From NCBI RefSeq assembly GCF_016900655.1, contig NZ_JACJKH010000013.1, forward strand, positions 1 through 64,000: a stretch of 64,000 nucleotides of DNA. The letters are read 5' to 3'. Source of the stretch: Drancourtella massiliensis (GTDB taxonomy: Bacteria > Bacillota > Clostridia > Lachnospirales > Lachnospiraceae). The number at the start of each line of letters is the position of its first letter. The first letter of the stretch is position 1. The notes under the pieces are model-generated. The model was not told the DNA's origin. It saw only the letters and a program-made list of their open reading frames with translations, and did no database searches. Shown in pieces: positions 1-64,000 of the stretch. A program made the translations under genes and the position numbers.

Positions 1-4
1 AACA

Positions 5-154
5 TCATGAATACATTCGAAGCTTAAAGCCACTCATAGCATAGGACTTACCACTTTCATAAAGCAGATAGCTTATTAAAGTGCGCCTAAAATATCCGGT
101 TATCCACTTTTCATCCCAAAACTCCTTCCCTGTACGAATTTTCCTTGTTTTGCT
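5..154 (-). other. Unassigned open stretch, possible gene remnant
   Basis: A minus-strand frame stays open for about 50 codons and ends at a TGA at 7-5. It has no ATG with a ribosome binding site and I recognise no family. The stretch is AT-rich and could be the tail of a decayed gene. Nothing else is supportable in bases 1-253 except a short AGTGC-TTT-GCACT hairpin at about 210-222, which could be a weak terminator for the next gene. Confidence 0.15.
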
Positions 155-253
155 TCAAGTTTACGAAGGAGTTTCGCAATTACCTATATGTTTTTTGTTT
201 ATGCTAAAGTGCTTTGCACTGTAACATCATCAGTATCTTTTTTCACGCAGTTC

Positions 254-727
254 TTATGTGACTACAAGCGTGCAGTTGACTTCCGCCCCGTTCCTTGGAG
301 TCATCTCTTCGTCTGCAGTAAATGTTTCATACTTCACCGTCAAGGGATATTCCCCCGTCTCCATCTCCTTTTCCAGCGTGATCTCATAGAGACTCTGCCC
401 CGGTTTGATTATTTTTGACGTGTAGATAGTCTCCTCTGTCTCAGGCAGATAAAAGGAAATCCGGAAATAGACCTGATTCTCTTCCGGGTTATTCAGCTCA
501 ACGGACACATCTTTTGTTCCGGAAGGAATTTCTATTGATTTGTATCCCGGAATCCGGATCCCCTCTCCCACGGAAGGAGTTGTAGATTCACTCTCCGGCT
601 TTTCCTGATCTTCCTCAAACGCCACATCATAATTGGTCACTTCTTTTGGCCTGGTATAGAACCAGATGCCTGCGGCCGCAATTATCACCAGAAGGATCAG
701 GATCCCGATTTTTTTCTTACTCTTCAT
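254..727 (-). CDS. Small membrane-anchored extracellular protein of unknown function
   Basis: Predicted 157-residue protein with a Lys-rich N-terminus, one hydrophobic segment (about residues 6-22) and then an acidic, Ser/Thr/Glu-rich exposed part of beta-type character. This looks like a signal anchor followed by an extracytoplasmic domain. It has no Cys lipobox and no LPXTG-type sorting motif, so it is not an evident substrate of the neighbouring sortase. I chose the ATG at 727 because GGAGAAAG lies 5 bases upstream; the ATG at 742 has no visible ribosome binding site. Its upstream region carries two TTAGT-N4-ACTAA boxes also found before the fur gene, so it may be metal-regulated. I do not recognise the family. 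Confidence 0.6.
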   Translation of the reverse strand: MKSKKKIGILILLVIIAAAGIWFYTRPKEVTNYDVAFEEDQEKPESESTTPSVGEGIRIPGYKSIEIPSGTKDVSVELNNPEENQVYFRISFYLPETEETIYTSKIIKPGQSLYEITLEKEMETGEYPLTVKYETFTADEEMTPRNGAEVNCTLVVT

Positions 728-752
728 ATCATCTTTCTCCATAGTTAATTCA

Positions 753-768
753 GTTAGTTATTACTAAC
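753..768. promoter_or_regulatory. TTAGT-N4-ACTAA operator-like palindrome
   Basis: Perfect 6-4-6 inverted repeat GTTAGT-TATT-ACTAAC, 26 bases upstream of the small anchored protein start. The same box occurs at 832-845 and 2283-2296, and a degenerate copy at 5000-5013. The arrangement suggests binding by a metalloregulator: the local Fur-family protein, or a DtxR/MntR-family protein encoded elsewhere. Confidence 0.5.
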
Positions 769-782
769 TCTTGTTTTAAAAA

Positions 783-820
783 GAATCTCACATAAACAAA
801 GAATGAAATATGTGAGATTC
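783..820 (-). terminator. Rho-independent terminator after sortase gene
   Basis: Twelve-base perfect stem (783-794 with 809-820) and 14-base loop. On the minus strand it is followed by TTTTTAAAA. It lies downstream of the sortase and between two operator-like boxes, so it could also sit in the leader of the small anchored protein gene. Confidence 0.75.
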
Positions 821-831
821 ATACACTGGAA

Positions 832-845
832 TTAGTTTCTACTAA
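832..845. promoter_or_regulatory. TTAGT-N4-ACTAA operator-like box
   Basis: Five-base arms TTAGT and ACTAA around TTCT. It is the second copy of the box in this intergenic region, between the sortase stop and the terminator hairpin. Confidence 0.4.
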
Positions 846-898
846 CTGCCGTAATCATATCATACCATTTCTATTTCTGTCAATCCGTGCTAATGATA

Positions 899-1735
899 CT
901 AATTCTCATTTATTCTATTTTCTGTTTCTTCTGTTTTCCGGGAATCCACGCACACCGCATGAACCGCGAACCGTCTGCTATATCCGCTGTCAGTGCATGT
1001 GGAAAGCGTCATTACTTTATGACTGCTGTCCGGATGAATTCCTGTGTCGATCAGAGAATTACAGACCATACTGTCAATCAGCTTCTGATATTTCTCCCCC
1101 GGTTCATATCCGATCTTATAGACATCCCCGCCGTTTTCCGCTTCGTGGCAGGCAAAGATCTGATACCGGTATACTGCCCCTTCTGTGTACAGGGTAAAAT
1201 ACGGATTTTCTTCCCAGAATTCTTTTTTCCGGTATTTTTTCAGGCCGCCGAACATGCTCCCGTCATTCATGTTATGCCCGTATATGACTGTATAATAATC
1301 CGTGAAATCCGGCCGGTTCAGTCCCTCCAGAAAGATGCTCCCAGCGATGTGGGATTTGCCATACAGATCCCGTCTCAAATATTTCTCATTATCTCCCGAG
1401 TAGAAAACCGGATAATCGATTCCTGTGTTTTCCGGATCATCTGACCGGATCCATGCCACGATATCCGGATTTTCTTCTCTTAATTCGTCAAACCGGATCA
1501 TCACATCCGTGAGCCACCAGTCTTTTTCCTTTTCCCCGCCGTCCCCTTTCCGGATCTTTGTATAGCTTTCTCTCAGGTTTTCATAGGTCCGGGATGAATT
1601 ATGTTTATCAAGATAATCCGGGAGAATGTTCCCGAGAGAAAGACTGATCAGCACAAGGGATACCGGAATCAAAAGTTTTGACAAACTGAAATGTTTTCCC
1701 TCTTTACAGTCCTGCTTTTTTCTATTCATTTTCAT
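899..1735 (-). CDS. srtB: Class B sortase
   Basis: Membrane-anchored cysteine transpeptidase that attaches sorting-signal proteins to the cell wall. It has a charged N-terminus, one membrane segment (about residues 20-37) and a sortase domain. A catalytic His lies in YGHNM and the catalytic Cys in TLSTC, with an Arg a few residues later in YSRR. These features and the 278-residue length fit SrtB. The start overlaps the end of the fur-like gene by 14 bases, so the two are probably cotranscribed and translationally coupled. SrtB enzymes are often iron-regulated, which agrees with the Fur-family neighbour. I see no substrate gene in the window. An in-frame ATG at 1729 is an alternative start. 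Confidence 0.88.
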   Translation of the reverse strand: MKMNRKKQDCKEGKHFSLSKLLIPVSLVLISLSLGNILPDYLDKHNSSRTYENLRESYTKIRKGDGGEKEKDWWLTDVMIRFDELREENPDIVAWIRSDDPENTGIDYPVFYSGDNEKYLRRDLYGKSHIAGSIFLEGLNRPDFTDYYTVIYGHNMNDGSMFGGLKKYRKKEFWEENPYFTLYTEGAVYRYQIFACHEAENGGDVYKIGYEPGEKYQKLIDSMVCNSLIDTGIHPDSSHKVMTLSTCTDSGYSRRFAVHAVCVDSRKTEETENRINEN

Positions 1736-2165
1736 TTATGCCGCTCTCTCTTTTCGGCATCTCCTGACTATGATAAATAATCTTTGATATTTTCTTTCCC
1801 TTGCCAAGATAACCACATTTTCTGACTCCATCCCGGACAATCTGATCCAGCTTTTCTTTTGGCATCCGGAACACAGTACTGTCCTCCAGAATAATCTCGC
1901 ATCCCTCTTCATCTGTAAGATCTTCTGCACATTCCACTTTGTACATATTTTTTCTGTTGATCGCCCCGATCTCTTCCAACGCATTGATCATACGGTAGAC
2001 AGTCGCTACTCCGATCCTGTTGTCTTCCCTCGAAGCCTTATAAAAGATTTCCTTGCAGCTTGCACAGTCATTTTCCAGAATAATGTCAATCAGTATCTTC
2101 CTCTGTCTAGTAATACGGCATCCGTTTTCTTTCAGTCTCTCAATAATCTCATCTTTTCTGTTCAA
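1722..2165 (-). CDS. Fur-family transcriptional regulator, TTG start
   Basis: Metal- or peroxide-responsive repressor of the Fur/Zur/PerR superfamily. The N-terminal winged helix is clear (GCRITRQRKILIDI, then GVATVYRMINALEEIGAI). The C-terminal part lacks the usual HxHHxH run and CxxC pairs; only isolated Cys remain, so metal specificity cannot be read and the protein may be a divergent subgroup. The start must be TTG at 2165, because no in-frame ATG follows the upstream stop. A 17-codon reading frame with a much better ribosome binding site ends 4 bases upstream, so translation may be coupled to it. The promoter carries a TTAGT-N4-ACTAA box, consistent with autoregulation. Confidence 0.85.
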   Translation of the reverse strand: MNRKDEIIERLKENGCRITRQRKILIDIILENDCASCKEIFYKASREDNRIGVATVYRMINALEEIGAINRKNMYKVECAEDLTDEEGCEIILEDSTVFRMPKEKLDQIVRDGVRKCGYLGKGKKISKIIYHSQEMPKRESGINENE

Positions 2166-2169
2166 GATA

Positions 2170-2223
2170 CTATCCCGCTTTCTGCCCGTAAAACGTTGGA
2201 ACCTGCACTAATATGTTAGCCAT
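2170..2223 (-). CDS. Putative 17-residue leader peptide upstream of fur-like gene
   Basis: ATG at 2223 preceded by GGAGGAG with a 5-base spacer, the best ribosome binding site in this leader. It reads MANILVQVPTFYGQKAG and stops at 2170, four bases before the regulator's TTG. It may be a leader peptide coupling translation. A frameshift that has split the original N-terminus from the regulator is the alternative; the regulator's helix-turn-helix is complete without it, so coupling is the simpler reading. Confidence 0.4.
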   Translation of the reverse strand: MANILVQVPTFYGQKAG

Positions 2224-2244
2224 ATCTACTCCTCCATACACTGC

Positions 2245-2262
2245 TGATTATCATTATTCTGT
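2245..2262. promoter_or_regulatory. Partial classical Fur box in fur leader
   Basis: The minus strand reads AATGATAATCA flanked by AT-rich bases, matching about 13 of the 19 positions of the classical GATAATGATAATCATTATC Fur box. It lies between the promoter and the leader peptide. Confidence 0.35.
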
Positions 2263-2282
2263 CATATTTTTCTTTCCTTAAA

Positions 2283-2313
2283 TTAGTATAGACTAACCGA
2301 ATTGAAAAATCAA
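2283..2313 (-). promoter_or_regulatory. Promoter of fur-like gene with overlapping operator
   Basis: -35 TTGATT at 2313-2308, a 17-base spacer and -10 TATACT at 2290-2285 on the minus strand. The palindrome TTAGT-CTAT-ACTAA (2296-2283) covers the -10 element, the classic position for a repressor site. Confidence 0.6.
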
Positions 2314-2367
2314 CAATTATTCATGTTGTTTTATATTTGACATGGTATAAAAGAATACTGTTAACAG

Positions 2368-2407
2368 AAAGAGGGAGATTCCGCACACAACGTGAATCTC
2401 CCTCTTT
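2368..2407 (-). terminator. Terminator after metal ATPase operon
   Basis: Perfect 14-base stem AAAGAGGGAGATTC (2368-2381) with its complement (2394-2407), 12-base loop. It lies just past the ATPase stop codon and is T-rich on the minus side. Confidence 0.75.
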
Positions 2408-2416
2408 GAATGATTT

Positions 2417-4504
2417 TTATTTCTTTTCATCAGTCAGCAGATTTCTCATGCTCCTGAGACTGATCAGTAAAGTCGATGTGTTATGAAAAAGAGCTGATGA
2501 CGTTGGCTGAATCATGCCTGCAACGCCAAGAAGGATCAGTCCTGCATTGATACCGATGATCTGATGATAGTTTTTTACGACCCGATTCATCATTCTGTTT
2601 GCAAGATGTTTCAGTGTAACCAGTTCCCGAAGGTCTTCCGCCGCAATGGTTATGTCGGCAATTTCCCTTGCGAGTTCTGCACCATCGCTGATAGCGACAC
2701 CTACATCCGCCGCTGACAGGGCCGGAGAGTCATTGATTCCGTCCCCGATCATGATTACCTTATGCCCCTGCGCCTTCTCTTTCTCCACAAACCCCGCTTT
2801 TTCTTCCGGGAGCACTTCCGCATAATATTCATCTACGCCGACCCTTCGGGCGACTGATGCTGCGGTCTTCTCACTGTCGCCGGTCATCATAACGGTTTTC
2901 TTTATTCCTGCCGTTCTCAATGCCCGAATCATATCCCCTGCCTCTTTTCTCAGCGGATCTTCAATACATATCACTGCCGTCAGTTCCTGTTCAATGGCAA
3001 GATACAGATGAGAATATTCGTCCGGCAGTGATTCGAATCTGTCCCGGTATTCCGGACGGACTTGACATGCTTCATCGTCAAATACAAAATGGCTGCTGCC
3101 GATTACCACTTTTTTCCCGTTAATATGGGAAGAGATCCCATGGGCAACAATATATTCTACTTTGGAGTGCATTTCCTCGTGGGCAAGATTCCGTTTCTTT
3201 GCAGCATCCACTACGGCTTTTGCCATGGAATGAGGGAAATGCTCCTCCAGGCACGCTGCAATCCGCAGGCATTCTTCTTCCGGCACATCACCAAACGGAA
3301 CCACTTCTTTCACCGTTGGTTTCGCCTTTGTGAGCGTGCCTGTTTTATCAAAGACCACCGTGTCAGCTTCCGCGGCCGCCTCAAGGAATTTTCCGCCTTT
3401 CACGGTGATCCCGTATCCGCCTGCCTCCCGGATTGCTGAAAGTACGGTGAGAGGCATGGCCAGTTTCAGTGCACAGGAAAAATCCACCATGAGCACGGAT
3501 AAGGCTTTGGTTACATTCCGGGTCAAAAGCCATACCCCCGCGGTTCCAAGCAGGGTATACGGTACGAGCCTGTCGGCAAGATGTTCTGCTCTGCTCTCCA
3601 TAGAAGATTTCAGCTTTTCAGAATCTTCGATCATTGCCACGATCTTTTCAAATCTGGTGGAACCTGATACCGCTTTTACCAGAACATCAAGTTCCCCTTC
3701 CTCAACTACTGTACCCGCATAGACGGACTGTCCCTGTACTCTGCGTACCGGCATGGCCTCTCCCGTAAGAGAAACCTGGTTTACCATCCCTTCCCCGCCG
3801 GATACTTCCCCGTCAAAAGGAATGACATTTCCCATATGTACGGTCACTATGTCACCTTTCCGGATCTTGTCGGCCTTTACAAGAATTTCCTGTCCGTCGC
3901 GTTTCAGCCAGACTTTCTTAACATTCAAAGACATGCTCCGCGCCAGATCGCCAACTGATTTCTTATGGGTCCACTCTTCCAAAAGCTCTCCGACTCCGAG
4001 AAGAAACATCACAGATCCTGCAGTATTAAAGTCCCGGCGCAGGACAGAGACGCCGATTGCCGCTGCATCCAGAAGTGGGACTTCTATCTTTCTTTTTCGG
4101 ATGCAGTGCAGCCCGGCTGCAAGATATTTTAAAGACCTGGCCGTCACAACCACCGCCCGGAGCGGTCCCGGAACCAGAAGCCGGCATCCGTAGTGCAGCA
4201 GCATTTTTGCAATCAGCTTTTCTTTATATGACGCATTCAAGGATCTCCCGGAATTCCGGATCATGTTTTCCGGTACGTTTACCTTTTCGTACCGGAATTC
4301 CTTCAACATCCGGATCAGTTCACCACGGTCTCCTGTATAGCAGATGACAGCGTCTGAGGTGCGTTCATACACTTTGACATCTGTTATATTTTTCTGCCTG
4401 TCCAGATACCAGAAAAGAGTATCCGCCTCCTCACATGTCATTTTCTTCTGAACGATGTGAATCCGGAGGCGGCCCTTGATCTCATGCTTGATAATATATT
4501 TCAT
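2417..4504 (-). CDS. P1B-type heavy-metal translocating ATPase
   Basis: Membrane pump that exports a transition metal with ATP. Order: an N-terminal ferredoxin-like domain (about 1-75) with no CxxC, membrane helices, actuator domain (SLTGEA), phosphorylation site DKTGTLT at about residue 388, a nucleotide-binding domain with the family HP dipeptide (FPHSMAK) and GDGINDSPAL. In the ion-binding helix, where most P1B pumps have CPC, it reads DFSCALKLAMP, so the first Cys and the Pro are replaced and one Cys remains. This points to a cargo other than copper or zinc, possibly manganese or iron as in CtpC-like pumps; that is inference. The next upstream gene ends 6 bases before it and encodes a small companion protein. 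Confidence 0.87.
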   Translation of the reverse strand: MKYIIKHEIKGRLRIHIVQKKMTCEEADTLFWYLDRQKNITDVKVYERTSDAVICYTGDRGELIRMLKEFRYEKVNVPENMIRNSGRSLNASYKEKLIAKMLLHYGCRLLVPGPLRAVVVTARSLKYLAAGLHCIRKRKIEVPLLDAAAIGVSVLRRDFNTAGSVMFLLGVGELLEEWTHKKSVGDLARSMSLNVKKVWLKRDGQEILVKADKIRKGDIVTVHMGNVIPFDGEVSGGEGMVNQVSLTGEAMPVRRVQGQSVYAGTVVEEGELDVLVKAVSGSTRFEKIVAMIEDSEKLKSSMESRAEHLADRLVPYTLLGTAGVWLLTRNVTKALSVLMVDFSCALKLAMPLTVLSAIREAGGYGITVKGGKFLEAAAEADTVVFDKTGTLTKAKPTVKEVVPFGDVPEEECLRIAACLEEHFPHSMAKAVVDAAKKRNLAHEEMHSKVEYIVAHGISSHINGKKVVIGSSHFVFDDEACQVRPEYRDRFESLPDEYSHLYLAIEQELTAVICIEDPLRKEAGDMIRALRTAGIKKTVMMTGDSEKTAASVARRVGVDEYYAEVLPEEKAGFVEKEKAQGHKVIMIGDGINDSPALSAADVGVAISDGAELAREIADITIAAEDLRELVTLKHLANRMMNRVVKNYHQIIGINAGLILLGVAGMIQPTSSALFHNTSTLLISLRSMRNLLTDEKK

Positions 4505-4510
4505 GAGCGG

Positions 4511-4810
4511 TTACATCTTTCCATTGTCAGAAGAGGCCGCACCGTCTTCTTCCGCCTCCTGGACTGCCGCTTCTTCCACTGCGGCTCTTTCCTCATTGAT
4601 CTGCTGTGCTTCTGCAAGAATATCCTCTGCGTTTTCCTGAACATTCGTTACCGTTTTCATCACGCAGTCCTTTGCGCGCAATGCAGCCGCTGTACACGTT
4701 GTATATACTTTCTTTGCATCTTTACTGGATAAAATCTTTACCCCTGCCGTCCCGAAAAGGACTCCTCCTGCGAATAATCCGATTTTCTTCATCAATGAAT
4801 CACTAAACAT
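4511..4810 (-). CDS. Small membrane companion of metal ATPase (DUF6110-like)
   Basis: 99-residue protein with an N-terminal hydrophobic, Gly-rich helix (KKIGLFAGGVLFGTAGV, residues 8-24) and then an alpha-helical, Ala/Glu-rich tail. It resembles the DUF6110 group found beside P1B ATPases in clostridia, and mycobacterial CtpC- and CtpV-type pumps also have small partners, so a role as accessory or metal chaperone is plausible but unproven. AGGAGG lies 8 bases before the ATG. It is the middle gene of a three-gene operon. Confidence 0.7.
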   Translation of the reverse strand: MFSDSLMKKIGLFAGGVLFGTAGVKILSSKDAKKVYTTCTAAALRAKDCVMKTVTNVQENAEDILAEAQQINEERAAVEEAAVQEAEEDGAASSDNGKM

Positions 4811-4849
4811 ATGTTTTACCTCCTGCTATAAATTTTTTTGATGTTTGAA

Positions 4850-4930
4850 TTACTTATGCTTGTATCCGGTATAGAATACCATTATGAAACAGAACACGGC
4901 AGCCCATGCCCAGAATCTATGCTGCTTCAT
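4850..4930 (-). CDS. 26-residue single-helix miniprotein upstream of ATPase operon
   Basis: ATG at 4930 with AAGGAAG a few bases upstream encodes a 26-residue peptide: a basic start (MKQHR), a continuous hydrophobic helix rich in Trp, Ala and Phe, and a basic YKHK end. This is the shape of a small membrane protein. It ends 39 bases before the companion protein gene and is downstream of the operon promoter, so all three are probably cotranscribed. It may be a small subunit or regulator of the pump. Confidence 0.55.
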   Translation of the reverse strand: MKQHRFWAWAAVFCFIMVFYTGYKHK

Positions 4931-4977
4931 GCGCCATCACTTCCTTTTTTACTGAATTATCATAAGGATACTCTATA

Positions 4978-5013
4978 AGCATAGCAACACATTTTCAGGC
5001 TAGTCAAACCTAA
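4978..5013 (-). promoter_or_regulatory. Promoter of metal ATPase operon with DtxR/Fur-like box
   Basis: -35 TTGACT at 5007-5002, 18-base spacer and -10 TATGCT at 4983-4978 (minus). The -35 lies inside TTAGG-TTTG-ACTAG (5013-5000), a degenerate copy of the TTAGT-N4-ACTAA box. It also matches about 15 of 19 positions of the DtxR/IdeR box TTAGGTTAGSCTAACCTAA. Confidence 0.5.
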
Positions 5014-5080
5014 CTGTCCTTGTTGATAAATCTTCTCAATATCGCATATAATCAGCGATGTTCCCTTAAGTTCTATAACA

Positions 5081-5117
5081 AAACGGACCGAGGAGATCTG
5101 CTCTCTTCGGTCCGTTT
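5081..5117 (-). terminator. Terminator after carboxymuconolactone decarboxylase-like gene
   Basis: Eleven-base perfect stem AAACGGACCGA (5081-5091) with 5107-5117, followed on the minus strand by TTTTGTTA. Confidence 0.8.
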
Positions 5118-5148
5118 GCCATATCTTAATCTATTGGGTTCCTGACGA

Positions 5149-5853
5149 TTACGCCATCTGCGTCGCTGCGTTTTCGATACAGCGGTTTGCATTCAGGCTT
5201 CTCGGATATCCGATGTACGGAAGAATCTGAGAGACAACCCGTACAAGAAATTCTTTGTCATTTCCCAGATTCATATTTCCGATGGCATGGGATGTCAGCT
5301 GCGGCTCACAGCCTCCCTGTGCCGCCAGAAAGCAGAAGGTAATCAGCTCTCTCTGCTTGAGATCCAGTCCTTTTCTTGTATAAATATCTCCAAAACAGTT
5401 GGATGCAAGCCAGCGGTTGATATGTCCGGCTTTCCATGCTTCCAGCATCTGCGGTCCGAAGATTTCAGCCTGGGCAGCGGCTCCTTTTTCCAGACGGTCT
5501 TCCATCGTAGTCGTTCCGCGGTTCTCATCCGGATTCGGGATTCCGTTTGCTTCAAACACTTCATTGGTTGCTGCAAAAAATGGAAAAACTCTTCCAAATC
5601 CAAGATAGTCTACTGCCTGATAAACGACTTCTTTTACCATTGCCGGAGTCAGGGCGTTCTCCACCGCCTTAGGCAGATAATACCGGTATGCGTCCACGGA
5701 CTGGCTTCCAATTAATGCAGCAAGGACTGCAAGATATCTGGTGGTCTCATCCAGTGTCTGTCCCGGTTCGTTTACAACTTCGTTATATGCAAATGCTTCC
5801 CACCGTTCCATAAATTCTGAATCTGTCTTGTGAAAATTCATTGTTTCTGTCAT
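5149..5853 (-). CDS. Carboxymuconolactone decarboxylase-family protein
   Basis: 234-residue, all-helical cytoplasmic protein with two CMD/AhpD-like repeats (about 20-105 and 120-225). The second contains RELITFCFLAAQGGCEPQLTSH, close to the family signature but with a single Cys rather than the CxxC of AhpD, so peroxidase activity is doubtful. In gut Firmicutes such proteins usually sit beside oxidoreductases. Here the SDR gene upstream on the same strand (115-base gap) suggests joint action on a small carbonyl or lactone substrate, which I cannot name. Confidence 0.75.
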   Translation of the reverse strand: MTETMNFHKTDSEFMERWEAFAYNEVVNEPGQTLDETTRYLAVLAALIGSQSVDAYRYYLPKAVENALTPAMVKEVVYQAVDYLGFGRVFPFFAATNEVFEANGIPNPDENRGTTTMEDRLEKGAAAQAEIFGPQMLEAWKAGHINRWLASNCFGDIYTRKGLDLKQRELITFCFLAAQGGCEPQLTSHAIGNMNLGNDKEFLVRVVSQILPYIGYPRSLNANRCIENAATQMA

Positions 5854-5968
5854 CGTTTCTGCCTCCTGTTTCTATGTGAATTTCAGGCTCTCCACCTCTT
5901 CTTACAGTATAAAACCCCGGTTTTACAAGATCAAATACTTAATCTGAATAGGTATATATAACCAGAAG

Positions 5969-6802
5969 CTATGCTTCCGGCTTCAGCGGCCCGTAAAAAT
6001 ACGATGCTGTTGCTCCTCCATCAATAAGTATATCTGCTCCGGTGATGAAAATGCTCTTTTCACTCATCAACAGTTCCGCCACATTGGCCACTTCATCGGC
6101 GGTACCCGGACGACCTGCCGGACATTTGGCGAACATATTTTTATAGAAATCTCCACGTGGACCGTTAAACTCATCTATTGCCAACGGCGTCACAATGATG
6201 CCAGGAGAAATGGAATTGATACGTGCGCCTTTTTCACCCCATTTTACGGACTCTGCCATGACACGTTTCTCATTACATCTCTTTGCCATCTGGTAAGCAT
6301 GAAGAGTGTCTTTGATCTTTTCCGGTTGAAGAATATCCAGTTTCAAAAGTTCCTCTGTCGGTGTACAGGCAAGCTGCTCATCTTCCTCCGGGGTAAGCGC
6401 CGGCATCCTATGTCCGGACTGGCTTGAAACGGTCACGCCCACACCACCTTCCTTGATCACCTTTCCCACTTCCTCAAGAAGCACCGCCGTACCGTAAAGG
6501 TCCACTTTCAAAATCGCTTCAATCGGTGCCTGGCTCGGGGAGACTCCGGCGGCATTTACCAGCATGGTAATCTCACCGTACTCCTGTGCCTTTTCGATCA
6601 GACTTTGGATGGATGCTCTGGAAGAGAGATCCATCTCCACTGCCTCCGCATCAAATCCTGCGTCATTCATAATTTTTGCGATAGCCTTTGCATGATCCGG
6701 ATTCTTATCTCCGATCACAATCTTTTTGCCATATCCCATACGGCGCGCAATGGCCATACCGATCTGCCCTGCACCTGTAAGAATCATGACATCTTTTTTC
6801 AT
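5969..6802 (-). CDS. Short-chain dehydrogenase/reductase (SDR)
   Basis: NAD(P)-dependent oxidoreductase with a Rossmann fold: TGAGQIGMAIA at the N-terminus, a conserved NAAG-type strand (LVNAAGVSPS), catalytic YQMAK (Y-x3-K) and a C-terminal SDR end (TGADILIDGG). The Ser of the triad is probably within TVSSQSG. At 277 residues it is slightly longer than a classical SDR, with an insert (about 135-165) rich in Glu and Leu before the catalytic Tyr. GGAGGAA precedes the ATG. It is divergent from the AraC-type regulator gene, which might control it. Substrate unknown. Confidence 0.85.
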   Translation of the reverse strand: MKKDVMILTGAGQIGMAIARRMGYGKKIVIGDKNPDHAKAIAKIMNDAGFDAEAVEMDLSSRASIQSLIEKAQEYGEITMLVNAAGVSPSQAPIEAILKVDLYGTAVLLEEVGKVIKEGGVGVTVSSQSGHRMPALTPEEDEQLACTPTEELLKLDILQPEKIKDTLHAYQMAKRCNEKRVMAESVKWGEKGARINSISPGIIVTPLAIDEFNGPRGDFYKNMFAKCPAGRPGTADEVANVAELLMSEKSIFITGADILIDGGATASYFYGPLKPEA

Positions 6803-6971
6803 CTTCGATTCCTCCTATCTTTTGATTCTTATTTTAATCTGATTTCAAAGATCAGCAATTTCCATTTTGAATCCATTTGATAAGTAAAACTTATGTGAAA
6901 AATTTGTGTTGCTAAGATGAAATGGTGTCCATAAAAACAGCAAGAATGATGAAAACAGAATCGTTTCATCG

Positions 6972-6980
6972 TGTTATAAT
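6972..6980 (+). promoter_or_regulatory. Extended -10 of AraC-type gene
   Basis: TGT-TATAAT extended -10, 27 bases before the ATG; no good -35. AAAGGAGG lies 6-7 bases before the start codon. Confidence 0.45.
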
Positions 6981-7006
6981 GTTTCCTCAGAAAGGAGGAA
7001 ATACAA

Positions 7007-7852
7007 ATGCATGGACAATCAGTTTCTATCGTTTCACAGGCAATTCGATATATAGAAGATCATTTAGATAAGAAGCTGGATCTGGAAACAGTCGCGGCCG
7101 CTTTACACTACTCAAAATATCATTTACATCGCATATTTGCAAAGATAGTCGGACTAACCGTACATGAATATGTTCAAAGGAGACAGCTTACAGAAGCAGC
7201 GAAATTACTCGCTTTTTCTAAAAGATCAATTATGGAAATCGCACTGAGCAGCGGTTATGAAAGTCAGCAGGCTTTTACAAGTAGTTTTAAGGCAATGTAT
7301 AAAATGACACCTGCTGAATTTAGAACGGCTGAAGAATTTTATCCTTTACAGCTAGAAATTCATTTGAGCAAAGAGCCGACGAAGATGGATTTTACAAAAG
7401 ACGATATACAATTTGCAACGGTCGAAGACATCAATGACTGGATGGAGTTAGTTCAATTAACGATTGATGGCTATCCCCGGTTAGATGAAGTGGATTATAT
7501 GGAAAAATTATCTTTCTATATAGCTGACAAAAGAGCCCTGATTTTAAGAGATGAAGGCATGGTAATCGGTATTATGGGGTTTTCAACCGAAACGAGAAGT
7601 ATTGATTTTCTGGCAGTCCACCCGCAATATCGAAATGCCGGCATTGAAAAAGTCTTCCTTGATAAACTTGCAGATGAACTCCTTACAGGTAAAGAAATCA
7701 GTTTAACTACATATCGAGAGGGCGATAAAGCAGATACAGGGTATCGTGAAAAATATTTACGTCTTGGTTTTGCGGAAAGAGAATTACTTACTGAATATGG
7801 ATATCCTACACAACGCTTTGTACTTCCACCAAAAGATAAGGAGGAAGTGTAA
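7007..7852 (+). CDS. AraC-family regulator with C-terminal GNAT-like domain
   Basis: The DNA-binding domain is N-terminal (residues 1-105): two helix-turn-helix motifs (LETVAAALHYSKYHLHRIF and IMEIALSSGYESQQAFTSSFK), ending in the AraC-typical MTPAEFR. Residues about 130-275 look like an acetyltransferase fold (IDFLAVHPQYRNAGIEKVFL, then YLRLGF), with the acetyl-CoA loop R/QxxGxG/A only partly kept, so it may be a ligand sensor rather than an enzyme. It ends one base before the MFS gene start, which suggests it regulates or shares a transcript with that transporter. It is divergent from the SDR gene. Confidence 0.82.
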   Translation: MHGQSVSIVSQAIRYIEDHLDKKLDLETVAAALHYSKYHLHRIFAKIVGLTVHEYVQRRQLTEAAKLLAFSKRSIMEIALSSGYESQQAFTSSFKAMYKMTPAEFRTAEEFYPLQLEIHLSKEPTKMDFTKDDIQFATVEDINDWMELVQLTIDGYPRLDEVDYMEKLSFYIADKRALILRDEGMVIGIMGFSTETRSIDFLAVHPQYRNAGIEKVFLDKLADELLTGKEISLTTYREGDKADTGYREKYLRLGFAERELLTEYGYPTQRFVLPPKDKEEV

Positions 7853-7853
7853 A

Positions 7854-9049
7854 ATGCAGCAGGTACAGGTTACCTGGAAAAAGAAAGTTCTTCTTTTTCT
7901 TATCAGCCAAAGCGTCACTCTGTTTGGCTCCCAGGTCGTTCAAATGGCAATCGTCTGGTATGTAACGCTCCATACAACCAGCGGGGCATGGGTAGCAGTT
8001 TTTTCCGTATGCTCCTATTTACCACAATTTCTTGTTTCTTTTGCAGGTGGAGTCTGGGCTGACCGTTATAACCGCAAATTTCTTATTATAGGTGCTGATT
8101 CAGGAATTGCAGTGTCACATTTAGCATGCTGCTTATTATGCCCTATATTTCAACAGAAATCGTATTACTTGGCTTATTGATCATACTGTCTGTTCTCCGC
8201 TCTATTGGTGCCGGAATACAATCACCGGCCGTTAATGCGGTTATCCCACAACTTGTCCCGCCGGAAAATTTAATGCGCTATAACGGTCTCAATGCCATGA
8301 TGCAGTCAGTTGTTCAGTTTTCTGCCCCTGCTGTTGCAGGAATCGTCCTATCTGTCGGAACATTGCAAAACACTTTGTTGATCGATATTTTGACTGCAAT
8401 AGCAGGAATTGCATTGCTCTCATGGATATCATTACCGAAACAGGAAGAAAGAGTTACTTCCTCTCCAATTTTATTTGATATGAGAAACGGTGTTAACTAT
8501 GTGTTCTCGAAAAAAATAATTGGTATCTTACTGGCGGTATACGGACTGTTTACTTTTTTATGTGTTCCGGCAGGCTATCTTTCCGGATTGCTGGTAAACA
8601 GAACATACGGTGATACATACTGGTATCTGACCACCGTTGAAATATGCGGATTTGGAGGTATGGCTGTTGGCGGATTACTAATGAGCGTATGGGGCGGCTT
8701 TCAAAAACGCAGTAAAACGATGTTCATTGGTTTCGCCGTGTTTGGAGCTATGGCAATAGGAATGGGCATAACTCAAAATTTTCTACTATACCTTATTTTT
8801 ATGATTTGTTATGGCGTTGCATTAACAACAATACAGACAACAATTACTACCTTGCTTCAGGAAAATACGAATATTTCCATGCAAGAACGTGTATTTGGTT
8901 TTATGGGAGCGATGTATGCTGTATGCTACCCTTTTGGCATGGTGGTCTTCGGGCCATTAGCGGATATCATTCCACTGCAATGGGTTATGATCGGTTCCGG
9001 AATGATTTTACTTCTGATGCCTGTTTTCTTACATATGACTAGATTATGA
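7854..9049 (+). pseudogene. MFS transporter, frameshifted
   Basis: Major facilitator protein (about 400 residues, 10-12 helices), homologous to macrolide-efflux-type MFS proteins (QMAIVWYVTLHTTSG, WADRYNRKF loop 2-3 motif). ATG at 7854 follows AAGGAGGAAG. The frame is broken near 8112-8115 in GCAGTGTCACA: the first frame runs on without homology and stops at 8180, while the rest of the transporter is intact in another frame from about 8115 to 9049. One base lost, or a GT duplicated, explains it. It could be a true pseudogene, a programmed or phase-variable slip, or a sequence error; the remainder shows no other decay, so the lesion is recent or artefactual. Confidence 0.8.
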
Positions 9050-9062
9050 TTGTTTCAAAAAT

Positions 9063-9085
9063 GCCCGGTTCATATTGAAACGGGC
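9063..9085 (-). terminator. Hairpin after MFS and Fic remnants
   Basis: Ten-pair stem with one mismatch and a 3-base loop (GCCCG at 9063, CGGGC at 9081). On the minus strand it is followed by ATTTTTG; on the plus strand there is no T run. It may end transcripts from the Fic remnant and help end the MFS transcript. Confidence 0.5.
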
Positions 9086-9138
9086 GTGGTATCTGAATAT
9101 ATCATATCTTTACATATCTTTGGTTCCTGCTGTTAGGT

Positions 9139-9306
9139 TTATCTGGTATTGTCATACGGATAAAATTCATGTCTACTGTTTCTTCTCAAATGTGGTTTGG
9201 ATTCTAAATTACTGGTTGCCGAAATTCGTCCAATCTTTTCTGAAATCGAAGATACATATGATAATATTTCGTTTGTTATTGTAAAAGGCGGTTTATACTC
9301 TCCCAT
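9139..9306 (-). pseudogene. N-terminal fragment of a Fic-family protein
   Basis: ATG at 9306 with GGAGG about 7 bases upstream starts 55 codons. The first about 43 match the N-terminal region of Fic/DOC proteins (MGEYKPPFTITNEIL, then ISATSNLESKPHLRRN). Homology then stops and a TAA follows at 9141. The catalytic HPFxxGNGR region is absent, so it cannot be an AMP-transferase. It is a truncated remnant of a gene likely lost by deletion between the MFS gene and the B12 transporter. The rest of 9050-9420 holds only this and two hairpins. Confidence 0.6.
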
Positions 9307-9377
9307 GACAGTACCTCCATGTACTTACGTATTATCTTGCGTACTTTCTTCCTCGTTATTATGAGTTCATCCACTGA

Positions 9378-9418
9378 AAAAGGGATTGCACACCAGTACC
9401 CTGTGTCCAATCCCTTTT
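9378..9418 (-). terminator. Terminator of B12 transporter operon
   Basis: Eleven-base stem AAAAGGGATTG (9378-9388) with CAATCCCTTTT (9408-9418). On the minus strand it is followed by further T residues, directly after the ATPase stop codon. Confidence 0.8.
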
Positions 9419-9421
9419 CTC

Positions 9422-10180
9422 TTATTCCACAAATAAAATATGGATCTGTCCTTTTTTATCTTTGACGACTTCTGCCTCCACATCGTAAATTTCCCGGATA
9501 AACTCCGGTGTCAGCAAACTCTCCGGTGTCCCTTCTCCTGCGATCCTGCCGTCTTTGAGCGCGTAAATACGGTCACAGAACATGGCCGCGATATTCAGAT
9601 CGTGGACGGCCGAGATCACCGTCACATTCAACTCCTTTACAATCCGCATCAGCTGAAGCTGGTGGGTAATATCCAGATGGTTGGTAGGTTCATCCAGAAT
9701 CAGGCAGGGTGTCTGCTGTGCCAGGGCTCTTGCCAGAATGACCCGCTGCTGTTCTCCGCCGGAAAGTGTGGAGAAATTTCTGTCAGCAAATTTCTCCATA
9801 CCGACGGCCTGCAATGCCTCTTTTACAATGGCATAGTCTCCGGCATTGTCCCGTTCCAGTGCTTTTTTATGGGGAGACCGCCCCATCATAACGATTTCCT
9901 GTACGGTAAATTCAAAATTATAATGGTTATGCTGGGCCACCACCGCCAGTTTTCTGGCGGAATCTTTGACACGGATCGTACTCAGCTCTTTTCCATCCAG
10001 ATAGACAGCTCCCTGATCCGGCCTCAAAGTCCGGTAAATGCATTTGAGGAGCGTTGACTTTCCGCTTCCGTTCGGCCCGATCAGTCCGACAAACTCTTTC
10101 TCTTTACTCTGGATGCTGATTCCCTTTAAAATCTCCTGCGCTCCGTAGGAAAGATGAAGATCTTCCGTATTGATTTTCAC
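9422..10180 (-). CDS. btuD: ABC transporter ATPase, cobalamin import (BtuD/FecE type)
   Basis: Cytoplasmic ATPase subunit of a type II importer. Walker A GPNGSGKST, ABC signature LSGGEQQR, Walker B CLILDEPTNHLD and H-loop AVHDL are all present; length 252. I place the start at the GTG at 10180: GGAGGTGGGG lies 4 bases upstream and the codon overlaps the permease stop (GCGTGA), whereas the longer ATG frame from 10234 begins inside the permease. The substrate assignment comes from the B12 riboswitch in front of the operon. Iron-siderophore transport would be the reading without it. Confidence 0.83.
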   Translation of the reverse strand: MKINTEDLHLSYGAQEILKGISIQSKEKEFVGLIGPNGSGKSTLLKCIYRTLRPDQGAVYLDGKELSTIRVKDSARKLAVVAQHNHYNFEFTVQEIVMMGRSPHKKALERDNAGDYAIVKEALQAVGMEKFADRNFSTLSGGEQQRVILARALAQQTPCLILDEPTNHLDITHQLQLMRIVKELNVTVISAVHDLNIAAMFCDRIYALKDGRIAGEGTPESLLTPEFIREIYDVEAEVVKDKKGQIHILFVE

Positions 10181-11244
10181 GCTTCCCCACCTCCAAATCC
10201 ATAGGATCTCCTTATCATCAGATAAATAAAGCACGGCGCGCCGATCAGAGAGACTAAAATTCCGATCGGCAGTTCCGCATAGTCCAGAATAACCCTGCAG
10301 GCCACGTCCGCCCAGATCAGAAAGACCGCTCCGGTCAGTGCGCTGACCGGGATGAGCCTTTTATGGTCTGTCCCCAGACACATCCGTACTGCATGTGGAA
10401 TAATCAGCCCGACAAACCCGATCATTCCTGCCGCACAGACTGCCGTTCCCACCATCAGGGAGGAAAGAATCAGATACACGATCCGCACCCGGTGGAGGTC
10501 GGTCCCAAGTGTCACCGCTGTCTCATCGCCCAAAAGCATCAGATTCAGCTTCCGGGATTGAGTCCAGAAAATCAGTGTTGTGACTATCATGACCGGAAGA
10601 ACAACCGGCACATTGTCCCAGTCAGCCGTGGCAAGACTTCCCATGCTCCAGTAGGAAATCTGAGTCGTTGCTTCCCGGTTCTGGGAAATATAAATCAGGA
10701 AGTTCGCAAACGCGGAGCAGACGGTACTGACCGCCATTCCGGCCAGAATCAGTTTCCCCGCGCTTGTGCGTCCGCCGATGCCGGAAATAAAAAGCACACC
10801 AAAGGATGCTGCCAGAGCCCCGAAAAAGGCCATAATCCCCATGCCCTGATCCCCGAATACGGAACCGATCCCAAGCAGAATGGATGCCGCGGCCCCAAGG
10901 TATGCCCCGGAGGAGACTCCAAGGACATACGGGTCCGCCAGGGGATTTTTGACGACTGCCTGCATGACAACGCCGCACACGGAAAGCCCCGTCCCCACTG
11001 CTGCCGCCATCAGCACTCTCGGAAGACGGATCTGCCAGACTACATCATGGACAGCTCCCTGGCCGTAGGCGGACAGGCTCTCTGTATGAAAGACTTCATA
11101 TCCGATCACACGGTACACATCCTGAAAGGACAAATCCGCATTTCCAAACAGTACCGCCGTAAAAAGTGACAGTATAAGAGCCGCAGACAGCCCCAAAATC
11201 AGAATTCCGTATGTCTTTGTTTTCATCGCTCCTCTTTTCATCAT
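10177..11244 (-). CDS. btuC: ABC transporter permease, FecCD/BtuC family
   Basis: Polytopic protein of about 355 residues with roughly ten membrane helices. Conserved family pieces are RLPRVLMAAAVGTGLSVCG, KNPLADPYVLGVSSGA and GLIIPHAVRMCLGTDHKRLIP, the last being the coupling region that contacts the ATPase. GAGGGAG is close to the ATG at 11244; ATGs at 11241 and 11226 are alternatives. It overlaps the ATPase gene by 4 bases and begins 7 bases after the binding-protein gene, so the three form one operon. Confidence 0.85.
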   Translation of the reverse strand: MMKRGAMKTKTYGILILGLSAALILSLFTAVLFGNADLSFQDVYRVIGYEVFHTESLSAYGQGAVHDVVWQIRLPRVLMAAAVGTGLSVCGVVMQAVVKNPLADPYVLGVSSGAYLGAAASILLGIGSVFGDQGMGIMAFFGALAASFGVLFISGIGGRTSAGKLILAGMAVSTVCSAFANFLIYISQNREATTQISYWSMGSLATADWDNVPVVLPVMIVTTLIFWTQSRKLNLMLLGDETAVTLGTDLHRVRIVYLILSSLMVGTAVCAAGMIGFVGLIIPHAVRMCLGTDHKRLIPVSALTGAVFLIWADVACRVILDYAELPIGILVSLIGAPCFIYLMIRRSYGFGGGEA

Positions 11245-11251
11245 GCTCCCT

Positions 11252-12355
11252 CTATTCGTTCAGATCCAGATCCGGATACAGGCCCTTGGCAATGGTCTCA
11301 ATCCCGTCCTGCGTCCTTGTGGCACTTGCATACATCTCACTTAACATAATCGGAACAACCCGGTCATTTTTCACAGCGCTCAGGCTCTGAAATGCTTCGT
11401 CTTCCAGAATCTTATCCAGATTTTCCTGCTTCACCGTTTCCGGATCATCCCCGGTATATGGCATGTAGACGACAAAAATCACATCCGGATCTGCCGCTAA
11501 AATGTCTTCCTTTCCAACCGTGGATGCGTCCGGATTTGCAAGGCTGGCACCAAGCTGGGTCACCATGTCCCCCGCAATGCTTGCCGCGCCATAATTGGTA
11601 AAGGTATCATTCATGCTCTCCACCACCATGACAGACGGCTTTTCTTCCTGTTCTTCGGCCAGCGTTTTTACGTGTTCTACGGTCTCTTTCATTTGATTTA
11701 CGATCTCTTCTGCACGGCCCTGCACATCAAAAATCTTTCCAATGTTCAGGATATCGTTATATTCATTTTCCAGAGAATCTTCTTTCACCGCGGTATTCGT
11801 ATTGATATAGACATTTGTTCCTTTTTGAATCCATTCATCCGGGCTTCCAAGGTTATCCTCATCAAACAGGGATACCCAGGAAAAAATCATATCCGGTTCC
11901 AGCATCGTCATTGTCTCTTTGGACGGTGTAAACTCGTCCAGATAGTCTGTTTTGGAAAATGCGGCTTTCTGATCATCCGGCACCTCATTATCAAGCCCTG
12001 CCGTCGCTACAATCCGGTCCTCCAGTCCAAGAGCAAGCAGCGTCTCCACCGATCCCTGGTAAACCGCTGCCACCTTTTCCGGCGCCTTTTCATAAGTCAT
12101 CGTGTACTCGGCGCCATCTCGGCCATAAGTCGTGATCGTCAGCGGATATTCTGTTTTTTTCGTACTCTCTGTGGTGTCCTTGCTGTCAGACGAACCGTCA
12201 TCTGCAGCCTGATTGTCCTCTTTCACCTGATCAGAGCTGATTCTGCCCGCATCCCCGCTGTTGTTTCCGTCACTGCCTCCACAGGCGGAAAGTCCCACCG
12301 TCATTGTGGCTGTCAGAAGACACGCCAGTACCTTTTTCACCATGTTCTGTTTCAT
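11252..12355 (-). CDS. btuF: Cobalamin-binding lipoprotein of ABC importer (BtuF-like)
   Basis: Extracellular solute-binding protein of 367 residues. The signal peptide ends in lipobox LSAC (Cys about residue 25), followed by a Ser/Asp-rich linker (26-65) and two Rossmann-like lobes joined by a long helix, as in BtuF/FhuD proteins (VAAVYQGSVETLLALGL; DPDVIFVVYMPYTG). AAGGAGAG precedes the ATG. It is first in the operon, directly behind a cobalamin riboswitch and terminator, so B12 or another corrinoid is the likely ligand. Confidence 0.82.
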   Translation of the reverse strand: MKQNMVKKVLACLLTATMTVGLSACGGSDGNNSGDAGRISSDQVKEDNQAADDGSSDSKDTTESTKKTEYPLTITTYGRDGAEYTMTYEKAPEKVAAVYQGSVETLLALGLEDRIVATAGLDNEVPDDQKAAFSKTDYLDEFTPSKETMTMLEPDMIFSWVSLFDEDNLGSPDEWIQKGTNVYINTNTAVKEDSLENEYNDILNIGKIFDVQGRAEEIVNQMKETVEHVKTLAEEQEEKPSVMVVESMNDTFTNYGAASIAGDMVTQLGASLANPDASTVGKEDILAADPDVIFVVYMPYTGDDPETVKQENLDKILEDEAFQSLSAVKNDRVVPIMLSEMYASATRTQDGIETIAKGLYPDLDLNE

Positions 12356-12460
12356 GTTCTCTCCTTCTTTCTTTCGGTATATTTTCCTTTCCTGTTACAG
12401 GATCTTTGGCTTACCCGTCAGATCCATATTCCTACTTACCGGAAGATTCGTTTTGCAGAA

Positions 12461-12487
12461 CAAAAAAACCTGCTTTTTATAAGCAGG
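12461..12487 (-). terminator. Riboswitch expression-platform terminator
   Basis: Stem CCTGCTT/AAGCAGG (12469-12475 with 12481-12487), 5-base loop, then seven T residues on the minus strand. It sits between the B12 aptamer and the btuF-like gene, about 105 bases before the ATG. Confidence 0.82.
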
Positions 12488-12564
12488 CATGACAAAAACA
12501 TATGGACAGGCAAAGACCGCCGCCCATATTTTCAGATGTCTGCTTTACACGGAAGCTTCATCTT

Positions 12565-12746
12565 CTCTATCAAGCAGGTTTCCTGGCTTGCCTCTCCTTG
12601 CCTGTCCCGGCCTTCTCACGGCATTGCCGCAATGACATAAATTGGGACAGACTCCTTGCTTACAGTGACCGGATCGCCGGAGATTTCCACTCCGTTCCCT
12701 TTTAAAATTCATCCTCTTTGACAAAGGAATTCTTCACTTGATAAAG
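12565..12746 (-). ncRNA. Cobalamin (B12) riboswitch
   Basis: On the minus strand: P1 5' arm CTTTATCAAG (12746-12737), then AAAAGGGAA, GGTGAAAATCC-like bases (AGTGGAAATCTCC), a CACTGT segment and the B12 box AAGCCAGGAAACCTGCTTG (12590-12572), closed by the P1 3' arm CTTGATAGAG (12574-12565). The likely transcription start lies one or two bases before P1. Ligand binding should favour the downstream terminator. The segment AAAGCAGA (12546-12539) is complementary to both the B12-box CTGCTT and the terminator's CCTGCTT arm, giving a plausible antiterminator switch. Confidence 0.9.
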
Positions 12747-12753
12747 TTATTCA

Positions 12754-12782
12754 ATTCTAACAGGAAATATTACAGTTCCCAA
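12754..12782 (-). promoter_or_regulatory. Promoter of B12 riboswitch operon
   Basis: -35 TTGGGA (12782-12777), 17-base spacer and -10 TAGAAT (12759-12754) on the minus strand. The predicted start, about 12747, coincides with the riboswitch P1 stem. Confidence 0.55.
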
Positions 12783-12799
12783 TTTAGCATACTTTGGCG

Positions 12800-12994
12800 T
12801 CAATTGCAACCGCAGTTCCCACCGGACATTCTCCCTATGCTTTTTTCTAAAAGCCAGTGCAGAATCTCAGCAAACTCTTCCATGTAATAGTTGCTCCGGT
12901 CTTTCTTCCAGAACATGCAATAATTACGCAGAAACGGCTTCCCATCCTTATAAATCGGAATCCGGAGAAAGACGCGTCTTTTCCGCTCCCTCCT
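12800..12994 (-). pseudogene. C-terminal remnant of a LysR-family regulator
   Basis: Immediately after the apbE-like stop, and in the same frame, an open stretch of about 64 codons reads like the last part of a LysR effector domain (VFLRIPIYKDGKPFLRNYC, then MFWKKDRSNYYMEEFAEIL) and ends at a TGA at 12802-12800. There is no start codon or helix-turn-helix. It appears to be the leftover 3' end of a deleted regulator gene, now inert or untranslated. Confidence 0.55.
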
Positions 12995-14062
12995 CTATCT
13001 TCTGATAATATGTTTCTCCATATTGCTGAAGCTGTCAGTCAAGGTAAAATTGTTCTCAATGCCTTCTGTCAGATAGATTTCTCCATCTTCCGTCATTAGA
13101 ATCATGTCAAATCCCTCGTGGGATTTCCAGTATTCCTGTGCACCTTCCAGTCCTTTTACGAACATGGAGGTGGAAAGGGCATCTCCCATTTTCCCTTCCT
13201 CCGTCACAATGGTCACAGAGGCCAGCCCGTTATCCACCGGGTATCCGGTCTTTGGATCAATGATATGCCCGTATCGTTTGCCGTCCTCTCCGGTAAAATA
13301 CCGCTCATAATTTCCGGAGGTCACCACGGCACAGTCTGACACTTCCAGTACACCGACTTCTCCATCCCCGTAAGGACTCCGTATAGCAAGCCGCCAGTCA
13401 TTTCCATCCGGTCTGGATCCCACGGTCTGAACATTGCCGCCGATATTTAGAAGGGCAGACGTTACCCCGCTTTCTTTTACAATCTCTGCTGTCAGATCAC
13501 CGGCATAGCCTTTTCCTACCGCTCCCAAATCCAGTTCCATACCTTCCGGCAGGTGTATTTTCTGCCCGTTCAGTTCCACTTTTTCGTAGCCGACCCGGCT
13601 AAGAAGCGACTGAATCTCCTCATTTCCCGGAATCCGGTTTTCGTCAGTTGTAAACCCCCATGCAGTCAGCACCGGATAAATCGTAGGTTCCAGCGCCCCA
13701 TCGGTCTCTTTTGCCATTTCCAGGGCAAAGCTGACAACACCTGCTGTATCCTCACTGAGCGTCACCACATTTCCATTACTGTGATTGACCGCGTAAATTT
13801 CGCTGTTTTCATCCGTGACGGACCACTCGGACTCCAGTGTATGAATCTCTTTCTCCGCCTTTTCCAGCGCTTCGCCGGCATTGTCCCCGTAAGCGGTAAA
13901 GGTCATATAGGTATCCATGGCGAAAAACTCTTTTCTGGATTCCTCCTGACTATTGCCGCCTGTATTCTGTGCTCCCTGACATGCCGTCAAAGCAAGACTG
14001 CACAGAAGCACAAACGCTGCTGTCCCTGTACGGTAGTTATTTTCTGTCTTATATCTTCTCAT
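12995..14062 (-). CDS. apbE: FAD:protein FMN transferase lipoprotein (ApbE)
   Basis: Extracytoplasmic enzyme that attaches FMN from FAD to Thr of flavoproteins such as NQR/RNF subunits and extracellular flavin reductases. The signal peptide ends in lipobox LTAC (Cys about 28). The domain shows FAMDTYMTFTAYG, DLGAVGKGYAGD, ALLNIGGNVQTVG, the substrate loop HIIDPKTGYP and the metal-binding GDALSTSMFVKG end. Length 355 is normal. It is not close to an evident flavoprotein substrate here. It lies downstream of the large ABC protein on the same strand. Confidence 0.9.
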   Translation of the reverse strand: MRRYKTENNYRTGTAAFVLLCSLALTACQGAQNTGGNSQEESRKEFFAMDTYMTFTAYGDNAGEALEKAEKEIHTLESEWSVTDENSEIYAVNHSNGNVVTLSEDTAGVVSFALEMAKETDGALEPTIYPVLTAWGFTTDENRIPGNEEIQSLLSRVGYEKVELNGQKIHLPEGMELDLGAVGKGYAGDLTAEIVKESGVTSALLNIGGNVQTVGSRPDGNDWRLAIRSPYGDGEVGVLEVSDCAVVTSGNYERYFTGEDGKRYGHIIDPKTGYPVDNGLASVTIVTEEGKMGDALSTSMFVKGLEGAQEYWKSHEGFDMILMTEDGEIYLTEGIENNFTLTDSFSNMEKHIIRR

Positions 14063-14108
14063 GTCTGAACCGCCTTTTACATTGCTTTTAATGAGATTTT
14101 ATATATTA

Positions 14109-17100
14109 TTATTCGGTACGAAGTGCTGTCACCGGATCACTCTTTGCAGCTTTTCTGGAAGGAATCAATCCACCAAGCAACGTAAGTACGACACTTAACG
14201 CGATCAGAATCAGTGCCGGCACTACAGGGAGCACGGCGCTTACCTCATTCGTATCTGCAAGATGATGGATCAATGCATTTCCCGGTATGAGAAGCAGAAG
14301 GGTAAGCCCGATTCCAATGAGCCCGGCGCAAAGCCCGATGATAAAGGTCTCCGCATTGAACACCTGGGAAATATTCCCCTTTGAGGCACCAATGGCCCTG
14401 AGAATTCCGATTTCCTTTTTCCGCTCCAGCACGCTGATGTAGGTAATGACACCGATCATGATGGAAGAAACCACCAGAGAAATGGCCACAAAGGCGATCA
14501 GTACATAGCTGATAATATCGATAATATCCGTAACCGAAGACATAAGAGTACCAACCATATCTGTGTAGGTGATCACCTGCTCGTCTTTTCCCTGTGCCTC
14601 CATCTGACTATTATAGCCGTCCAGAATCTTTACGACTTCTTCTTTGCTCTCAAAATCCTTTGGGTAAATGGCAATACCTGTCGGGACATCAAAATCCACA
14701 TATCCCAGATTTCTTAAATTACTGTCATAGGAAGTCTCTCCCGTAGACTGCATGGACATCATCAGCTCGGAGAGCTCCTCCTCACTCATGTTCATTTCAA
14801 ACGCATTGGCAAAGGCGTCTGCATCGATGGTCATGGCATCTCCCATGGCCTCCTGAAGGCTCGTTCCCACCCGGCTCATCGCTCTTTGCATCACCGTCTC
14901 CATTCCGCTGCTCATCTGGCTTACCACCTGGCTCATGGCAGAGCTGATCTGAGTTTCCAGTGCGTTGGAAATTGCGCCTGTATACGCGCCCATCACTTCT
15001 TTCATATAAGTTTCAAGGGCCGTACCAACCTGCGACTGCAGGCTCTCCATATCAACTATCTCCGAAATTCCGGAGGAAAGCGCTTCTTTCCCCGCATCTG
15101 TATTCAGGTAGCTGACAAAATAGTCATCCATCTTTGTCAGATCCGGCAGCTGATTCTTTTCTGCGTAATCCAGATATCCGGCTGCCATCTCCCGGGCAAT
15201 CTTCTGAAGCTGCTCTGTGGTGATGGAAATATCCTGTACAGAATCAAAGATCCTGCTGCCCCAACTGTTGATGATCTCTGCCGCAGCCGGTGTCTGAAGG
15301 TATTCCAGAAGATATTCATCAAACCTCTCCGAATCCGTATATCCATGCTCCGACGCATACTCCATAAAACCGCTTAAAACTTCATGGAAGAGGTTCTGAA
15401 TCTGTTCAACCGATGCGGTGATGCCGCCGTTTGATTCAATGATCTCCAGAATATTTTCTTTGAGAATCTTCTGTGCGTCCGTACTTTTCAAATATCCTGC
15501 AAAGTCTTCGCTCAGCCCCGAATAATCTGCCTCCGGATGCTCTTTTGCGTAGTCCTGATAGCCGGAAATCAGATTTCCCGCCAGTTTTGTCATCCCTTCC
15601 GCCGAAACAGTCAGGTTCAGATTCCCCATCAGATCATTCAGATTCAGACTGCCTGCATCCGGAAGCTCGATCTGGATTCCGGAAAGATCCACCATTTTGG
15701 AAAGGTCCAGAGTGTTTCCATCCATCTGGAACAGGTCGGAAAAATCCACTGCCCCGGAAAGGCTGCCTGAGAGCGCATTGCTGTTGAACTGAAAAGCATT
15801 TTCCAGTGCATCCGTATTGACGGTAAATAACGAGTTCATATCCAGTCCGTTCTGGCTTTCTGTCTCACCGAACGCCTCCCCGGTAAAGACATTGACGTCC
15901 GGATTCGCAATCTGCTGTTTTACGATCTCACTGTCTTCCGCCTCTTCTGCCACATGCCGGGTCAAAGAAGACGGGTAGCCGATTCCGGAAGAAAGTGCCA
16001 CTGCATTGGCATCTTCTGCAGGCTGGACAACACCTACTACCTTGAGATCTTCCCCGTTTTTCACGAGATCTTTCATATAGGTTTCATTGCCGGATTTGTC
16101 TGTCCAGACACCATACTGACTGTCGTACGTATAATAGTCCGCACTGTTGACCAGTTTAAAGGTAATACCGAGAAAATCTTCATAGGAATAGCTTCCCATA
16201 TCTTCCGGTGTTTCGATATCTTCTTCATTGATAAACTGCCGGATCATCTCATCCAGTTCCACAGCATCCCGAAGTCCGAGTGTATAAAGCATAAAGTCAC
16301 TGACATTCCCGTTTGCCGTCAGGACAACCACACACTCATTATAATTCTCCGGCCATCGACCGGCCTTTACATCGTACTGCTCTTTATAGAGATTTTCATT
16401 TTCCGGCATTTCATAAAACATGTCCGTACTCATCATGGAGGACATCATACTGTTGGACCCGGAGGCTGATCCGAATCCAAGTGCATCAAATGAGCGGTCC
16501 GGATTCACCTGCCGGATGGAATCTCCATCTTCACGGTAAATCTGCGGAGATACAGAATAAGAGTATTCCACCGCATTGGTATAGTCTTTAATATCACTCT
16601 CACCGCTCTCCAGATACTTTTTTAAGGATTCCAGATCATTGGAATCCATGGTAGAAAACATATTGCTGACCATCTGGATCACATCCACATCGCCGGCCTC
16701 TTTCTCTTCCCCGCCTCCGTCTCCGAGCATGGCGGTCATATCAATCCCCGTGCTCTGGATTTCGAGCGGATACTCCGAAAGTGTATCCTCTTCCACTGAC
16801 TGAATATACTGATTGACACCTGTAGAAAGCGCAAGAATCAATGCAATTCCAATAATTCCGATTGATCCCGCAAAGGAGGTCAGAAGCGTCCGCGCCTTTT
16901 TTGTCCTCAGATTATTAAAACTAAGGGATAATGCAGTCAGAAGTGACATGGATGATTTTCCCATGTTCTGATGTTCCGGCTGTTTCATTGCAGTTTCATC
17001 CACCTCATATGGATTGGAATCCGACCGGATCCTGCCATCTTTCAGATTAACGATCCGGGTCGCGTACTCCTCTGCCAGCTCCGGGTTATGGGTGACCATG

Positions 17101-17681
17101 ACAACCAGCCGGTCCTTGGCCACTTCCCTTAAAAGATCCATTACCTGGACACTCGTCGCGCTGTCCAGCGCCCCCGTCGGCTCATCCGCCAGCAGGATAT
17201 CCGGGTCATTGACAAGGGCACGCGCAATCGCAACCCTCTGCATCTGACCTCCGGAAAGCTGGTTCGGCTTTTTGTGCGACTGTTCCCCCAGTCCCACCTC
17301 TTCCAGCGCCTTCTGTGCCCGCTCTCTCCTTTCCGCCTTTCCGACTCCGGAAATCGTAAGAGCCAGCTCTACATTAGCCAGAATGGTCTGGTGCGGAATC
17401 AGATTGTAGCTTTGAAAAACGAATCCGATCGTATGGTTTCTGTAGGAATCCCAGTCTCTGTCCTTATACTTCTTTGTCGATATCCCGTTGATAATCAGGT
17501 CTCCGCTGTCATAACGGTCCAGCCCTCCGACAATATTCAGAAGTGTCGTTTTTCCGGAACCGCTCGGTCCGAGGATCGCGACAAATTCATTGTCTCTTAA
17601 ATTCAGACTAACATCATCAAGTGCTTTCTGCACCAGTTTCCCCGTCCGGTACTCCTTTCGTATGTGTTTGATCTGAAGCAT
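14109..17681 (-). CDS. Fused ABC ATPase and FtsX-type permease with large extracellular domain
   Basis: 1190 residues. Residues 1-235 are a LolD/MacB-type ATPase (GPSGSGKTT, LSGGQMQR, LLADEPTGALDS). A first membrane helix follows (about 265-285), then a large extracellular region (about 285-1050), then three helices at the end, as in FtsX/MacB permeases. Within the extracellular region three modules of about 64 residues repeat (starting near residues 706, 770 and 834), each with an aromatic-x2-YA-x-E/K start and a YL-x-T/S-x2-A core. It probably works as a mechanotransmission or export machine. The two-component partners usually seen with Bce-type systems are absent. The neighbouring apbE and exonuclease genes do not suggest a substrate. 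Confidence 0.85.
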   Translation of the reverse strand: MLQIKHIRKEYRTGKLVQKALDDVSLNLRDNEFVAILGPSGSGKTTLLNIVGGLDRYDSGDLIINGISTKKYKDRDWDSYRNHTIGFVFQSYNLIPHQTILANVELALTISGVGKAERRERAQKALEEVGLGEQSHKKPNQLSGGQMQRVAIARALVNDPDILLADEPTGALDSATSVQVMDLLREVAKDRLVVMVTHNPELAEEYATRIVNLKDGRIRSDSNPYEVDETAMKQPEHQNMGKSSMSLLTALSLSFNNLRTKKARTLLTSFAGSIGIIGIALILALSTGVNQYIQSVEEDTLSEYPLEIQSTGIDMTAMLGDGGGEEKEAGDVDVIQMVSNMFSTMDSNDLESLKKYLESGESDIKDYTNAVEYSYSVSPQIYREDGDSIRQVNPDRSFDALGFGSASGSNSMMSSMMSTDMFYEMPENENLYKEQYDVKAGRWPENYNECVVVLTANGNVSDFMLYTLGLRDAVELDEMIRQFINEEDIETPEDMGSYSYEDFLGITFKLVNSADYYTYDSQYGVWTDKSGNETYMKDLVKNGEDLKVVGVVQPAEDANAVALSSGIGYPSSLTRHVAEEAEDSEIVKQQIANPDVNVFTGEAFGETESQNGLDMNSLFTVNTDALENAFQFNSNALSGSLSGAVDFSDLFQMDGNTLDLSKMVDLSGIQIELPDAGSLNLNDLMGNLNLTVSAEGMTKLAGNLISGYQDYAKEHPEADYSGLSEDFAGYLKSTDAQKILKENILEIIESNGGITASVEQIQNLFHEVLSGFMEYASEHGYTDSERFDEYLLEYLQTPAAAEIINSWGSRIFDSVQDISITTEQLQKIAREMAAGYLDYAEKNQLPDLTKMDDYFVSYLNTDAGKEALSSGISEIVDMESLQSQVGTALETYMKEVMGAYTGAISNALETQISSAMSQVVSQMSSGMETVMQRAMSRVGTSLQEAMGDAMTIDADAFANAFEMNMSEEELSELMMSMQSTGETSYDSNLRNLGYVDFDVPTGIAIYPKDFESKEEVVKILDGYNSQMEAQGKDEQVITYTDMVGTLMSSVTDIIDIISYVLIAFVAISLVVSSIMIGVITYISVLERKKEIGILRAIGASKGNISQVFNAETFIIGLCAGLIGIGLTLLLLIPGNALIHHLADTNEVSAVLPVVPALILIALSVVLTLLGGLIPSRKAAKSDPVTALRTE

Positions 17682-17705
17682 ATACGTTCTCCTTTTTTGT
17701 CATTC

Positions 17706-18695
17706 TTAAATCCAGTGAAAATACTCTCTCTGATAGCGTGCTTTCTCCCCCGTCATCAGAAGAATGTCATCGCAAAGCGCCAGAACCTTTCCTTTCTCCC
17801 GAAGCGAGTCCGTCTTTACCGTACTCATCAGCTCCTCGATCAATGCATAGGCTGCCTGTTTTTTCTCCTCCGGATATCCGGTCATCGGCTCTTCAAATTT
17901 TCGGCTTTTCTGATAGACCTCACGTATCAAAAGCTCCTCCCTGGCCATGGAAAGCCTGTCCTGCGGAATCTCACCCTTTATCACTGCGCGATAGCATAAA
18001 TAAAGAAGCCTCGCATCGTTCAGCGCATTATGAAGTGCCCCATCCACCGAGACATTCAGGATTCTTCCCATCTTTTCCAGGGAAAGACTCCCGTCCTTTC
18101 CAAATAAAGTAAAAAATAACTGAAGCGAAATATCCCTCATTCCTTCACCGATCCGGTACATCTCCTCTTCCTCTTCATTCAGAAGCAGATTATCCAGAAA
18201 GACCGGCTTATCCGCGCTTCCAAAGACAAAGGTCTGCCGGATGTTCCATTTACGATACAGATCCAGCACTTCACGAAAAACCCGGCCGAATCCAGGCGCG
18301 TGGTCGACTTCCACCTGCCTGAGTCCTGTCAGCTCCATGCAGTATGGATTCAGCACAGTATTATATTTAGGGCGTACAAGAGAATAGTATGATTCTTTTT
18401 CCTTCATACTTTTCCTCTCAACGATCAATATCCCGACGGAAATGATTTCCGTCGGGTATTTATTCTGATCCCCTGTATTATATTCCAGATCCAGAAACGC
18501 GATATAATTTCCAAGTCTCTCCTTCTGCCAGCCCTGCAGGCCCTGCATGGAAATCCGCCTGATTGACCGGATCTGTCCTTTATATTTTCGTTTAACCGCC
18601 GGTATGGACTGCTGCCCTTTTACGAGCTTGACACTTTCATCTTTCAGTGTAATCTCATACCACTTGTTGTCATGTTCTTTCCGGTATCTGTTCAT
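17706..18695 (-). CDS. DEDD-type 3'-5' exonuclease family protein
   Basis: DnaQ-like fold starting near residue 60: exo I FLDLEYN (D-x-E), exo II around the ELTGLRQVEV region, and exo III ALHNALNDARLLYLC with the H-x4-D catalytic pair. An N-terminal basic segment of about 60 residues precedes it, and about 70 helical residues follow. This layout is seen in stand-alone clostridial exonuclease-domain proteins of unknown target. The start is the ATG at 18695, preceded by AGGAG; the ATG at 18725 lacks a good site. The coding region contains a perfect 25-base palindrome at 18432-18456. Confidence 0.78.
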   Translation of the reverse strand: MNRYRKEHDNKWYEITLKDESVKLVKGQQSIPAVKRKYKGQIRSIRRISMQGLQGWQKERLGNYIAFLDLEYNTGDQNKYPTEIISVGILIVERKSMKEKESYYSLVRPKYNTVLNPYCMELTGLRQVEVDHAPGFGRVFREVLDLYRKWNIRQTFVFGSADKPVFLDNLLLNEEEEEMYRIGEGMRDISLQLFFTLFGKDGSLSLEKMGRILNVSVDGALHNALNDARLLYLCYRAVIKGEIPQDRLSMAREELLIREVYQKSRKFEEPMTGYPEEKKQAAYALIEELMSTVKTDSLREKGKVLALCDDILLMTGEKARYQREYFHWI

Positions 18696-18768
18696 CGTTT
18701 CACTCCTGTCATGATGTACAACCATATTATATGGTCTGTATCCGGAAAAATCAAGTAGTATGCCGGAC

Positions 18769-20124
18769 CTACTGATTTGACTGGCTGGAAATCAGTGTCA
18801 CTGTAATATCCTGGGAGGTGTATTCCCCGTCTGATCCTGCGGACTGTACAGTCAGCGTAACATCTTCTCCTGCACGGTAGTAGCCCAGTTCATTCTGGAG
18901 ATCGCTGGTATCTGAGATGGTTGTTCCATTCAACGCGGTAATAATATATCCACGCTGCAGGTCGGAATCTGTATTATCCTGTGTAAGCCCTGTAATATAA
19001 ACGCCCTGCGGCATTCCGTAACGTTCTGCCGTTGTCTCATCGATATCCATTACCTGAACTCCGAGACTTCCCTGTTCCTCTTCACTGACTCTTGTCTTTG
19101 TCTGCTGGTTCATCAGATTCTGAATAATATCAGAAACTTCGGAAACCGGAATGGCATATCCCATACCCTCTACAGACGAATCACTGATCTTCGCACAGTT
19201 GATGCCGATGACCTCACCTTTTGTATTCAGAAGCGCGCCGCCGCTGTTACCAGGGTTGATCGCTGCATTTGTCTGAATCAGAGTTCCGTCATATCCGCTG
19301 ATCTCTCTGTCCTTGGCACTTACAATTCCGTTTGTCACAGACTGTCCGTATCCAAGTGCGTTACCGATTGCAATGACTTCTTCTCCAACCTGCAGTGCGT
19401 CAGAATCTCCAAGTGTGGCCGTCTTGATTGCAGACTTCGTATTACTGCTGATGCTGTCAAGCGGAACTGCTACAACCGCAAGGTCTTTATTGGAATCAGC
19501 GCCCTTGATGTTGGCTTCCAGACTGGTGCCATCATTGAATGTTACCGTCAGAGTATTTGCATTCTGAACTACATGGGCATTTGTCACGATCAGAAGCTCT
19601 GTATCATTCTCCCCGATGATAATACCGGAACCTACACTCGTGGATTCCTGCTGGGATGTACCGCCGAAGAAGTTCTGTACTTCTTCCACTGACATATTCT
19701 GGATCGATACAACAAACGGCATGCTCGCTTTGACCAGATCCGTCAGATCTGTATTGGTTGTCCCTGAGGAGACCTGTGTCAGACTTGCTGTATCCGCCTG
19801 CGCAATCTGATTGGAAGAGCTGCCGCTTCCGCCCACCAGATAATTGACTCCATAAAATGCTCCTCCTGCTATGCCGCCAAAGAGAACGGCCAGTCCTGTA
19901 ACTGCCGCGACCGTCTTGACGCCTTTTCTCTTCTTTGGGGACTTCTTGTGCGGATCCTGCTCCGGAGTCTGCTGTCCATATGGATAAAAAGAATCCTGCT
20001 GGTAATTCTGCTGATAATCGTTCCGGTAATTCTGATATCCTTCGTATCCCTGTGACTGATCATCTGTCATATTGTCTTTGTTCTCTTCAGTATTTTTATG
20101 GAAATTGAAAAACTGTTTTTTCAT
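18769..20124 (-). CDS. htrA: HtrA/DegP-like S1C serine protease
   Basis: Membrane-anchored quality-control protease of the cell envelope. The N-terminal about 70 residues are cytoplasmic and rich in Gln, Tyr and Asn, followed by one membrane helix (about 75-98). The protease domain has catalytic His in TNAHVV, Asp in NKDLAVVAV and Ser in NPGNSGGALLN. A single PDZ domain (about 350-440) ends the protein. Length 451 fits Gram-positive HtrA. It is divergent from the PBP gene. No CssR-type box was identified. Confidence 0.9.
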   Translation of the reverse strand: MKKQFFNFHKNTEENKDNMTDDQSQGYEGYQNYRNDYQQNYQQDSFYPYGQQTPEQDPHKKSPKKRKGVKTVAAVTGLAVLFGGIAGGAFYGVNYLVGGSGSSSNQIAQADTASLTQVSSGTTNTDLTDLVKASMPFVVSIQNMSVEEVQNFFGGTSQQESTSVGSGIIIGENDTELLIVTNAHVVQNANTLTVTFNDGTSLEANIKGADSNKDLAVVAVPLDSISSNTKSAIKTATLGDSDALQVGEEVIAIGNALGYGQSVTNGIVSAKDREISGYDGTLIQTNAAINPGNSGGALLNTKGEVIGINCAKISDSSVEGMGYAIPVSEVSDIIQNLMNQQTKTRVSEEEQGSLGVQVMDIDETTAERYGMPQGVYITGLTQDNTDSDLQRGYIITALNGTTISDTSDLQNELGYYRAGEDVTLTVQSAGSDGEYTSQDITVTLISSQSNQ

Positions 20125-20280
20125 AATTATGCACTTCCTTTTTTTATCCTTGTTTCCTTTTTACATCTATTACTATAATGTCTCATTGTGGTGATCATGT
20201 GATGAAATTTTGAAAAAAGTATGTCCTGTCACTTTTTCTTATTTTTTCCTAAAGTTGCTGAAAAGCAAATAGAAATCCGA

Positions 20281-20286
20281 TATAAT
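20281..20286 (+). promoter_or_regulatory. -10 element of PBP gene
   Basis: TATAAT 62 bases before the chosen ATG. The only -35-like hexamer, TTGCTG at 20255, has an over-long 20-base spacer. Confidence 0.35.
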
Positions 20287-20342
20287 GAAATAAGAATATG
20301 ATACTTTTGCATTCTATATTTATAAGGAGGGAATTGCATTTT

Positions 20343-22391
20343 ATGAGTCGAAAAAGAAGACGTTCTTCTTCCCGGAAGAAATCCATGGTTCTTCCCGTGA
20401 TCCTGATTGTGGCAGTCATTGTCATAATCGCAGCAGGAGTATTTCTTTTCTTCCGTCTGCGCGGTACAGGAGAGAATCCTTCCGATATTCTGAAGAATTA
20501 TTTTTCCTATATCACTTCACAGGATTATGAAAAGATGTACAATCTTGTAGATGCCGGGGATGTCTCCAAAGATGATTTCATTTCAAGAAATCAGAACATT
20601 TACGAAGGAATCGGCTGTTCCGATGTCAAAGTAGAGATCAAATCCAAAGAAAAGGACAGTGTTTCCTATTCGGTTACTTTGACAACGCTCGCAGGCGAAA
20701 TTTCTTATGATAATACCGCTCGCTTTACAACTGACAGTGAAAAAGGAACCGTCCTTGTCTGGGATGACAGCGTGATCTTTCCGGAGCTGACTTCGACGGA
20801 TAAAGTAAGGATCTACACCGATGAGGCAGCACGTGGTCAGATCCTTGACCGAAACAATGTCGTACTTGCAGGTACCGGAACCGCATATTCCGTCGGTCTT
20901 GTCCCGGGCGAAATGAACGAAGATCATTCTGCGGATGTTGAGACACTGGCAGAACTTCTCGGGATGACCAGTGACGCCATCGAATCCGAACTCTCACAGG
21001 GCTGGGTGACAGATGACTCTTTCGTGCCGCTGACAACCATCTCCGCTTCCGATGCGGATCTTCGAAGCCAACTTCTCGAGATTTCCGGTGTGATGCTCTC
21101 TACTGTAGAAGTCAGAAACTACCCTTACGGAGAAGCCGCCGCACATCTGATCGGATACGTGTCCAGCGTCACTGCCGAAGATCTGGAAGAACATCCGGAC
21201 GCAGGATACTCTTCTGACAGCGTCATCGGAAAAAGCGGGCTGGAATCTCTGTACGAGGACGAACTCCGCGGACAAAGCGGTTATACCATAGTCATCGAAG
21301 ATGAAAACGGAGAACAGAAGTCTGTTCTCGCCTATCAGGAAAAGACAGATGGTGAGGATATCCGGCTGACCATTGATATTACACTGCAGCAGTCTCTGTA
21401 CGAACAGTTCCAGGAAGATGAAGGATGCTCCGTCGCCATGAATCCGTACACCGGCGAGGTGCTTGCCCTTGTAAGTACACCATCCTACGACACAAACCAG
21501 TTCATTCTCGGTCTTACTACCGATCAGTGGGATACGCTGAACAATGACGAAAGCCAGCCTCTTTACAACCGCTTCCGTCAGACCTTCGCTCCGGGCTCCA
21601 CGTTGAAGCCGTTTACAGCAGCCATCGGTCTGGCAGAAGGAACAATCTATCCGAATCAGGATTATGGAAGCAATGGCACAAGCTGGCAGAAAGACTCCAG
21701 CTGGGGCAGCTATTATGTCACTACTCTGCAGGACTATTCACCGGGTACTCTGGAAAATGCACTGATTTACTCAGATAACATTTTCTTTGCCAAGGCGGCA
21801 CTGAATCTCGGAGCAGACAAGTTTACCGCCGGTCTGGACAAATTTGGTTTCAATCAGGTTGTTCCGTTTGAGATCAAGATGTCCCAGTCCCAGTACGACA
21901 ACGACGGCTCCATCACCGAGGAGATCCAGCTTGCCGACAGCGGTTACGGACAGGGACAGGTACTGGCCAATCCGCTTCACCTGGCTGTCATGTATACGGC
22001 CTTTTCCAATAACGGAAGCATGATTCAGCCTTACCTGATTTACAAAGACAATCCGTCTGCTACCGTTTGGATTGAAAACGCGATCTCTCAGGAGAATACA
22101 TCCATTCTCACAGAAGATCTGAAATCCGTAGTCAACAACCGGGCCGGCTCCGGCTATGCGGCACACCGCAACGATACGGAACTCGCAGGAAAAACCGGAA
22201 CTGCGGAGCTCAAATCCGAACAGGGAACTACCGGTCAGGAAATCGGCTGGTTCAGCGTCTTCACCACTGATCCGAATGCAGCCAAACCGGTACTGCTTGT
22301 CAGCATGGTGGAACATGTAGAAGATAAAGGCGGAAGTACGTATGTTGTGGAAAAGGATGATGCTGTGTTGGATGAGTATCTGGGATCATGA
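20343..22391 (+). CDS. Class B penicillin-binding protein, MecA-N type
   Basis: Peptidoglycan DD-transpeptidase. It has a basic N-terminus, one membrane helix (about 17-38), an NTF2-like MecA-N domain (about 40-145), a PBP dimerisation region and a transpeptidase domain with STLK (S-x2-K), YSDN (S-x-N) and KTGTAE (KTG box), so it should be active. The architecture matches PBP3 of Bacillus and PBP2a-like proteins of low beta-lactam affinity, though affinity cannot be judged here. The ATG at 20343 follows AGGAGGG by 11 bases; a longer frame from 20298 has no ribosome binding site. Confidence 0.9.
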   Translation: MSRKRRRSSSRKKSMVLPVILIVAVIVIIAAGVFLFFRLRGTGENPSDILKNYFSYITSQDYEKMYNLVDAGDVSKDDFISRNQNIYEGIGCSDVKVEIKSKEKDSVSYSVTLTTLAGEISYDNTARFTTDSEKGTVLVWDDSVIFPELTSTDKVRIYTDEAARGQILDRNNVVLAGTGTAYSVGLVPGEMNEDHSADVETLAELLGMTSDAIESELSQGWVTDDSFVPLTTISASDADLRSQLLEISGVMLSTVEVRNYPYGEAAAHLIGYVSSVTAEDLEEHPDAGYSSDSVIGKSGLESLYEDELRGQSGYTIVIEDENGEQKSVLAYQEKTDGEDIRLTIDITLQQSLYEQFQEDEGCSVAMNPYTGEVLALVSTPSYDTNQFILGLTTDQWDTLNNDESQPLYNRFRQTFAPGSTLKPFTAAIGLAEGTIYPNQDYGSNGTSWQKDSSWGSYYVTTLQDYSPGTLENALIYSDNIFFAKAALNLGADKFTAGLDKFGFNQVVPFEIKMSQSQYDNDGSITEEIQLADSGYGQGQVLANPLHLAVMYTAFSNNGSMIQPYLIYKDNPSATVWIENAISQENTSILTEDLKSVVNNRAGSGYAAHRNDTELAGKTGTAELKSEQGTTGQEIGWFSVFTTDPNAAKPVLLVSMVEHVEDKGGSTYVVEKDDAVLDEYLGS

Positions 22392-22425
22392 TGGATGAAG
22401 CGGGGAATTGATGATTTTGAAATTT

Positions 22426-22465
22426 CAGGGGAAGGTGTGACTCATGCGAGTCAAACCTTCCCCTG
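22426..22465. terminator. Bidirectional terminator between PBP and ATPase genes
   Basis: Long near-perfect stem: CAGGGGAAGGT pairs with ACCTTCCCCTG, and an inner GACTC/GAGTC pair closes a 4-base loop. It lies between convergent genes. Confidence 0.75.
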
Positions 22466-22502
22466 TTTAGAACCGTCTATTTCCTGACGGCCCCTTGTCT
22501 TA

Positions 22503-24233
22503 TTATTCTACTTTTTCTTTTACTACAGTAACCTGACAACGCTTTTTATAACAGGCAATGCCGTACTTCAGAATTGAGTGGCAGCCCTCTTCCCGTAATT
22601 CTTCCGCATATCTGTTTTTATCGATTTGAGCAATGGCTTCCCGACAGACGACTTCAAACTGACTTTCCTCTGCATATTTGACTTCTATAATTATGCCAAG
22701 TTCCTTTTCTTCATCGTAAATCCAGATATCGCCGTATCCATTTCCGGATTCCTTATTGGATTTCAAAATCCAGCCATCTTTATACCCCAGTATTCTAAGA
22801 AGGATGCCGTGATAAAAGTTTTCTTTCAATGTCTTTTGTACAAACGTATCCCGAATGCTGATGGATTTCTTCAAATAAGAACTAAAGAGCTTCTCTACTT
22901 CGGCAGCATTCCCCTGCTCCAATGCATTGCAGAAAGATTCCAGAAGTTTCCCGTCCTTTGCAACTTCTTTCTTAAACATCGCCATAATCTGTCTGATGAA
23001 GATACTTCTAATCTCCAGATTTGGAATTACCAGCTTATATCGATCACCATCTGCAGGCTCTTGTCTGGTCAGATACCCGGTCATAAAAAGCATACTCCAT
23101 AAGTGATTCACAGAATCATAAATCTCATGATACGTCAAATCCTCATGAATTTCTTTCTCTACTTCCTTCCCATCAATCAGCGCTTCCATTTCACCTTTCA
23201 TCACTCCATTTCCCATCTTTTCAATGAAGTGACGTACAACGTCATTTCCGCTCGTATTGATCCAGTAATTTTTTGGCGCAGCGTCTTTATCATCTATCAA
23301 ATCATCACAATAACTGATGACGTCCCACGGGCAGTAGACATCCAACGTTCCAAAATGATAGCCATCATACCACTCCCGGACAGTCTGAACTTTCGCTTCC
23401 TGTCCATAATATGCCAGCATTTCCTTTACTTCACTGTCCGTAAACCCAAAATATTCATCAAAACGAACGTCTGTAATAGAATAAATCTTGAAATTATTTA
23501 GTCCAGTGAAAATACTCTCCTTTGCCACGCGCAGGCAGCCTGTCAGCACTGCAAAATAGAGGCTGGAGTTCGTTTTCAAAACCTGCTGAAGCAGATTTCT
23601 CATCAAAAACACCATTTCATTATAATATCCCTGCTCGTTGGCTTTTGACAGCGGAACATCATACTCATCAATCAGAAGGATCACTTTTTTCTCATAGTGT
23701 TTCTCCAAAAGTGAAGAAAGGGTCTTTAAACTTCCCATCAATACTGAATCCGACATTGCGAAACTGCCCCTCTGTTCATGGTCTGTACAGACTAGCTGTT
23801 CATACTGCCGACGTTCCACTTCATTCAGTTTTGGACTGGATTTAAGAAGTTCATAAAACCGAAGTGCTTCATTTCCAATCACAGAACATAAAAGTGTACG
23901 TGCAACATCATAGTCGGATCCTTCCACATCCTTCAGACTGATAGAAATCACAGGAAACTTTCCCATATACTCTTCACAGATCTCTTTCTCCTCCGAAATC
24001 TTCAAACCATCAAACAGCGCCCGATTACCGCCGATTTCAAAAAAAGCTTTTAACATGCTCATATTCAGCGACTTTCCAAAACGTCTTGGACGCGTAAACA
24101 GATTCACTTCCCCCCATCTTTGAATCAAATCCCGAATCATCACGGTTTTATCTACGTAATAAAAATCCTGAGTACGGATCTTTTCAAAACTTTCGATTCC
24201 TACCGGCAGTTTTTTCTTATTCACATTACTCAT
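22503..24233 (-). CDS. AAA-like ATPase fused to PD-(D/E)XK nuclease domain, copy 1
   Basis: 576 residues. The N-terminal AAA-ATPase_like domain (PF09820 type) has RPRRFGKSLNMSML as its Walker A equivalent and VILLIDEYDVPL as Walker B. The C-terminal nuclease-like domain (PDDEXK_9 type) has GYGDIWIYDEEKELGIIIEVKYA, giving D...ExK residues. These proteins are abundant and often multicopy in gut anaerobes; function unproven, with defence or mobile-DNA roles suggested only by fold. A tandem paralogue precedes it (gap 31 bases after the TAA). It is convergent with the PBP gene. Confidence 0.85.
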   Translation of the reverse strand: MSNVNKKKLPVGIESFEKIRTQDFYYVDKTVMIRDLIQRWGEVNLFTRPRRFGKSLNMSMLKAFFEIGGNRALFDGLKISEEKEICEEYMGKFPVISISLKDVEGSDYDVARTLLCSVIGNEALRFYELLKSSPKLNEVERRQYEQLVCTDHEQRGSFAMSDSVLMGSLKTLSSLLEKHYEKKVILLIDEYDVPLSKANEQGYYNEMVFLMRNLLQQVLKTNSSLYFAVLTGCLRVAKESIFTGLNNFKIYSITDVRFDEYFGFTDSEVKEMLAYYGQEAKVQTVREWYDGYHFGTLDVYCPWDVISYCDDLIDDKDAAPKNYWINTSGNDVVRHFIEKMGNGVMKGEMEALIDGKEVEKEIHEDLTYHEIYDSVNHLWSMLFMTGYLTRQEPADGDRYKLVIPNLEIRSIFIRQIMAMFKKEVAKDGKLLESFCNALEQGNAAEVEKLFSSYLKKSISIRDTFVQKTLKENFYHGILLRILGYKDGWILKSNKESGNGYGDIWIYDEEKELGIIIEVKYAEESQFEVVCREAIAQIDKNRYAEELREEGCHSILKYGIACYKKRCQVTVVKEKVE

Positions 24234-24264
24234 CTGCTGACCAGCCTTTCTCCCAGCATTACAA

Positions 24265-25959
24265 TCAGGCCTTTACAACCATACATTCCTTTTTGTAAAA
24301 TGCCATTCCATACTTAATGATCTTCTTCATTCCCCGACGTCGGAGACCTTCTGCATAGTTTCTGTCTTCAATCTGCTTTAATGCTTCCGCACAAGCCCCG
24401 TCTAAATTACCATCATTTGCATATTTTATTTCGATCACAATCCCCGTCCGCTCCCGAGTGCTGATAGAAATATCACTGTATCCTGTCCCGGTCTCATCAT
24501 TAGACTGAACCCTCCAGTTTCCCTGGCTTTGCAACAGTCTCAATACCATTCCATGATAAAAGTTCTCTTTCCTATTCATTCGCACTGCTGTATCACGCAC
24601 GCTGATCGAATCCCATAAATAATCATGGAGCATGTCCTGAATTGTGGATACATCTTCAGCCGGGAATGCCGCGCAGAATCGATGAATCCTCGCAGAATCC
24701 GCAAGGGTTGTTTCCTGAAACCATTCCTTTACCAGATCAATAAACAATTCCCTTACTTCCCGGTTCGGAAGCGCCAGTTTCACCTGCTTTCCATTCAGGC
24801 GTTCTTTACAGGTCAGATATCCGGTAGAATACAGAACACTCCAGACATTATCAATCGAGTCCTCCACATCCCGGCAAGTCAGTTCCTGCCGGAGTGTTTT
24901 CGTAATCGTACCCCCGCCGATCAACTGCTCTATTTCATTCCGTGTGGTCTGGTCCGATCTTCCCAGTAAACGACGGACAAGATCATTCCCACTTGTATTC
25001 GCCCAATAATTCTCAGGTTCGGCTTCCGGATCCGCCAGCAAAACATCACAATAATTAATCACATCCCACGGGCAGTATACATCCACTTTGCCGAAACGAT
25101 ATCCATCGTACCATTCCCGTATCACATCTTTATACGATGTCAAGCCATAAAAGCGCAAGATTTCACCTACATCTGCATCCGTAAAACCAAAGTATTCATC
25201 ATACCGGACATCGGATATCGTATGTATTTTCAGGTTGTTCAGTCCGGTAAAAATGCTTTCTTTGGAGATTCTGAGACACCCTGTAAGCACCGCAAAATAC
25301 AGACTGTCATTCGTCTTCAGCGCATTGCCAAGCAGATTACGGATGAAATTTACCATCTCATCATAATATCCGGACTGAAACGCTTTATCCAATGGAACAT
25401 CATACTCATCGATCAGCAGGATGACACTCTGACCGTAATGTTGCTTCAACAACCTGGAAAGTGTATTCAAACTGTCGATCAATGTAGCATTTGACATAGC
25501 ATAACTCGCTTCACTTTGGCTGTCTACATTAATGAGACGTTCATACGCCGTTCTATCTTTCTCATCCAAAAACGGACTTTCAAGTAAAAAACGAAAACCT
25601 TTGGCTTCATTTCCAATTACTGTCTTTAGTGCTGCCAACGCTGTTTGAAAATTCAAGCCGTCCACACTTTTCAGGCTGATAGAAATCACCGGGAACTTCC
25701 CCATATATTTTTCGCATAGTTCCCTTTCCTCTGCGATCTTCAGTCCTTCAAATAAAGTTGGATCATTTCCAATCTCAAAAAAAGATTTCAACATACTGAT
25801 ATTCAAAGATTTACCAAAACGTCTGGGACGGGTAAATAAATTCACTTCGCCCCAATTTTGTAAAAGCTCTTTAATGAACATTGTCTTATCAATATAATAA
25901 AAATCATTACTTCTGATTTTTTCAAATCCATCGATACCGATAGGAAGTTTCTTTCTCAT
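24265..25959 (-). CDS. AAA-like ATPase fused to PD-(D/E)XK nuclease domain, copy 2
   Basis: Same architecture as the downstream gene: RPRRFGKSLNISML, VILLIDEYDVPL and, near the C-terminus, GYSDISISTRERTGIVIEIKYA. The two proteins align along their whole length by eye with more than half of the residues shared, so they arose by tandem duplication and have diverged. I place the start at 25959 (AGGAG 10 bases upstream), because the protein then begins MRKKLPIGI like copy 1; frames to 25998 begin with a TTG. Confidence 0.84.
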   Translation of the reverse strand: MRKKLPIGIDGFEKIRSNDFYYIDKTMFIKELLQNWGEVNLFTRPRRFGKSLNISMLKSFFEIGNDPTLFEGLKIAEERELCEKYMGKFPVISISLKSVDGLNFQTALAALKTVIGNEAKGFRFLLESPFLDEKDRTAYERLINVDSQSEASYAMSNATLIDSLNTLSRLLKQHYGQSVILLIDEYDVPLDKAFQSGYYDEMVNFIRNLLGNALKTNDSLYFAVLTGCLRISKESIFTGLNNLKIHTISDVRYDEYFGFTDADVGEILRFYGLTSYKDVIREWYDGYRFGKVDVYCPWDVINYCDVLLADPEAEPENYWANTSGNDLVRRLLGRSDQTTRNEIEQLIGGGTITKTLRQELTCRDVEDSIDNVWSVLYSTGYLTCKERLNGKQVKLALPNREVRELFIDLVKEWFQETTLADSARIHRFCAAFPAEDVSTIQDMLHDYLWDSISVRDTAVRMNRKENFYHGMVLRLLQSQGNWRVQSNDETGTGYSDISISTRERTGIVIEIKYANDGNLDGACAEALKQIEDRNYAEGLRRRGMKKIIKYGMAFYKKECMVVKA

Positions 25960-26120
25960 CCTCCCCATTCTCCTTTCCGATGCCAGTGACATAAACAATA
26001 GGATGTCCTCTTTTCTGTCTGGAAAGGGCAGCTGCCCAGCCAGATTTTAAAAGGACATCATTCACCTGCTATGCTTTACTTTATCATGAAGATGGAAAGC
26101 GGTCAAGGTTGGGAGTATCC

Positions 26121-26714
26121 TTATCTTACCTTCCACGCTTCCTTGACCTTCATTGCTGTCACATAGATCATACCGCCAAGAACTCCTCCCAGCGTATTGT
26201 AAAACAGATCGGAAAGCTGGAAGGTCCCCAGGCAGAGAAGCAGCTGTAGAAATTCAATTCCAAGGGAGGTCCCAAAACCGATTCCCAGAGCGGATGCCAG
26301 CATCCATGTCACTTTTCTGGTTTTCCATAGTTTATGAGAGAACGTCCAGAACAGGAGCAGGATGTACGGAATAAAAAGAAAGACATTCTCAACTGCCTCT
26401 GTGCTCAGTTTACCATCGTCTCCGTTCAGTCCCCATCCTCCCATCACATTGGATAACGGGTTGCTCCAGATACTTCTGTTCAACAGTGTCCGGAAGAGCA
26501 TCAGCGCCACATAAAAAACAAACAGGAACATTTTCCGGAATTCGGATGATTTCCGAAACATTTCCAGCCAGATCTTCACCGCCCCCTTCCAGCTGGTCGC
26601 CTTGGCGAACAGATAGAAAAACATAAAAAATATGGCAAGAAGAACTGCAAAGCCAAAAGGCTCATATATGGCTTTGAGAATGTTGGTCAAAATTGTTTGA
26701 AGGATAGAAATCAT
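26121..26714 (-). CDS. VanZ-family membrane protein, copy 1
   Basis: About 198 residues with five membrane helices and the VanZ-like pieces NVFLFIPYILLLF and GFGTSLGIEFLQLLLCLGTFQLSDLFYNTLGG. VanZ proteins of glycopeptide loci lower teicoplanin sensitivity; most homologues have no known job, and in capsule loci they may act at the cell surface. ATG at 26714 follows GGGAGG; the longer GTG frame is less likely. A related copy lies at 29824-30408, so the two bracket the end of the polysaccharide locus. Confidence 0.82.
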   Translation of the reverse strand: MISILQTILTNILKAIYEPFGFAVLLAIFFMFFYLFAKATSWKGAVKIWLEMFRKSSEFRKMFLFVFYVALMLFRTLLNRSIWSNPLSNVMGGWGLNGDDGKLSTEAVENVFLFIPYILLLFWTFSHKLWKTRKVTWMLASALGIGFGTSLGIEFLQLLLCLGTFQLSDLFYNTLGGVLGGMIYVTAMKVKEAWKVR

Positions 26715-26745
26715 GATCACCTCCCGGAAGGTTCCTTTGTATCAT

Positions 26746-27705
26746 TTACAAATCAGAATATAATTCTTCCCGGTAAACTCCATTTACAATCAGCTTCCGG
26801 AAACTTTCTACTACTCCTGCTTTATCTTCCTGATAGGTGACACCAAACCAGGTGTCCGGAGTCTCCAGTACTTTTACCGTACACTGCTTCTCACGGAGCA
26901 GTTCTCCGATCAGATCTGGTAGAAGATACTCTGCCTTCAACGGATTTTCCGAAACTTTCTCCTCAAAAAAGATACGGAACTCTTCTTCCAGCATGGTCAG
27001 GAATTTCGGCGCCTGTCCTTCCTTTGCAGGAAAGCCCCACATATTCATGGAAACATAGGATTCCGGGTCCAGCTGGACGCCATCCGTCTCCGCTCCGATT
27101 TCGCCCGTTGCCGGATCGATGGTTTTGACAATGTTGCTTGTCTCCTTTACATCCACGATATGACTATGCCCTTCGGCCACCTGACATACTCCTCTGGTGA
27201 CGCCGCCATTGTCTGACAACGTATTCTTCAGAATAAATCCTGCCATGGCAACCGCCGTATCCGTATGCTCTCCGGCAAGCCAGTCGTGAAGTCTGCGGAA
27301 CGCTTCCTTTCCATAGTAATCATCCGCATTGATCACAGCAACCGGCTCCTGAATCAGTCCCTTTGCGGCAAGTACCGCCTGCCCGGTTCCCCACGGCTTT
27401 GCCCTGTCTTTCGGCACCGCATATCCCTCCGGGATATCCGAAAGATCCTGGAATGCATAGGCCGTCTCCACCTGCAGAGCCCGGCATATCTCCGCCACAC
27501 GGTTCCCAATCCGCTCTTTAAAGTCCGCTTCTATGTCTTTCCGGATCACAAAAATGATCTTGTTGAATCCAGCCTCAATGGCATCGTGAATGGAATAGTC
27601 CATAATAATTTCATCGTGCAGTCCGACCGGTTCCAGCTGCTTGATTCCTCCGCCAAAGCGGGAGCCTATCCCGGCCGCCATAATCAGTAATGTTGTTTTT
27701 TTCAT
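26746..27705 (-). CDS. Sugar-phosphate nucleotidyltransferase-like protein
   Basis: Cytoplasmic Rossmann-like transferase (about 319 residues) expected to make an NDP-sugar. The N-terminal MAAGIGSRFGGGIKQLEPVG is the nucleotide-binding signature, and VINADDYYGKEAF holds the metal-binding Asp pair. It is longer than and distinct from GalU/RmlA; this subgroup occurs in clostridial polysaccharide loci. ATG at 27705 has GGAG 9 bases upstream. It lies 31 bases before the VanZ gene. Substrate not readable. Confidence 0.75.
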   Translation of the reverse strand: MKKTTLLIMAAGIGSRFGGGIKQLEPVGLHDEIIMDYSIHDAIEAGFNKIIFVIRKDIEADFKERIGNRVAEICRALQVETAYAFQDLSDIPEGYAVPKDRAKPWGTGQAVLAAKGLIQEPVAVINADDYYGKEAFRRLHDWLAGEHTDTAVAMAGFILKNTLSDNGGVTRGVCQVAEGHSHIVDVKETSNIVKTIDPATGEIGAETDGVQLDPESYVSMNMWGFPAKEGQAPKFLTMLEEEFRIFFEEKVSENPLKAEYLLPDLIGELLREKQCTVKVLETPDTWFGVTYQEDKAGVVESFRKLIVNGVYREELYSDL

Positions 27706-27789
27706 AGTGCTTTTCTCCATTTCCATGAAAAAGACCGATAAACCGGCCCTGTTTCTCTTATGAATTTCATATTTGATACTCCAAACAAT

Positions 27790-29016
27790 CTACCTGTAAT
27801 ACTTCAATACTTTTCTGCGCTCCTCTGCAATATCTAATCTTTTTTTCAAAAGTTTCCGCTTTTCCTTTTCAGAACCGTACTCCAGGAAAAGTTCGAACCA
27901 ACGGCGTATGATAAAATACAGATACAGATATGGTTTTGTATGGAGCTTGGGGTATCGACTCCGCAGCTTTACAGGTGAAGGAAAGAGAATCTCCAGCCAT
28001 CGGTTTTTCCCTGTATCTATTTCCATCGCCAAAAATCCTGACAGCTTTCGTTCCTGATCCTCTCCGTCTCCATAAATTCCTCCTGCAAACATGTCATCCA
28101 GCATCACCTCAGGACGGATCTTCTTTTGGATGAATTCTTCCGGAACCATGCTGAGATCCATGTGAAAATAGTCAATTCCCGTATTCAACATAGCCGCAAA
28201 CAGCTTTTCTGCCTTCAGATCTTTCAAAAATTTCCGGAATGTGTTCCAGTCTATCCGATCTCCAGTCTTCTGCAATCCCAGAAGAATGTCAAGCATCTGC
28301 CTGATTCCGGCACCCTGTTCGTAAAAATGCCTGTAAAAATGGGAAAATACCTGAATCATCTGAAGGGTTGGTTCCAGAACTGAGAAAGAACGGCCCTCAA
28401 ACTGAACCTCTTCTGTATGTTCCAATGCATGCTCAAACAAAGCATTTAATTTCCTGTTCCGTTCATTTTCCTGTCCAATGGCATTTAGATGCACTTCTAG
28501 GTATAAAGACATATCTCTGGCTATGTAATGCAGCTCTCTTGTCTCTTTCAGATTGATCTGAGAGAAGTCTTCCTCGCAGTCGTAGTGAAGCGCCCTCAAA
28601 ATTTCATCGCACTTCGCCGCATCTTTGAGATCAATCAGAATGTCCTCATCGCCAGACGGACGAAGTTCCGGTTTGGGATACCATACCTTACATGAAATTC
28701 CTTTCAGCACTGCATAACGAATCCCCTGCCCGGCCAACTGATCACAGACACTTGCAAAGGATTCTGCCTGTACTACCTGCTTTCCCGCTGCCGCCAGCGC
28801 TTCTCCCATCCATTTCTGCTGTAATGAAGCCGGCGCCTTCTGAAAATCCGGCAGACAATATAGTTGATCATAGATCATCGGTGATAATTTCTGTTCGGAA
28901 CTGATCTTATGTAAACGCTTCCAATCTTCGGCCAACTGATAGCCTTGAAAATCAGGCGGCTGTTTGGTTAAAGCCGCAGAGATAATTTTTAAAAAGTCAC
29001 GCTGCTGAGTGTTCAT
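27790..29016 (-). CDS. NTP_transf_5-type nucleotidyltransferase family protein
   Basis: 408 residues. The N-terminal half holds a nucleotidyltransferase-fold core with YAVLKGISCKVWYP and RPSGDEDILID (the G-x-x-D-x-D metal site) typical of PF14907 proteins. The C-terminal half is helical and ends in a basic Lys/Arg-rich tail (about 370-408), possibly for membrane contact. Members are common in capsule loci of Firmicutes; the reaction is unknown. ATG at 29016 follows GGAAGG; the GTG at 29034 is the longer alternative. Confidence 0.75.
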   Translation of the reverse strand: MNTQQRDFLKIISAALTKQPPDFQGYQLAEDWKRLHKISSEQKLSPMIYDQLYCLPDFQKAPASLQQKWMGEALAAAGKQVVQAESFASVCDQLAGQGIRYAVLKGISCKVWYPKPELRPSGDEDILIDLKDAAKCDEILRALHYDCEEDFSQINLKETRELHYIARDMSLYLEVHLNAIGQENERNRKLNALFEHALEHTEEVQFEGRSFSVLEPTLQMIQVFSHFYRHFYEQGAGIRQMLDILLGLQKTGDRIDWNTFRKFLKDLKAEKLFAAMLNTGIDYFHMDLSMVPEEFIQKKIRPEVMLDDMFAGGIYGDGEDQERKLSGFLAMEIDTGKNRWLEILFPSPVKLRSRYPKLHTKPYLYLYFIIRRWFELFLEYGSEKEKRKLLKKRLDIAEERRKVLKYYR

Positions 29017-29057
29017 GTGAAAGTCCCTTCCCACTTGGTATTTATAACGGTTGATTA

Positions 29058-29092
29058 TTGAATATTCTGCGGCGTCACACCGTAATATTCAA
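29058..29092. repeat. Inverted repeat, possible weak terminator
   Basis: TTGAATATT (29058-29066) and AATATTCAA (29084-29092) with an inner CGG/CCG pair. It is in the 556-base stretch between the nucleotidyltransferase and ferredoxin genes, which is AT-rich and otherwise holds only an unassigned 58-codon frame. Confidence 0.4.
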
Positions 29093-29242
29093 TTTCGTAT
29101 ATAATATAAATGAAATCTTACTTAGATTTTCTTGGAATCTCTGATATAACAGGCCTTCTATTCTTATTACGAATTCGACAATCTTATTAGTTATACGATG
29201 TACAAATTGTATATACCTCAACACTAACATTTGTGTACTGCT

Positions 29243-29419
29243 TTAAGGCCCAAAATCCACCAGACCACCGTTTATTAACTTACCCGTGGCTATATCAATG
29301 CAAAAAGCAATAATGAACTTGCCAATAAACATTACTATAGACATAATTGAGTATTCCGGGCGATTCCTCCGGAACAGGGGTACATTTTTACCGTAATATA
29401 CACCATTACATTGCCCCAT
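29243..29419 (-). other. Unassigned 58-codon open frame
   Basis: ATG at 29419 without a ribosome binding site, running to a TAA at 29243. The translation has a basic stretch (LFRRNRPEYS), a hydrophobic segment and the ending DIATGKLINGGLVDFGP, which has the look of a real but truncated protein, perhaps a transposase or enzyme fragment. I cannot assign it. Confidence 0.2.
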
Positions 29420-29572
29420 TTCTTAAAACGTGCTGTATCACATACATATAAGTCTAAATATGTGCCTTCTCCATCTCAGTATACCTGGGTAATCAAGATT
29501 ACTTTAAATATCTCAAGTATCTTACAATACCCCTTAAAATATGACTATTCCGTCGATTATTTAATAGCTACT

Positions 29573-29776
29573 TTACCTGATAGTTTTAAACGGACACACT
29601 TTAATGCATTGATAGCATCTCACACATTTCTCCTCATCTATGACCGGATACTCAAATCCTTCTTCATCCTCTACCATAGAAATAGCATCTTTAGAACAAA
29701 TTGCATAGCAGGCTGTGCATCCACAGCATTCCTCTTTTCGATTATACAAAATCGGTATTTTTTTTATATTATTCAT
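29573..29776 (-). CDS. Small 2x[4Fe-4S] ferredoxin-like protein
   Basis: About 67 residues with two cluster motifs, CCGCTACYAIC and CVRCYQCIKVCPF, in the bacterial ferredoxin arrangement. The same domain is normally the N-terminus of the F420-hydrogenase beta-like proteins in polysaccharide loci. Here the beta-like protein (30577-31563) lacks it, so this free ferredoxin probably serves as its missing domain. A VanZ-like gene separates the two, suggesting rearrangement. The ribosome binding site is weak. Confidence 0.75.
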   Translation of the reverse strand: MNNIKKIPILYNRKEECCGCTACYAICSKDAISMVEDEEGFEYPVIDEEKCVRCYQCIKVCPFKTIR

Positions 29777-29823
29777 CATTAAAGTCCAATCTTCTTTGAA
29801 AATAATATTGTTGTATTTTTATT

Positions 29824-30408
29824 TCATTTTTTGTTTGTTTTATAATTTACAGATATGAAATAAATCAAGCCACCCAAAAGCCCACCTATTGTATTATAAA
29901 AAATATCAGAAAATTGAAATGTTCCTATTGCAAAGAATAGCTGCCAACATTCTATAAAAAAACTAAAAGAAAAGCTTGTTGCAATAGATGTCTTTATTAT
30001 TGACTTAAAGCCTTTATTAAATTCTGGAAATGCTCGAAACAATAATAAAATCAAAGGAATAAATAAAATAAAATTACTCAATACATCGTAATCCCAATTA
30101 CCATTTGAGTCCATTGTTATAACCCAACCATCTAAAACATGATTATATGGACTCTGAATTAGTGTTCTGGTTAATAAAGTAATGCTTAATATCCAAAAGA
30201 AATAGAACAAAAACACAACTATACGTCTAAATCTTTTGTCAGCTCTTATTTTTCTAAGTGAATCTTTTAAAATTTTTTTGAATCCATACTTCTCAAATGC
30301 AATATAATTCAATGATGTTAAGAAAGTCAAAATAGTAACCACTAGTAAATTTTGATGAAATACCGTTAGTAGGTAATTACCAAAACTATTAAACAAATCA
30401 AAAATCAT
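29824..30408 (-). CDS. VanZ-family membrane protein, copy 2
   Basis: 194 residues, multi-pass, with the VanZ-like pieces NFILFIPLILLLFRAFP and FFIECWQLFFAIGTFQFSDIFYNTIGG, matching copy 1 at the same positions. GGAAGGAA precedes the ATG at 30408. It is AT-rich like its neighbours, unlike copy 1, so the copies were probably acquired or diverged separately rather than by a recent tandem duplication. Confidence 0.82.
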   Translation of the reverse strand: MIFDLFNSFGNYLLTVFHQNLLVVTILTFLTSLNYIAFEKYGFKKILKDSLRKIRADKRFRRIVVFLFYFFWILSITLLTRTLIQSPYNHVLDGWVITMDSNGNWDYDVLSNFILFIPLILLLFRAFPEFNKGFKSIIKTSIATSFSFSFFIECWQLFFAIGTFQFSDIFYNTIGGLLGGLIYFISVNYKTNKK

Positions 30409-30576
30409 CACATTTCCTTCCCTGTCAAACTAATTATCGGATCCAAGGGTAGCTTTCTTCATACCAGAGGTTTTTTTGTTTTTAAAGCCACTCCCCCTGC
30501 ACATAATTAGTTATTTGCTATTCTTCTGCCATTACCATCTTCTCAAAAACAAATAATAATCCATATTTATCTATAC

Positions 30577-31563
30577 TCAGTTTATACCCCGTTCAGTTAT
30601 TTTAAGAATCATTTCTATAATTTTGTTTTTTATTTTTCTTTTTAATGATATTGTGGTTGGTTTACCATATCTTATAATCATCTCTTCAAAACTCTTAACA
30701 TTTAAATCATCAAAAAAATAATTTCTTTCTTCAGGCCGATCTGCTGAGCTATATTCTGCTTTATTGTTTCTCACACCATCCTCATAGGATACTTCCTTAA
30801 AAACAATCTCTTTTTTAATATCTTCAAATAACTTCCGGCCCTTTTCCGTTCTTATCATAACTAGCGAAGTTCCTTTTCCATCATTTAATTCTGGCACTAC
30901 CTCATCAATTCCCCAAAAGTCAGCTAAGGTAAGGTCAGATTTATAATCGTTCTTTGCAAGACATTTATAACAGGACAGACGTAGGCAATAATCTCTTAGA
31001 AACATAATCATATAAGGATCCTTATCTTTAGATATGTATAACTCATTTTTGCCTTCATCTTTTCTTTTAATCCCAAAGTCAATCCAACTATCATCCTTAC
31101 ATCGGAAATTAATACTTACAAGTCTTTTGTTCTGCTGTTTTTCATTATATTCTACATATTCTCTCCAAAGTTTTGGAGAGGGAACGCCGTGGCAAATAAC
31201 ATCTATACAGTATAAATTACTATACTCTTTTCCGAGAAAATTTTTTAATCCATTGATTTGACATCCGGTTCCTGTAAAGAGAACTGTCAATTCAGACTCA
31301 AGATCTGATTTCACTTTCCGATAGGTTCTTCCAACTCTAGCTTGAAGGTATTTGGATCCACGAAGTTTAGCAAGATCACTATATGTATCTACGCGAATAA
31401 ATTCTGCATATTTACAATCTTGCGACATAGAAACGCCATAAACAATCCCTTTTCTATTAATTATCTCTTCAGCCAATAAAGAAAATATGCCTCCTGACGA
31501 ACTAGCCATCTTAATATTAATATCCTTTGAATATGCCGCATAAGTATTAAGTATAGTGCTCAT
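30577..31563 (-). CDS. F420 hydrogenase/dehydrogenase beta-subunit-like protein, ferredoxin domain absent
   Basis: 328-residue protein matching the FrhB/FdhB family: MASSSGGIFSLLAEEII, LRGSKYLQARVG, FTGTGCQINGLKNFLGKEY and CHGVPSPKLWREY, plus a Cys-containing region (CLRLSCYKCLAKNDYKSDLTLADFWG) for another cluster. Flavin- and FeS-dependent redox enzyme; in capsule loci it is expected to modify a sugar, often next to a pyruvyl transferase as here. The usual N-terminal double-cluster ferredoxin domain is missing and appears as a separate gene 0.8 kb downstream. Confidence 0.8.
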   Translation of the reverse strand: MSTILNTYAAYSKDINIKMASSSGGIFSLLAEEIINRKGIVYGVSMSQDCKYAEFIRVDTYSDLAKLRGSKYLQARVGRTYRKVKSDLESELTVLFTGTGCQINGLKNFLGKEYSNLYCIDVICHGVPSPKLWREYVEYNEKQQNKRLVSINFRCKDDSWIDFGIKRKDEGKNELYISKDKDPYMIMFLRDYCLRLSCYKCLAKNDYKSDLTLADFWGIDEVVPELNDGKGTSLVMIRTEKGRKLFEDIKKEIVFKEVSYEDGVRNNKAEYSSADRPEERNYFFDDLNVKSFEEMIIRYGKPTTISLKRKIKNKIIEMILKITERGIN

Positions 31564-31617
31564 TTTTAAACAACCCCGTCTCTTAACCGTTTTATAAATA
31601 TTATTGTTTAAATATAA

Positions 31618-32598
31618 TCAATCACAGGAATATATTGAACATATATACCCATAATTAGTTATTTTGTTTTCAACTTTCTTTAATGCAGTATTTCGATACG
31701 ATAATTTATTCACGAAGATTTTTGAATAAAGAGAATCATACACTTTTTTTTCATATATGGATGATAATACACTTTCTAATTTAAATACGCCCTCATTTGT
31801 TTTAGGTACAGTATCAATAAGTGTTTTCACTTCTGGTATATCCTCATAAAGGACTGCCATAATACAATCGATAAGTAAATAGCATATAAATACCTTTTCC
31901 TGTTCTGCATACGATATAAGAATATCTTTTATTCCTCCTAAAAACGGATGTCTGGGGGTACAAGCCAAAAAGAATGTTGACCAAAGGCCCTTACATACAT
32001 GATATTGTTCCCCAAGGCCATGTTTTATAGTGAAAAAACTATTCCTGCAAATATTTAATTTATCTATAGAACCCTGCAATAAAACAGTCGAATCAATCCA
32101 TATCCCTCCCTTTTCGTACAAAATGGACATTCTAAGGATATCAGAAAAATGTGTTATAGAAATCTTCCCATTAATCATTTTATTCTGAATGATATCTGAA
32201 ATAGAAATATATTGATTAAAGTTTGCTTTATCCAAAATATATACTGGATGCTTTCCACAATTAATCCTAATGCTATTAATGCATAACTTCACAATTTCTG
32301 GAGCGGCCTCTATCCCCTGCCACCAAAAAATCCAAATAGGTGCATTATCGGCAATACCAGATTTCTTCCAACTATGAAATTTATTTTTGCACCTTTCAAT
32401 ATCATCAGAATATTTGTTCCTAATAATGTGCTTTACATACTCATGTTTTGTATAATCTGCTTTTCTTCCCAAATATCCTCTTGATCTTAAAATTACATCA
32501 CTTTGAAAATCCAGTAAACCCATCTTGAATCCGAATTCTTTTGTTAATATTAAACTATTTCTCAAACCTGTAGTGAATTTTTGTATTTTTTTCATCAT
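31618..32598 (-). CDS. Capsular polysaccharide glycosyltransferase, GT32-like
   Basis: 326 residues. The centre carries ISITHFSDILRMSILYEKGGIWIDSTVLL, the DxD-type region of the Caps_synth/GT32 family (here D-S-T), preceded by the acceptor-side IWIFWWQGIEAAPEIVKLC. Cytoplasmic or membrane-associated transferase adding a sugar to the lipid-linked repeat unit. Strongly AT-rich, in line with the exchangeable core of a capsule locus. Confidence 0.78.
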   Translation of the reverse strand: MMKKIQKFTTGLRNSLILTKEFGFKMGLLDFQSDVILRSRGYLGRKADYTKHEYVKHIIRNKYSDDIERCKNKFHSWKKSGIADNAPIWIFWWQGIEAAPEIVKLCINSIRINCGKHPVYILDKANFNQYISISDIIQNKMINGKISITHFSDILRMSILYEKGGIWIDSTVLLQGSIDKLNICRNSFFTIKHGLGEQYHVCKGLWSTFFLACTPRHPFLGGIKDILISYAEQEKVFICYLLIDCIMAVLYEDIPEVKTLIDTVPKTNEGVFKLESVLSSIYEKKVYDSLYSKIFVNKLSYRNTALKKVENKITNYGYICSIYSCD

Positions 32599-32630
32599 TA
32601 AATTTATCCTTACATAAAGTAGCTAAATAA

Positions 32631-34157
32631 TTAATTTAACCTTCCGATCATACGTTTTACTAGCTGAACAGTTTCTTTAAATTCGGTATTACGATAATAA
32701 ATAAGCAGATATAAAATATTTGAAATAACTGCACATACTATGGCTTTCAAAAAGAGAAAGATAAATCCTCCGTCTGGCAAGAAATTACAAACTGTATATG
32801 TGATCAATGCCACAACAGCAGTAATGCTAATATGCTTAAATAAGCTTGGAAGATAATCTTTCATCGACCTCTTGAACACTGTACAAAATACATTGTATAT
32901 GCACCAAGGTGTACCAACACATACCATACTTATTACAGTAGAAAGTATCACACCATATAATCCCCAAAACTGAACAGTAATAAGATTGAGCGTGAGATTA
33001 GTTAATGCAGTAACAAGCGGGCGAAACCTGTCTTCATGCCAAATTCCAGCTGAATCTTTGTAAAGATTATACAAACAATTTAATTCATATACATAGAAGT
33101 AAACGCAAAAACATATCACTATAGAGAATGATAAAGTATTCTCTTGGCCTACCCAAATAGTCATAAATGGTTGATATAACACCAAAAAACAGCAAACACA
33201 AACCCCAGCAAGCCAATTAACAATAAACGTAAATATCTGAAAATCATGATAATTCTTGTCTGAAGTTTCAGTAATTATACTGTTACCTATACCAGCAGTA
33301 CATGAATTAAAAATAATACTAACAAAACCCATAATTGCGGAAAGAATATAATAATAGTTGTTATATTGCGCTAAAACAACTAATCCAAGGAATGCTGAGA
33401 TTACAATTGAATCCGCAGAATTTACAACAACTCCTCCAATTTTTGCCGTAAAAAGATCTCTTACCTTTTGATTGATATCCATAACTGACTTTTTATCTAA
33501 TTTACCAACGGCTTGATATTTTGGATACAACTTATTTGTTATAATAGCTGTTACAATATTTATCATACTCTGTGATAATAAAGCTATACACAGATAAAGA
33601 TAGTAATTTCTGAAAACAAAAAGAATAGCCGCTTGCAAAATATATTGAAAAGTTCCAATAAACAAGTTAACCTTACTTTGAATATCGGTCCGTTGATGAG
33701 CTACAACTAAACAATTTTTATATGCAAATAACCAATAAGAAAATACCGTGGCAAAAAGATTCAAAATATATAGTACATAAACATTTATATTTGCAGGTAC
33801 TTCTCCAGAGATCAAATCAGGGAGAAATGGCATAATGACAAGTCCTAGAAACAAAATTACAGTTCCTATCACTCTATAATATATTTTGTAGAGTCTCATT
33901 AGAGCACAAATGCGTTCAGTGTCATCTTCTACTATAGGTTTATACATACTGAAGGTCATAGCTGATCCTACACCCAGTTCTGTAAGGTTCAGAACCTGTA
34001 AAATGGATGTAAAGAGACTATTTAACCCCAAATACTCCATACCCAGCGTATAAATCATAACTGTACGAATCACAAAAGGACAGATAGTTTGATATAATCT
34101 AAGAAGTGTTCCAAACACAATATTCCTAGATGCATTTTTGGTTCTACTTATCTTCAC
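32631..34157 (-). CDS. wzx: Polysaccharide repeat-unit flippase (Wzx-like)
   Basis: About 508 residues with 12-14 membrane helices, MATE/MOP flippase type (NIVFGTLLRLYQTICPFVIRTVMI, then YLGLNSLFTSILQVLNLTELGVG). It should move the undecaprenyl-linked repeat unit across the membrane. I favour the GTG at 34157 (GGGAGG 10 bases upstream); the ATG at 34175 overlaps that ribosome binding site. It has a normal gene neighbourhood for a Wzy-dependent pathway. Confidence 0.85.
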   Translation of the reverse strand: MKISRTKNASRNIVFGTLLRLYQTICPFVIRTVMIYTLGMEYLGLNSLFTSILQVLNLTELGVGSAMTFSMYKPIVEDDTERICALMRLYKIYYRVIGTVILFLGLVIMPFLPDLISGEVPANINVYVLYILNLFATVFSYWLFAYKNCLVVAHQRTDIQSKVNLFIGTFQYILQAAILFVFRNYYLYLCIALLSQSMINIVTAIITNKLYPKYQAVGKLDKKSVMDINQKVRDLFTAKIGGVVVNSADSIVISAFLGLVVLAQYNNYYYILSAIMGFVSIIFNSCTAGIGNSIITETSDKNYHDFQIFTFIVNWLAGVCVCCFLVLYQPFMTIWVGQENTLSFSIVICFCVYFYVYELNCLYNLYKDSAGIWHEDRFRPLVTALTNLTLNLITVQFWGLYGVILSTVISMVCVGTPWCIYNVFCTVFKRSMKDYLPSLFKHISITAVVALITYTVCNFLPDGGFIFLFLKAIVCAVISNILYLLIYYRNTEFKETVQLVKRMIGRLN

Positions 34158-34235
34158 CGAACAATAACCTCCCATTCAAAGAGCGTGTATAAATGGCGGT
34201 CGCTAATGTCTCCATACAGAAATTAGCAATAACCG

Positions 34236-35240
34236 TTATTTACAATGTGTAATAGGCAATCTTTTATTAATAGTTTTATAAAAGAACGAAAGCGTCTCAT
34301 TCAACAAAATTGCTATAGCTAGAGAAACAATTAACGAAATAAAAAAAGCAAACAAATCATTGGATGTTACACGATTCAATATTATTCCAATTACTCTTGT
34401 ATGAACCAGATAAAATTCCCATGAATATTTACCAATAAATTCTAATCCCTTAAAAGTGACCTTTTTTCTATAAGCACCCCATATAATTATAAAAACAAAC
34501 AATATACCACTTATAGAATCAGAAACAAACCTTTGCCACCTAAAAATAGAGCCTAAAATGCTAAAACAAAATAAAAGTATTGGAATTATAACCCAAGTCT
34601 TATTTGCAATTCGTGACATTCTCATCATAATTGTGTCTTGATATTTTGCAAATACAACACCCATACCAAATAAAAAAGCTGTGTTATACCACATGATTTG
34701 CTGTCCAAATAAAATACACACGGCAGCAAATAAAGCTTCCGCAATAAAAATGATATATTCTGTTTTTAATCTAAAATATTCTGATACATAGAATATAATA
34801 TAATTAAAAACAACGGCCGCGAAAAACCAATCTTGTATAAACCAGACAGCTTCTTGACAACTAACTAATAAGGTTCTTCCTGCTAACATTCCAAACACAA
34901 AAACAACCACGCATCTTGGGACAAACAATCTCTGAAATTTTTTTATCCAAAAATTCCTTTTCCATTTTTCCTTTTTTAATTCAACCTGCCTTTGTGTGAC
35001 ATACCCTGAAATAAACAAAAATAAAGCAACACCTAAAAATCCGAGAAACGAGTGGCTATTATATATTGAATATCTAATTTGTCCAAAATGGTGAATATAT
35101 ACCATTAATATTGCTAATCCCTTTAATGACCCTGTTTGTTTAATCGATAAAAACTCGGTATTATTTAAAGTTATGATATACTTGGATACTAATAATGTAA
35201 CAAAAACAATTAGCATTATTAGCAAAACAACATCGTCCAT
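34236..35240 (-). CDS. Acyltransferase 3-family membrane protein
   Basis: 334 residues with about ten helices. Family signs are the N-terminal SLKGLAILMVYIHHFG, with the His pair expected for acyl transfer, and FLGVALFLFISGYVT. Probably O-acetylates or otherwise acylates the polysaccharide. One of three such proteins in the locus; very AT-rich. Confidence 0.8.
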   Translation of the reverse strand: MDDVVLLIMLIVFVTLLVSKYIITLNNTEFLSIKQTGSLKGLAILMVYIHHFGQIRYSIYNSHSFLGFLGVALFLFISGYVTQRQVELKKEKWKRNFWIKKFQRLFVPRCVVVFVFGMLAGRTLLVSCQEAVWFIQDWFFAAVVFNYIIFYVSEYFRLKTEYIIFIAEALFAAVCILFGQQIMWYNTAFLFGMGVVFAKYQDTIMMRMSRIANKTWVIIPILLFCFSILGSIFRWQRFVSDSISGILFVFIIIWGAYRKKVTFKGLEFIGKYSWEFYLVHTRVIGIILNRVTSNDLFAFFISLIVSLAIAILLNETLSFFYKTINKRLPITHCK

Positions 35241-35249
35241 TATTCGTCC

Positions 35250-36299
35250 TCAACTTTTAAGCATATTTTTTAGAATTTTAATAGATTCATTTTTACGTTT
35301 ATTCAATTCATGATCTATAGCCTCATAATTTATAGAATCAAATTCAATTGCCGGATTTCTTGCACTCTTCGGATCTATATTTAGTATTTGGTACAATGTA
35401 TTAAAACGACTTTCCATTGAAAATCTCTGGCCCTTGCGAGGATAATTTCTAAATTGAACATGCGCAAGTATTGCAAAAATAGATCCATGATAGGAATCAG
35501 TAAATACAAAACTAGAATGTTGAATTATATATATAAATTCATCTGGTGAAGTATAATACCATTTAGTACCCTTTTTTAAATCAATGATTTTATATCCTTG
35601 AATAGAAGCCCACCTATTTATCTCATTATCGTATGAGTTTTCTCCAAGGAAATATTTAACTATATATTTGTCTGGAAGTTTTAGCTCTGGTTTACAAGCT
35701 ATTTCTTTCCAATAGTTCCTGTCAACTATCAAGGTTGGATCGAGTATTACTGGCACCTCTCTATCACAAAGCTGCATCATAATCTTAGCGCCTTCATATT
35801 CTCTCAAAGTAATTTTATCAATTCCATTTAAATAATTTTTAAAAAGTTCTCTCTTGTTTTCTGGTATAGTATCCACTGCAAAACTTGCTGCAATTGACAT
35901 CCTTTTTTCTTTTTGTATAAATGTCAGGAAATTAATATCTGTAACCCAAGCGGATAAAGGATTCCAAACTTGATCACTACCAGCAATCACAATATCAAAT
36001 CTTTGTTCGATTTCATCATTATTCATCCCTGAATATATTTCTCTATGATAAAACGAAATATATTTATTATTAAAATGTTCAAAAGCACGTTCTCTTTTTT
36101 GTTCTTGTCTAACTTCTTTAATATGTATTACGGATTTAATAGAACATTTTATTAATGGGATCACTCCGTGATCCGGTCTCCTTATCCGAAAAGTTTCTAC
36201 CTCATATCCATTCTCTTGTAATATTTTCTGTACTGCCAGATTTTGTAGTCTTTGTCCATAATTTGTTCCATCTGTAAATGTCACTATTCCTGCTCTCAT
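35250..36299 (-). CDS. Polysaccharide pyruvyl transferase family protein
   Basis: 349 residues. Clear family motifs: GIVTFTDGTNYGQRLQNLAV, AGSDQVWNPLS, LREYEGAKI and the C-terminal TDSYHGSIFAILAH. Members use phosphoenolpyruvate to add ketal pyruvate to sugars. The F420-hydrogenase beta-like protein in the same operon is its frequent partner in other loci. Confidence 0.87.
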   Translation of the reverse strand: MRAGIVTFTDGTNYGQRLQNLAVQKILQENGYEVETFRIRRPDHGVIPLIKCSIKSVIHIKEVRQEQKRERAFEHFNNKYISFYHREIYSGMNNDEIEQRFDIVIAGSDQVWNPLSAWVTDINFLTFIQKEKRMSIAASFAVDTIPENKRELFKNYLNGIDKITLREYEGAKIMMQLCDREVPVILDPTLIVDRNYWKEIACKPELKLPDKYIVKYFLGENSYDNEINRWASIQGYKIIDLKKGTKWYYTSPDEFIYIIQHSSFVFTDSYHGSIFAILAHVQFRNYPRKGQRFSMESRFNTLYQILNIDPKSARNPAIEFDSINYEAIDHELNKRKNESIKILKNMLKS

Positions 36300-36302
36300 A
36301 TT

Positions 36303-37598
36303 TTAATACCTTTCTATTCGTTTTTCTTTGAGATCCCTTGCAAATCGAATTGGCAGTAATGACATTATGGCCCATAGCGCAACGATATTGTCATATGCAA
36401 CTTGGCAATAAACGCCAAGGAATATATAATAGGCAACTATGATCATAAATCCTACTAAATTTATTCTTCTAAAAATTGTTTTTGTAAGTATAAAAGCATT
36501 TAAAAGTACCCATGCTAAAACAAACCAAATGCCTCCAAGGCAAATCAATGTTCCTATACTACCCTGACCAAAATGTCTGAATCCGAGCGCACCACCAGAA
36601 TATATAAAATAATTTCCAAATCCTCTTCCTAAACACCAGCCATCGTAATTGTTTAGTCCATATAAAATTATTGCAAAACGCTCATCGCTTCCATTAGCAG
36701 ATAATCCCATATCCATTGCGCTTGATGCCATATCTAATTTATCTAATATATTATCATCAATAAACTCCTGTACCCATATATTCCGATTGTATAAAATATA
36801 TATTATAAATAGTATTCCTATGGCTAGGACTATATATTTCATAATTGTTTTATCTGGAATTCTCATCTCACTCGCATCTATCCCAATCGAAAGTATGTAT
36901 AATATAAAAGCCAAAGGGAGTAAAAAGAAAAAAGCCTGGTTATAGTTTTCAATGGAAATATAGCAACCAAAAATAACATTTAACAAAATATATATAAACA
37001 AAATATTTTTTCTACTTTTTCTTACAACATACTTCCAATAGGTTAGATTATATAACACCACAAAGACCAGAAATAATGATAATTGATGAGTCCCACTATA
37101 CCCTAGTAATCCTGCAATCAAATCCTCATACATTGGATTTATAGTTCCAGCTGCATTTCTTCCCACCATAAATCCATTGCCTTGTAGCTGAATCATGAGA
37201 ACAATAACATTTAATAGATAATATCCATTTATCAAATAAAATGCTTTTTTCATCATACCAAAAAATTCTTTTGAATAATTCTCAATAAAATATCCAATAA
37301 ATAAAACTGACAAAATAGGATAAAGAAGTATGGCAATATTACTTCTTATATTCCCTGGTGAACCGCCTAGCAAAAGTATATTAATGAGGAAAAGAAATAC
37401 TAACAATCCTAATAGCAATATTTCTACACTATTAGACATAAATTTATATATATGTTTTATGACCGTGACACCAATTAAGGCTGTAAGTAATTTATTACCT
37501 ATCTGTTCATATCCATTAAACTTCAAAAAAACAAGTTGCATAATAATAAGAAATACAATAAATAAATCTAAGTTTTTTCGAATCCTTAAATTTAGCAT
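36303..37598 (-). CDS. wzy: O-antigen/capsule polymerase-like membrane protein (Wzy)
   Basis: 431 residues, about 11-12 membrane helices and a large external loop around 270-340 (containing GLNNYDGWCLGRGFGNYF, a Wzy/O-antigen-ligase-like site). The sequence is poorly conserved as expected of Wzy. Only one such protein is present beside a flippase, which supports the polymerase role. AGGAG precedes the ATG. Confidence 0.75.
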   Translation of the reverse strand: MLNLRIRKNLDLFIVFLIIMQLVFLKFNGYEQIGNKLLTALIGVTVIKHIYKFMSNSVEILLLGLLVFLFLINILLLGGSPGNIRSNIAILLYPILSVLFIGYFIENYSKEFFGMMKKAFYLINGYYLLNVIVLMIQLQGNGFMVGRNAAGTINPMYEDLIAGLLGYSGTHQLSLFLVFVVLYNLTYWKYVVRKSRKNILFIYILLNVIFGCYISIENYNQAFFFLLPLAFILYILSIGIDASEMRIPDKTIMKYIVLAIGILFIIYILYNRNIWVQEFIDDNILDKLDMASSAMDMGLSANGSDERFAIILYGLNNYDGWCLGRGFGNYFIYSGGALGFRHFGQGSIGTLICLGGIWFVLAWVLLNAFILTKTIFRRINLVGFMIIVAYYIFLGVYCQVAYDNIVALWAIMSLLPIRFARDLKEKRIERY

Positions 37599-37645
37599 TC
37601 TTTGTTACTCCTCTATACTTTACTATATCAAATTATTACTAAATA

Positions 37646-38965
37646 TCATCCTGGTATTTTGTTGTATTTATATAATATTCTCAAAACATACAGCAACGGG
37701 TAATTGTACAACTTAATATTTATAATATTTTTAACATATGATTTCCGGTGGCCTTCTAATCTTGAAATGTGAACAATGTCATTATTTTTCTCCAAATACA
37801 TAGGCCCATAATTTTGACTTTTTCGAAAATTATTAATCATTTTTCTTACGCAATCCGGATATCTCAACAAATCCATAAGTTCTTTTTCATTATTAAAAAC
37901 AATTCCTGATAATCTTTTTTCTATCTGATCCGTAATATTCCCACTTATTCTATTTGTTAAAATAAAAGCATTAGCAGATAGACTTTCATATAATGTATAT
38001 GAATATGTTTCTGGCCATTTTGCCCACAACAGGACTAAATGTATTCCCGTATTCCGTAACGCTTCTGTCATTACATTTAAATTTGATGAAGAATATTTAA
38101 TTTTTACTTTTTCCATATTTTCATACATATCATCTGAACTGTTAAAAACTATAAATTCATATTGATCAGTATCTTTATATTTTCGTACAATATCTTTCCA
38201 AACATCCCATCCCTTGTGTTCAGCCGGCATACCTAAAAAACCAATTTTAATGTTCTGGTTAGGCGGAATCTGGGACAGATTTCCTGTATATTTTCCAATT
38301 TCTTTCTGATGTAAAATTACAATAGTTCTACTTTTAAATTGTGGATATGTTATTAACCATATTTGTCTCACAATTTCTGATGGAGCAATTACTGTAATTC
38401 TGTTTATATATGAAAACAGAAAATTTCTTATCTCTTGTGTACGATTTCGGCTCCTTTTGTAGAAAGCACAATCACTACATTTGGATTCACTAATTCCGCT
38501 TGGCCCACAATATTCTTTATTGCTATCTAATAATGTATAATTCCAACAAATAGTATAATAGTCATGCAAAAAGACTTTAACGGGTGCATAAGACACATGT
38601 TCCAGTAATTTATACAAATGTTTAATTTTTATATAGAGAAAATGATGAAAGTGAATATCTAAGAGTATTTTATTGTCATTATTAAATTTATATAACAGGT
38701 TAATTATTTGCTCGATTGTATAAATACCTTGATAATTACCATCGATAACAAGTCCATAGTAGCAAAAGGCCGTTATTCTCTCTTTAAATAAATATTTTTT
38801 TACTATAAACAGATTAACATAACTGATATTCTGTTCGTTATACATTATCTGATGTTCCATAAGGACTTTTGCCATTCCACTTATACCTTTTAAATAATTA
38901 GCGAACGAAATTGACAAAACATATTTATCATTTTTAAGATCTATTTTTTTCATTGGTATTTTCAT
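37646..38965 (-). CDS. Glycosyltransferase, GT4-like
   Basis: 439 residues with a GT-B C-terminal half: KIGFLGMPAEHKGWDVWKDIV and WAKWPETYSYTLYESLSANAFILTN, with the E-x7-E-like donor site. Contains a Cys pair (SKCSDCAFY) seen in some capsule GT4 proteins. ATG at 38965 overlaps the upstream GT2 stop as ATGA with AGGGAG before it; the longer ATG at 39001 lies inside the upstream gene. Confidence 0.8.
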   Translation of the reverse strand: MKIPMKKIDLKNDKYVLSISFANYLKGISGMAKVLMEHQIMYNEQNISYVNLFIVKKYLFKERITAFCYYGLVIDGNYQGIYTIEQIINLLYKFNNDNKILLDIHFHHFLYIKIKHLYKLLEHVSYAPVKVFLHDYYTICWNYTLLDSNKEYCGPSGISESKCSDCAFYKRSRNRTQEIRNFLFSYINRITVIAPSEIVRQIWLITYPQFKSRTIVILHQKEIGKYTGNLSQIPPNQNIKIGFLGMPAEHKGWDVWKDIVRKYKDTDQYEFIVFNSSDDMYENMEKVKIKYSSSNLNVMTEALRNTGIHLVLLWAKWPETYSYTLYESLSANAFILTNRISGNITDQIEKRLSGIVFNNEKELMDLLRYPDCVRKMINNFRKSQNYGPMYLEKNNDIVHISRLEGHRKSYVKNIINIKLYNYPLLYVLRILYKYNKIPG

Positions 38966-39885
38966 AAACTCCCTGTTAAAGTCAATATTACATGGAAACA
39001 TTTCTGTTTAAATGACATTGCCCTCATGTCTGCAATTTTTAAATATCGAAATTTATTAAAAAAGTTTACTTTGTACTTTGCCATCACATGCGTATATTCT
39101 ACATATGACTGAGGACATGGTAAGGAACAATTCTTCATCACTTTAATCATTTCATTTGCTATATCTGCCGATGATTCTTTCGTTTTTTTAAAAATCCACG
39201 AAAGTCGTCCTTTCCAATTGTTTAATTCAGATAGACCAGCTCCCACTTTATTATCTTCATGCTGTCTGTACATAATTGATGGGATTTTATCATATATTAA
39301 TCTTCCGTAACATGATGCAATAAGAGCAACCCAATAATCATGCATAGGCTGCATATTCGGTGTTCCTATTGATGTAAGCAAAGTTTGTAAATCCCGATTC
39401 CAAACCATAGTACATCCAAAAATATCCGAACTTCTTGAAAGAATCTCTGTATATTCGTCTGCTATTTTTTCTCCCAGCAATTTCTCACAAATAATATGTT
39501 GTGAGTCGTATACCGGAGTCAAATTGCTGCAATATGCGATAGGCAGGTTGTCAACTTCACTATTTTTTATCACACTTATTGCGCGAATTAATTTATCAGG
39601 ATACCAAATATCATCCTGATCCGCAAAGGCATAAAAATCTGCTATATTACAATGTTTTACCAAATGCATAAAACTTTTTGCAGGTTTAAGATTTTCACCT
39701 GAATAGTAATCCAAATTATACCTATTAGCATAATCCTCTAATATAGAAAGCGTACTGTCAGTAGATCCATCATCTCTAACTAGCACATGAACATTACACT
39801 CCTTTTGATTAAATATACTATTAAGTTGCTCACTAATAAACTTTTCTCCATTATATGAAGACATTAAAACCTCGATATTATACAT
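38962..39885 (-). CDS. Glycosyltransferase family 2, rhamnosyltransferase-like
   Basis: 307 residues. Start VLMSSYNGEKFISEQLNSI, then VRDDGSTDST and ADQDDIWYPDKL, which are the GT-A nucleotide and DxD sites (QDD). The MQPMHDYWVALIAS piece recalls rhamnosyltransferases. No C-terminal membrane anchor. Confidence 0.85.
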   Translation of the reverse strand: MYNIEVLMSSYNGEKFISEQLNSIFNQKECNVHVLVRDDGSTDSTLSILEDYANRYNLDYYSGENLKPAKSFMHLVKHCNIADFYAFADQDDIWYPDKLIRAISVIKNSEVDNLPIAYCSNLTPVYDSQHIICEKLLGEKIADEYTEILSRSSDIFGCTMVWNRDLQTLLTSIGTPNMQPMHDYWVALIASCYGRLIYDKIPSIMYRQHEDNKVGAGLSELNNWKGRLSWIFKKTKESSADIANEMIKVMKNCSLPCPQSYVEYTHVMAKYKVNFFNKFRYLKIADMRAMSFKQKCFHVILTLTGSL

Positions 39886-39902
39886 AGCTACCTTCTTTAA
39901 TA

Positions 39903-40949
39903 TTATTCTGCAAACAAAAACAAAAATTCTGTTATTTTATTTTGAGGAAGATGCTTTTTAAATATATCTATAAACCAGATTATTATGACACATAATATTA
40001 TTGTCACCAATGTTAATATAGCACTCCCTAAGATTGTCTGTCGGATTACCTTGTATGTCGTGTTAATGTTTAAATGGCTTAATATAATTTCTAAGCATTT
40101 AAAAAACACTCTTTTAATTGGTTCGTGACATGCCATAACTACTATAGATTTTCTTCCTAAATAAGTTATAACTTTATTCATGAAGCTTAAATGTTTTGCT
40201 ATATCGAAAACTAACACAATTCCACAAATTCCAGAAATATAATACAGAAAATAGAAATTTCCAAAAAGTAAATTAAAAAGACTTACATCACCATTAATTA
40301 AAGCAGTAAAAAAACCTGCTACTCCAGATAAAATAGTTATTATAATCCAATACTTTTCACATACTCTTTGCACGTTATTATATTTTTCCCATAAATCTCT
40401 AATACAGATTGCAATTAGCATCCATGTAGAAGCACATATACCTCTAGTAATCCATTCATAACAAAAAATATCGATATTAGATTTTGAATAAGGCAATGAA
40501 TGGAGCTCCACAATAATAATTAATATTATTATTGAAATTATTGTTATTTGCTTTGTTCTTTTCTTTAAATACGGAATTAATGATGCAATAACCATATAAG
40601 CGAAAAAAAGAGTAGGAAGAAACCAAATCGGCCCCATATCAAGCTCCCTAAAGTATCGTTCAACAAATACCCAATACACAGTCAAAATAATACGATACTC
40701 ACAAAATGGAATAAATAATCTTTTTATCTTGCCGCTAACATACTTCTTATTTAGAATTGCACCCTCCCTATGTTTCTGTTTCCATATCAGCCATCCTGCA
40801 ATAAAAAAGAATAATGGCATATGAAATGAATAAATCCACGTTATTAATGTTTCATTTTTAGAAACATGTCCAAGTACAACTAATATTATTCCTATTCCTT
40901 TTGCCACATCGATCCAAGCTATTCTATCTTGCCTTAATCCGTCAATCAA
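39903..40949 (-). CDS. Acyltransferase 3-family membrane protein, TTG start
   Basis: Residue 1 is probably a TTG at 40949 with GGAGGT 9 bases upstream; a longer TTG frame from 40976 includes that ribosome binding site. The protein then reads IAWIDVAKGIGIILVVLGH, typical of Acyl_transf_3 (OatA/WecH) proteins, and has about ten helices (349 residues). Likely acetylation of the polysaccharide. AT-rich. Confidence 0.8.
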   Translation of the reverse strand: MIDGLRQDRIAWIDVAKGIGIILVVLGHVSKNETLITWIYSFHMPLFFFIAGWLIWKQKHREGAILNKKYVSGKIKRLFIPFCEYRIILTVYWVFVERYFRELDMGPIWFLPTLFFAYMVIASLIPYLKKRTKQITIISIIILIIIVELHSLPYSKSNIDIFCYEWITRGICASTWMLIAICIRDLWEKYNNVQRVCEKYWIIITILSGVAGFFTALINGDVSLFNLLFGNFYFLYYISGICGIVLVFDIAKHLSFMNKVITYLGRKSIVVMACHEPIKRVFFKCLEIILSHLNINTTYKVIRQTILGSAILTLVTIILCVIIIWFIDIFKKHLPQNKITEFLFLFAE

Positions 40950-40976
40950 ACGTGTTGCACCTCCAGAGTCAAACAA

Positions 40977-41537
40977 TTATTTTCTATTATATTTTACCAT
41001 TTCCTCTACGGTACATGGCTCTCTCAATCCCATATCCAGATACGGCTTACTAAATGCAAGTAATTTCTGCTTTGATTCTTCATAATTTCCAATGACTTTT
41101 GCTGGAACTCCTGCAACAACACTGCCACTTGGAACATCCTTGGTAACAATTGCTCCTGCTGCCACAATACAGTTATCACCAATCGTAACACCAAAATTAA
41201 GAATGACATCAGCACCTATGTAAACATTGTTTCCAATCTCAATTTTTCCATATCGGCACAAATATTGATCCGTATATTCTTCGTGATTAAAAACGGTGTT
41301 CAAAGCAGAATGTGTAATCAATCTCACGCCTGCCGATATAACCACATTATTATGTAAATGAACCAGAAATGGCTCAGCAGGCAAAATATTGGACTGATAG
41401 TAACAGTCCTCCCCTATTTCAGCAAAAATCTTATGTTTTTTCATATAAGCCATTTTCTTCCATCCATCCCTAATAGACAGCATCCTAAACTGACGCCAAT
41501 ACCGCCTAAATTTATCATAAATTATATACAGTTTCAT
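40977..41537 (-). CDS. Left-handed beta-helix acetyltransferase
   Basis: 186 residues with hexapeptide repeats ([52 protein letters not shown]). This C-terminal half is close to serine acetyltransferase/CapG-type enzymes. It should use acetyl-CoA on a sugar hydroxyl in the cytoplasm. Ends 27 bases before the acyltransferase start. Confidence 0.83.
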
Positions 41538-41544
41538 GTTTACC

Positions 41545-42513
41545 TCATTTCCTATAAGCTAACATCCCTTTAACATTAAAAATGATTCTTTCTAAAGTAA
41601 TTTTCTTTCTATTAAACCAAATACTTTTTACATAGTACTTCACTTTACTCCGTTTACTTTTCTTTCTAATGAGTTTCGGTGTGATTTCATAGTATTTATC
41701 TGTCGTGGTGTCTGGATAAATCAAATACTGCTTTTCGGGTTTGTATTCTTTAATTTTGAATGTCGTTGGACGACACCAATAATGGAGATACATATACTCC
41801 TGTGTTTCTATCTGACCTTTGTACAGATAATATCTTGTGATCACTCCATTTTTCCAGGTGAAAATCTGAGCTTCGTTCTTCTCTTTATCCTCCTCTAACT
41901 GCCAGTCTAAATAAAACCCATAATCATATTTTAGAAGATTTGCAAAATCAATTCCCTTATATACAGGAATTTTCAATCCCTCATAGATCGTATCCATTCC
42001 GGGTTCGTCAAAAGCATATCCTTTATCAGTGGAATAAACCTCTTTATAATTTAGTTTCCCCTCCAAGCATGTTCTGAACCGAGCACACACTTCCGGTGTA
42101 TTTTTAAAAAGCATCGAATGCCCATTAAATCCGATTTTTTCGTATTTGCTTAATAGTTCATCTGTATAAAATCTACGAATATTTCCCCAAACCAGATCAA
42201 CATCGCAATCTCCCCAAAAGTCATAACCTCTTAGTTCATCTGAGAAAATTTCACCATATGCAGGTTTGTAATCACAAAGCTTGTACGGTCTTTCCAATGA
42301 AATAGGAAAATCAAAAATCTTTTGAACTCTTTTTTTCATTTGATCGAAAGTCCAATATTTTACTTTTACATTAGGCGGATAATTATATTCCGTATGATCA
42401 TCGGTAAATATTAACCAATCAATCGTTGGATTACATCCACAACTCATTAGCCAGAATTGAAAACCTTTAGGAAACTTTCCAAAATATGGTACAACATAGG
42501 CTATCGAATACAT
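41545..42513 (-). CDS. Glycosyltransferase-like protein, DUF6625 type
   Basis: 322 residues with [20 protein letters not shown] near the start, then [10 protein letters not shown] and [19 protein letters not shown], where DCDVD resembles a GT-A DxD site. This matches the DUF6625 family, which occurs in polysaccharide loci. Transfer activity is inferred only. Confidence 0.72.
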
Positions 42514-42553
42514 CCTAATTCCTCCAATTATTATACTTTGATCGAATTATTAG

Positions 42554-43459
42554 TTATCTACATGCTGACTTATAGATAACTGTATCCTTTTTCCATTTCT
42601 GATAAATGATCATGCCCGGTAATGCACATACCGTCACCACTCCCCTAAATTTAGTTTTTTTTATCAATTTTCCAATACTATATCCAGCAAATTTCCCATA
42701 AACAATATATTGAAGTCCTCCTTTAATCCGGTACTTCATTCTTATATCAGGTTTTATAAATTCTTCTGCTCTATGCATACATCCTATCGGGGACGCAATG
42801 TTATGTTTACGACGATTAGTAGTTAATCCATCTTCTATATAGTTACCAACATAAATTGCCTTGTTAACATGAACCATTTTGTATTTACGAGCCATACGAA
42901 TCCATACTAAATCTTCTCCAAGGAATTTTTCTCCTGGATATTCTGGAAATGGAAATTCTTTTAGACAGCGAGTAAAAAAGACTTCTGCCTTATCAGCATT
43001 TGTATCATTCCGGTTGATACGAGCCTCTATATAAGAAATAATTTCTTCATTCTTTTTGAACTTCATACCGTTTATTTGTCCATCCGGAAAAGATCGAAGA
43101 AACGCATATCCACAAAGATTACTTCGATTTTTATATCTCCTGTGAATGTCCAAAATTGAAGCAATTGCATCAGAAGTTAAAAAGTCGTCAGAGTCAACAA
43201 TAAATGTCAGTTCATTCTTAATCGTTCTAATCCCTTCATTTAATGCTGTGTGCTTTCCACCATTATTTTTATATATATACCTAATTGGAAAATCTGATTT
43301 AAACTGAAGCTGTTCAATCAAACCTTGCGTATTGTCATTGCTGCCATCATCAACAATAAGCCACTCAAAGTTCTTGCTTGTTTGACAACACAGTGAATCA
43401 TATAATACTTTTATTTTATCTCGCCTATTATAAGTAGGCGTTAAGACAGTCACAACCAT
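42554..43459 (-). CDS. Glycosyltransferase family 2
   Basis: 301 residues. Typical GT-A start VVTVLTPTYNRRDKIKVLYDSL, then VDDGSNDNT, NEGIRTIKNEL and DSDDFLT (DxD). No membrane helices. It marks the edge of the AT-rich core; the next gene upstream is clearly higher in GC. Confidence 0.87.
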   Translation of the reverse strand: MVVTVLTPTYNRRDKIKVLYDSLCCQTSKNFEWLIVDDGSNDNTQGLIEQLQFKSDFPIRYIYKNNGGKHTALNEGIRTIKNELTFIVDSDDFLTSDAIASILDIHRRYKNRSNLCGYAFLRSFPDGQINGMKFKKNEEIISYIEARINRNDTNADKAEVFFTRCLKEFPFPEYPGEKFLGEDLVWIRMARKYKMVHVNKAIYVGNYIEDGLTTNRRKHNIASPIGCMHRAEEFIKPDIRMKYRIKGGLQYIVYGKFAGYSIGKLIKKTKFRGVVTVCALPGMIIYQKWKKDTVIYKSACR

Positions 43460-43495
43460 GAATTATCTCCATACAAATTCCTTAAATAAGACCTT

Positions 43496-45919
43496 TTACC
43501 CCTTCATCTGACTCGCAATATCCGCATCCACAATCTCTTCACCCGTTCTGCCTTTAAGCTGCTCTTTCGAAGCTTCACTCAGTCCATCATTAACCACCGC
43601 ATTAAAGTCACATGTGCTACAGCGATCCAACTGTTCTTTTGTTACCCTGCCATCCCGGTAATCTCGGCAGATCTTATTCTCGTACATGGAGTATGGCTTT
43701 TTCGTAAACAATGCTTTCACCTTATGCCGAAGCACCCACCAGGCCGGTACCCAGATATACTTGTGCATGGCCGGGCTCACGCTTCCGATCATCCAGCAGT
43801 TCCGATCACAGCAGCGTACCTTTTTCCGGACTTTCTCAGCTTCAGGGCTGTTCCACAGTTCGTCCCAGGTTTGCTTATTCAAATTTCCCATTACTTCTTT
43901 ATCCTTGGTCCCGTTACACGGCATCACATCTCCATACGGATCGATAAAGAAGGTATCAAAACTCATATCACATGGAAGCAGCCGTTTCTGTCCGTAAATG
44001 TAATTAATCAGCCCGTGGTTGAAATACGCACGGAACCACTTTTTCGGACTGTTGCTTCTGAGCAGTTCATTAACCAGTTTTTCGAAGTTCTTTGCAACCA
44101 TCGGACGGTTATGAATGATATTCTTGGCTTCTACAAAATAAAAGCTGTTATGCAGGGATGCTGTGGCAAATTCCATTCCCATCTTGTCCGAAATCCGATA
44201 TAACGGAACCAGATCCTTTGCATTTTTATCCTGAACCGTCATCCCAAAACCTACGTCTTTCATGCCCATCTTCCTGAGGGTTTTTAAGGTCTGATATCCT
44301 CTTTGATATCCGTCCTGCAGACCGCGAATTTCATTATTGGTCTGTTCCAGCCCCTCAATAGAAATCCGGATGCCAATCTGCGGGAATTCTTTACACAGAT
44401 CTACGATCCGGTCTGTAAAAAATCCATTGGTCGAAATCACGATCCGGTCACTTTTCTTATAAAGCTCCCGGACGATTTCCTTCAAATCTGTACGGATAAA
44501 CGGCTCTCCTCCGGTAATGTTTGTAAAATACATTTTTGGAAGTTTCCTGATAGTTTCAATGGAAATCTCCTCTTCCGGTTTTGACGGGGCTTTATATCGG
44601 TTGCACATGGAACAGCGCGCATTACATCGATAGGTAACGATGACGGTTCCGTTCAATTTTTTCTCATTGTTCTTTTTCTTCGTCATACTTTTTCCAGCGG
44701 CTCCTTCTACTGATTTCTTTCCTCTGTAAATCTGCATCAGTTTTTTTGCATAGGTTTCTACATCATCAAAACGGATCTCTTTGCAATTCTGTCTGTACGT
44801 TTCCAACAGTTCCGGATTCATCCAGAGTTTCTGAATCTTTCTCTTTAGCTCTTCCGCATTCCCACTCTCAAACAGTTCTCCTGTCTTTCCAGCATCAATC
44901 AGTTCCGGTATTCCGCCAATCTCTGCTCCCAGAACAGGAGTCCCATACATTTGAGATTCCATAACCGAGAACGGGCAGTTTTCATACCATTCTGACGGAT
45001 ATACCGAAAATCTTGCCTCCCGTATCAGAGTTTCCAGCTCTACCCCACTTTGAAATCCTGCATTTCTGATATTAGAGATCTGGTTCACCTGCTCTTCCAA
45101 CGGTCCTGTTCCCGCAAAGACAAACGGGATCTCCGGCAGCTCCCGGCAGACCTGAAGGAGTGTCCGGATTCCTTTCTCTTCGGAATATCTTCCAAAATAC
45201 AGCACATAGTCTTTTTTCTTTGTATCTTTCCATTCCACCTGATCTACAAAGTTATGAAGCGCCACTGTTTTTCCTGCAAATACCGGGTTGGTATCCATCT
45301 TTTCTTTCAGGAACCGGCTGCAGCAGATGATCCGGTCGATATATCTGTACGCCTGAATTCCATTCCAGAACATTGCTTCCATCATACCAACAGCCGATTT
45401 CGCGGCCGACCCGTGGATACATTTTCCTTTCACACAATTCAGAAAATGTCCTCCCAGGCATTTTTCGCAGTTTTCATGCCGGTCAGGATTATGCAACATA
45501 TGATTGGGGCAAATCAGCTGATAATCATGTGCCGTATAAATAATCCTGCATGGCCGCTTTTTCTCTTTTCTCCACTTCACAATCTCCAGGATAATAGACG
45601 GTGTCAGCTGATAATTAAAGTTGTTGATGTGGCATACATCCGGCTGAAAATCCTCCAGCACAAGCCGTAGCTTTCTTCTCGCCTCCACACTGTAGACGGT
45701 CTTGACCGGATAGGTCAGTTTCGACAGCTTGCTGCCGCCATGGAAATCCATATCCGATGTATAAGCATTCACACGGTTCCCCACACAGCGGCCCTCATGC
45801 TCCATGCCGAAAAACTGAACCTCATGTCCCTGCTTTTCCAGATATTCGCCAAGTTTAAAAATATACGTCTCGGATCCTCCGTTTGGATAGAGGAACTTAT
45901 TAATCATCAGTATCTTCAT
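43496..45919 (-). CDS. Fused GT4 glycosyltransferase and radical SAM/SPASM protein
   Basis: 807 residues in one open frame. Residues 1 to about 400 are a GT4 enzyme (NKFLYPNGGSETYIFKLG; YFGRYSEEKGIRTLLQVC; E-x7-E in SEWYENCPFSVMESQMYG). A hydrophilic linker (about 400-425) follows. Then comes a radical SAM domain with CNARCSMC at about 432-439 and GGEPF, and SPASM-like Cys clusters (LPCDMSF, MPCNG, CCDRNCW, CSTCDF). The radical SAM part could modify a sugar or a peptide. An internal ATG at 44685 opens the linker, so a separate radical SAM product is possible. The stop overlaps nothing; its start overlaps the upstream acyltransferase stop (ATGA). Confidence 0.83.
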   Translation of the reverse strand: MKILMINKFLYPNGGSETYIFKLGEYLEKQGHEVQFFGMEHEGRCVGNRVNAYTSDMDFHGGSKLSKLTYPVKTVYSVEARRKLRLVLEDFQPDVCHINNFNYQLTPSIILEIVKWRKEKKRPCRIIYTAHDYQLICPNHMLHNPDRHENCEKCLGGHFLNCVKGKCIHGSAAKSAVGMMEAMFWNGIQAYRYIDRIICCSRFLKEKMDTNPVFAGKTVALHNFVDQVEWKDTKKKDYVLYFGRYSEEKGIRTLLQVCRELPEIPFVFAGTGPLEEQVNQISNIRNAGFQSGVELETLIREARFSVYPSEWYENCPFSVMESQMYGTPVLGAEIGGIPELIDAGKTGELFESGNAEELKRKIQKLWMNPELLETYRQNCKEIRFDDVETYAKKLMQIYRGKKSVEGAAGKSMTKKKNNEKKLNGTVIVTYRCNARCSMCNRYKAPSKPEEEISIETIRKLPKMYFTNITGGEPFIRTDLKEIVRELYKKSDRIVISTNGFFTDRIVDLCKEFPQIGIRISIEGLEQTNNEIRGLQDGYQRGYQTLKTLRKMGMKDVGFGMTVQDKNAKDLVPLYRISDKMGMEFATASLHNSFYFVEAKNIIHNRPMVAKNFEKLVNELLRSNSPKKWFRAYFNHGLINYIYGQKRLLPCDMSFDTFFIDPYGDVMPCNGTKDKEVMGNLNKQTWDELWNSPEAEKVRKKVRCCDRNCWMIGSVSPAMHKYIWVPAWWVLRHKVKALFTKKPYSMYENKICRDYRDGRVTKEQLDRCSTCDFNAVVNDGLSEASKEQLKGRTGEEIVDADIASQMKG

Positions 45920-46923
45920 CTTCCGATTTTCCTTCCTGTAGTGCTGCGTCCTGCCAGTTTTCCTTCCACTCGTTCAATCACACATTTCATTACAAATGAA
46001 AATATTACAGTTCCAACAAAAACAAGAACCACTGTTACGATATATTGAATCCACCCGTCTCCGAGCACTGTATGAAGCCCTGTTTTCTCGACGACTCGAA
46101 ACATAAGCATGTGGGACAAGTAAATCTCCATGCTGATACCGCTTATAAATTTTGTCACTTTATTCTGAAGCACCCCTTTTGATGCAAGTGTCGCATACAT
46201 CAAAAGCAGCACCGAAACAAGAAGCAGCGTAATCGTATTTCCACCAATGGTATAGTACAAAATAACCGTCAGCCAGACTCCGGCCAACACTGCAAACTTA
46301 TTTATTTTTGAAATCTCGTCCCGGTAAAGATAGAGCAAGCCACCAGCCAGGAAGAAGCAGGCACTGTAAAGAATATTTCTCCTGTCTATTTCAAAATAGT
46401 TTGCGCACACGAAGTTATAAATCAGGCTGATGAGAAAGGAAAACCAGGCCCGTTTTTTCGTTTCAATCAGGAAACAGAAAAATGGAAAACACAGATAAAA
46501 TACAAACACCAGTCCCAGGAACCATCCAACACCAATGACTTCTATATCACCTGCATTTGGTAAAAAGCCAAACAATAATGTCAAATCCGCAAACGCTTGA
46601 GCGAATGAATCTACAGATGGCGACATCAGGAGATCGATAATCACCAGAATACCAAAGAATGGCAAGGTCTTTAGAAATCTTCTTTTATAGAATTCAGATA
46701 TAGAGATTTCATTATTTAGTACTTTTTCATAGTATCCACAGCACATACCAAAAGCAGAAATCACCATGAAAAGAAATACGAAATTTGTAAATTCCGGTAT
46801 CATCCTCTCATAGAGATACCCCGAGATTTTATAGCTTGTGTTTGCCTGTATATGCATCATCACAATGCCAAGTGCTGCTATTGTCCTTAGTCCATCAATT
46901 GCTCCGTAATGTTTCTTTCCCAT
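45916..46923 (-). CDS. Acyltransferase 3-family membrane protein
   Basis: 335 residues, about ten helices, starting HYGAIDGLRTIAALGIVMMHI (the His site), with FYKRRFLKTLPFF, typical of Acyl_transf_3. ATG at 46923 sits 6 bases after AAAGGA; the ATG at 46929 is too close to it. The gene overlaps the GT4-radical SAM start by 4 bases. Confidence 0.8.
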   Translation of the reverse strand: MGKKHYGAIDGLRTIAALGIVMMHIQANTSYKISGYLYERMIPEFTNFVFLFMVISAFGMCCGYYEKVLNNEISISEFYKRRFLKTLPFFGILVIIDLLMSPSVDSFAQAFADLTLLFGFLPNAGDIEVIGVGWFLGLVFVFYLCFPFFCFLIETKKRAWFSFLISLIYNFVCANYFEIDRRNILYSACFFLAGGLLYLYRDEISKINKFAVLAGVWLTVILYYTIGGNTITLLLVSVLLLMYATLASKGVLQNKVTKFISGISMEIYLSHMLMFRVVEKTGLHTVLGDGWIQYIVTVVLVFVGTVIFSFVMKCVIERVEGKLAGRSTTGRKIGR

Positions 46924-46937
46924 TTTCATTCCTTTTT

Positions 46938-48065
46938 CTATTTGTTATACAGTCTCGCCGTCTCCTTCGCAACTTCATCCCAGTCATATTTCCCGCAGAT
47001 GAACTCCGTTGCATCCTTTTTATACCCCTGCACCAGCTCTTCCCGATCGCAGGCGGTCTGTAGCTTCTCTCTCAGATCTTCCACATTACCCTGTAGGAAT
47101 ACCATCGCCTTGTCTTCCACGACTTCGGTGCATTCTGCAATGTCTGACACCAGACAGCAGTTTCCATAACTCATGGCTTCCAACAGGCTCAGCGGCATTC
47201 CCTCCAGATCCGAAGGGAGGGTATACAAGTAAGCATTGCTGTACAATTCTTCCAGCATCTGTCCTCGAACAAATCCGGTAAACAGAATCCGGTCATCTCC
47301 TGCTGCCAGTGCCTTTAGTTCTTTGACAAACTGGTCAGTATCAGATGTGCCTCCCGCTATAACCAGTTTTTTGTCTGTCTGCACCTGACGATATGCCTGG
47401 ATCAGATATTTGAGCCCTTTTTCCGGTACCAGCCTTGCCAGAAACAGAATGTAGCCATCCTTTTCCAGACCAAACTTTTTTTGAATCAGATCCGCTTCAC
47501 GAAGTTTCGTCCGATTAACACCATTTGGTATAAATCTTGTCTTCCGTCCGTAGGTTTTCATAAAGTAGTCCTGTACTCCTTTGCTCAGCACAATCACTTC
47601 ATCTGCAAAACGGACAGCGCATTTTTCTCCCAGCATGATATAGGTGCTGGCAAGCTTGCCCCATTTGGCTCTTTGATGATCCAGACCGTGAATCGTCGCA
47701 ATGCATCGTTTTCCCATTAATTTTGGCAGCCACAGCATGGCGCACGGACCTTCCGCATGGAAATGCACCACATCATACGGCCCGAAGGCTGCACGAATTG
47801 CTGCCACGGTGGAGGCACTCATCGCTGCCAGTCCCCGCTTATCAATCGTAGGAACATTCACGATCCGCACCCCTTTGTATGTTGTTAATCCTTTTTTTCC
47901 GCCCTGCTTTCCACTTCGGTTATAGCAGGTTACCTGATGCCCCATTTTTGCCATTCGGGTGCTCAGTTCTTCCACTACTACTTCCACGCCACCCTGTCCC
48001 AGAGCCGGCATACATTTCATACCAAGGAAAGCAATGCGCAGTTGATTTTGTTTCTTTTCTCCCAT
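46938..48065 (-). CDS. Glycosyltransferase family 4
   Basis: 375 residues: GT-B fold, N-terminal FLGMKCMPALGQGGVEVVVEEL, FHAEGPCAMLWLP, and C-terminal LARLVPEKGLKYLIQAYR with the donor-site run GMPLSLLEAMSYGNCCLVSD. Probably the second sugar transferase of the repeat unit. Start overlaps the priming transferase stop as TGATG at 48067-48063. Confidence 0.87.
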   Translation of the reverse strand: MGEKKQNQLRIAFLGMKCMPALGQGGVEVVVEELSTRMAKMGHQVTCYNRSGKQGGKKGLTTYKGVRIVNVPTIDKRGLAAMSASTVAAIRAAFGPYDVVHFHAEGPCAMLWLPKLMGKRCIATIHGLDHQRAKWGKLASTYIMLGEKCAVRFADEVIVLSKGVQDYFMKTYGRKTRFIPNGVNRTKLREADLIQKKFGLEKDGYILFLARLVPEKGLKYLIQAYRQVQTDKKLVIAGGTSDTDQFVKELKALAAGDDRILFTGFVRGQMLEELYSNAYLYTLPSDLEGMPLSLLEAMSYGNCCLVSDIAECTEVVEDKAMVFLQGNVEDLREKLQTACDREELVQGYKKDATEFICGKYDWDEVAKETARLYNK

Positions 48066-49516
48066 CACATCGATCCTTCTTTTTTAACCACTGCAAGTAC
48101 TGTCTTCAGCAGAATCCGAAAGTCCATCCCCACACTCCAGTCTGTAATGTATTCCGTATCCAGCTTGACCACTTCCTCAAAATCCGTGATCTCGCTTCTT
48201 CCGCTTACCTGCCACATTCCGGTAATCCCCGGTTTGATAGCAAGTCTTGCACGATGGTGCAGTTCATATTTTTCCCACTCGTCCAGTGTCGGAGGTCTTG
48301 TCCCTACCAAAGACATATCCCCTTTCAGTACATTGAAAAACTGCGGAAATTCATCGATTGAGGTCACCCGGATCAGATTTCCGATCCCGGTCTTCTTCCT
48401 GCCGTCCGGCAGAATCTTATTTCCAATCACACGGGTATCAAAATCCAGCTTGAACATCATGCCGTCTTTCACCCGGTTTTCTTTCATCAATTCTTTCTTC
48501 CGTTCCTCTGCATCCAGATACATGCTTCGGAACTTATACATTTTAAATTTCTTTCCATTTTTTCCCACCCTTACCTGTGAGAAAAAAATCGGCCCCGGCG
48601 ACTGAATATAAATAGCCGGTGCAATAAAAACAAATAAGATTCCTGTCAGAATGCAACCCACCAGTCCGCCTGCAATATCCAGGCATCGTTTTAGAAATGC
48701 CTGCTTGTCTGTTGTATAATTGATGCTGGTAGTCAGTACCAAGTAATTTCCGATTTTCTCCACCAGCGGTTTCTTTCCCACCTTGTTGGTAGCCTGAGAA
48801 ATATTAAAATGTACAGTAACTCCTGTCTCCACCAGCTTGTTTATCAGGCTTTGAGGAAGCGTTTCGTTATCTCCTGGAATTAGGAGCACCTCATCAATCC
48901 ATTCCCGGCAGACATATTCCGGCGCGGTATCAACATTTGCCACCACCGGCAGTCCCCCGATATCTTCTCCTATGATATTCCGGTCTGCAATCACCAGTCC
49001 GGCCAGATTATACATTTCGTAATTATTATGCTTAATGCTCAGGACCACATCCAAAGCCGCCCGGTCGGTTGTCACGATCAGTAGTGATCGATCGCCTCCG
49101 GTTCGCATTTTTTTCCGAAGCATCCGCTTCCAAAGGAGTCGCACTCCATAGGTGAGAAACAGATAAATCACCCCAGTCAGATATAGAACGATTCTGGAAT
49201 AATTCTCTGCTTCCTGAATGGTAAACAGGTACAGGGTTGCAAACAGCAGTACCAGCACAACGTGTTTCAGAGTAACGGCAAACTCGATATAATATCCTCT
49301 TTTCAATACATTTTTCAATGTCTCAAAGAAAAACATCACCATCACATCTGCCAGTTCCAGAAAGATCGCCATATTGAGATATAACTGGTTTTCATATGGA
49401 CTGCCTGCCTGATGCCTAAACAGGTAGGCCATCATGAAAGCAGCCTGTAAGCAAATCAGATCCAGCACCAGAAAATCCCAGTGTTTTAACCATCCTTTTG
49501 AACTCTTTTTATACAT
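48065..49516 (-). CDS. Priming sugar-phosphate transferase (WbaP/CpsE type)
   Basis: 483 residues. Four N-terminal helices, a CoA-binding-like middle domain, a fifth helix (about 273-300), then the catalytic domain: KRCLDIAGG, FFSQVRVGKNGKKFKMYKFRSM, RVTSIDEFPQFFNVLKGDMSLVGTRPP and PGITGMWQVSGR. It transfers a sugar-1-phosphate to undecaprenyl phosphate, starting repeat-unit synthesis. GAGGAAGG precedes the ATG. Confidence 0.92.
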   Translation of the reverse strand: MYKKSSKGWLKHWDFLVLDLICLQAAFMMAYLFRHQAGSPYENQLYLNMAIFLELADVMVMFFFETLKNVLKRGYYIEFAVTLKHVVLVLLFATLYLFTIQEAENYSRIVLYLTGVIYLFLTYGVRLLWKRMLRKKMRTGGDRSLLIVTTDRAALDVVLSIKHNNYEMYNLAGLVIADRNIIGEDIGGLPVVANVDTAPEYVCREWIDEVLLIPGDNETLPQSLINKLVETGVTVHFNISQATNKVGKKPLVEKIGNYLVLTTSINYTTDKQAFLKRCLDIAGGLVGCILTGILFVFIAPAIYIQSPGPIFFSQVRVGKNGKKFKMYKFRSMYLDAEERKKELMKENRVKDGMMFKLDFDTRVIGNKILPDGRKKTGIGNLIRVTSIDEFPQFFNVLKGDMSLVGTRPPTLDEWEKYELHHRARLAIKPGITGMWQVSGRSEITDFEEVVKLDTEYITDWSVGMDFRILLKTVLAVVKKEGSM

Positions 49517-49560
49517 TCGTTCTGTACCTTCCTCTTTTCCTGTATCCTCTCGTCCTTATC

Positions 49561-50295
49561 CTAACGAAACCGAATCACATCGTTTCCTTCCAATATTCTT
49601 TTGGGGTTTTCCCTTAATAGCAATTCCGGACATGCACTTCCGTACCGTCTCGCCAGTAGATCTCTTAATGGTGCCAGACTCAACGTTCGGACATCTACCC
49701 GGTGGGCGTCGGTTGCTGCAAGCGATACCAATTGTCTGTCCAACATGTAGTCTGCTACATCCGCTGCTCCTTCTCCAAACCGCCCGAAGATGCTTCCTTT
49801 GTCCAACTGCAGTACCGCTCCCATCCTTGCCCATTCTTTTACGTGAGCAGGTACCCGCTGTACGCAGCGATATCGTTCTGGATGTGCTAGAATCGGAATA
49901 TACCCGGCATCCAGAAGATAGATCAGCATCCGGTAAATCTGCCATGCCGGAGCATCCAGCCGGACTTCCACCAATACATAACGGGTCCCGTTGATCGTCA
50001 GCAGTTCTCCCCGTTTCAACTTTCTTACCAGTTCCGCTCCGTCCAGAATCTCCATTCCTTCTACCAACCGTAATGGGATCCGTTCTTTTTCCAGAAGCTC
50101 CCGGAACTGCTCCAGCCTTCTGCGGTATACACGAACCATGTCCGCTGAATTTCTTCCCGGCAGATTTGCATGACAGGTAGCTGCCACAGTCTCAATACCG
50201 GATTCGACTGCTGTCTGCGCCATTTCGACTGCCTCTTCCCAGGACCTGGCTCCATCATCCAGCCCCGGGAGCAGATGGGCATGCAGATCAATCAT
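49561..50295 (-). CDS. cpsB: CpsB-type tyrosine phosphatase (PHP fold)
   Basis: 244 residues; MIDLHAHLLPGLDDGARSWE is the PHP metal site (HxH), and AHPERY and ATDAH follow. It should remove phosphate from the tyrosine tails of the two BY-kinases encoded just upstream and thereby control chain length and output. The start overlaps the kinase stop as ATGA. The usual TPHH/H run appears as ATCHANLPG, losing one His. Confidence 0.88.
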   Translation of the reverse strand: MIDLHAHLLPGLDDGARSWEEAVEMAQTAVESGIETVAATCHANLPGRNSADMVRVYRRRLEQFRELLEKERIPLRLVEGMEILDGAELVRKLKRGELLTINGTRYVLVEVRLDAPAWQIYRMLIYLLDAGYIPILAHPERYRCVQRVPAHVKEWARMGAVLQLDKGSIFGRFGEGAADVADYMLDRQLVSLAATDAHRVDVRTLSLAPLRDLLARRYGSACPELLLRENPKRILEGNDVIRFR

Positions 50296-51812
50296 GACTG
50301 TAGCTCCTCAGTATCATTTTTCTTCTTTGACTCCTGTTTCTTTCCATAGCCATAAGAGCCGTATCCATAGTAACCATATCCGTAACGTCCATAACCATAG
50401 TAGCCATATCCGCCCCTGTGTACCGGAACACCGTTGAACACGTATCCCAGAAGCGGTGCTTTGCTGTCTTCCAGCCCGGAAATACTGTCCAGAATCCGGC
50501 GTTTCTGCACCTGATCGTAACGGATCACATACAGGATGCCGTCCGACTGTTCCGCCAAAATGCTGGCGTCCTCAAACATTTCTACCGGCGGTGCATCCAG
50601 AAGAATCAGATCCCACTGTGCTTTCATTTCTTCCATGACCTCATGGAAACTGCTATGATTGAGGATCTGCTGAACACCTTTGACAGGTTTGTTTCCTCCA
50701 AGGAAATCTACTCCAGTCTCTTTCTCCCGATAAACTGCTTCTTTCAGCGTACATTTTCCTGCCACAACAGAAGCGAGTCCTCTTCCTTTTTCCTCCGTCA
50801 GATGCTTCCGGTCTGCCTGCTTGCGCAGGTCAGCGTCAATAAACAGAACTTTTACCCCATGGGATGCCGCTGCAATAGCAAGGTTATAAGCCAAAGTGGA
50901 CTTTCCTTCTCCCGGCATGGTGCTGGTCAGTACCAGTACTTTACCGCCCTTTTCCTCCAGTTCACGGGAGATCCGGATCTGCAGACTCTGAATATTCTCC
51001 CGAAATGCCTGAGGTGTCCGGTTATCCTGCATCTGAATCCATCTGGTAGTCTGTTTTTTCCGAAGCTTTCTGGAGACTTCCGGTATATTAGCAATACAGG
51101 AAAGGCTCATGACACTTTTCAACTCTTCCGGCTTCTGTACCGTTTTCTTGAAAAAAGCATACAGGCAGATAAGAAGAAATCCTGCTCCTGCCCCGTAGAC
51201 AGCACCTTTTTTGATCTGTCCCCGGTAACTTGGCCGGTTGTACGGCTCCGTCGGAGTCGACGGCTCGTCGATCATATTAAATTTCGTATCCCCGATGACA
51301 AACCGTGCCACGTCCGGATACACCTTAATAGCAGACTCCAAAATCGCTTTGGCATCTTCCGGGCTGTTGCTGGTTACGGTCATGGTAATCATATTCGAGT
51401 CGGAAACTGCCTGTGCGGAGATACTTCCGTTCACCGCATCCACTCCCAGATCTTCCTCAATCGCCTCTGTCAAAAGGCTGCTGCTTAAAATATAAGGAAA
51501 GGTTTTCGCCAGCTGTCCGGCTGTTGTCGTATCATAATAAAAGTTATAGGTACTGTTTTCTGAATCTGTAGATCCTCCGGTCAGCACCGTAAAGGTTGCA
51601 GAGGATTGATACATTGGTGTATAAAACAGGCTGGTAGCTCTGAGATAAAATGCCCCTGCCCCGACTACAGCCAGAAGAATGATCAGCCACCAGAAGCGGA
51701 GAATCCCCTGAATCACATTCCAGAACAGAGCCCCCAGATCGATCACGTCATCTTCATCAATCCTGCGGGACAGGTTCTGGTTATTCTTGCTATAAAGATC
51801 TCTCTCTGCCAT
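50292..51812 (-). CDS. BY-kinase with Wzz domain, copy 1 (Tyr-rich tail)
   Basis: 506 residues. Chain-length (Wzz) part with two helices (about 36-56 and 205-225), then the kinase domain: Walker A TSTMPGEGKST, Walker A' VLFIDADLRK and Walker B LILLDAPP. The C-terminal tail has many YG repeats (about 465-490, YGYYGYGRYGYG), the autophosphorylation cluster. Fused Wzc-type form in a Gram-positive, which more often splits CpsC and CpsD. GGAGG precedes the ATG, 2 bases after copy 2. Confidence 0.9.
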   Translation of the reverse strand: MAERDLYSKNNQNLSRRIDEDDVIDLGALFWNVIQGILRFWWLIILLAVVGAGAFYLRATSLFYTPMYQSSATFTVLTGGSTDSENSTYNFYYDTTTAGQLAKTFPYILSSSLLTEAIEEDLGVDAVNGSISAQAVSDSNMITMTVTSNSPEDAKAILESAIKVYPDVARFVIGDTKFNMIDEPSTPTEPYNRPSYRGQIKKGAVYGAGAGFLLICLYAFFKKTVQKPEELKSVMSLSCIANIPEVSRKLRKKQTTRWIQMQDNRTPQAFRENIQSLQIRISRELEEKGGKVLVLTSTMPGEGKSTLAYNLAIAAASHGVKVLFIDADLRKQADRKHLTEEKGRGLASVVAGKCTLKEAVYREKETGVDFLGGNKPVKGVQQILNHSSFHEVMEEMKAQWDLILLDAPPVEMFEDASILAEQSDGILYVIRYDQVQKRRILDSISGLEDSKAPLLGYVFNGVPVHRGGYGYYGYGRYGYGYYGYGSYGYGKKQESKKKNDTEELQS

Positions 51813-51814
51813 CC

Positions 51815-53230
51815 TTACACCTCCTCGCTGCCATCAGTTCTGCCATATCCGTAGTAGGAATGTTCCCGAAGAGAACTCCACAACTGTTCTTTCAAAAAGG
51901 CGTTTAAAATGAAACCTGTAAAGTCCACGCCTGCCTGGCGGATCGTATCCGAAGCATCGTTTGCCGCTCTCACATCCGTCCAGTCCTGGCGAACGATCAG
52001 TACTGCGTTATCTGCCATTTTCAGCATCAATTCCGCATCGCTGGATACGGACATTGGAGGCGTATCCAGAATAATGTAGTCCATCTTTTTCCGACCGGCG
52101 TCAATCAGCGCTTTCATTTCCATTGAATCCAGATACCGTGCTGCATTATGGATGCTCTTCTCCTGAAACACCGTATAGATCTTTTCCTTTTTCTCATAAA
52201 TTAGAACATCTTTAATCTCTGCCTTTTTGTCCAGATAATCCGATAGATACTTTCGGTTTTCTTCCTTTTTTTCAAACACTTTATAAAGAGCCGGCTTCTT
52301 CAAATCCACGTCAATCAGCATTACTCTCCGCCCTTTTTCCGCCAATGCAAGGGCCAGGTTTGCCGCCACAGAAGATTTTCCTTCATTTTCCGCCACACTG
52401 GTCACCATCAGTACCTTCTGGTCTCTCCTTCGCATATGATGGTCGATTCGGGTTGCTGTCTTACGTACTGCCTCTCCAAACGGCATACTGACCAGTTTGG
52501 AAGAGATCAAAATGGACTTGTTCAGTTTCCGCAACGCTCCCCGGACGGTTTTATTTTTCCGCTCATATGGAATCAGTTCCAGAATCCGTCCATCCAGATT
52601 TCGTTTGGCTCCTTCCCTTGTTTTCACTGTGAACCGCAGGATAGACAGTAAAACGATCAGCCCGCCGGATCCAACTGCTCCTGCCAGAATAGCAAGCTTC
52701 TGGTACCGGGAACTATTCATGGCATTGGAAGGTGCATACGGAACCGATGGTTCCTGTACGATCCGGAGCATCGCATTGGAGAAGAGATAGTCCGATACCT
52801 CATCATAATTCCGGATGGCAGACTGGATCACCTGATACGCCCTTCTAGGGTTTTCACTCGTTACCTGCAGCGTGATCAGGTTCGTTTCCTCAATCACGGT
52901 TGCCTGAATCGTTTCGTTGATGGAATCTTCACCGAGCTCTTCTGCAATCTTTTCTTTTAAGACATTACTGTCGAAGACTTCGCTGAAGACTCCGGCCATC
53001 TGGTTGGTCAAAGACAGAGAAGAATAGGCATTGCTGCCTCCCCTCGCACTGACTGCCATGGTGGCCTGGGCGGTAAATTCCGGCACATACAGGAAGCTCA
53101 TGACTCCGGTCACTGCAAACCACCCTGCTGCAGCCGCCAGAAGAATCACCCATATATTTTTCAGCAGGTCCCGGATGATACACAGGATGCTGATTTCATC
53201 TAGTCTGAATTCTCTTACTTCATTCTTCAT
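51815..53230 (-). CDS. BY-kinase with Wzz domain, copy 2 (short Tyr tail)
   Basis: 471 residues, same order as copy 1: Wzz with two helices, kinase domain with SVAENEGKSS, VMLIDVDLKKP and YIILDTPP. The tail has only YYGYGR. The two are paralogues but diverged. They may form mixed rings, or one may sense while the other regulates. The PHP phosphatase follows both. Confidence 0.88.
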   Translation of the reverse strand: MKNEVREFRLDEISILCIIRDLLKNIWVILLAAAAGWFAVTGVMSFLYVPEFTAQATMAVSARGGSNAYSSLSLTNQMAGVFSEVFDSNVLKEKIAEELGEDSINETIQATVIEETNLITLQVTSENPRRAYQVIQSAIRNYDEVSDYLFSNAMLRIVQEPSVPYAPSNAMNSSRYQKLAILAGAVGSGGLIVLLSILRFTVKTREGAKRNLDGRILELIPYERKNKTVRGALRKLNKSILISSKLVSMPFGEAVRKTATRIDHHMRRRDQKVLMVTSVAENEGKSSVAANLALALAEKGRRVMLIDVDLKKPALYKVFEKKEENRKYLSDYLDKKAEIKDVLIYEKKEKIYTVFQEKSIHNAARYLDSMEMKALIDAGRKKMDYIILDTPPMSVSSDAELMLKMADNAVLIVRQDWTDVRAANDASDTIRQAGVDFTGFILNAFLKEQLWSSLREHSYYGYGRTDGSEEV

Positions 53231-53245
53231 CTGGTATCTCTCCTT

Positions 53246-54064
53246 TTACTCCCGCACGATTACGGTCAGCCAGGTTTCCCCCCTGCCTGTATCGCCGTCT
53301 GTCTGATATTGAACCTGATAGGTTCCAGCTTCCCCGGTATTGACCTGAGAACTGATGGAAAGGCTGCCTGCATCCAGCTGGTTGCCGTCCATATCTTCCA
53401 CATAGTCCACATACTCTTCCGGGTGGAATTCTGCTCCTTTTTTTACGTACACAAGAGACTGTGTCAGGTGAATGTCTGTGCTGAGCTGAGATGCTTCCAC
53501 GATATGAACCGGAAGTTCCGCCTGTGTCGTGTCACCCAGACTGTTGGATACTTCCACCTGGATCGTATAGTCTCCGGCGGTCCGGTAATCGACATTACTC
53601 TCCAGCAGTTTCACCATAGAAGAAATGTCTCCGTCGATCTGATCCGTAGCATGGACATAGCTCCGTGCATTGTTCTCGGTTCCTACTGCAAAGACCAACG
53701 GTTGTGTCAACATAAATTTCGGAGCCTCATAATCAGTGAAACGGACTCTTCTGGTCAGAGTTGCCGCCTGATTGGAAGAATCAAAGACCACGTATGTCAG
53801 GTTGCATACTCCCGGCTCAATGAACTGGGAAAAGTTGCCTGCCATGATCTGGTCTGTCAGATCCCCGTCTTTTTCGTCCTCTGCTGTCAATCCTTCCAAC
53901 AGATCGCTTTCTTCATAAGAAGTGGAGACTTCCAGTTCTTCACGGTCGCTTGTGATGACCGGTCTGGTCGGATCTTCTGTTGCCTGTTCTTTAATCCGGG
54001 CCGCCCCGTAGATTCCAAGGCTTGCGATAAAAAGGATGATAACCAGTATTCTTATATATCTCAT
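53246..54064 (-). CDS. Anchored extracellular protein with Ig-like/DUF5011-type repeats
   Basis: 272 residues. One N-terminal helix (about 5-22), then about three beta-sandwich repeats with ED-x-DG-D/N-x-motifs (TAEDEKDGDLTDQIM; ATDQIDGDISSMV; YVEDMDGNQLD) typical of DUF5011/cadherin-like calcium or wall-associated modules. It lies between the exporter and the kinases. Possibly a surface or assembly factor for the polysaccharide or the exported product. Confidence 0.72.
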   Translation of the reverse strand: MRYIRILVIILFIASLGIYGAARIKEQATEDPTRPVITSDREELEVSTSYEESDLLEGLTAEDEKDGDLTDQIMAGNFSQFIEPGVCNLTYVVFDSSNQAATLTRRVRFTDYEAPKFMLTQPLVFAVGTENNARSYVHATDQIDGDISSMVKLLESNVDYRTAGDYTIQVEVSNSLGDTTQAELPVHIVEASQLSTDIHLTQSLVYVKKGAEFHPEEYVDYVEDMDGNQLDAGSLSISSQVNTGEAGTYQVQYQTDGDTGRGETWLTVIVRE

Positions 54065-54091
54065 CTTGTTTTCTCCTGTCTCTTAGCTTGG

Positions 54092-55852
54092 TCAGAATGC
54101 ATCCAGAAATTCCTGAATGCCCTGTTCGTCTACCTGCGTAATCCCATGGTCCTGGATTTTATAGACCCGGTTACACATGGCAAATACGCTGGGCCGGTGT
54201 GCGGCCACAAGAATAGTCCGGTGCGGTTCTTTTTTAATGATTCTCCGAAGCACCCTCCGTTCTGTCGCCACATCCAGCGCACTGGTGGCTTCATCCAGAA
54301 TCATGACCGGGGCATCTGCAAGAAGCGCTCTTGCAATAGACAGTCTCTGTTTTTGCCCCTCGGAAAATCTTGTTCCTCGCTCCCGAACCTGTGTATTCAT
54401 TCCTTCTTCCAATTTTTCAACAAACTCCCAGGCGCACGCTGCCTCCAGAGCCTGCCTGATTTCTTCGTCTGTCGCTTCGGGTTTGACCATCCGCATGTTG
54501 TCCGCAATCGTCCCTGTAAAAAGGGTGTTGCTCTGAGGGATGTAGCTGAACAGGCATCGTGTAGCCGAAGATGCCTCCATTGCTGTCCGTCCTGGATTAC
54601 CAAGATAGACCCGGCCTTTTTGCGGATGGTACAGACCCAGAAGCAGGTTTAGCGTCGTCGTCTTGCCCTGCCCGGACGGCCCGATCAAGGCAACAATCTC
54701 ACCCGGATTGGCGGAAATATCCGCATTTTGGTAAATCCAGTTGTCTTCCTCATAGGCAAAGTCTACATTCTCCATGCGGACAAAGACGCCTTCTTCCTTG
54801 CTTCTTCGTTTCGCTTCTTCTGCTTCTTCTTTTTGTTCCATAGAATCCCTTGGCAGGCTGGTGACTTCCATGATTCGCTCTGCGCTGATTCCGGCCCGGA
54901 TCACCGTCGGCATGAGACTGATGATTCCGCTGAAAGATCCCCGGAGGGATCCTGCCATAGAGACAAACATCGTCATAGTCCCGTAACTGATGTCTCCTCT
55001 CCACAGCCGGTATGCTGCAAATCCATAACAGGCATAACCTACTGCCTGTCCTACCAGGGAGGTCACGATAGTTGTCCACTGCTGAAACTTGTTCTGGAGC
55101 AGGGCCACATCCACGGTTTCTTTCTGGATTTTGTAAAATTTTTCCATAACCCGGTCCACCATGCCGAAGGCTTTGATGAACTGCAGGTTCTGGAAGGTTT
55201 CCTGGTCAAAGACCGTCCGGTCGCTGGCTACTTCCTGATTATCTCTCTGGAAGTCCCGCATCTTTTTCATGGAATACCGGGAAGTCAGGAAGGAAACCGG
55301 AGCTCCTGCCATAGCAATCACTGCCATGATGGGATCATTTTTCACCACGATTACAAAGGCTCCTCCAAAACTGATCAGAGTCGTCACCACGTTAGGCAGG
55401 AAGGTGAGAATCGTATTCGCCACCATACTGGCATCTCCATTCACCCGGTAAAGGAGATCACCGGAACGATATTTTGACAAAGATTCCCAGTTCGTCTGCA
55501 GAACCTGCTCATAAATATCACTGCGGATTTCGTTAGTGACTTTGAGACGAACCCTGAGAGAAAGCCGGGTCTTGACGGCATTAATAAAAATCTGCGAAAC
55601 GCCGACACCCACATATACTACAGCCACCTGTACGATTTCTGCAGAATTCACTCCTGTCACAGCATCTACCAGATCCCGGCTGACCACGGAAGTCCCCAGA
55701 GATAACACCGATCCGGAAGCTCCCAGAAGGATATATACCCCAATTAGAAACCAGTACTTCCGGACATAGGCATACATCCAAAGGAGCTCCCCGATCAGCT
55801 TTTTCAACTTGCCTTCTTTGATTTTCTGAATGATATGTTTGATCGAACTCAT
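54092..55852 (-). CDS. ABC exporter, fused permease and ATPase
   Basis: About 586 residues: six helices (about 30-320) and an ATPase with GPSGQGKTT, signature RFSEGQKQRLS, DEATSALD and the H-loop VAAHRPS. LolA/MsbA-like half transporter, no peptidase C39 domain. Tight in the cassette with the radical SAM enzyme and kinase; a role in exporting a modified peptide is likely, though lipid or polysaccharide export cannot be excluded. I use the ATG at 55852; a TTG at 55879 would overlap the kinase end. Confidence 0.82.
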   Translation of the reverse strand: MSSIKHIIQKIKEGKLKKLIGELLWMYAYVRKYWFLIGVYILLGASGSVLSLGTSVVSRDLVDAVTGVNSAEIVQVAVVYVGVGVSQIFINAVKTRLSLRVRLKVTNEIRSDIYEQVLQTNWESLSKYRSGDLLYRVNGDASMVANTILTFLPNVVTTLISFGGAFVIVVKNDPIMAVIAMAGAPVSFLTSRYSMKKMRDFQRDNQEVASDRTVFDQETFQNLQFIKAFGMVDRVMEKFYKIQKETVDVALLQNKFQQWTTIVTSLVGQAVGYACYGFAAYRLWRGDISYGTMTMFVSMAGSLRGSFSGIISLMPTVIRAGISAERIMEVTSLPRDSMEQKEEAEEAKRRSKEEGVFVRMENVDFAYEEDNWIYQNADISANPGEIVALIGPSGQGKTTTLNLLLGLYHPQKGRVYLGNPGRTAMEASSATRCLFSYIPQSNTLFTGTIADNMRMVKPEATDEEIRQALEAACAWEFVEKLEEGMNTQVRERGTRFSEGQKQRLSIARALLADAPVMILDEATSALDVATERRVLRRIIKKEPHRTILVAAHRPSVFAMCNRVYKIQDHGITQVDEQGIQEFLDAF

Positions 55853-55862
55853 GGCAATTTGA

Positions 55863-56654
55863 TCAATTCTCCCTGCCAAAAATAGTTTTCTCGGTTAGGT
55901 CTACCGCCTCTTCATCCGGACGGCAGGACAGTTCGTAAACCGGAAGTTTGGAAAGCAGATGATCCAGTGTTTCCAGACAAAGCTCCATACCATTCTCCAG
56001 CCAACGGGGATAGAAGACACTGTTGGAAACAGCAGTTACTTTCTCAAATCCCTCTAACTTGCGAATGGAGTTTTCTGGAGCCTGTTTGAGAATAACCAGC
56101 GCCTCTATCGGTACACTCGTATTCTCGCAATAAGGAGAAGAGCCGTGCCACGGAGTTCCCCAACCGAGAAAATTTTCTTCTGTTTCCTGCACAAAGACGA
56201 TATCGCCGTTGATAATCAGGGCGTTCCGGTACTGATTCCAGAGTTCCGCCTGGGTGGTCTTTCCTATACCGGAAGGACCGAGGAACATCAGGCCGTGACC
56301 CTGATAGTCAATGAGGGAACTGTGAAACTGGATCATGTGATGCTGGGAAGCATGAGCGTAAAAGGCTTGGATAAGGAACGCAGTAATACATTCTCTATTC
56401 TGTAAGGGATAAAAAGAAATTTTTTTCCAATTATCCTCTACAAACATGAATTCATTCCTTTCAAAAAAGGTAGAGTGCCTATCATCCATATTCAATTTTT
56501 CTATCCCGTAAAATATTTCAGCAGTTTTCGCCTTACAAATTGTTAAATGATATTGTTGTAAAGATATTGTTGTAAATTTCTTCCACTCTTCGTCAACAAT
56601 TTCTTTTTCTGCTACAATATCAATTCCTGCTATGCAGTAATTCTGTCTAAACAT
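55863..56654 (-). CDS. HPrK/PEPCK-like kinase of the radical SAM cassette
   Basis: 263 residues. Walker A GPSGIGKTT at about 128-136, INGDIVFVQE as the second metal site and GWGTPWHGSSPY nearby; this resembles HPr kinase C-domains and the small PEPCK-like kinases in RiPP clusters. Substrate likely a peptide or sugar, unknown. The start ATG lies within the end of the small protein gene (25-base overlap), so their translation is coupled. The N-terminal third is AT-rich compared with the rest, as is the gene before it. Confidence 0.7.
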   Translation of the reverse strand: MFRQNYCIAGIDIVAEKEIVDEEWKKFTTISLQQYHLTICKAKTAEIFYGIEKLNMDDRHSTFFERNEFMFVEDNWKKISFYPLQNRECITAFLIQAFYAHASQHHMIQFHSSLIDYQGHGLMFLGPSGIGKTTQAELWNQYRNALIINGDIVFVQETEENFLGWGTPWHGSSPYCENTSVPIEALVILKQAPENSIRKLEGFEKVTAVSNSVFYPRWLENGMELCLETLDHLLSKLPVYELSCRPDEEAVDLTEKTIFGREN

Positions 56655-57019
56655 CCTCTATCTTCCAAATTAGCACCATATTGCCCTACGAATGCAGATT
56701 TTTTAAAAAAGTCCCAAGCCCCTAACATTTCATTTAGATCATCAGCATGTCCCGCATTAACATGCTCCCTTAATCCTTGTGCATCTGCTGAATGTTCCAC
56801 TCCTTGCTCACATTTCCCATCATTTTTTTCCAAATATGCCGGCCAAGTTTCAGATAATGGACAATTTGGATCGTTAAAATACCAACCTGTACCTGTAAAT
56901 CCATCTCCATTCCAATATAACCAATATCCTGTTTCCTCAGCTCCACCACCAGACGTTTCCAAGGTCATAATTCCATTGTTTACTGCTTTAGCATCTACTT
57001 CTATATAAATCTGTCCCAT
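56630..57019 (-). CDS. Small Gly/Trp/Tyr-rich protein, possible peptide substrate of the cassette
   Basis: About 129 residues, no recognised family. N-terminal MGQIYIEVDAKAV, then a Gly/Trp/Tyr/Thr stretch (about 26-50; YWLYWNGDGFTG), three Cys in the whole, and a helical acidic end. ATG at 57019 has AAAGGAG 7 bases upstream; the ATG at 57025 is too close. It overlaps the radical SAM gene by 19 bases and the kinase by 25. Its position between modifying enzyme and kinase fits a precursor or carrier; a structural protein or fragment is also possible. Codon use is more AT-rich than both flanks. Confidence 0.5.
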   Translation of the reverse strand: MGQIYIEVDAKAVNNGIMTLETSGGGAEETGYWLYWNGDGFTGTGWYFNDPNCPLSETWPAYLEKNDGKCEQGVEHSADAQGLREHVNAGHADDLNEMLGAWDFFKKSAFVGQYGANLEDRGCLDRITA

Positions 57020-58089
57020 ACCCATTCTCCTTTCTCTTCATCAAACCATTTCTTAATCTTCTCACAAAACTCTTCTGTTACCTTGTGCGGGCTCCCGCAC
57101 TCTGCATTCAGCATTCCGGCACACTTGAAGCATACCTTCTGCACTTTGCAGGTCTTACATTCCTCTGGCCAGTCCAGTTCTTCTTCATACCGGATCAGTT
57201 TCTTCCATGCCTCCTGAAATGCCTGCTCTCTTATTTTGATATGTGGTTCATTCATAAAGCTGCAGAACCGCATTTCTCCGTCCCATGTAATCCAGTACCC
57301 CAGCCGGTAGTCCTTACAATAGTTACACGGCTTCCGTTCGATATTGACCGGTGCTTCTTTTAATCGGTACTGAATCTCTTTTTTCTTTTGTTCATCCAGC
57401 TTTTCCTGTACCCGGACGTCCTTTGCTTCACTGTCCGCACCCCGAACTGAGGACTTAACTCCTGCTGTCATCACCCATGGGAGCTGATGACAGTACGCAT
57501 AAAACGCCATCCGTTTGACATCTTCCTCATTCTGTCGGATGATGGTACTGACCAGTTGGATAGGGATCTTCATTTCTTTCAGTGTCCGGATCCCCTGATC
57601 GACTTTCGTAAATCCATTCGGCACCTGGCAGACCTGTTCATAGATCTCATCATTGGATCCATACAGAGTGATCTTCACACCTTTTGGTGGATAGTCTTCC
57701 AAAAGCTTTTGAAATTTTCCTTCGATCATGGAAGCGTTCGTCTGAAGGGTGATGAAAAATCCCATCTGCGTCAATTCTTTCCAGATCGTTTCAAACTCCG
57801 GATGCATCAGCGGTTCGCCTCCGGTGATGCAAAGCCAGGTCGTCCCGGCTTCTTTCGCCTCCCTTGCCACCCGGATCCATTCTTTTGCAGTCAGTTCTTT
57901 CCCATATTTATGGATCTCCGATGGCTTCAGGTGAACATAACACATCCGGCAGTTGAAATTGCATCTTGGAGTCAACTCAAAGGTTCCGGAAATCGGAATT
58001 GCATCTGCGAATGCCTTTTCCCAGACTGCTTTATAGAAGGGATCCAGCCATTCCATCCGCCGGCAGGCCGGCTCAAATTCATAGCTCAT
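57001..58089 (-). CDS. Radical SAM/SPASM enzyme
   Basis: 362 residues. Radical SAM site CNFNCRMC (about 43-50), GGEPLMHPEF, then SPASM-like Cys: CNYC, FCSF, CKTCKVQKVCFKC, C-x-SPH, FCEK. The N-terminal MEWLDPFYKAVWE is distinctive. This class modifies peptide side chains (thioether or C-C links, as in sactipeptides and PQQ biosynthesis), usually with a PqqD-type recognition domain, which is the next gene upstream. GGAAAGG precedes the ATG. Confidence 0.85.
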   Translation of the reverse strand: MSYEFEPACRRMEWLDPFYKAVWEKAFADAIPISGTFELTPRCNFNCRMCYVHLKPSEIHKYGKELTAKEWIRVAREAKEAGTTWLCITGGEPLMHPEFETIWKELTQMGFFITLQTNASMIEGKFQKLLEDYPPKGVKITLYGSNDEIYEQVCQVPNGFTKVDQGIRTLKEMKIPIQLVSTIIRQNEEDVKRMAFYAYCHQLPWVMTAGVKSSVRGADSEAKDVRVQEKLDEQKKKEIQYRLKEAPVNIERKPCNYCKDYRLGYWITWDGEMRFCSFMNEPHIKIREQAFQEAWKKLIRYEEELDWPEECKTCKVQKVCFKCAGMLNAECGSPHKVTEEFCEKIKKWFDEEKGEWVWDRFI

Positions 58090-58090
58090 C

Positions 58091-58411
58091 TTAATCCTTT
58101 CCTTTCGGCATTCTTACAAAGACCCGTCCACGTGTGATCCCATCATCCAGAATGTTATTGTCCGCCAGCGTCTTTAAAAATTTCTCGATGTCCGCTGCCG
58201 CCTGCTCTTCCGTCACTCCGCTGTAGTGCTCCATGATTTTTGCCACCAGATCTTCCTTTTCGAATTCGTGGTCTTTCATGTAGTCCCACAGATACGCGCC
58301 CGAAGACGAGATGTAGACAATGGACGTCACCTCCTGCACCCGTTTCCCGGTGGGCACTACAACATACTGGCCTGCTACTTCCCGCAGGATCAGTCCATCC
58401 TTCAATTTCAT
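58091..58411 (-). CDS. PqqD-family protein (peptide recognition element)
   Basis: 106 residues from the ATG at 58411, 9 bases after AAGGAG. It has PqqD-like beta/winged-helix features: LKDGLILREVAGQYVVVP, ISSSGAYLWDYMK, then a helical tail. PqqD proteins bind leader peptides for the radical SAM partner. Open frame extends upstream to 58531 without support. It ends 1 base before the radical SAM gene. Confidence 0.83.
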   Translation of the reverse strand: MKLKDGLILREVAGQYVVVPTGKRVQEVTSIVYISSSGAYLWDYMKDHEFEKEDLVAKIMEHYSGVTEEQAAADIEKFLKTLADNNILDDGITRGRVFVRMPKGKD

Positions 58412-58541
58412 AGGCATCCACTCCTTTTTGGAATTTCCCTTGCTGCCTTCCCCAGATGTCGTTCCTTTCCTGTTTGTTCTTGTTTTGTCATATGTTTTGA
58501 TGCTGTCGCATATACATGCTATAGAAAACATTGTGCAGGTT

Positions 58542-58994
58542 TTACCGATTCAGTTCCTTATTAAGGGCAATCATCTTCAGCATCTGTCTGAAATCCTGAT
58601 CGTTCTGAATCTGTATCCACGGGGTATAACCCAGGAATGCGAAAGGAATGTGTCTGGCAAGCCGGATAAATACGGTCCCTGCACTTTCCTTCTGATCAGA
58701 CAGGTCGATTCGGAACATCTTCCGTTCCAGATCCCAGATAATCAGGCTGCCCTTCATATCCTTTCTGATATCATGGATTTCCGGCGTGATGGTCTCTCCG
58801 GTTTTCTCGTCATGGACTTCCGGATAGACGAGAACCATGGTGTCATAGGGAATCGTCCGGCATACCAGCCCCTTCTCCGGGTCTCTTTCCCAGACCAGCA
58901 ATTCCTTCTGGCCAAGCCTTACTTTTTCCGGTTTATATACCAGATTTCTGCTTCTTTTCTCCATCTCGCCATCCCGCCTGCTTTTCATTTCCAT
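58542..58994 (-). CDS. Uncharacterised first gene of the switch-controlled operon
   Basis: 150 residues, charged, no signal peptide or helices; a mixed beta part (about 15-110, YDTMVLVYPEVHDEKTGE, KGSLIIWDLERKMFRIDL) and a helical end. I do not recognise it. The ATG at 58994 is 8 bases from the left inverted repeat and has no good ribosome binding site; the ATG at 58964 is an alternative. Its place next to the invertible segment makes it the first gene transcribed after inversion. Confidence 0.6.
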   Translation of the reverse strand: MEMKSRRDGEMEKRSRNLVYKPEKVRLGQKELLVWERDPEKGLVCRTIPYDTMVLVYPEVHDEKTGETITPEIHDIRKDMKGSLIIWDLERKMFRIDLSDQKESAGTVFIRLARHIPFAFLGYTPWIQIQNDQDFRQMLKMIALNKELNR

Positions 58995-59002
58995 GCATCC
59001 GT

Positions 59003-59029
59003 TACCACAGAATGGTTATTCCGTGGTAA
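59003..59029 (+). repeat. Left inverted repeat of invertible segment
   Basis: 27 bases, perfect inverted copy of 59252-59278. The unit is itself a near palindrome: arms TACCAC and GTGGTA, then GAAT and ATTC, around GGTT. Such 11-12-base arms with a short spacer are the layout of a tyrosine recombinase core site. Confidence 0.88.
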
Positions 59030-59045
59030 CTGCCCTGCAAAACGG

Positions 59046-59082
59046 CAAAAAATAAGGGACTGTGCCATTTTGTCACAGCCCC
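59046..59082 (-). terminator. Terminator inside the invertible segment
   Basis: CTGTG/CACAG and GGG/CCC pairs with one A-C mismatch (59056-59064 with 59074-59082), 9-base loop; on the minus strand followed by TTATTTTTTG. In this orientation it would stop minus-strand read-through from the recombinase gene into the operon. Confidence 0.65.
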
Positions 59083-59183
59083 GGAATGTCGATCTGTCCT
59101 TCTTTTTCAAAAAAATAGCGCAACATGCCTACGCCCGCTTTCCTGGAAAAAGCAAACGGGCTTCTTTGCATGCAAAAAAACTA

Positions 59184-59212
59184 TTGACTTCTCTTCCCTA
59201 CAATATTAAAAT
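59184..59212 (+). promoter_or_regulatory. Promoter inside the invertible segment, pointing right
   Basis: -35 TTGACT (59184-59189), 17-base spacer, -10 TAAAAT (59207-59212). It points toward the recombinase 3' end, that is antisense to it and away from the operon. After inversion it would lie at about 59069-59097 on the minus strand, about 70 bases before the first gene. A GCCCG/CGGGC hairpin (59133-59161) precedes it. Confidence 0.6.
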
Positions 59213-59251
59213 GAAACATGCTAGAGAAAAAATGTTTTGTTATGTATTTTT

Positions 59252-59278
59252 TTACCACGGAATAACCATTCTGTGGTA
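59252..59278 (-). repeat. Right inverted repeat of invertible segment
   Basis: Perfect reverse complement of 59003-59029. It ends 4 bases before the recombinase stop codon. The enclosed segment is 222 bases long (59030-59251). Confidence 0.88.
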
Positions 59279-59282
59279 TTTT

Positions 59283-60125
59283 TTATACAATTAATCTCAT
59301 TTTTTTGATAATGCGTTCCTGTTTGCGGATGCCTTCCGCCACATAAATCCTGGTGGTCTCAATGGAGGAGTGTCCGAGGATGTCTGCAAGGAGAGCGAGA
59401 TTTTTTTCTACCGCGTAAAAGCAGCGGGCGAACAGATGCCTCAGGTTGTGTGGAAAGACCTTCGTTTTGTCTACCCCGGCCTCTTCACAGATGGCTTTCA
59501 TTTCATGGCAGATATTGCTCCGGTCCAGCGGTTTTCCGGTTCTTGTCTGAAAGATCGGTCCACTCTGAATGCCCTGATTGTTTACGTAGGTCCGCAGTTT
59601 CTTTTTCAGCTTCTTTGGCAGCAAAATGGTTCGGTCCTTCCCTTTCAGGTGAATCTGTACCCGGCCGCATTTCAGCGCCTCTACGGTGATGAATCTCAGT
59701 TCACTGACCCGGATTCCGGTGCCGCAGATCGTCAGAATCACATAGTAAAGCCGAAGATTCGGGCGGTTCCTTGCTGCCATCAGCAGACGTCTGTACTCCT
59801 GCTCGGAGAGTTCTCTTTCTTCATCGATAAATGCCTGTCTCTGAATCTTCAGGAGCTTTACCGTGCAGGTTTGACAGCCTGTAAATTCCAGATAGGAATT
59901 GACCGCAGAGAGCTTCGCGTTTACGGTCTTTGGCTGGTAGGATCGAATCAGCCTCTCCCGGTATTCGAGGATTTTCTGTTTTGAGACTTTTGCGCCGCCA
60001 AGAAAAGCGGATAAAATCTGAAGCTCTCTCATATACTTCTCAACGGTAGCCCGGCTTTTTTCTTCCTGAATCAGGAAGATTTCATACTCTTTCAATGACT
60101 TTTGCGTAATACGTTTCCCTTCCAT
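59283..60125 (-). CDS. Tyrosine recombinase (site-specific integrase/invertase)
   Basis: 280 residues. SAM-like N-terminal domain (about 1-95), catalytic part with Arg in GTGIRVSEL, HNLRHLFAR (H-x2-R), LGHSSIETTRIY (His and nucleophile Tyr). Complete XerC/D-like set without phage- or Tn-specific extra domains. ATG at 60125 follows GGAAGGAA; frames back to 60278 lack support and read through a hairpin. Adjacent inverted repeats indicate it inverts the neighbouring segment; stand-alone integrases upstream of capsule loci do this in other gut bacteria. Confidence 0.87.
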   Translation of the reverse strand: MEGKRITQKSLKEYEIFLIQEEKSRATVEKYMRELQILSAFLGGAKVSKQKILEYRERLIRSYQPKTVNAKLSAVNSYLEFTGCQTCTVKLLKIQRQAFIDEERELSEQEYRRLLMAARNRPNLRLYYVILTICGTGIRVSELRFITVEALKCGRVQIHLKGKDRTILLPKKLKKKLRTYVNNQGIQSGPIFQTRTGKPLDRSNICHEMKAICEEAGVDKTKVFPHNLRHLFARCFYAVEKNLALLADILGHSSIETTRIYVAEGIRKQERIIKKMRLIV

Positions 60126-60212
60126 AAGTATTCCTTCCTTTTGTGTTTTCTCTTTAGTATCTTCAGCTCTGCCTTCCACTAATCCTGCCTTTGTAAATTT
60201 TGCTGTATATAA

Positions 60213-60252
60213 AAAAAGACTGAATCTATCTCTGTTTTGGTTCAGTCTTTTT
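60213..60252. terminator. Strong bidirectional hairpin between recombinase and DUF1576 genes
   Basis: AAAAAGACTGAA (60213-60224) with its complement (60241-60252), 16-base loop, T runs on both sides. It lies between divergent starts, so on the minus side it is in the recombinase leader and could attenuate recombinase expression. Confidence 0.65.
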
Positions 60253-60335
60253 GCATTTTTTTTATTTTTCTTTACCATATGGCTGATTTTCGATATAATA
60301 AAGTTAATAATTACATCGAAGAAAGGATGCTCTAC

Positions 60336-61610
60336 ATGAAAAAAACGCTTTCGCGCCGCCAGAGTTATCTTCTGCTGGCAGTTTTTCCCGCCTATTTTAT
60401 CATTGTGGGACTATTTATGCAGCCACCTTCGGAAATTCTTTCCGGTCTTTATTCGATTATCCGTGAGCCTGACTTCCTGATTACAGACTATTTTGTGATT
60501 GGAGGCATTGGGGCTGCTTTTCTGAATGCCGGCCTGATTACGCTGCTTTTACTTCTTGTTCTTTACCTTCTGCATATGGAAATCGATGGTCATACTATCA
60601 CCTCCTGCTGCCTGATCTTTGGCTTTTCCTTGTTTGGAAAAAATGTTGTCAATATCTGGACGATTCTCCTGGGTGTCTATTTGTATGCTCACTATCACAA
60701 GACTTCCATCCGGAATTATCTTTATGTCGGTCTTTACGGAACGAGCCTTTCCCCGATTATTACCCAGGTTATGCAGTTCGAAGGATTATCATTGCCTGTC
60801 CGGGTCTTTTTAAGCTTTGCTATCGGTATCAGCATTGGTTTTGTTCTGCCTCCATTGTCTACCCATGTTCACTATGCTCATCAAGGTTACTCTTTGTATA
60901 ACGTCGGTTTTTCTTCCGGTATCATTGCGACAGTCATCATCTCTTTATTCAAATCCTTTGGAATTGAAGCAGAATCCCGGCTGATCTGGCATACAGGAAG
61001 TAATCTGGAGTTTTCCATCATTTTGGGGGCACTGTTCCTGATCATGATTTTATCTGCCTTTCTTCTGGACCGGAAGCAGCTGTTTGCTTCCTATAAAAAG
61101 ATCCTGAAATGCAGCGGAATCTCAGGAACTGATTATCTGAAACAGGAAGGGAAAGCGCCTGTTCTTCTCAATATGGGAATCAACGGATTTTTCGCCATGT
61201 TTCTTGTGCTGATTTTGGGCGGAGATCTCAACGGTCCGACCATCGGCGGTATTTTCACGATCGTCGGATTTTCTGCCACCGGGAAGCACCTCTTTAATAT
61301 TGCCCCGATCATGATCGGCGTTATTTTGGCCAGTGTAACAAAAGAGTGGAATATCAACGATCCGTCACCGATGCTTGCTCTTCTGTTTTCTACGACTCTT
61401 GCCCCGATCGCCGGGGAATTCGGGATTGTAGCCGGTCTCCTCGCCGGATTTCTTCAGTCTTCTGTAGCATTAAATGTTGGAATTCTTTATGATAGTATGA
61501 ATTTGTATAATAATGGATTTGCCGGAGGAATTGTAGCAATTTTCATGGTTCCGGTGATCCGTTCCATCCGCTCCAGAAGAGCGCGCGCAAAAGGCGACCT
61601 CTCTCTTTAG
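60336..61610 (+). CDS. DUF1576-family membrane protein
   Basis: 424 residues, about 12 helices in two similar halves (GKNVVNIWTILLGVYLYA and GKHLFNIAPIMIGVILAS; NVGFSSGIIATVI and NNGFAGGIVAIFM), an internal repeat typical of the family. Function unknown, transporter-like. The ATG at 60336 is 8 bases after GAAAGGA. Confidence 0.82.
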   Translation: MKKTLSRRQSYLLLAVFPAYFIIVGLFMQPPSEILSGLYSIIREPDFLITDYFVIGGIGAAFLNAGLITLLLLLVLYLLHMEIDGHTITSCCLIFGFSLFGKNVVNIWTILLGVYLYAHYHKTSIRNYLYVGLYGTSLSPIITQVMQFEGLSLPVRVFLSFAIGISIGFVLPPLSTHVHYAHQGYSLYNVGFSSGIIATVIISLFKSFGIEAESRLIWHTGSNLEFSIILGALFLIMILSAFLLDRKQLFASYKKILKCSGISGTDYLKQEGKAPVLLNMGINGFFAMFLVLILGGDLNGPTIGGIFTIVGFSATGKHLFNIAPIMIGVILASVTKEWNINDPSPMLALLFSTTLAPIAGEFGIVAGLLAGFLQSSVALNVGILYDSMNLYNNGFAGGIVAIFMVPVIRSIRSRRARAKGDLSL

Positions 61611-61620
61611 AGGCCGCCTT
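61591..61620. terminator. Convergent terminator, DUF1576 and PgsA-like genes
   Basis: AAGGCG-A-CCTCT pairs with AGAGG-C-CGCCTT (one mismatch), 6-base loop. It overlaps the end of the DUF1576 gene and abuts the phosphatidyltransferase stop. Confidence 0.6.
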
Positions 61621-61622
61621 GC

Positions 61623-62183
61623 TTACCATTCCTTATGCATTTTTTGAAATTCCGGTATGTAGAGAATAAGTGTCAGAAACATGATCACCATCTCAGCGAG
61701 AATAAAGAAATCTGCTGTTTGTCTGGGGATCCAGGGAAATACCACCAGCGCCAGAAGCAGTAGAAACAAGGTGGCAGTACATACTTTTCCAAACCATTTT
61801 GCCCCGTTTAGCTTCTGCCCGTGTTTCAGATTCCATGCTCCCATCACAGCCATAAATCCCTCCTTTATGATCATCAGAAGGATCAGGTAACGCATCAGGG
61901 GGTAACGGAATGCGAGACAGACAGCCACTGCCGCATGGGTCAGTTTGTCCGCCACAGGATCCAGAAATTTCCCGAATTCGGTAATCATATTGAAATGTCT
62001 TGCAACTTTCCCGTCCAGGAAATCAGTGATGGTGGAGATCAGGAGAATCGCCGCCGCCTGATATTCCTCCTGAATGGAATCCGCACGTAAGTATACAATA
62101 CAAAATACCGGAATCAGCAGGATGCGGAAATATCCCATGCAGTTCGGTATCGATAACAGTTCTTTTTTTGAAAAATGCTTCAT
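61623..62183 (-). CDS. CDP-alcohol phosphatidyltransferase (PgsA-like)
   Basis: 186 residues with about five helices and the full family motif DG-x2-AR-x8-G-x3-D-x3-D (DGKVARHFNMITEFGKFLDP then VAD). Most likely phosphatidylglycerophosphate synthase, though cardiolipin synthase-like use of the same fold is possible. ATG at 62183 follows GGAGGG; longer frame to 62264 is unsupported. Divergent from the YkgJ gene. Confidence 0.85.
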   Translation of the reverse strand: MKHFSKKELLSIPNCMGYFRILLIPVFCIVYLRADSIQEEYQAAAILLISTITDFLDGKVARHFNMITEFGKFLDPVADKLTHAAVAVCLAFRYPLMRYLILLMIIKEGFMAVMGAWNLKHGQKLNGAKWFGKVCTATLFLLLLALVVFPWIPRQTADFFILAEMVIMFLTLILYIPEFQKMHKEW

Positions 62184-62267
62184 ATTCCCTCCGTTCTGGT
62201 TTGACAGGCCCCCTCTTCTTTGTTTAAAATAGTGATAATACAATGACAGGCAACAAGGAGGCATTTT

Positions 62268-62933
62268 ATGCTGCGAAATATTGATCTAAATGAAATCTCT
62301 GACGGGAACCTCTATACTTCCAATGATCTGGTACGTGCCGACTGCGGCGGATGCCGCGGATGCTCGGACTGCTGTCAGGGAATGGGGGATTCCATCATCC
62401 TTGACCCTTATGACATGGACCAGCTGTACCGTGGTACCGGTCTGAAGCCGGAGGAGCTTCTCCTTCGCGCTGCTGATCTTTCCGTTGTGGACGGCATCAT
62501 TCTCCCGCATCTGAAGATGACCGGAGAACGGGACTGCTGCCCGTTTCTGTCCGGGGAGGGCCGATGCCGGATTCACGCATTCCGTCCCGGCTTCTGCCGG
62601 CTCTTTCCTCTTGGAAGACTGTATGAGGATGGTTCTTTTTCCTACTTTCTTCAGACGAAAGAATGTAAAAAGACCCACCGTTCCAAAATCCGGATAAAAA
62701 AGTGGCTTGACATCCCGGATCTGCCTCGCTATGAAGACTATGTGTGCAGCTGGCACTACCTTCTGATGGATCTGCAGGCTCATATCGAGCGGGCAGGAGA
62801 TGAATCCTATCAGAAACAGGTATCCATGTATGTGCTTCAGAACTTCTACCTGACCCCGTACCCGGAAGAAGGCTTTTATGAAGCGTTCCAGGAGCGGTAC
62901 GAGACGTGTAAGAAGCTCTTTCACCTGGCATAA
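62268..62933 (+). CDS. YkgJ-family cysteine-cluster protein
   Basis: 221 residues. N-terminal CGGCRGCSDCCQGMGDSI and CPFLSGEGRCRIHAFRPGFCRLFP are the conserved Cys of PF03692 metal-binding proteins; the remainder is helical. Function unknown; iron or zinc binding is inferred from the family. Starts at ATG 62268 with AAGGAGG upstream. Confidence 0.83.
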   Translation: MLRNIDLNEISDGNLYTSNDLVRADCGGCRGCSDCCQGMGDSIILDPYDMDQLYRGTGLKPEELLLRAADLSVVDGIILPHLKMTGERDCCPFLSGEGRCRIHAFRPGFCRLFPLGRLYEDGSFSYFLQTKECKKTHRSKIRIKKWLDIPDLPRYEDYVCSWHYLLMDLQAHIERAGDESYQKQVSMYVLQNFYLTPYPEEGFYEAFQERYETCKKLFHLA

Positions 62934-62960
62934 GACCAGCTTATGCCTTCAGGTCTTTTA
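62927..62960 (+). terminator. Hairpin after YkgJ gene
   Basis: GGCATAAG/CTTATGCC stem overlapping the stop codon, overlapping an alternative AAGACC/GGTCTT stem followed by TTTTA. Either could end the YkgJ transcript; the dtd gene converges on it. Confidence 0.45.
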
Positions 62961-63404
62961 CAGTTCTCTGGAATCCAGAACGATCGTAAACGGTCCGTCA
63001 TTGATGAGGGAGACTTTCATATCTGCACCGAATCTCCCTCTTTCTACGACCGGTACCTGAGCCTTGCAGGACTCAATGATATATTCGTACAGCTCCTCTG
63101 CCGCTTTTGGATCGCCGGACTCGATAAAGCTTGGCCGGTTTCCTTTCTTGCAGTTGGCATACAGGGTGAACTGGGAAATCAAAAGCAGACTTCCTCCCAC
63201 ATCCGCCAGGGACAGGTTCGTCTTGCCATTTTCATCTTCAAAGATCCGCATTCCGATCAGCTTTTTTACCATCTTGTCCGCGGTCTCTTTCGTGTCTTCC
63301 TTTCCGACGCCGATCAGGACCATAAATCCTTTTCCGATACTTCCGATGGTTTCACCATCAACGGTTACCGAGCTCTCCAGAACTCTTTGAATTACAAATT
63401 TCAT
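62958..63404 (-). CDS. dtd: D-aminoacyl-tRNA deacylase
   Basis: 148 residues, cytoplasmic. [18 protein letters not shown] start, [20 protein letters not shown] (the SQFTL catalytic region) and the GP-type [14 protein letters not shown] end. It removes D-amino acids from tRNA. Start at 63404 with AAAGGAG; the frame to 63461 has no support. Divergent from the ttcA-like gene. Confidence 0.92.
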
Positions 63405-63535
63405 CTTTTTCACTCCTTTTTTTCTCCTATCTATCTTACCGTTTTTTTGTCTGTTCTGCAAGAAATACCTTGTATTTCCGCAATAAATAAGATATATTGA
63501 TACAGTATGATGAAATTTGGAAATGAGGATGAGAC

Positions 63536-64000
63536 ATGAAATTACAGCAGCTGCTCAGCTTTACACGGAAAGCTGTGGACGAATACCAGATGATCGAAGC
63601 AGGAGACAAGATTGCCGTCGGAATTTCCGGAGGCAAGGACAGTCTGACACTTCTCTACGCGCTCGCCGGTCTGCGGCGTTTTTATCCGAAGCCGTTTGAC
63701 CTGATTGCCATCACGGTGGACCTTGGCTATGAGAAGTTTCATACAGAGAAGATTGAGGCACTCTGCCAAGAGCTGGATGTGCCATACCATGTAGTAAAAA
63801 CGGATATTGCAAGGATTCTGTTTGAGGAACGCAAGGAAAGCAATCCATGTTCGCTCTGCGCCAAGATGCGCAAAGGCGCGCTCAATGAAGCAGTGAAGAA
63901 ACTGGGCTGCAACAAGGTTGCCTACGCCCATCATAAGGATGATATTGTCGAGACGATGATTCTTTCTCTGATTTTTGAGGGACGGTTCCACTCTTTCTCT
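63536..64000 (+). CDS. TtcA/TilS-like PP-loop tRNA-modifying protein, cut by window end
   Basis: First 155 codons only. Starts [22 protein letters not shown]-loop [10 protein letters not shown] at about 33-42; [14 protein letters not shown] gives the CxxC of TtcA-type 2-thiocytidine enzymes, so TtcA is more likely than TilS. GAGGAT precedes the ATG. The remaining C-terminus is beyond the window. Confidence 0.85.

Follow-up and report, generated by a model that had tools for sequence, protein, structure and literature searches.

In Bacteroides, a single recombinase, Mpi, acts on many distant promoters, whose inversion turns surface polysaccharides ON or OFF. In E. coli, the fimE gene runs toward the fimS switch. 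According to the available part of PMC2784873, this invertible promoter drives a surface operon, a Rho-dependent, phase-variable terminator lies downstream of fimE in the OFF state, and the fimE mRNA, which is longer and more stable in the ON state, drives cells back to OFF. The same part of the text describes the cwpV switch of C. difficile, which has 21-bp imperfect arms, a 195-bp spacer, a terminator in OFF and a promoter located outside the inverted segment; the clostridial XerC/D-type tyrosine recombinase that acts on it, RecV, was found by testing seven candidate genes and not by its position beside the switch. The part of PMC11892184 (2025) available to us reports inverton group 139, which comprises 33 invertons, 32 of them from Clostridia, is linked to tyrosine-recombinase (invertase) group 35, and changes orientation at the read level. 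From the coordinates of two of its members, the arms work out at 26 and 14 bp and the spacers at 205 and 227 bp.

We analysed a stretch of 64,000 nucleotides (hereafter the window) from a gut bacterium of the genus Sellimonas, in which a short segment bounded by inverted repeats separates the gene of a tyrosine recombinase from an operon with radical SAM and exopolysaccharide genes. We consider it very probable, judging from this sequence and its relatives, that the locus is a phase-variable ON/OFF promoter switch, in which the adjacent recombinase inverts a 222-bp spacer and so controls the radical-SAM/exopolysaccharide operon. The elements of the predicted switch are, from left to right:

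59003 to 59029, no strand: operon-side arm, a putative recombination site and near-palindrome (repeat search; one of only two such sites in the genome)
59030 to 59251, no strand: putative invertible spacer, 222 bp (a 76% identical spacer, in the same orientation, is found in locus L023 of the sister species)
59056 to 59082, minus strand: predicted intrinsic terminator, candidate stop for recombinase read-through into the operon in OFF (folding; score 32; kept in L023)
59133 to 59161, minus strand: second leftward hairpin, a weaker terminator candidate with no T-run directly behind it (folding; overlaps the scan site 59135-59117)
59184 to 59212, plus strand: predicted sigma-70-type promoter TTGACT-17-TAAAAT, pointing toward the recombinase, the OFF orientation, with 39 nt to the exit arm (sequence; identical hexamers in L023)
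59252 to 59278, no strand: recombinase-side arm (repeat search; the other of the two genome sites)
59253 to 59284, plus strand: recombinase-side arm hairpin followed by TTTTTT, candidate one-way terminator for the OFF transcript (scan, folding, family asymmetry)
59283 to 60125, minus strand: Xer-like tyrosine recombinase of 280 aa, counted from the ATG at 60125 (PF00589; NCBIfam; PDB relative)

The initial annotation, made from the letters alone, had described two 27-base perfect reverse complements enclosing 222 bases, the right copy ending 4 bases before the stop of a tyrosine recombinase with all catalytic residues, and each part of this description was confirmed. The arms pair at 100%; the right arm ends at 59278, and the open reading frame covers 59283-60278. 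Within the window, two places match the arm sequence with no more than 3 mismatches (0 expected from 100 shuffles), and a 26-base degenerate version, again with up to 3 mismatches, finds only these two sites in the whole 3.27-Mb genome. In 20 block-shuffled windows, the longest perfect inverted pair within 1 kb is 15 bp: a 27-bp inverted pair beside a tyrosine recombinase is far beyond chance. Each arm is also a near-palindrome in its own right, a feature absent from the initial annotation and expected of the core site of a tyrosine recombinase. The consensus of the arms, drawn by eye, is ACCACAKAAT-N4-ATTMTGTGGT. The arm sequence is found nowhere else in the genome, unlike the situation in Bacteroides, where many distant promoters are recognised by Mpi; what the two have in common is that promoter inversion would set a surface polysaccharide ON or OFF.

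The recombinase matches PF00589 at 3.8e-24 in Pfam, and its best relative in the PDB is 4a8e, a XerC-like enzyme (E 1.5e-21). It scores below the NCBIfam cut-offs of the XerC, XerD and tyrosine-type invertase models, so that it is Xer-like, yet none of these. The residues R, K, H-x-x-R, H and Y, which we take to be the catalytic ones, can be read by eye in its translation. The locus thus combines the features of an inverton: short inverted repeats that bound a promoter (recognised by its sequence) and an adjacent tyrosine recombinase with these residues. A paralogous recombinase is encoded in the same genome (G000:C85, L025, 2161-3766); it has its own 25-bp repeat pair and a 203-bp spacer, and is also in the OFF orientation.

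The promoter in the spacer matches the consensus at 10 of 12 bases. The leftward hairpin 59082-59056 (-16.2 kcal/mol, z -2.8), which is followed by TTATTTTTT, was missed by our simple terminator scan, which gave 59135-59117 on that strand. A terminator-like hairpin is kept at the matching place in the sister locus L023 (-22.1 kcal/mol, z -3.1), though its sequence has changed. Both elements had been annotated within the segment, as a -35/-10 promoter pointing right and a terminator acting leftward, and they are borne out as predictions by sequence and folding respectively; so is the OFF anatomy, with the promoter directed away from the operon and the terminator facing it. Mirroring the coordinates indicates that, after inversion, 39 nt would separate the -10 element from the left arm, and about 75 nt would separate it from the first ATG of the operon.

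As in the fimS/fimE system, a terminator is predicted behind the recombinase in OFF only, from sequence and folding for OFF and from arithmetic for ON. The fimE terminator is Rho-dependent (PMC2784873, available part), whereas those of the Sellimonas locus are a predicted hairpin and a predicted arm terminator. The Sellimonas recombinase also has its stop 4 bp from the arm, and the likeness concerns the layout. The locus shares with the C. difficile cwpV/RecV system a clostridial tyrosine recombinase of Xer-like type, a comparable arrangement of arms and spacer, and a terminator predicted in OFF, but its consensus promoter lies inside the spacer and not outside; an additional promoter may still exist outside the segment.

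Relatives of the recombinase (E at most 1e-45) are found in 81 of 397 Lachnospiraceae genomes and, among 291 genomes sampled across the class, in 49; since at most six candidates were scored per genome in the Lachnospiraceae survey, copy numbers there are lower bounds. A first set was made of 120 regions from the Lachnospiraceae matches, together with further loci, the 15 lowest-scoring kinds of rows being left out. Inverted repeats are present 3' of the stop in 98 of the 109 recombinases followed by at least 700 nt of 3' sequence (a single locus, L140/L156, enters this count twice) and missing, by our rule, in the other 11; at the same thresholds, such repeats are seen behind 4 of 378 control genes, in which a shorter stretch was scanned than for the recombinases. 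The modules were counted after setting aside L038 (contig end) and L040 (duplicate of L069) and dropping one of the identical spacers L140/L156, which brings 101 modules to 100, including four loci from metagenome assemblies (L027-L030, labelled Oscillospiraceae or Clostridiales).

The promoter is OFF in 65 of these 100 unique spacers, ON in 11 and undecided in 24 (4.8 OFF and 3.6 ON in shuffles). The position filter of the promoter caller was chosen after the near-constant distance between promoter and exit arm had been noticed; without it (threshold 9.0), 57 OFF and 11 ON are called, against 6.2 and 5.0 in shuffles. For the second set, the best 40 class-wide relatives outside Lachnospiraceae, own genome excluded, the predictions were written down beforehand. 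Repeats are present in 35 of the 40, and three of the five recombinases that lack them are at most 134 nt from a contig end. The orientation is OFF in 21 of the 35, ON in 11 and undecided in 3 (2.0 and 2.2 in block shuffles); the spacer of L192 (OFF) is identical to that of L063 of the first set and hence not independent, and without it the counts are 20, 11 and 3 of 34. Both orientations are therefore found within the recombinase family, and the excess of OFF holds in the first set (65 vs 11) but falls short of significance in the second (21 vs 11, p 0.11).

A few modules depart from the common pattern. In L153, the recombination site seems to be in tandem on each side near the recombinase, with an arm of 89 nt. 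L208 has a 353-bp spacer with a near-consensus promoter out of each end, and is possibly a two-way selector instead of an ON/OFF switch. The spacers of L062, L063 and L192 are 99.5-100% identical in three genomes, one of which (G807) is labelled as another family, which means either a recent horizontal transfer or a misplaced genome.

An internal terminator was expected throughout the family, but none above threshold was found in 40 of 57 OFF, 9 of 11 ON and 28 of 32 undecided spacers; one at threshold is present in 23 of 100 spacers, and in 12 of these it is confined to the sense direction (a count made without shuffle control). The recombinase-side arm provides another candidate, which the initial annotation had missed: on the plus strand of the window, TACCACGG...GTGGTA is followed by TTTTTT. 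We counted T-runs, defined as at least 6 T in 8, outside the arm and read in the direction of the OFF transcript. In the first set, they follow 51 of 100 recombinase-side exits vs 3 of 100 operon-side exits, and they are seen at 2 of 100 and 7 of 100 of the two inner arm edges and at 29 of 378 matched places behind control genes. The same asymmetry is found in the second set (23 of 35 vs 3 of 35). The T-run is absent in about half of the first-set modules. Where it is present, the recombinase-side arm and its T-run look like a one-way terminator for the OFF transcript.

The comparison of related modules bears on whether these segments are inverted. The homologous spacers of L108 and L113 are inverted between fixed flanks (80% identity over 173 nt, E 3e-37), and so are those of L221 and L224 (82% over 202 nt, E 5e-54); the spacers of L224 and L226 are inverted too (81% over 191 nt), and further, shorter pairs exist. 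Of the 24 pairs of matching spacers with at least one member in the second set, 8 are inverted. On the tree of the recombinases, the ON label requires 10 changes for 11 ON rows, which implies that flips recur; orientation shows no strong clustering, and sister modules are found in opposite states (L108 and L113; L125 vs L121 and L126). In 20 of 125 cases, the contig breaks off within 300 nt on the 3' side of the recombinase stop, vs 4 of 125 on the 5' side (p 0.0015), and some of them end exactly at or inside an arm. Contig ends at arms are indirect evidence: they would be expected if both orientations had been present in the population that was assembled, but may also arise in other ways, for instance from repeated sites. 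The contig of the paralogous recombinase in the sister species (L024, G002:C167) ends exactly at the arm, as it would at a fork in the assembly graph. Altogether, these comparisons show that the family of the window's recombinase flips such segments, from which we infer that the window's own copy can be flipped. The OFF-state phase switch of the initial annotation is supported to that extent, by its OFF anatomy and by the family.

In the mechanism that we propose, the tyrosine recombinase would bind the two palindromic 27-bp arms and invert the 222-bp spacer. In OFF, the sequenced state, the internal promoter would fire toward the recombinase, and the arm hairpin with its T6 would halt the transcript ahead of antisense entry into the recombinase gene, while the hairpin 59082-59056 would stop the recombinase transcripts short of the operon. 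In ON, 39 nt would separate the promoter from the operon-side arm, where no T-run is present, and the transcript would exit freely; the promoter would drive the gene of 150 aa, the cassette that encodes the PqqD-like, radical SAM, HPr-kinase-like and ABC proteins, and the exopolysaccharide genes, and the internal terminator would face the operon no more. Of this picture, the comparison and the sequence establish the arms, the promoter-like and terminator-like sequences, the recombinase, the conservation of these elements and inversion in relatives; the activity of the window's copy, the function of its promoter and terminators, and the phenotype are inferred.

It could be argued that the switch is real in origin but now locked, the Sellimonas recombinase no longer flipping the spacer and the operon being silent or otherwise promoted. 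The locus is indeed OFF in both Sellimonas species that we compared, the arms of the sister locus (L023/L026, CAJFMZ010000087.1) differing from those of the window by a single end base, and the window's whole clade of 12 is OFF; at the ON rate of the family, the latter result would occur by chance with a probability of 0.15, if rows are taken as independent though two are identical. However, both species have an intact recombinase frame and perfectly pairing arms despite the divergence of spacer and gene (81% over matched DNA and 78% for protein, window vs sister), perfect arms suggest ongoing exchange, and OFF outnumbers ON in the first set anyway, so that we consider a locked switch unlikely. 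In a third genome of the genus, the spacer is absent and no recombinase is close (best E 2e-9).

The conservation of a strong leftward terminator-like hairpin in the sister species, in spite of its changed sequence, would also be expected if the locus were a terminator switch of the cwpV type, for which there is a precedent (PMC2784873, available part): the operon's promoter would lie in the recombinase gene or before it, inversion would mainly add or remove the terminator, and the internal promoter would be minor. We find this rather improbable, since in the family the conserved element is the promoter, whose sequence is close to consensus and whose distance from the exit arm is fixed; internal terminators occur in a minority of spacers. 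As for the idea that the repeats are integration or excision sites of a mobile element, or ordinary hairpins at gene ends, and that there is no promoter switch, it has in its favour that the recombinase belongs to the Xer/integrase superfamily; it is nevertheless highly improbable, considering that the arms are inverted and not direct, that a promoter lies between them, that homologous spacers are found inverted, and that so few control genes (4 of 378) have such repeats.

The operon that it would control runs leftward from the switch, and includes the following genes:

58542 to 58994, minus strand: first operon gene, 150 aa, no Pfam match (close relative in L023)
58091 to 58531, minus strand: PqqD-like peptide chaperone (PF05402, 2.4e-12)
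57001 to 58089, minus strand: radical SAM protein (PF04055, 1.2e-24)
56630 to 57025, minus strand: small protein, candidate radical-SAM substrate, with a W...G-x-T-G-x-G-W motif (by eye)
55863 to 56654, minus strand: HPr-kinase-like protein (PF07475, 7.3e-5, 22.8 bits, below the curated cut-off of 33.3)
54092 to 55879, minus strand: ABC exporter (profile match)
48065 to 54064, minus strand: Ig-like protein, two Wzz/tyrosine-kinase-like proteins, CpsB-type protein and exopolysaccharide sugar transferase (profile matches)

Glycosyltransferase-like genes, recognised by eye, lie beyond the sugar transferase. The initial annotation held that a gene 8 bases to the left of the arm opens a radical SAM/exopolysaccharide operon. 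The distance is right for the most upstream ATG, at 58994, a start at 58964 being also possible, and the nature of the operon agrees with the Pfam matches (PF05402, PF04055) and with the exopolysaccharide genes downstream. Distant relatives of the 150-aa gene are found behind the switches of L123 and L025 and near the recombinase L132, where no repeats were detected. The window also encodes, in the exopolysaccharide operon, a protein of 807 aa (43496-45919) that looks, by eye, like a fusion of a glycosyltransferase and a radical SAM/SPASM domain.

The coupling of a switch to a radical SAM cassette, which had been called unusual, is so in our comparison too: of up to 128 recombinase matches (many with short flanks), just the two Sellimonas loci have a radical SAM homologue behind the switch. 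When 84 of 85 downstream proteins, one per module and at most the first 450 residues, were scanned with Pfam (L062, a near-copy of L063, was left out), no family had more than 6 members, among the 25 of 61 families listed, and Radical_SAM was matched by one protein, which must be the Sellimonas one included. The cassette exists in four other genomes (G030, G435, G455 and G445) of 295 searched within the taxonomic order, in which a homologous radical SAM gene stands amid PqqD, small-protein and HPr-kinase-like neighbours, with an ABC exporter, Ig-like and Wzz genes also present in G030, G435 and G445. No recombinase of the window's family was found in the five stretches around the cassette homologues, an absence that is weak for G435, where the contig (L187) ends 2.6 kb upstream. 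Matches to Wzz, CpsB or sugar transferase occur downstream in 13 loci beyond the two Sellimonas ones, again among up to 128 recombinase matches of which many have short flanks, and polysaccharide is therefore a recurrent, not a universal, target.

The small proteins beside homologous radical SAM genes (L187, L188, L189 and L190) have, by eye, a motif like W...G-[FLVI]-T-G-x-[GS]-W, which is weaker in L189 and L190. Together with these counterparts, the protein encoded at 56630-57025 may be an exported substrate that is modified by the radical SAM enzyme. Between the window and the sister locus L026, identity falls from about 0.9 to 0.4-0.67 over 1.1 kb (56450-57500), and is 0.7-0.95 beyond; the block, which extends from the C-terminal part of the radical SAM protein through the small protein to the N-terminus of the HPr-kinase-like protein, resembles a specificity cassette that has been exchanged.

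Other assignments were tried and rejected. Regarding a mobile element, the plasmid collection gave no match, viral contigs contain no exact copy of the 24-base arm core, and they yielded one weak relative (28% identity). No Rfam match at the gathering score is found in 56000-62500, which leaves out a known RNA element. Regarding a defence function, the radical SAM protein was the only one of six proteins to match in PADLOC, to viperin models.

The window's family is likely to be group 139 with invertase group 35 (PMC11892184, available part), judging by geometry: in both, a tyrosine recombinase lies near a clostridial inverton. Since group 139 is reported for Clostridia, this kind of switch is already known, and the Sellimonas switch is a further member, with an unusual radical-SAM/exopolysaccharide cassette. 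For group 139, that part of the text describes no arm terminator, internal terminators or radical-SAM target such as we see in the window and its family. Within the limited literature that we looked at, we met neither the arm terminator, nor the OFF predominance of the first set, nor the radical-SAM target. The accessible portion of PMC10939037 makes no mention of Firmicutes, Lachnospir, tyrosine recombinase, terminator or Sellimonas, and the terms capsul, polysaccharide, recombinase, phase variation and inver are all absent from the genome paper on S. intestinalis (PMC8116674).

We tentatively suggest, as a possibility rather than an expectation, that these modules form a clostridial family of self-insulated switches. 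The recombinase-side arm would double as a one-way intrinsic terminator, with one exit blocked and one open, and orientation-dependent termination behind the recombinase would feed back on its level, high in ON and low in OFF; in Sellimonas, the switch would govern a radical-SAM-modified exported peptide together with exopolysaccharide. The predominance of OFF would follow from this feedback, if true. A fimE-like feedback at the Sellimonas switch itself is speculation.

The family offers a clean comparative case, in which a large and little-named group of recombinases is usually accompanied by a promoter switch of its own, whose anatomy lets ON and OFF be told apart in assembled sequence. The arm terminator would be a simple design rule. 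As for the target in Sellimonas, it suggests that a modified peptide and a sugar coat are made, perhaps, in only a subpopulation of the cells.
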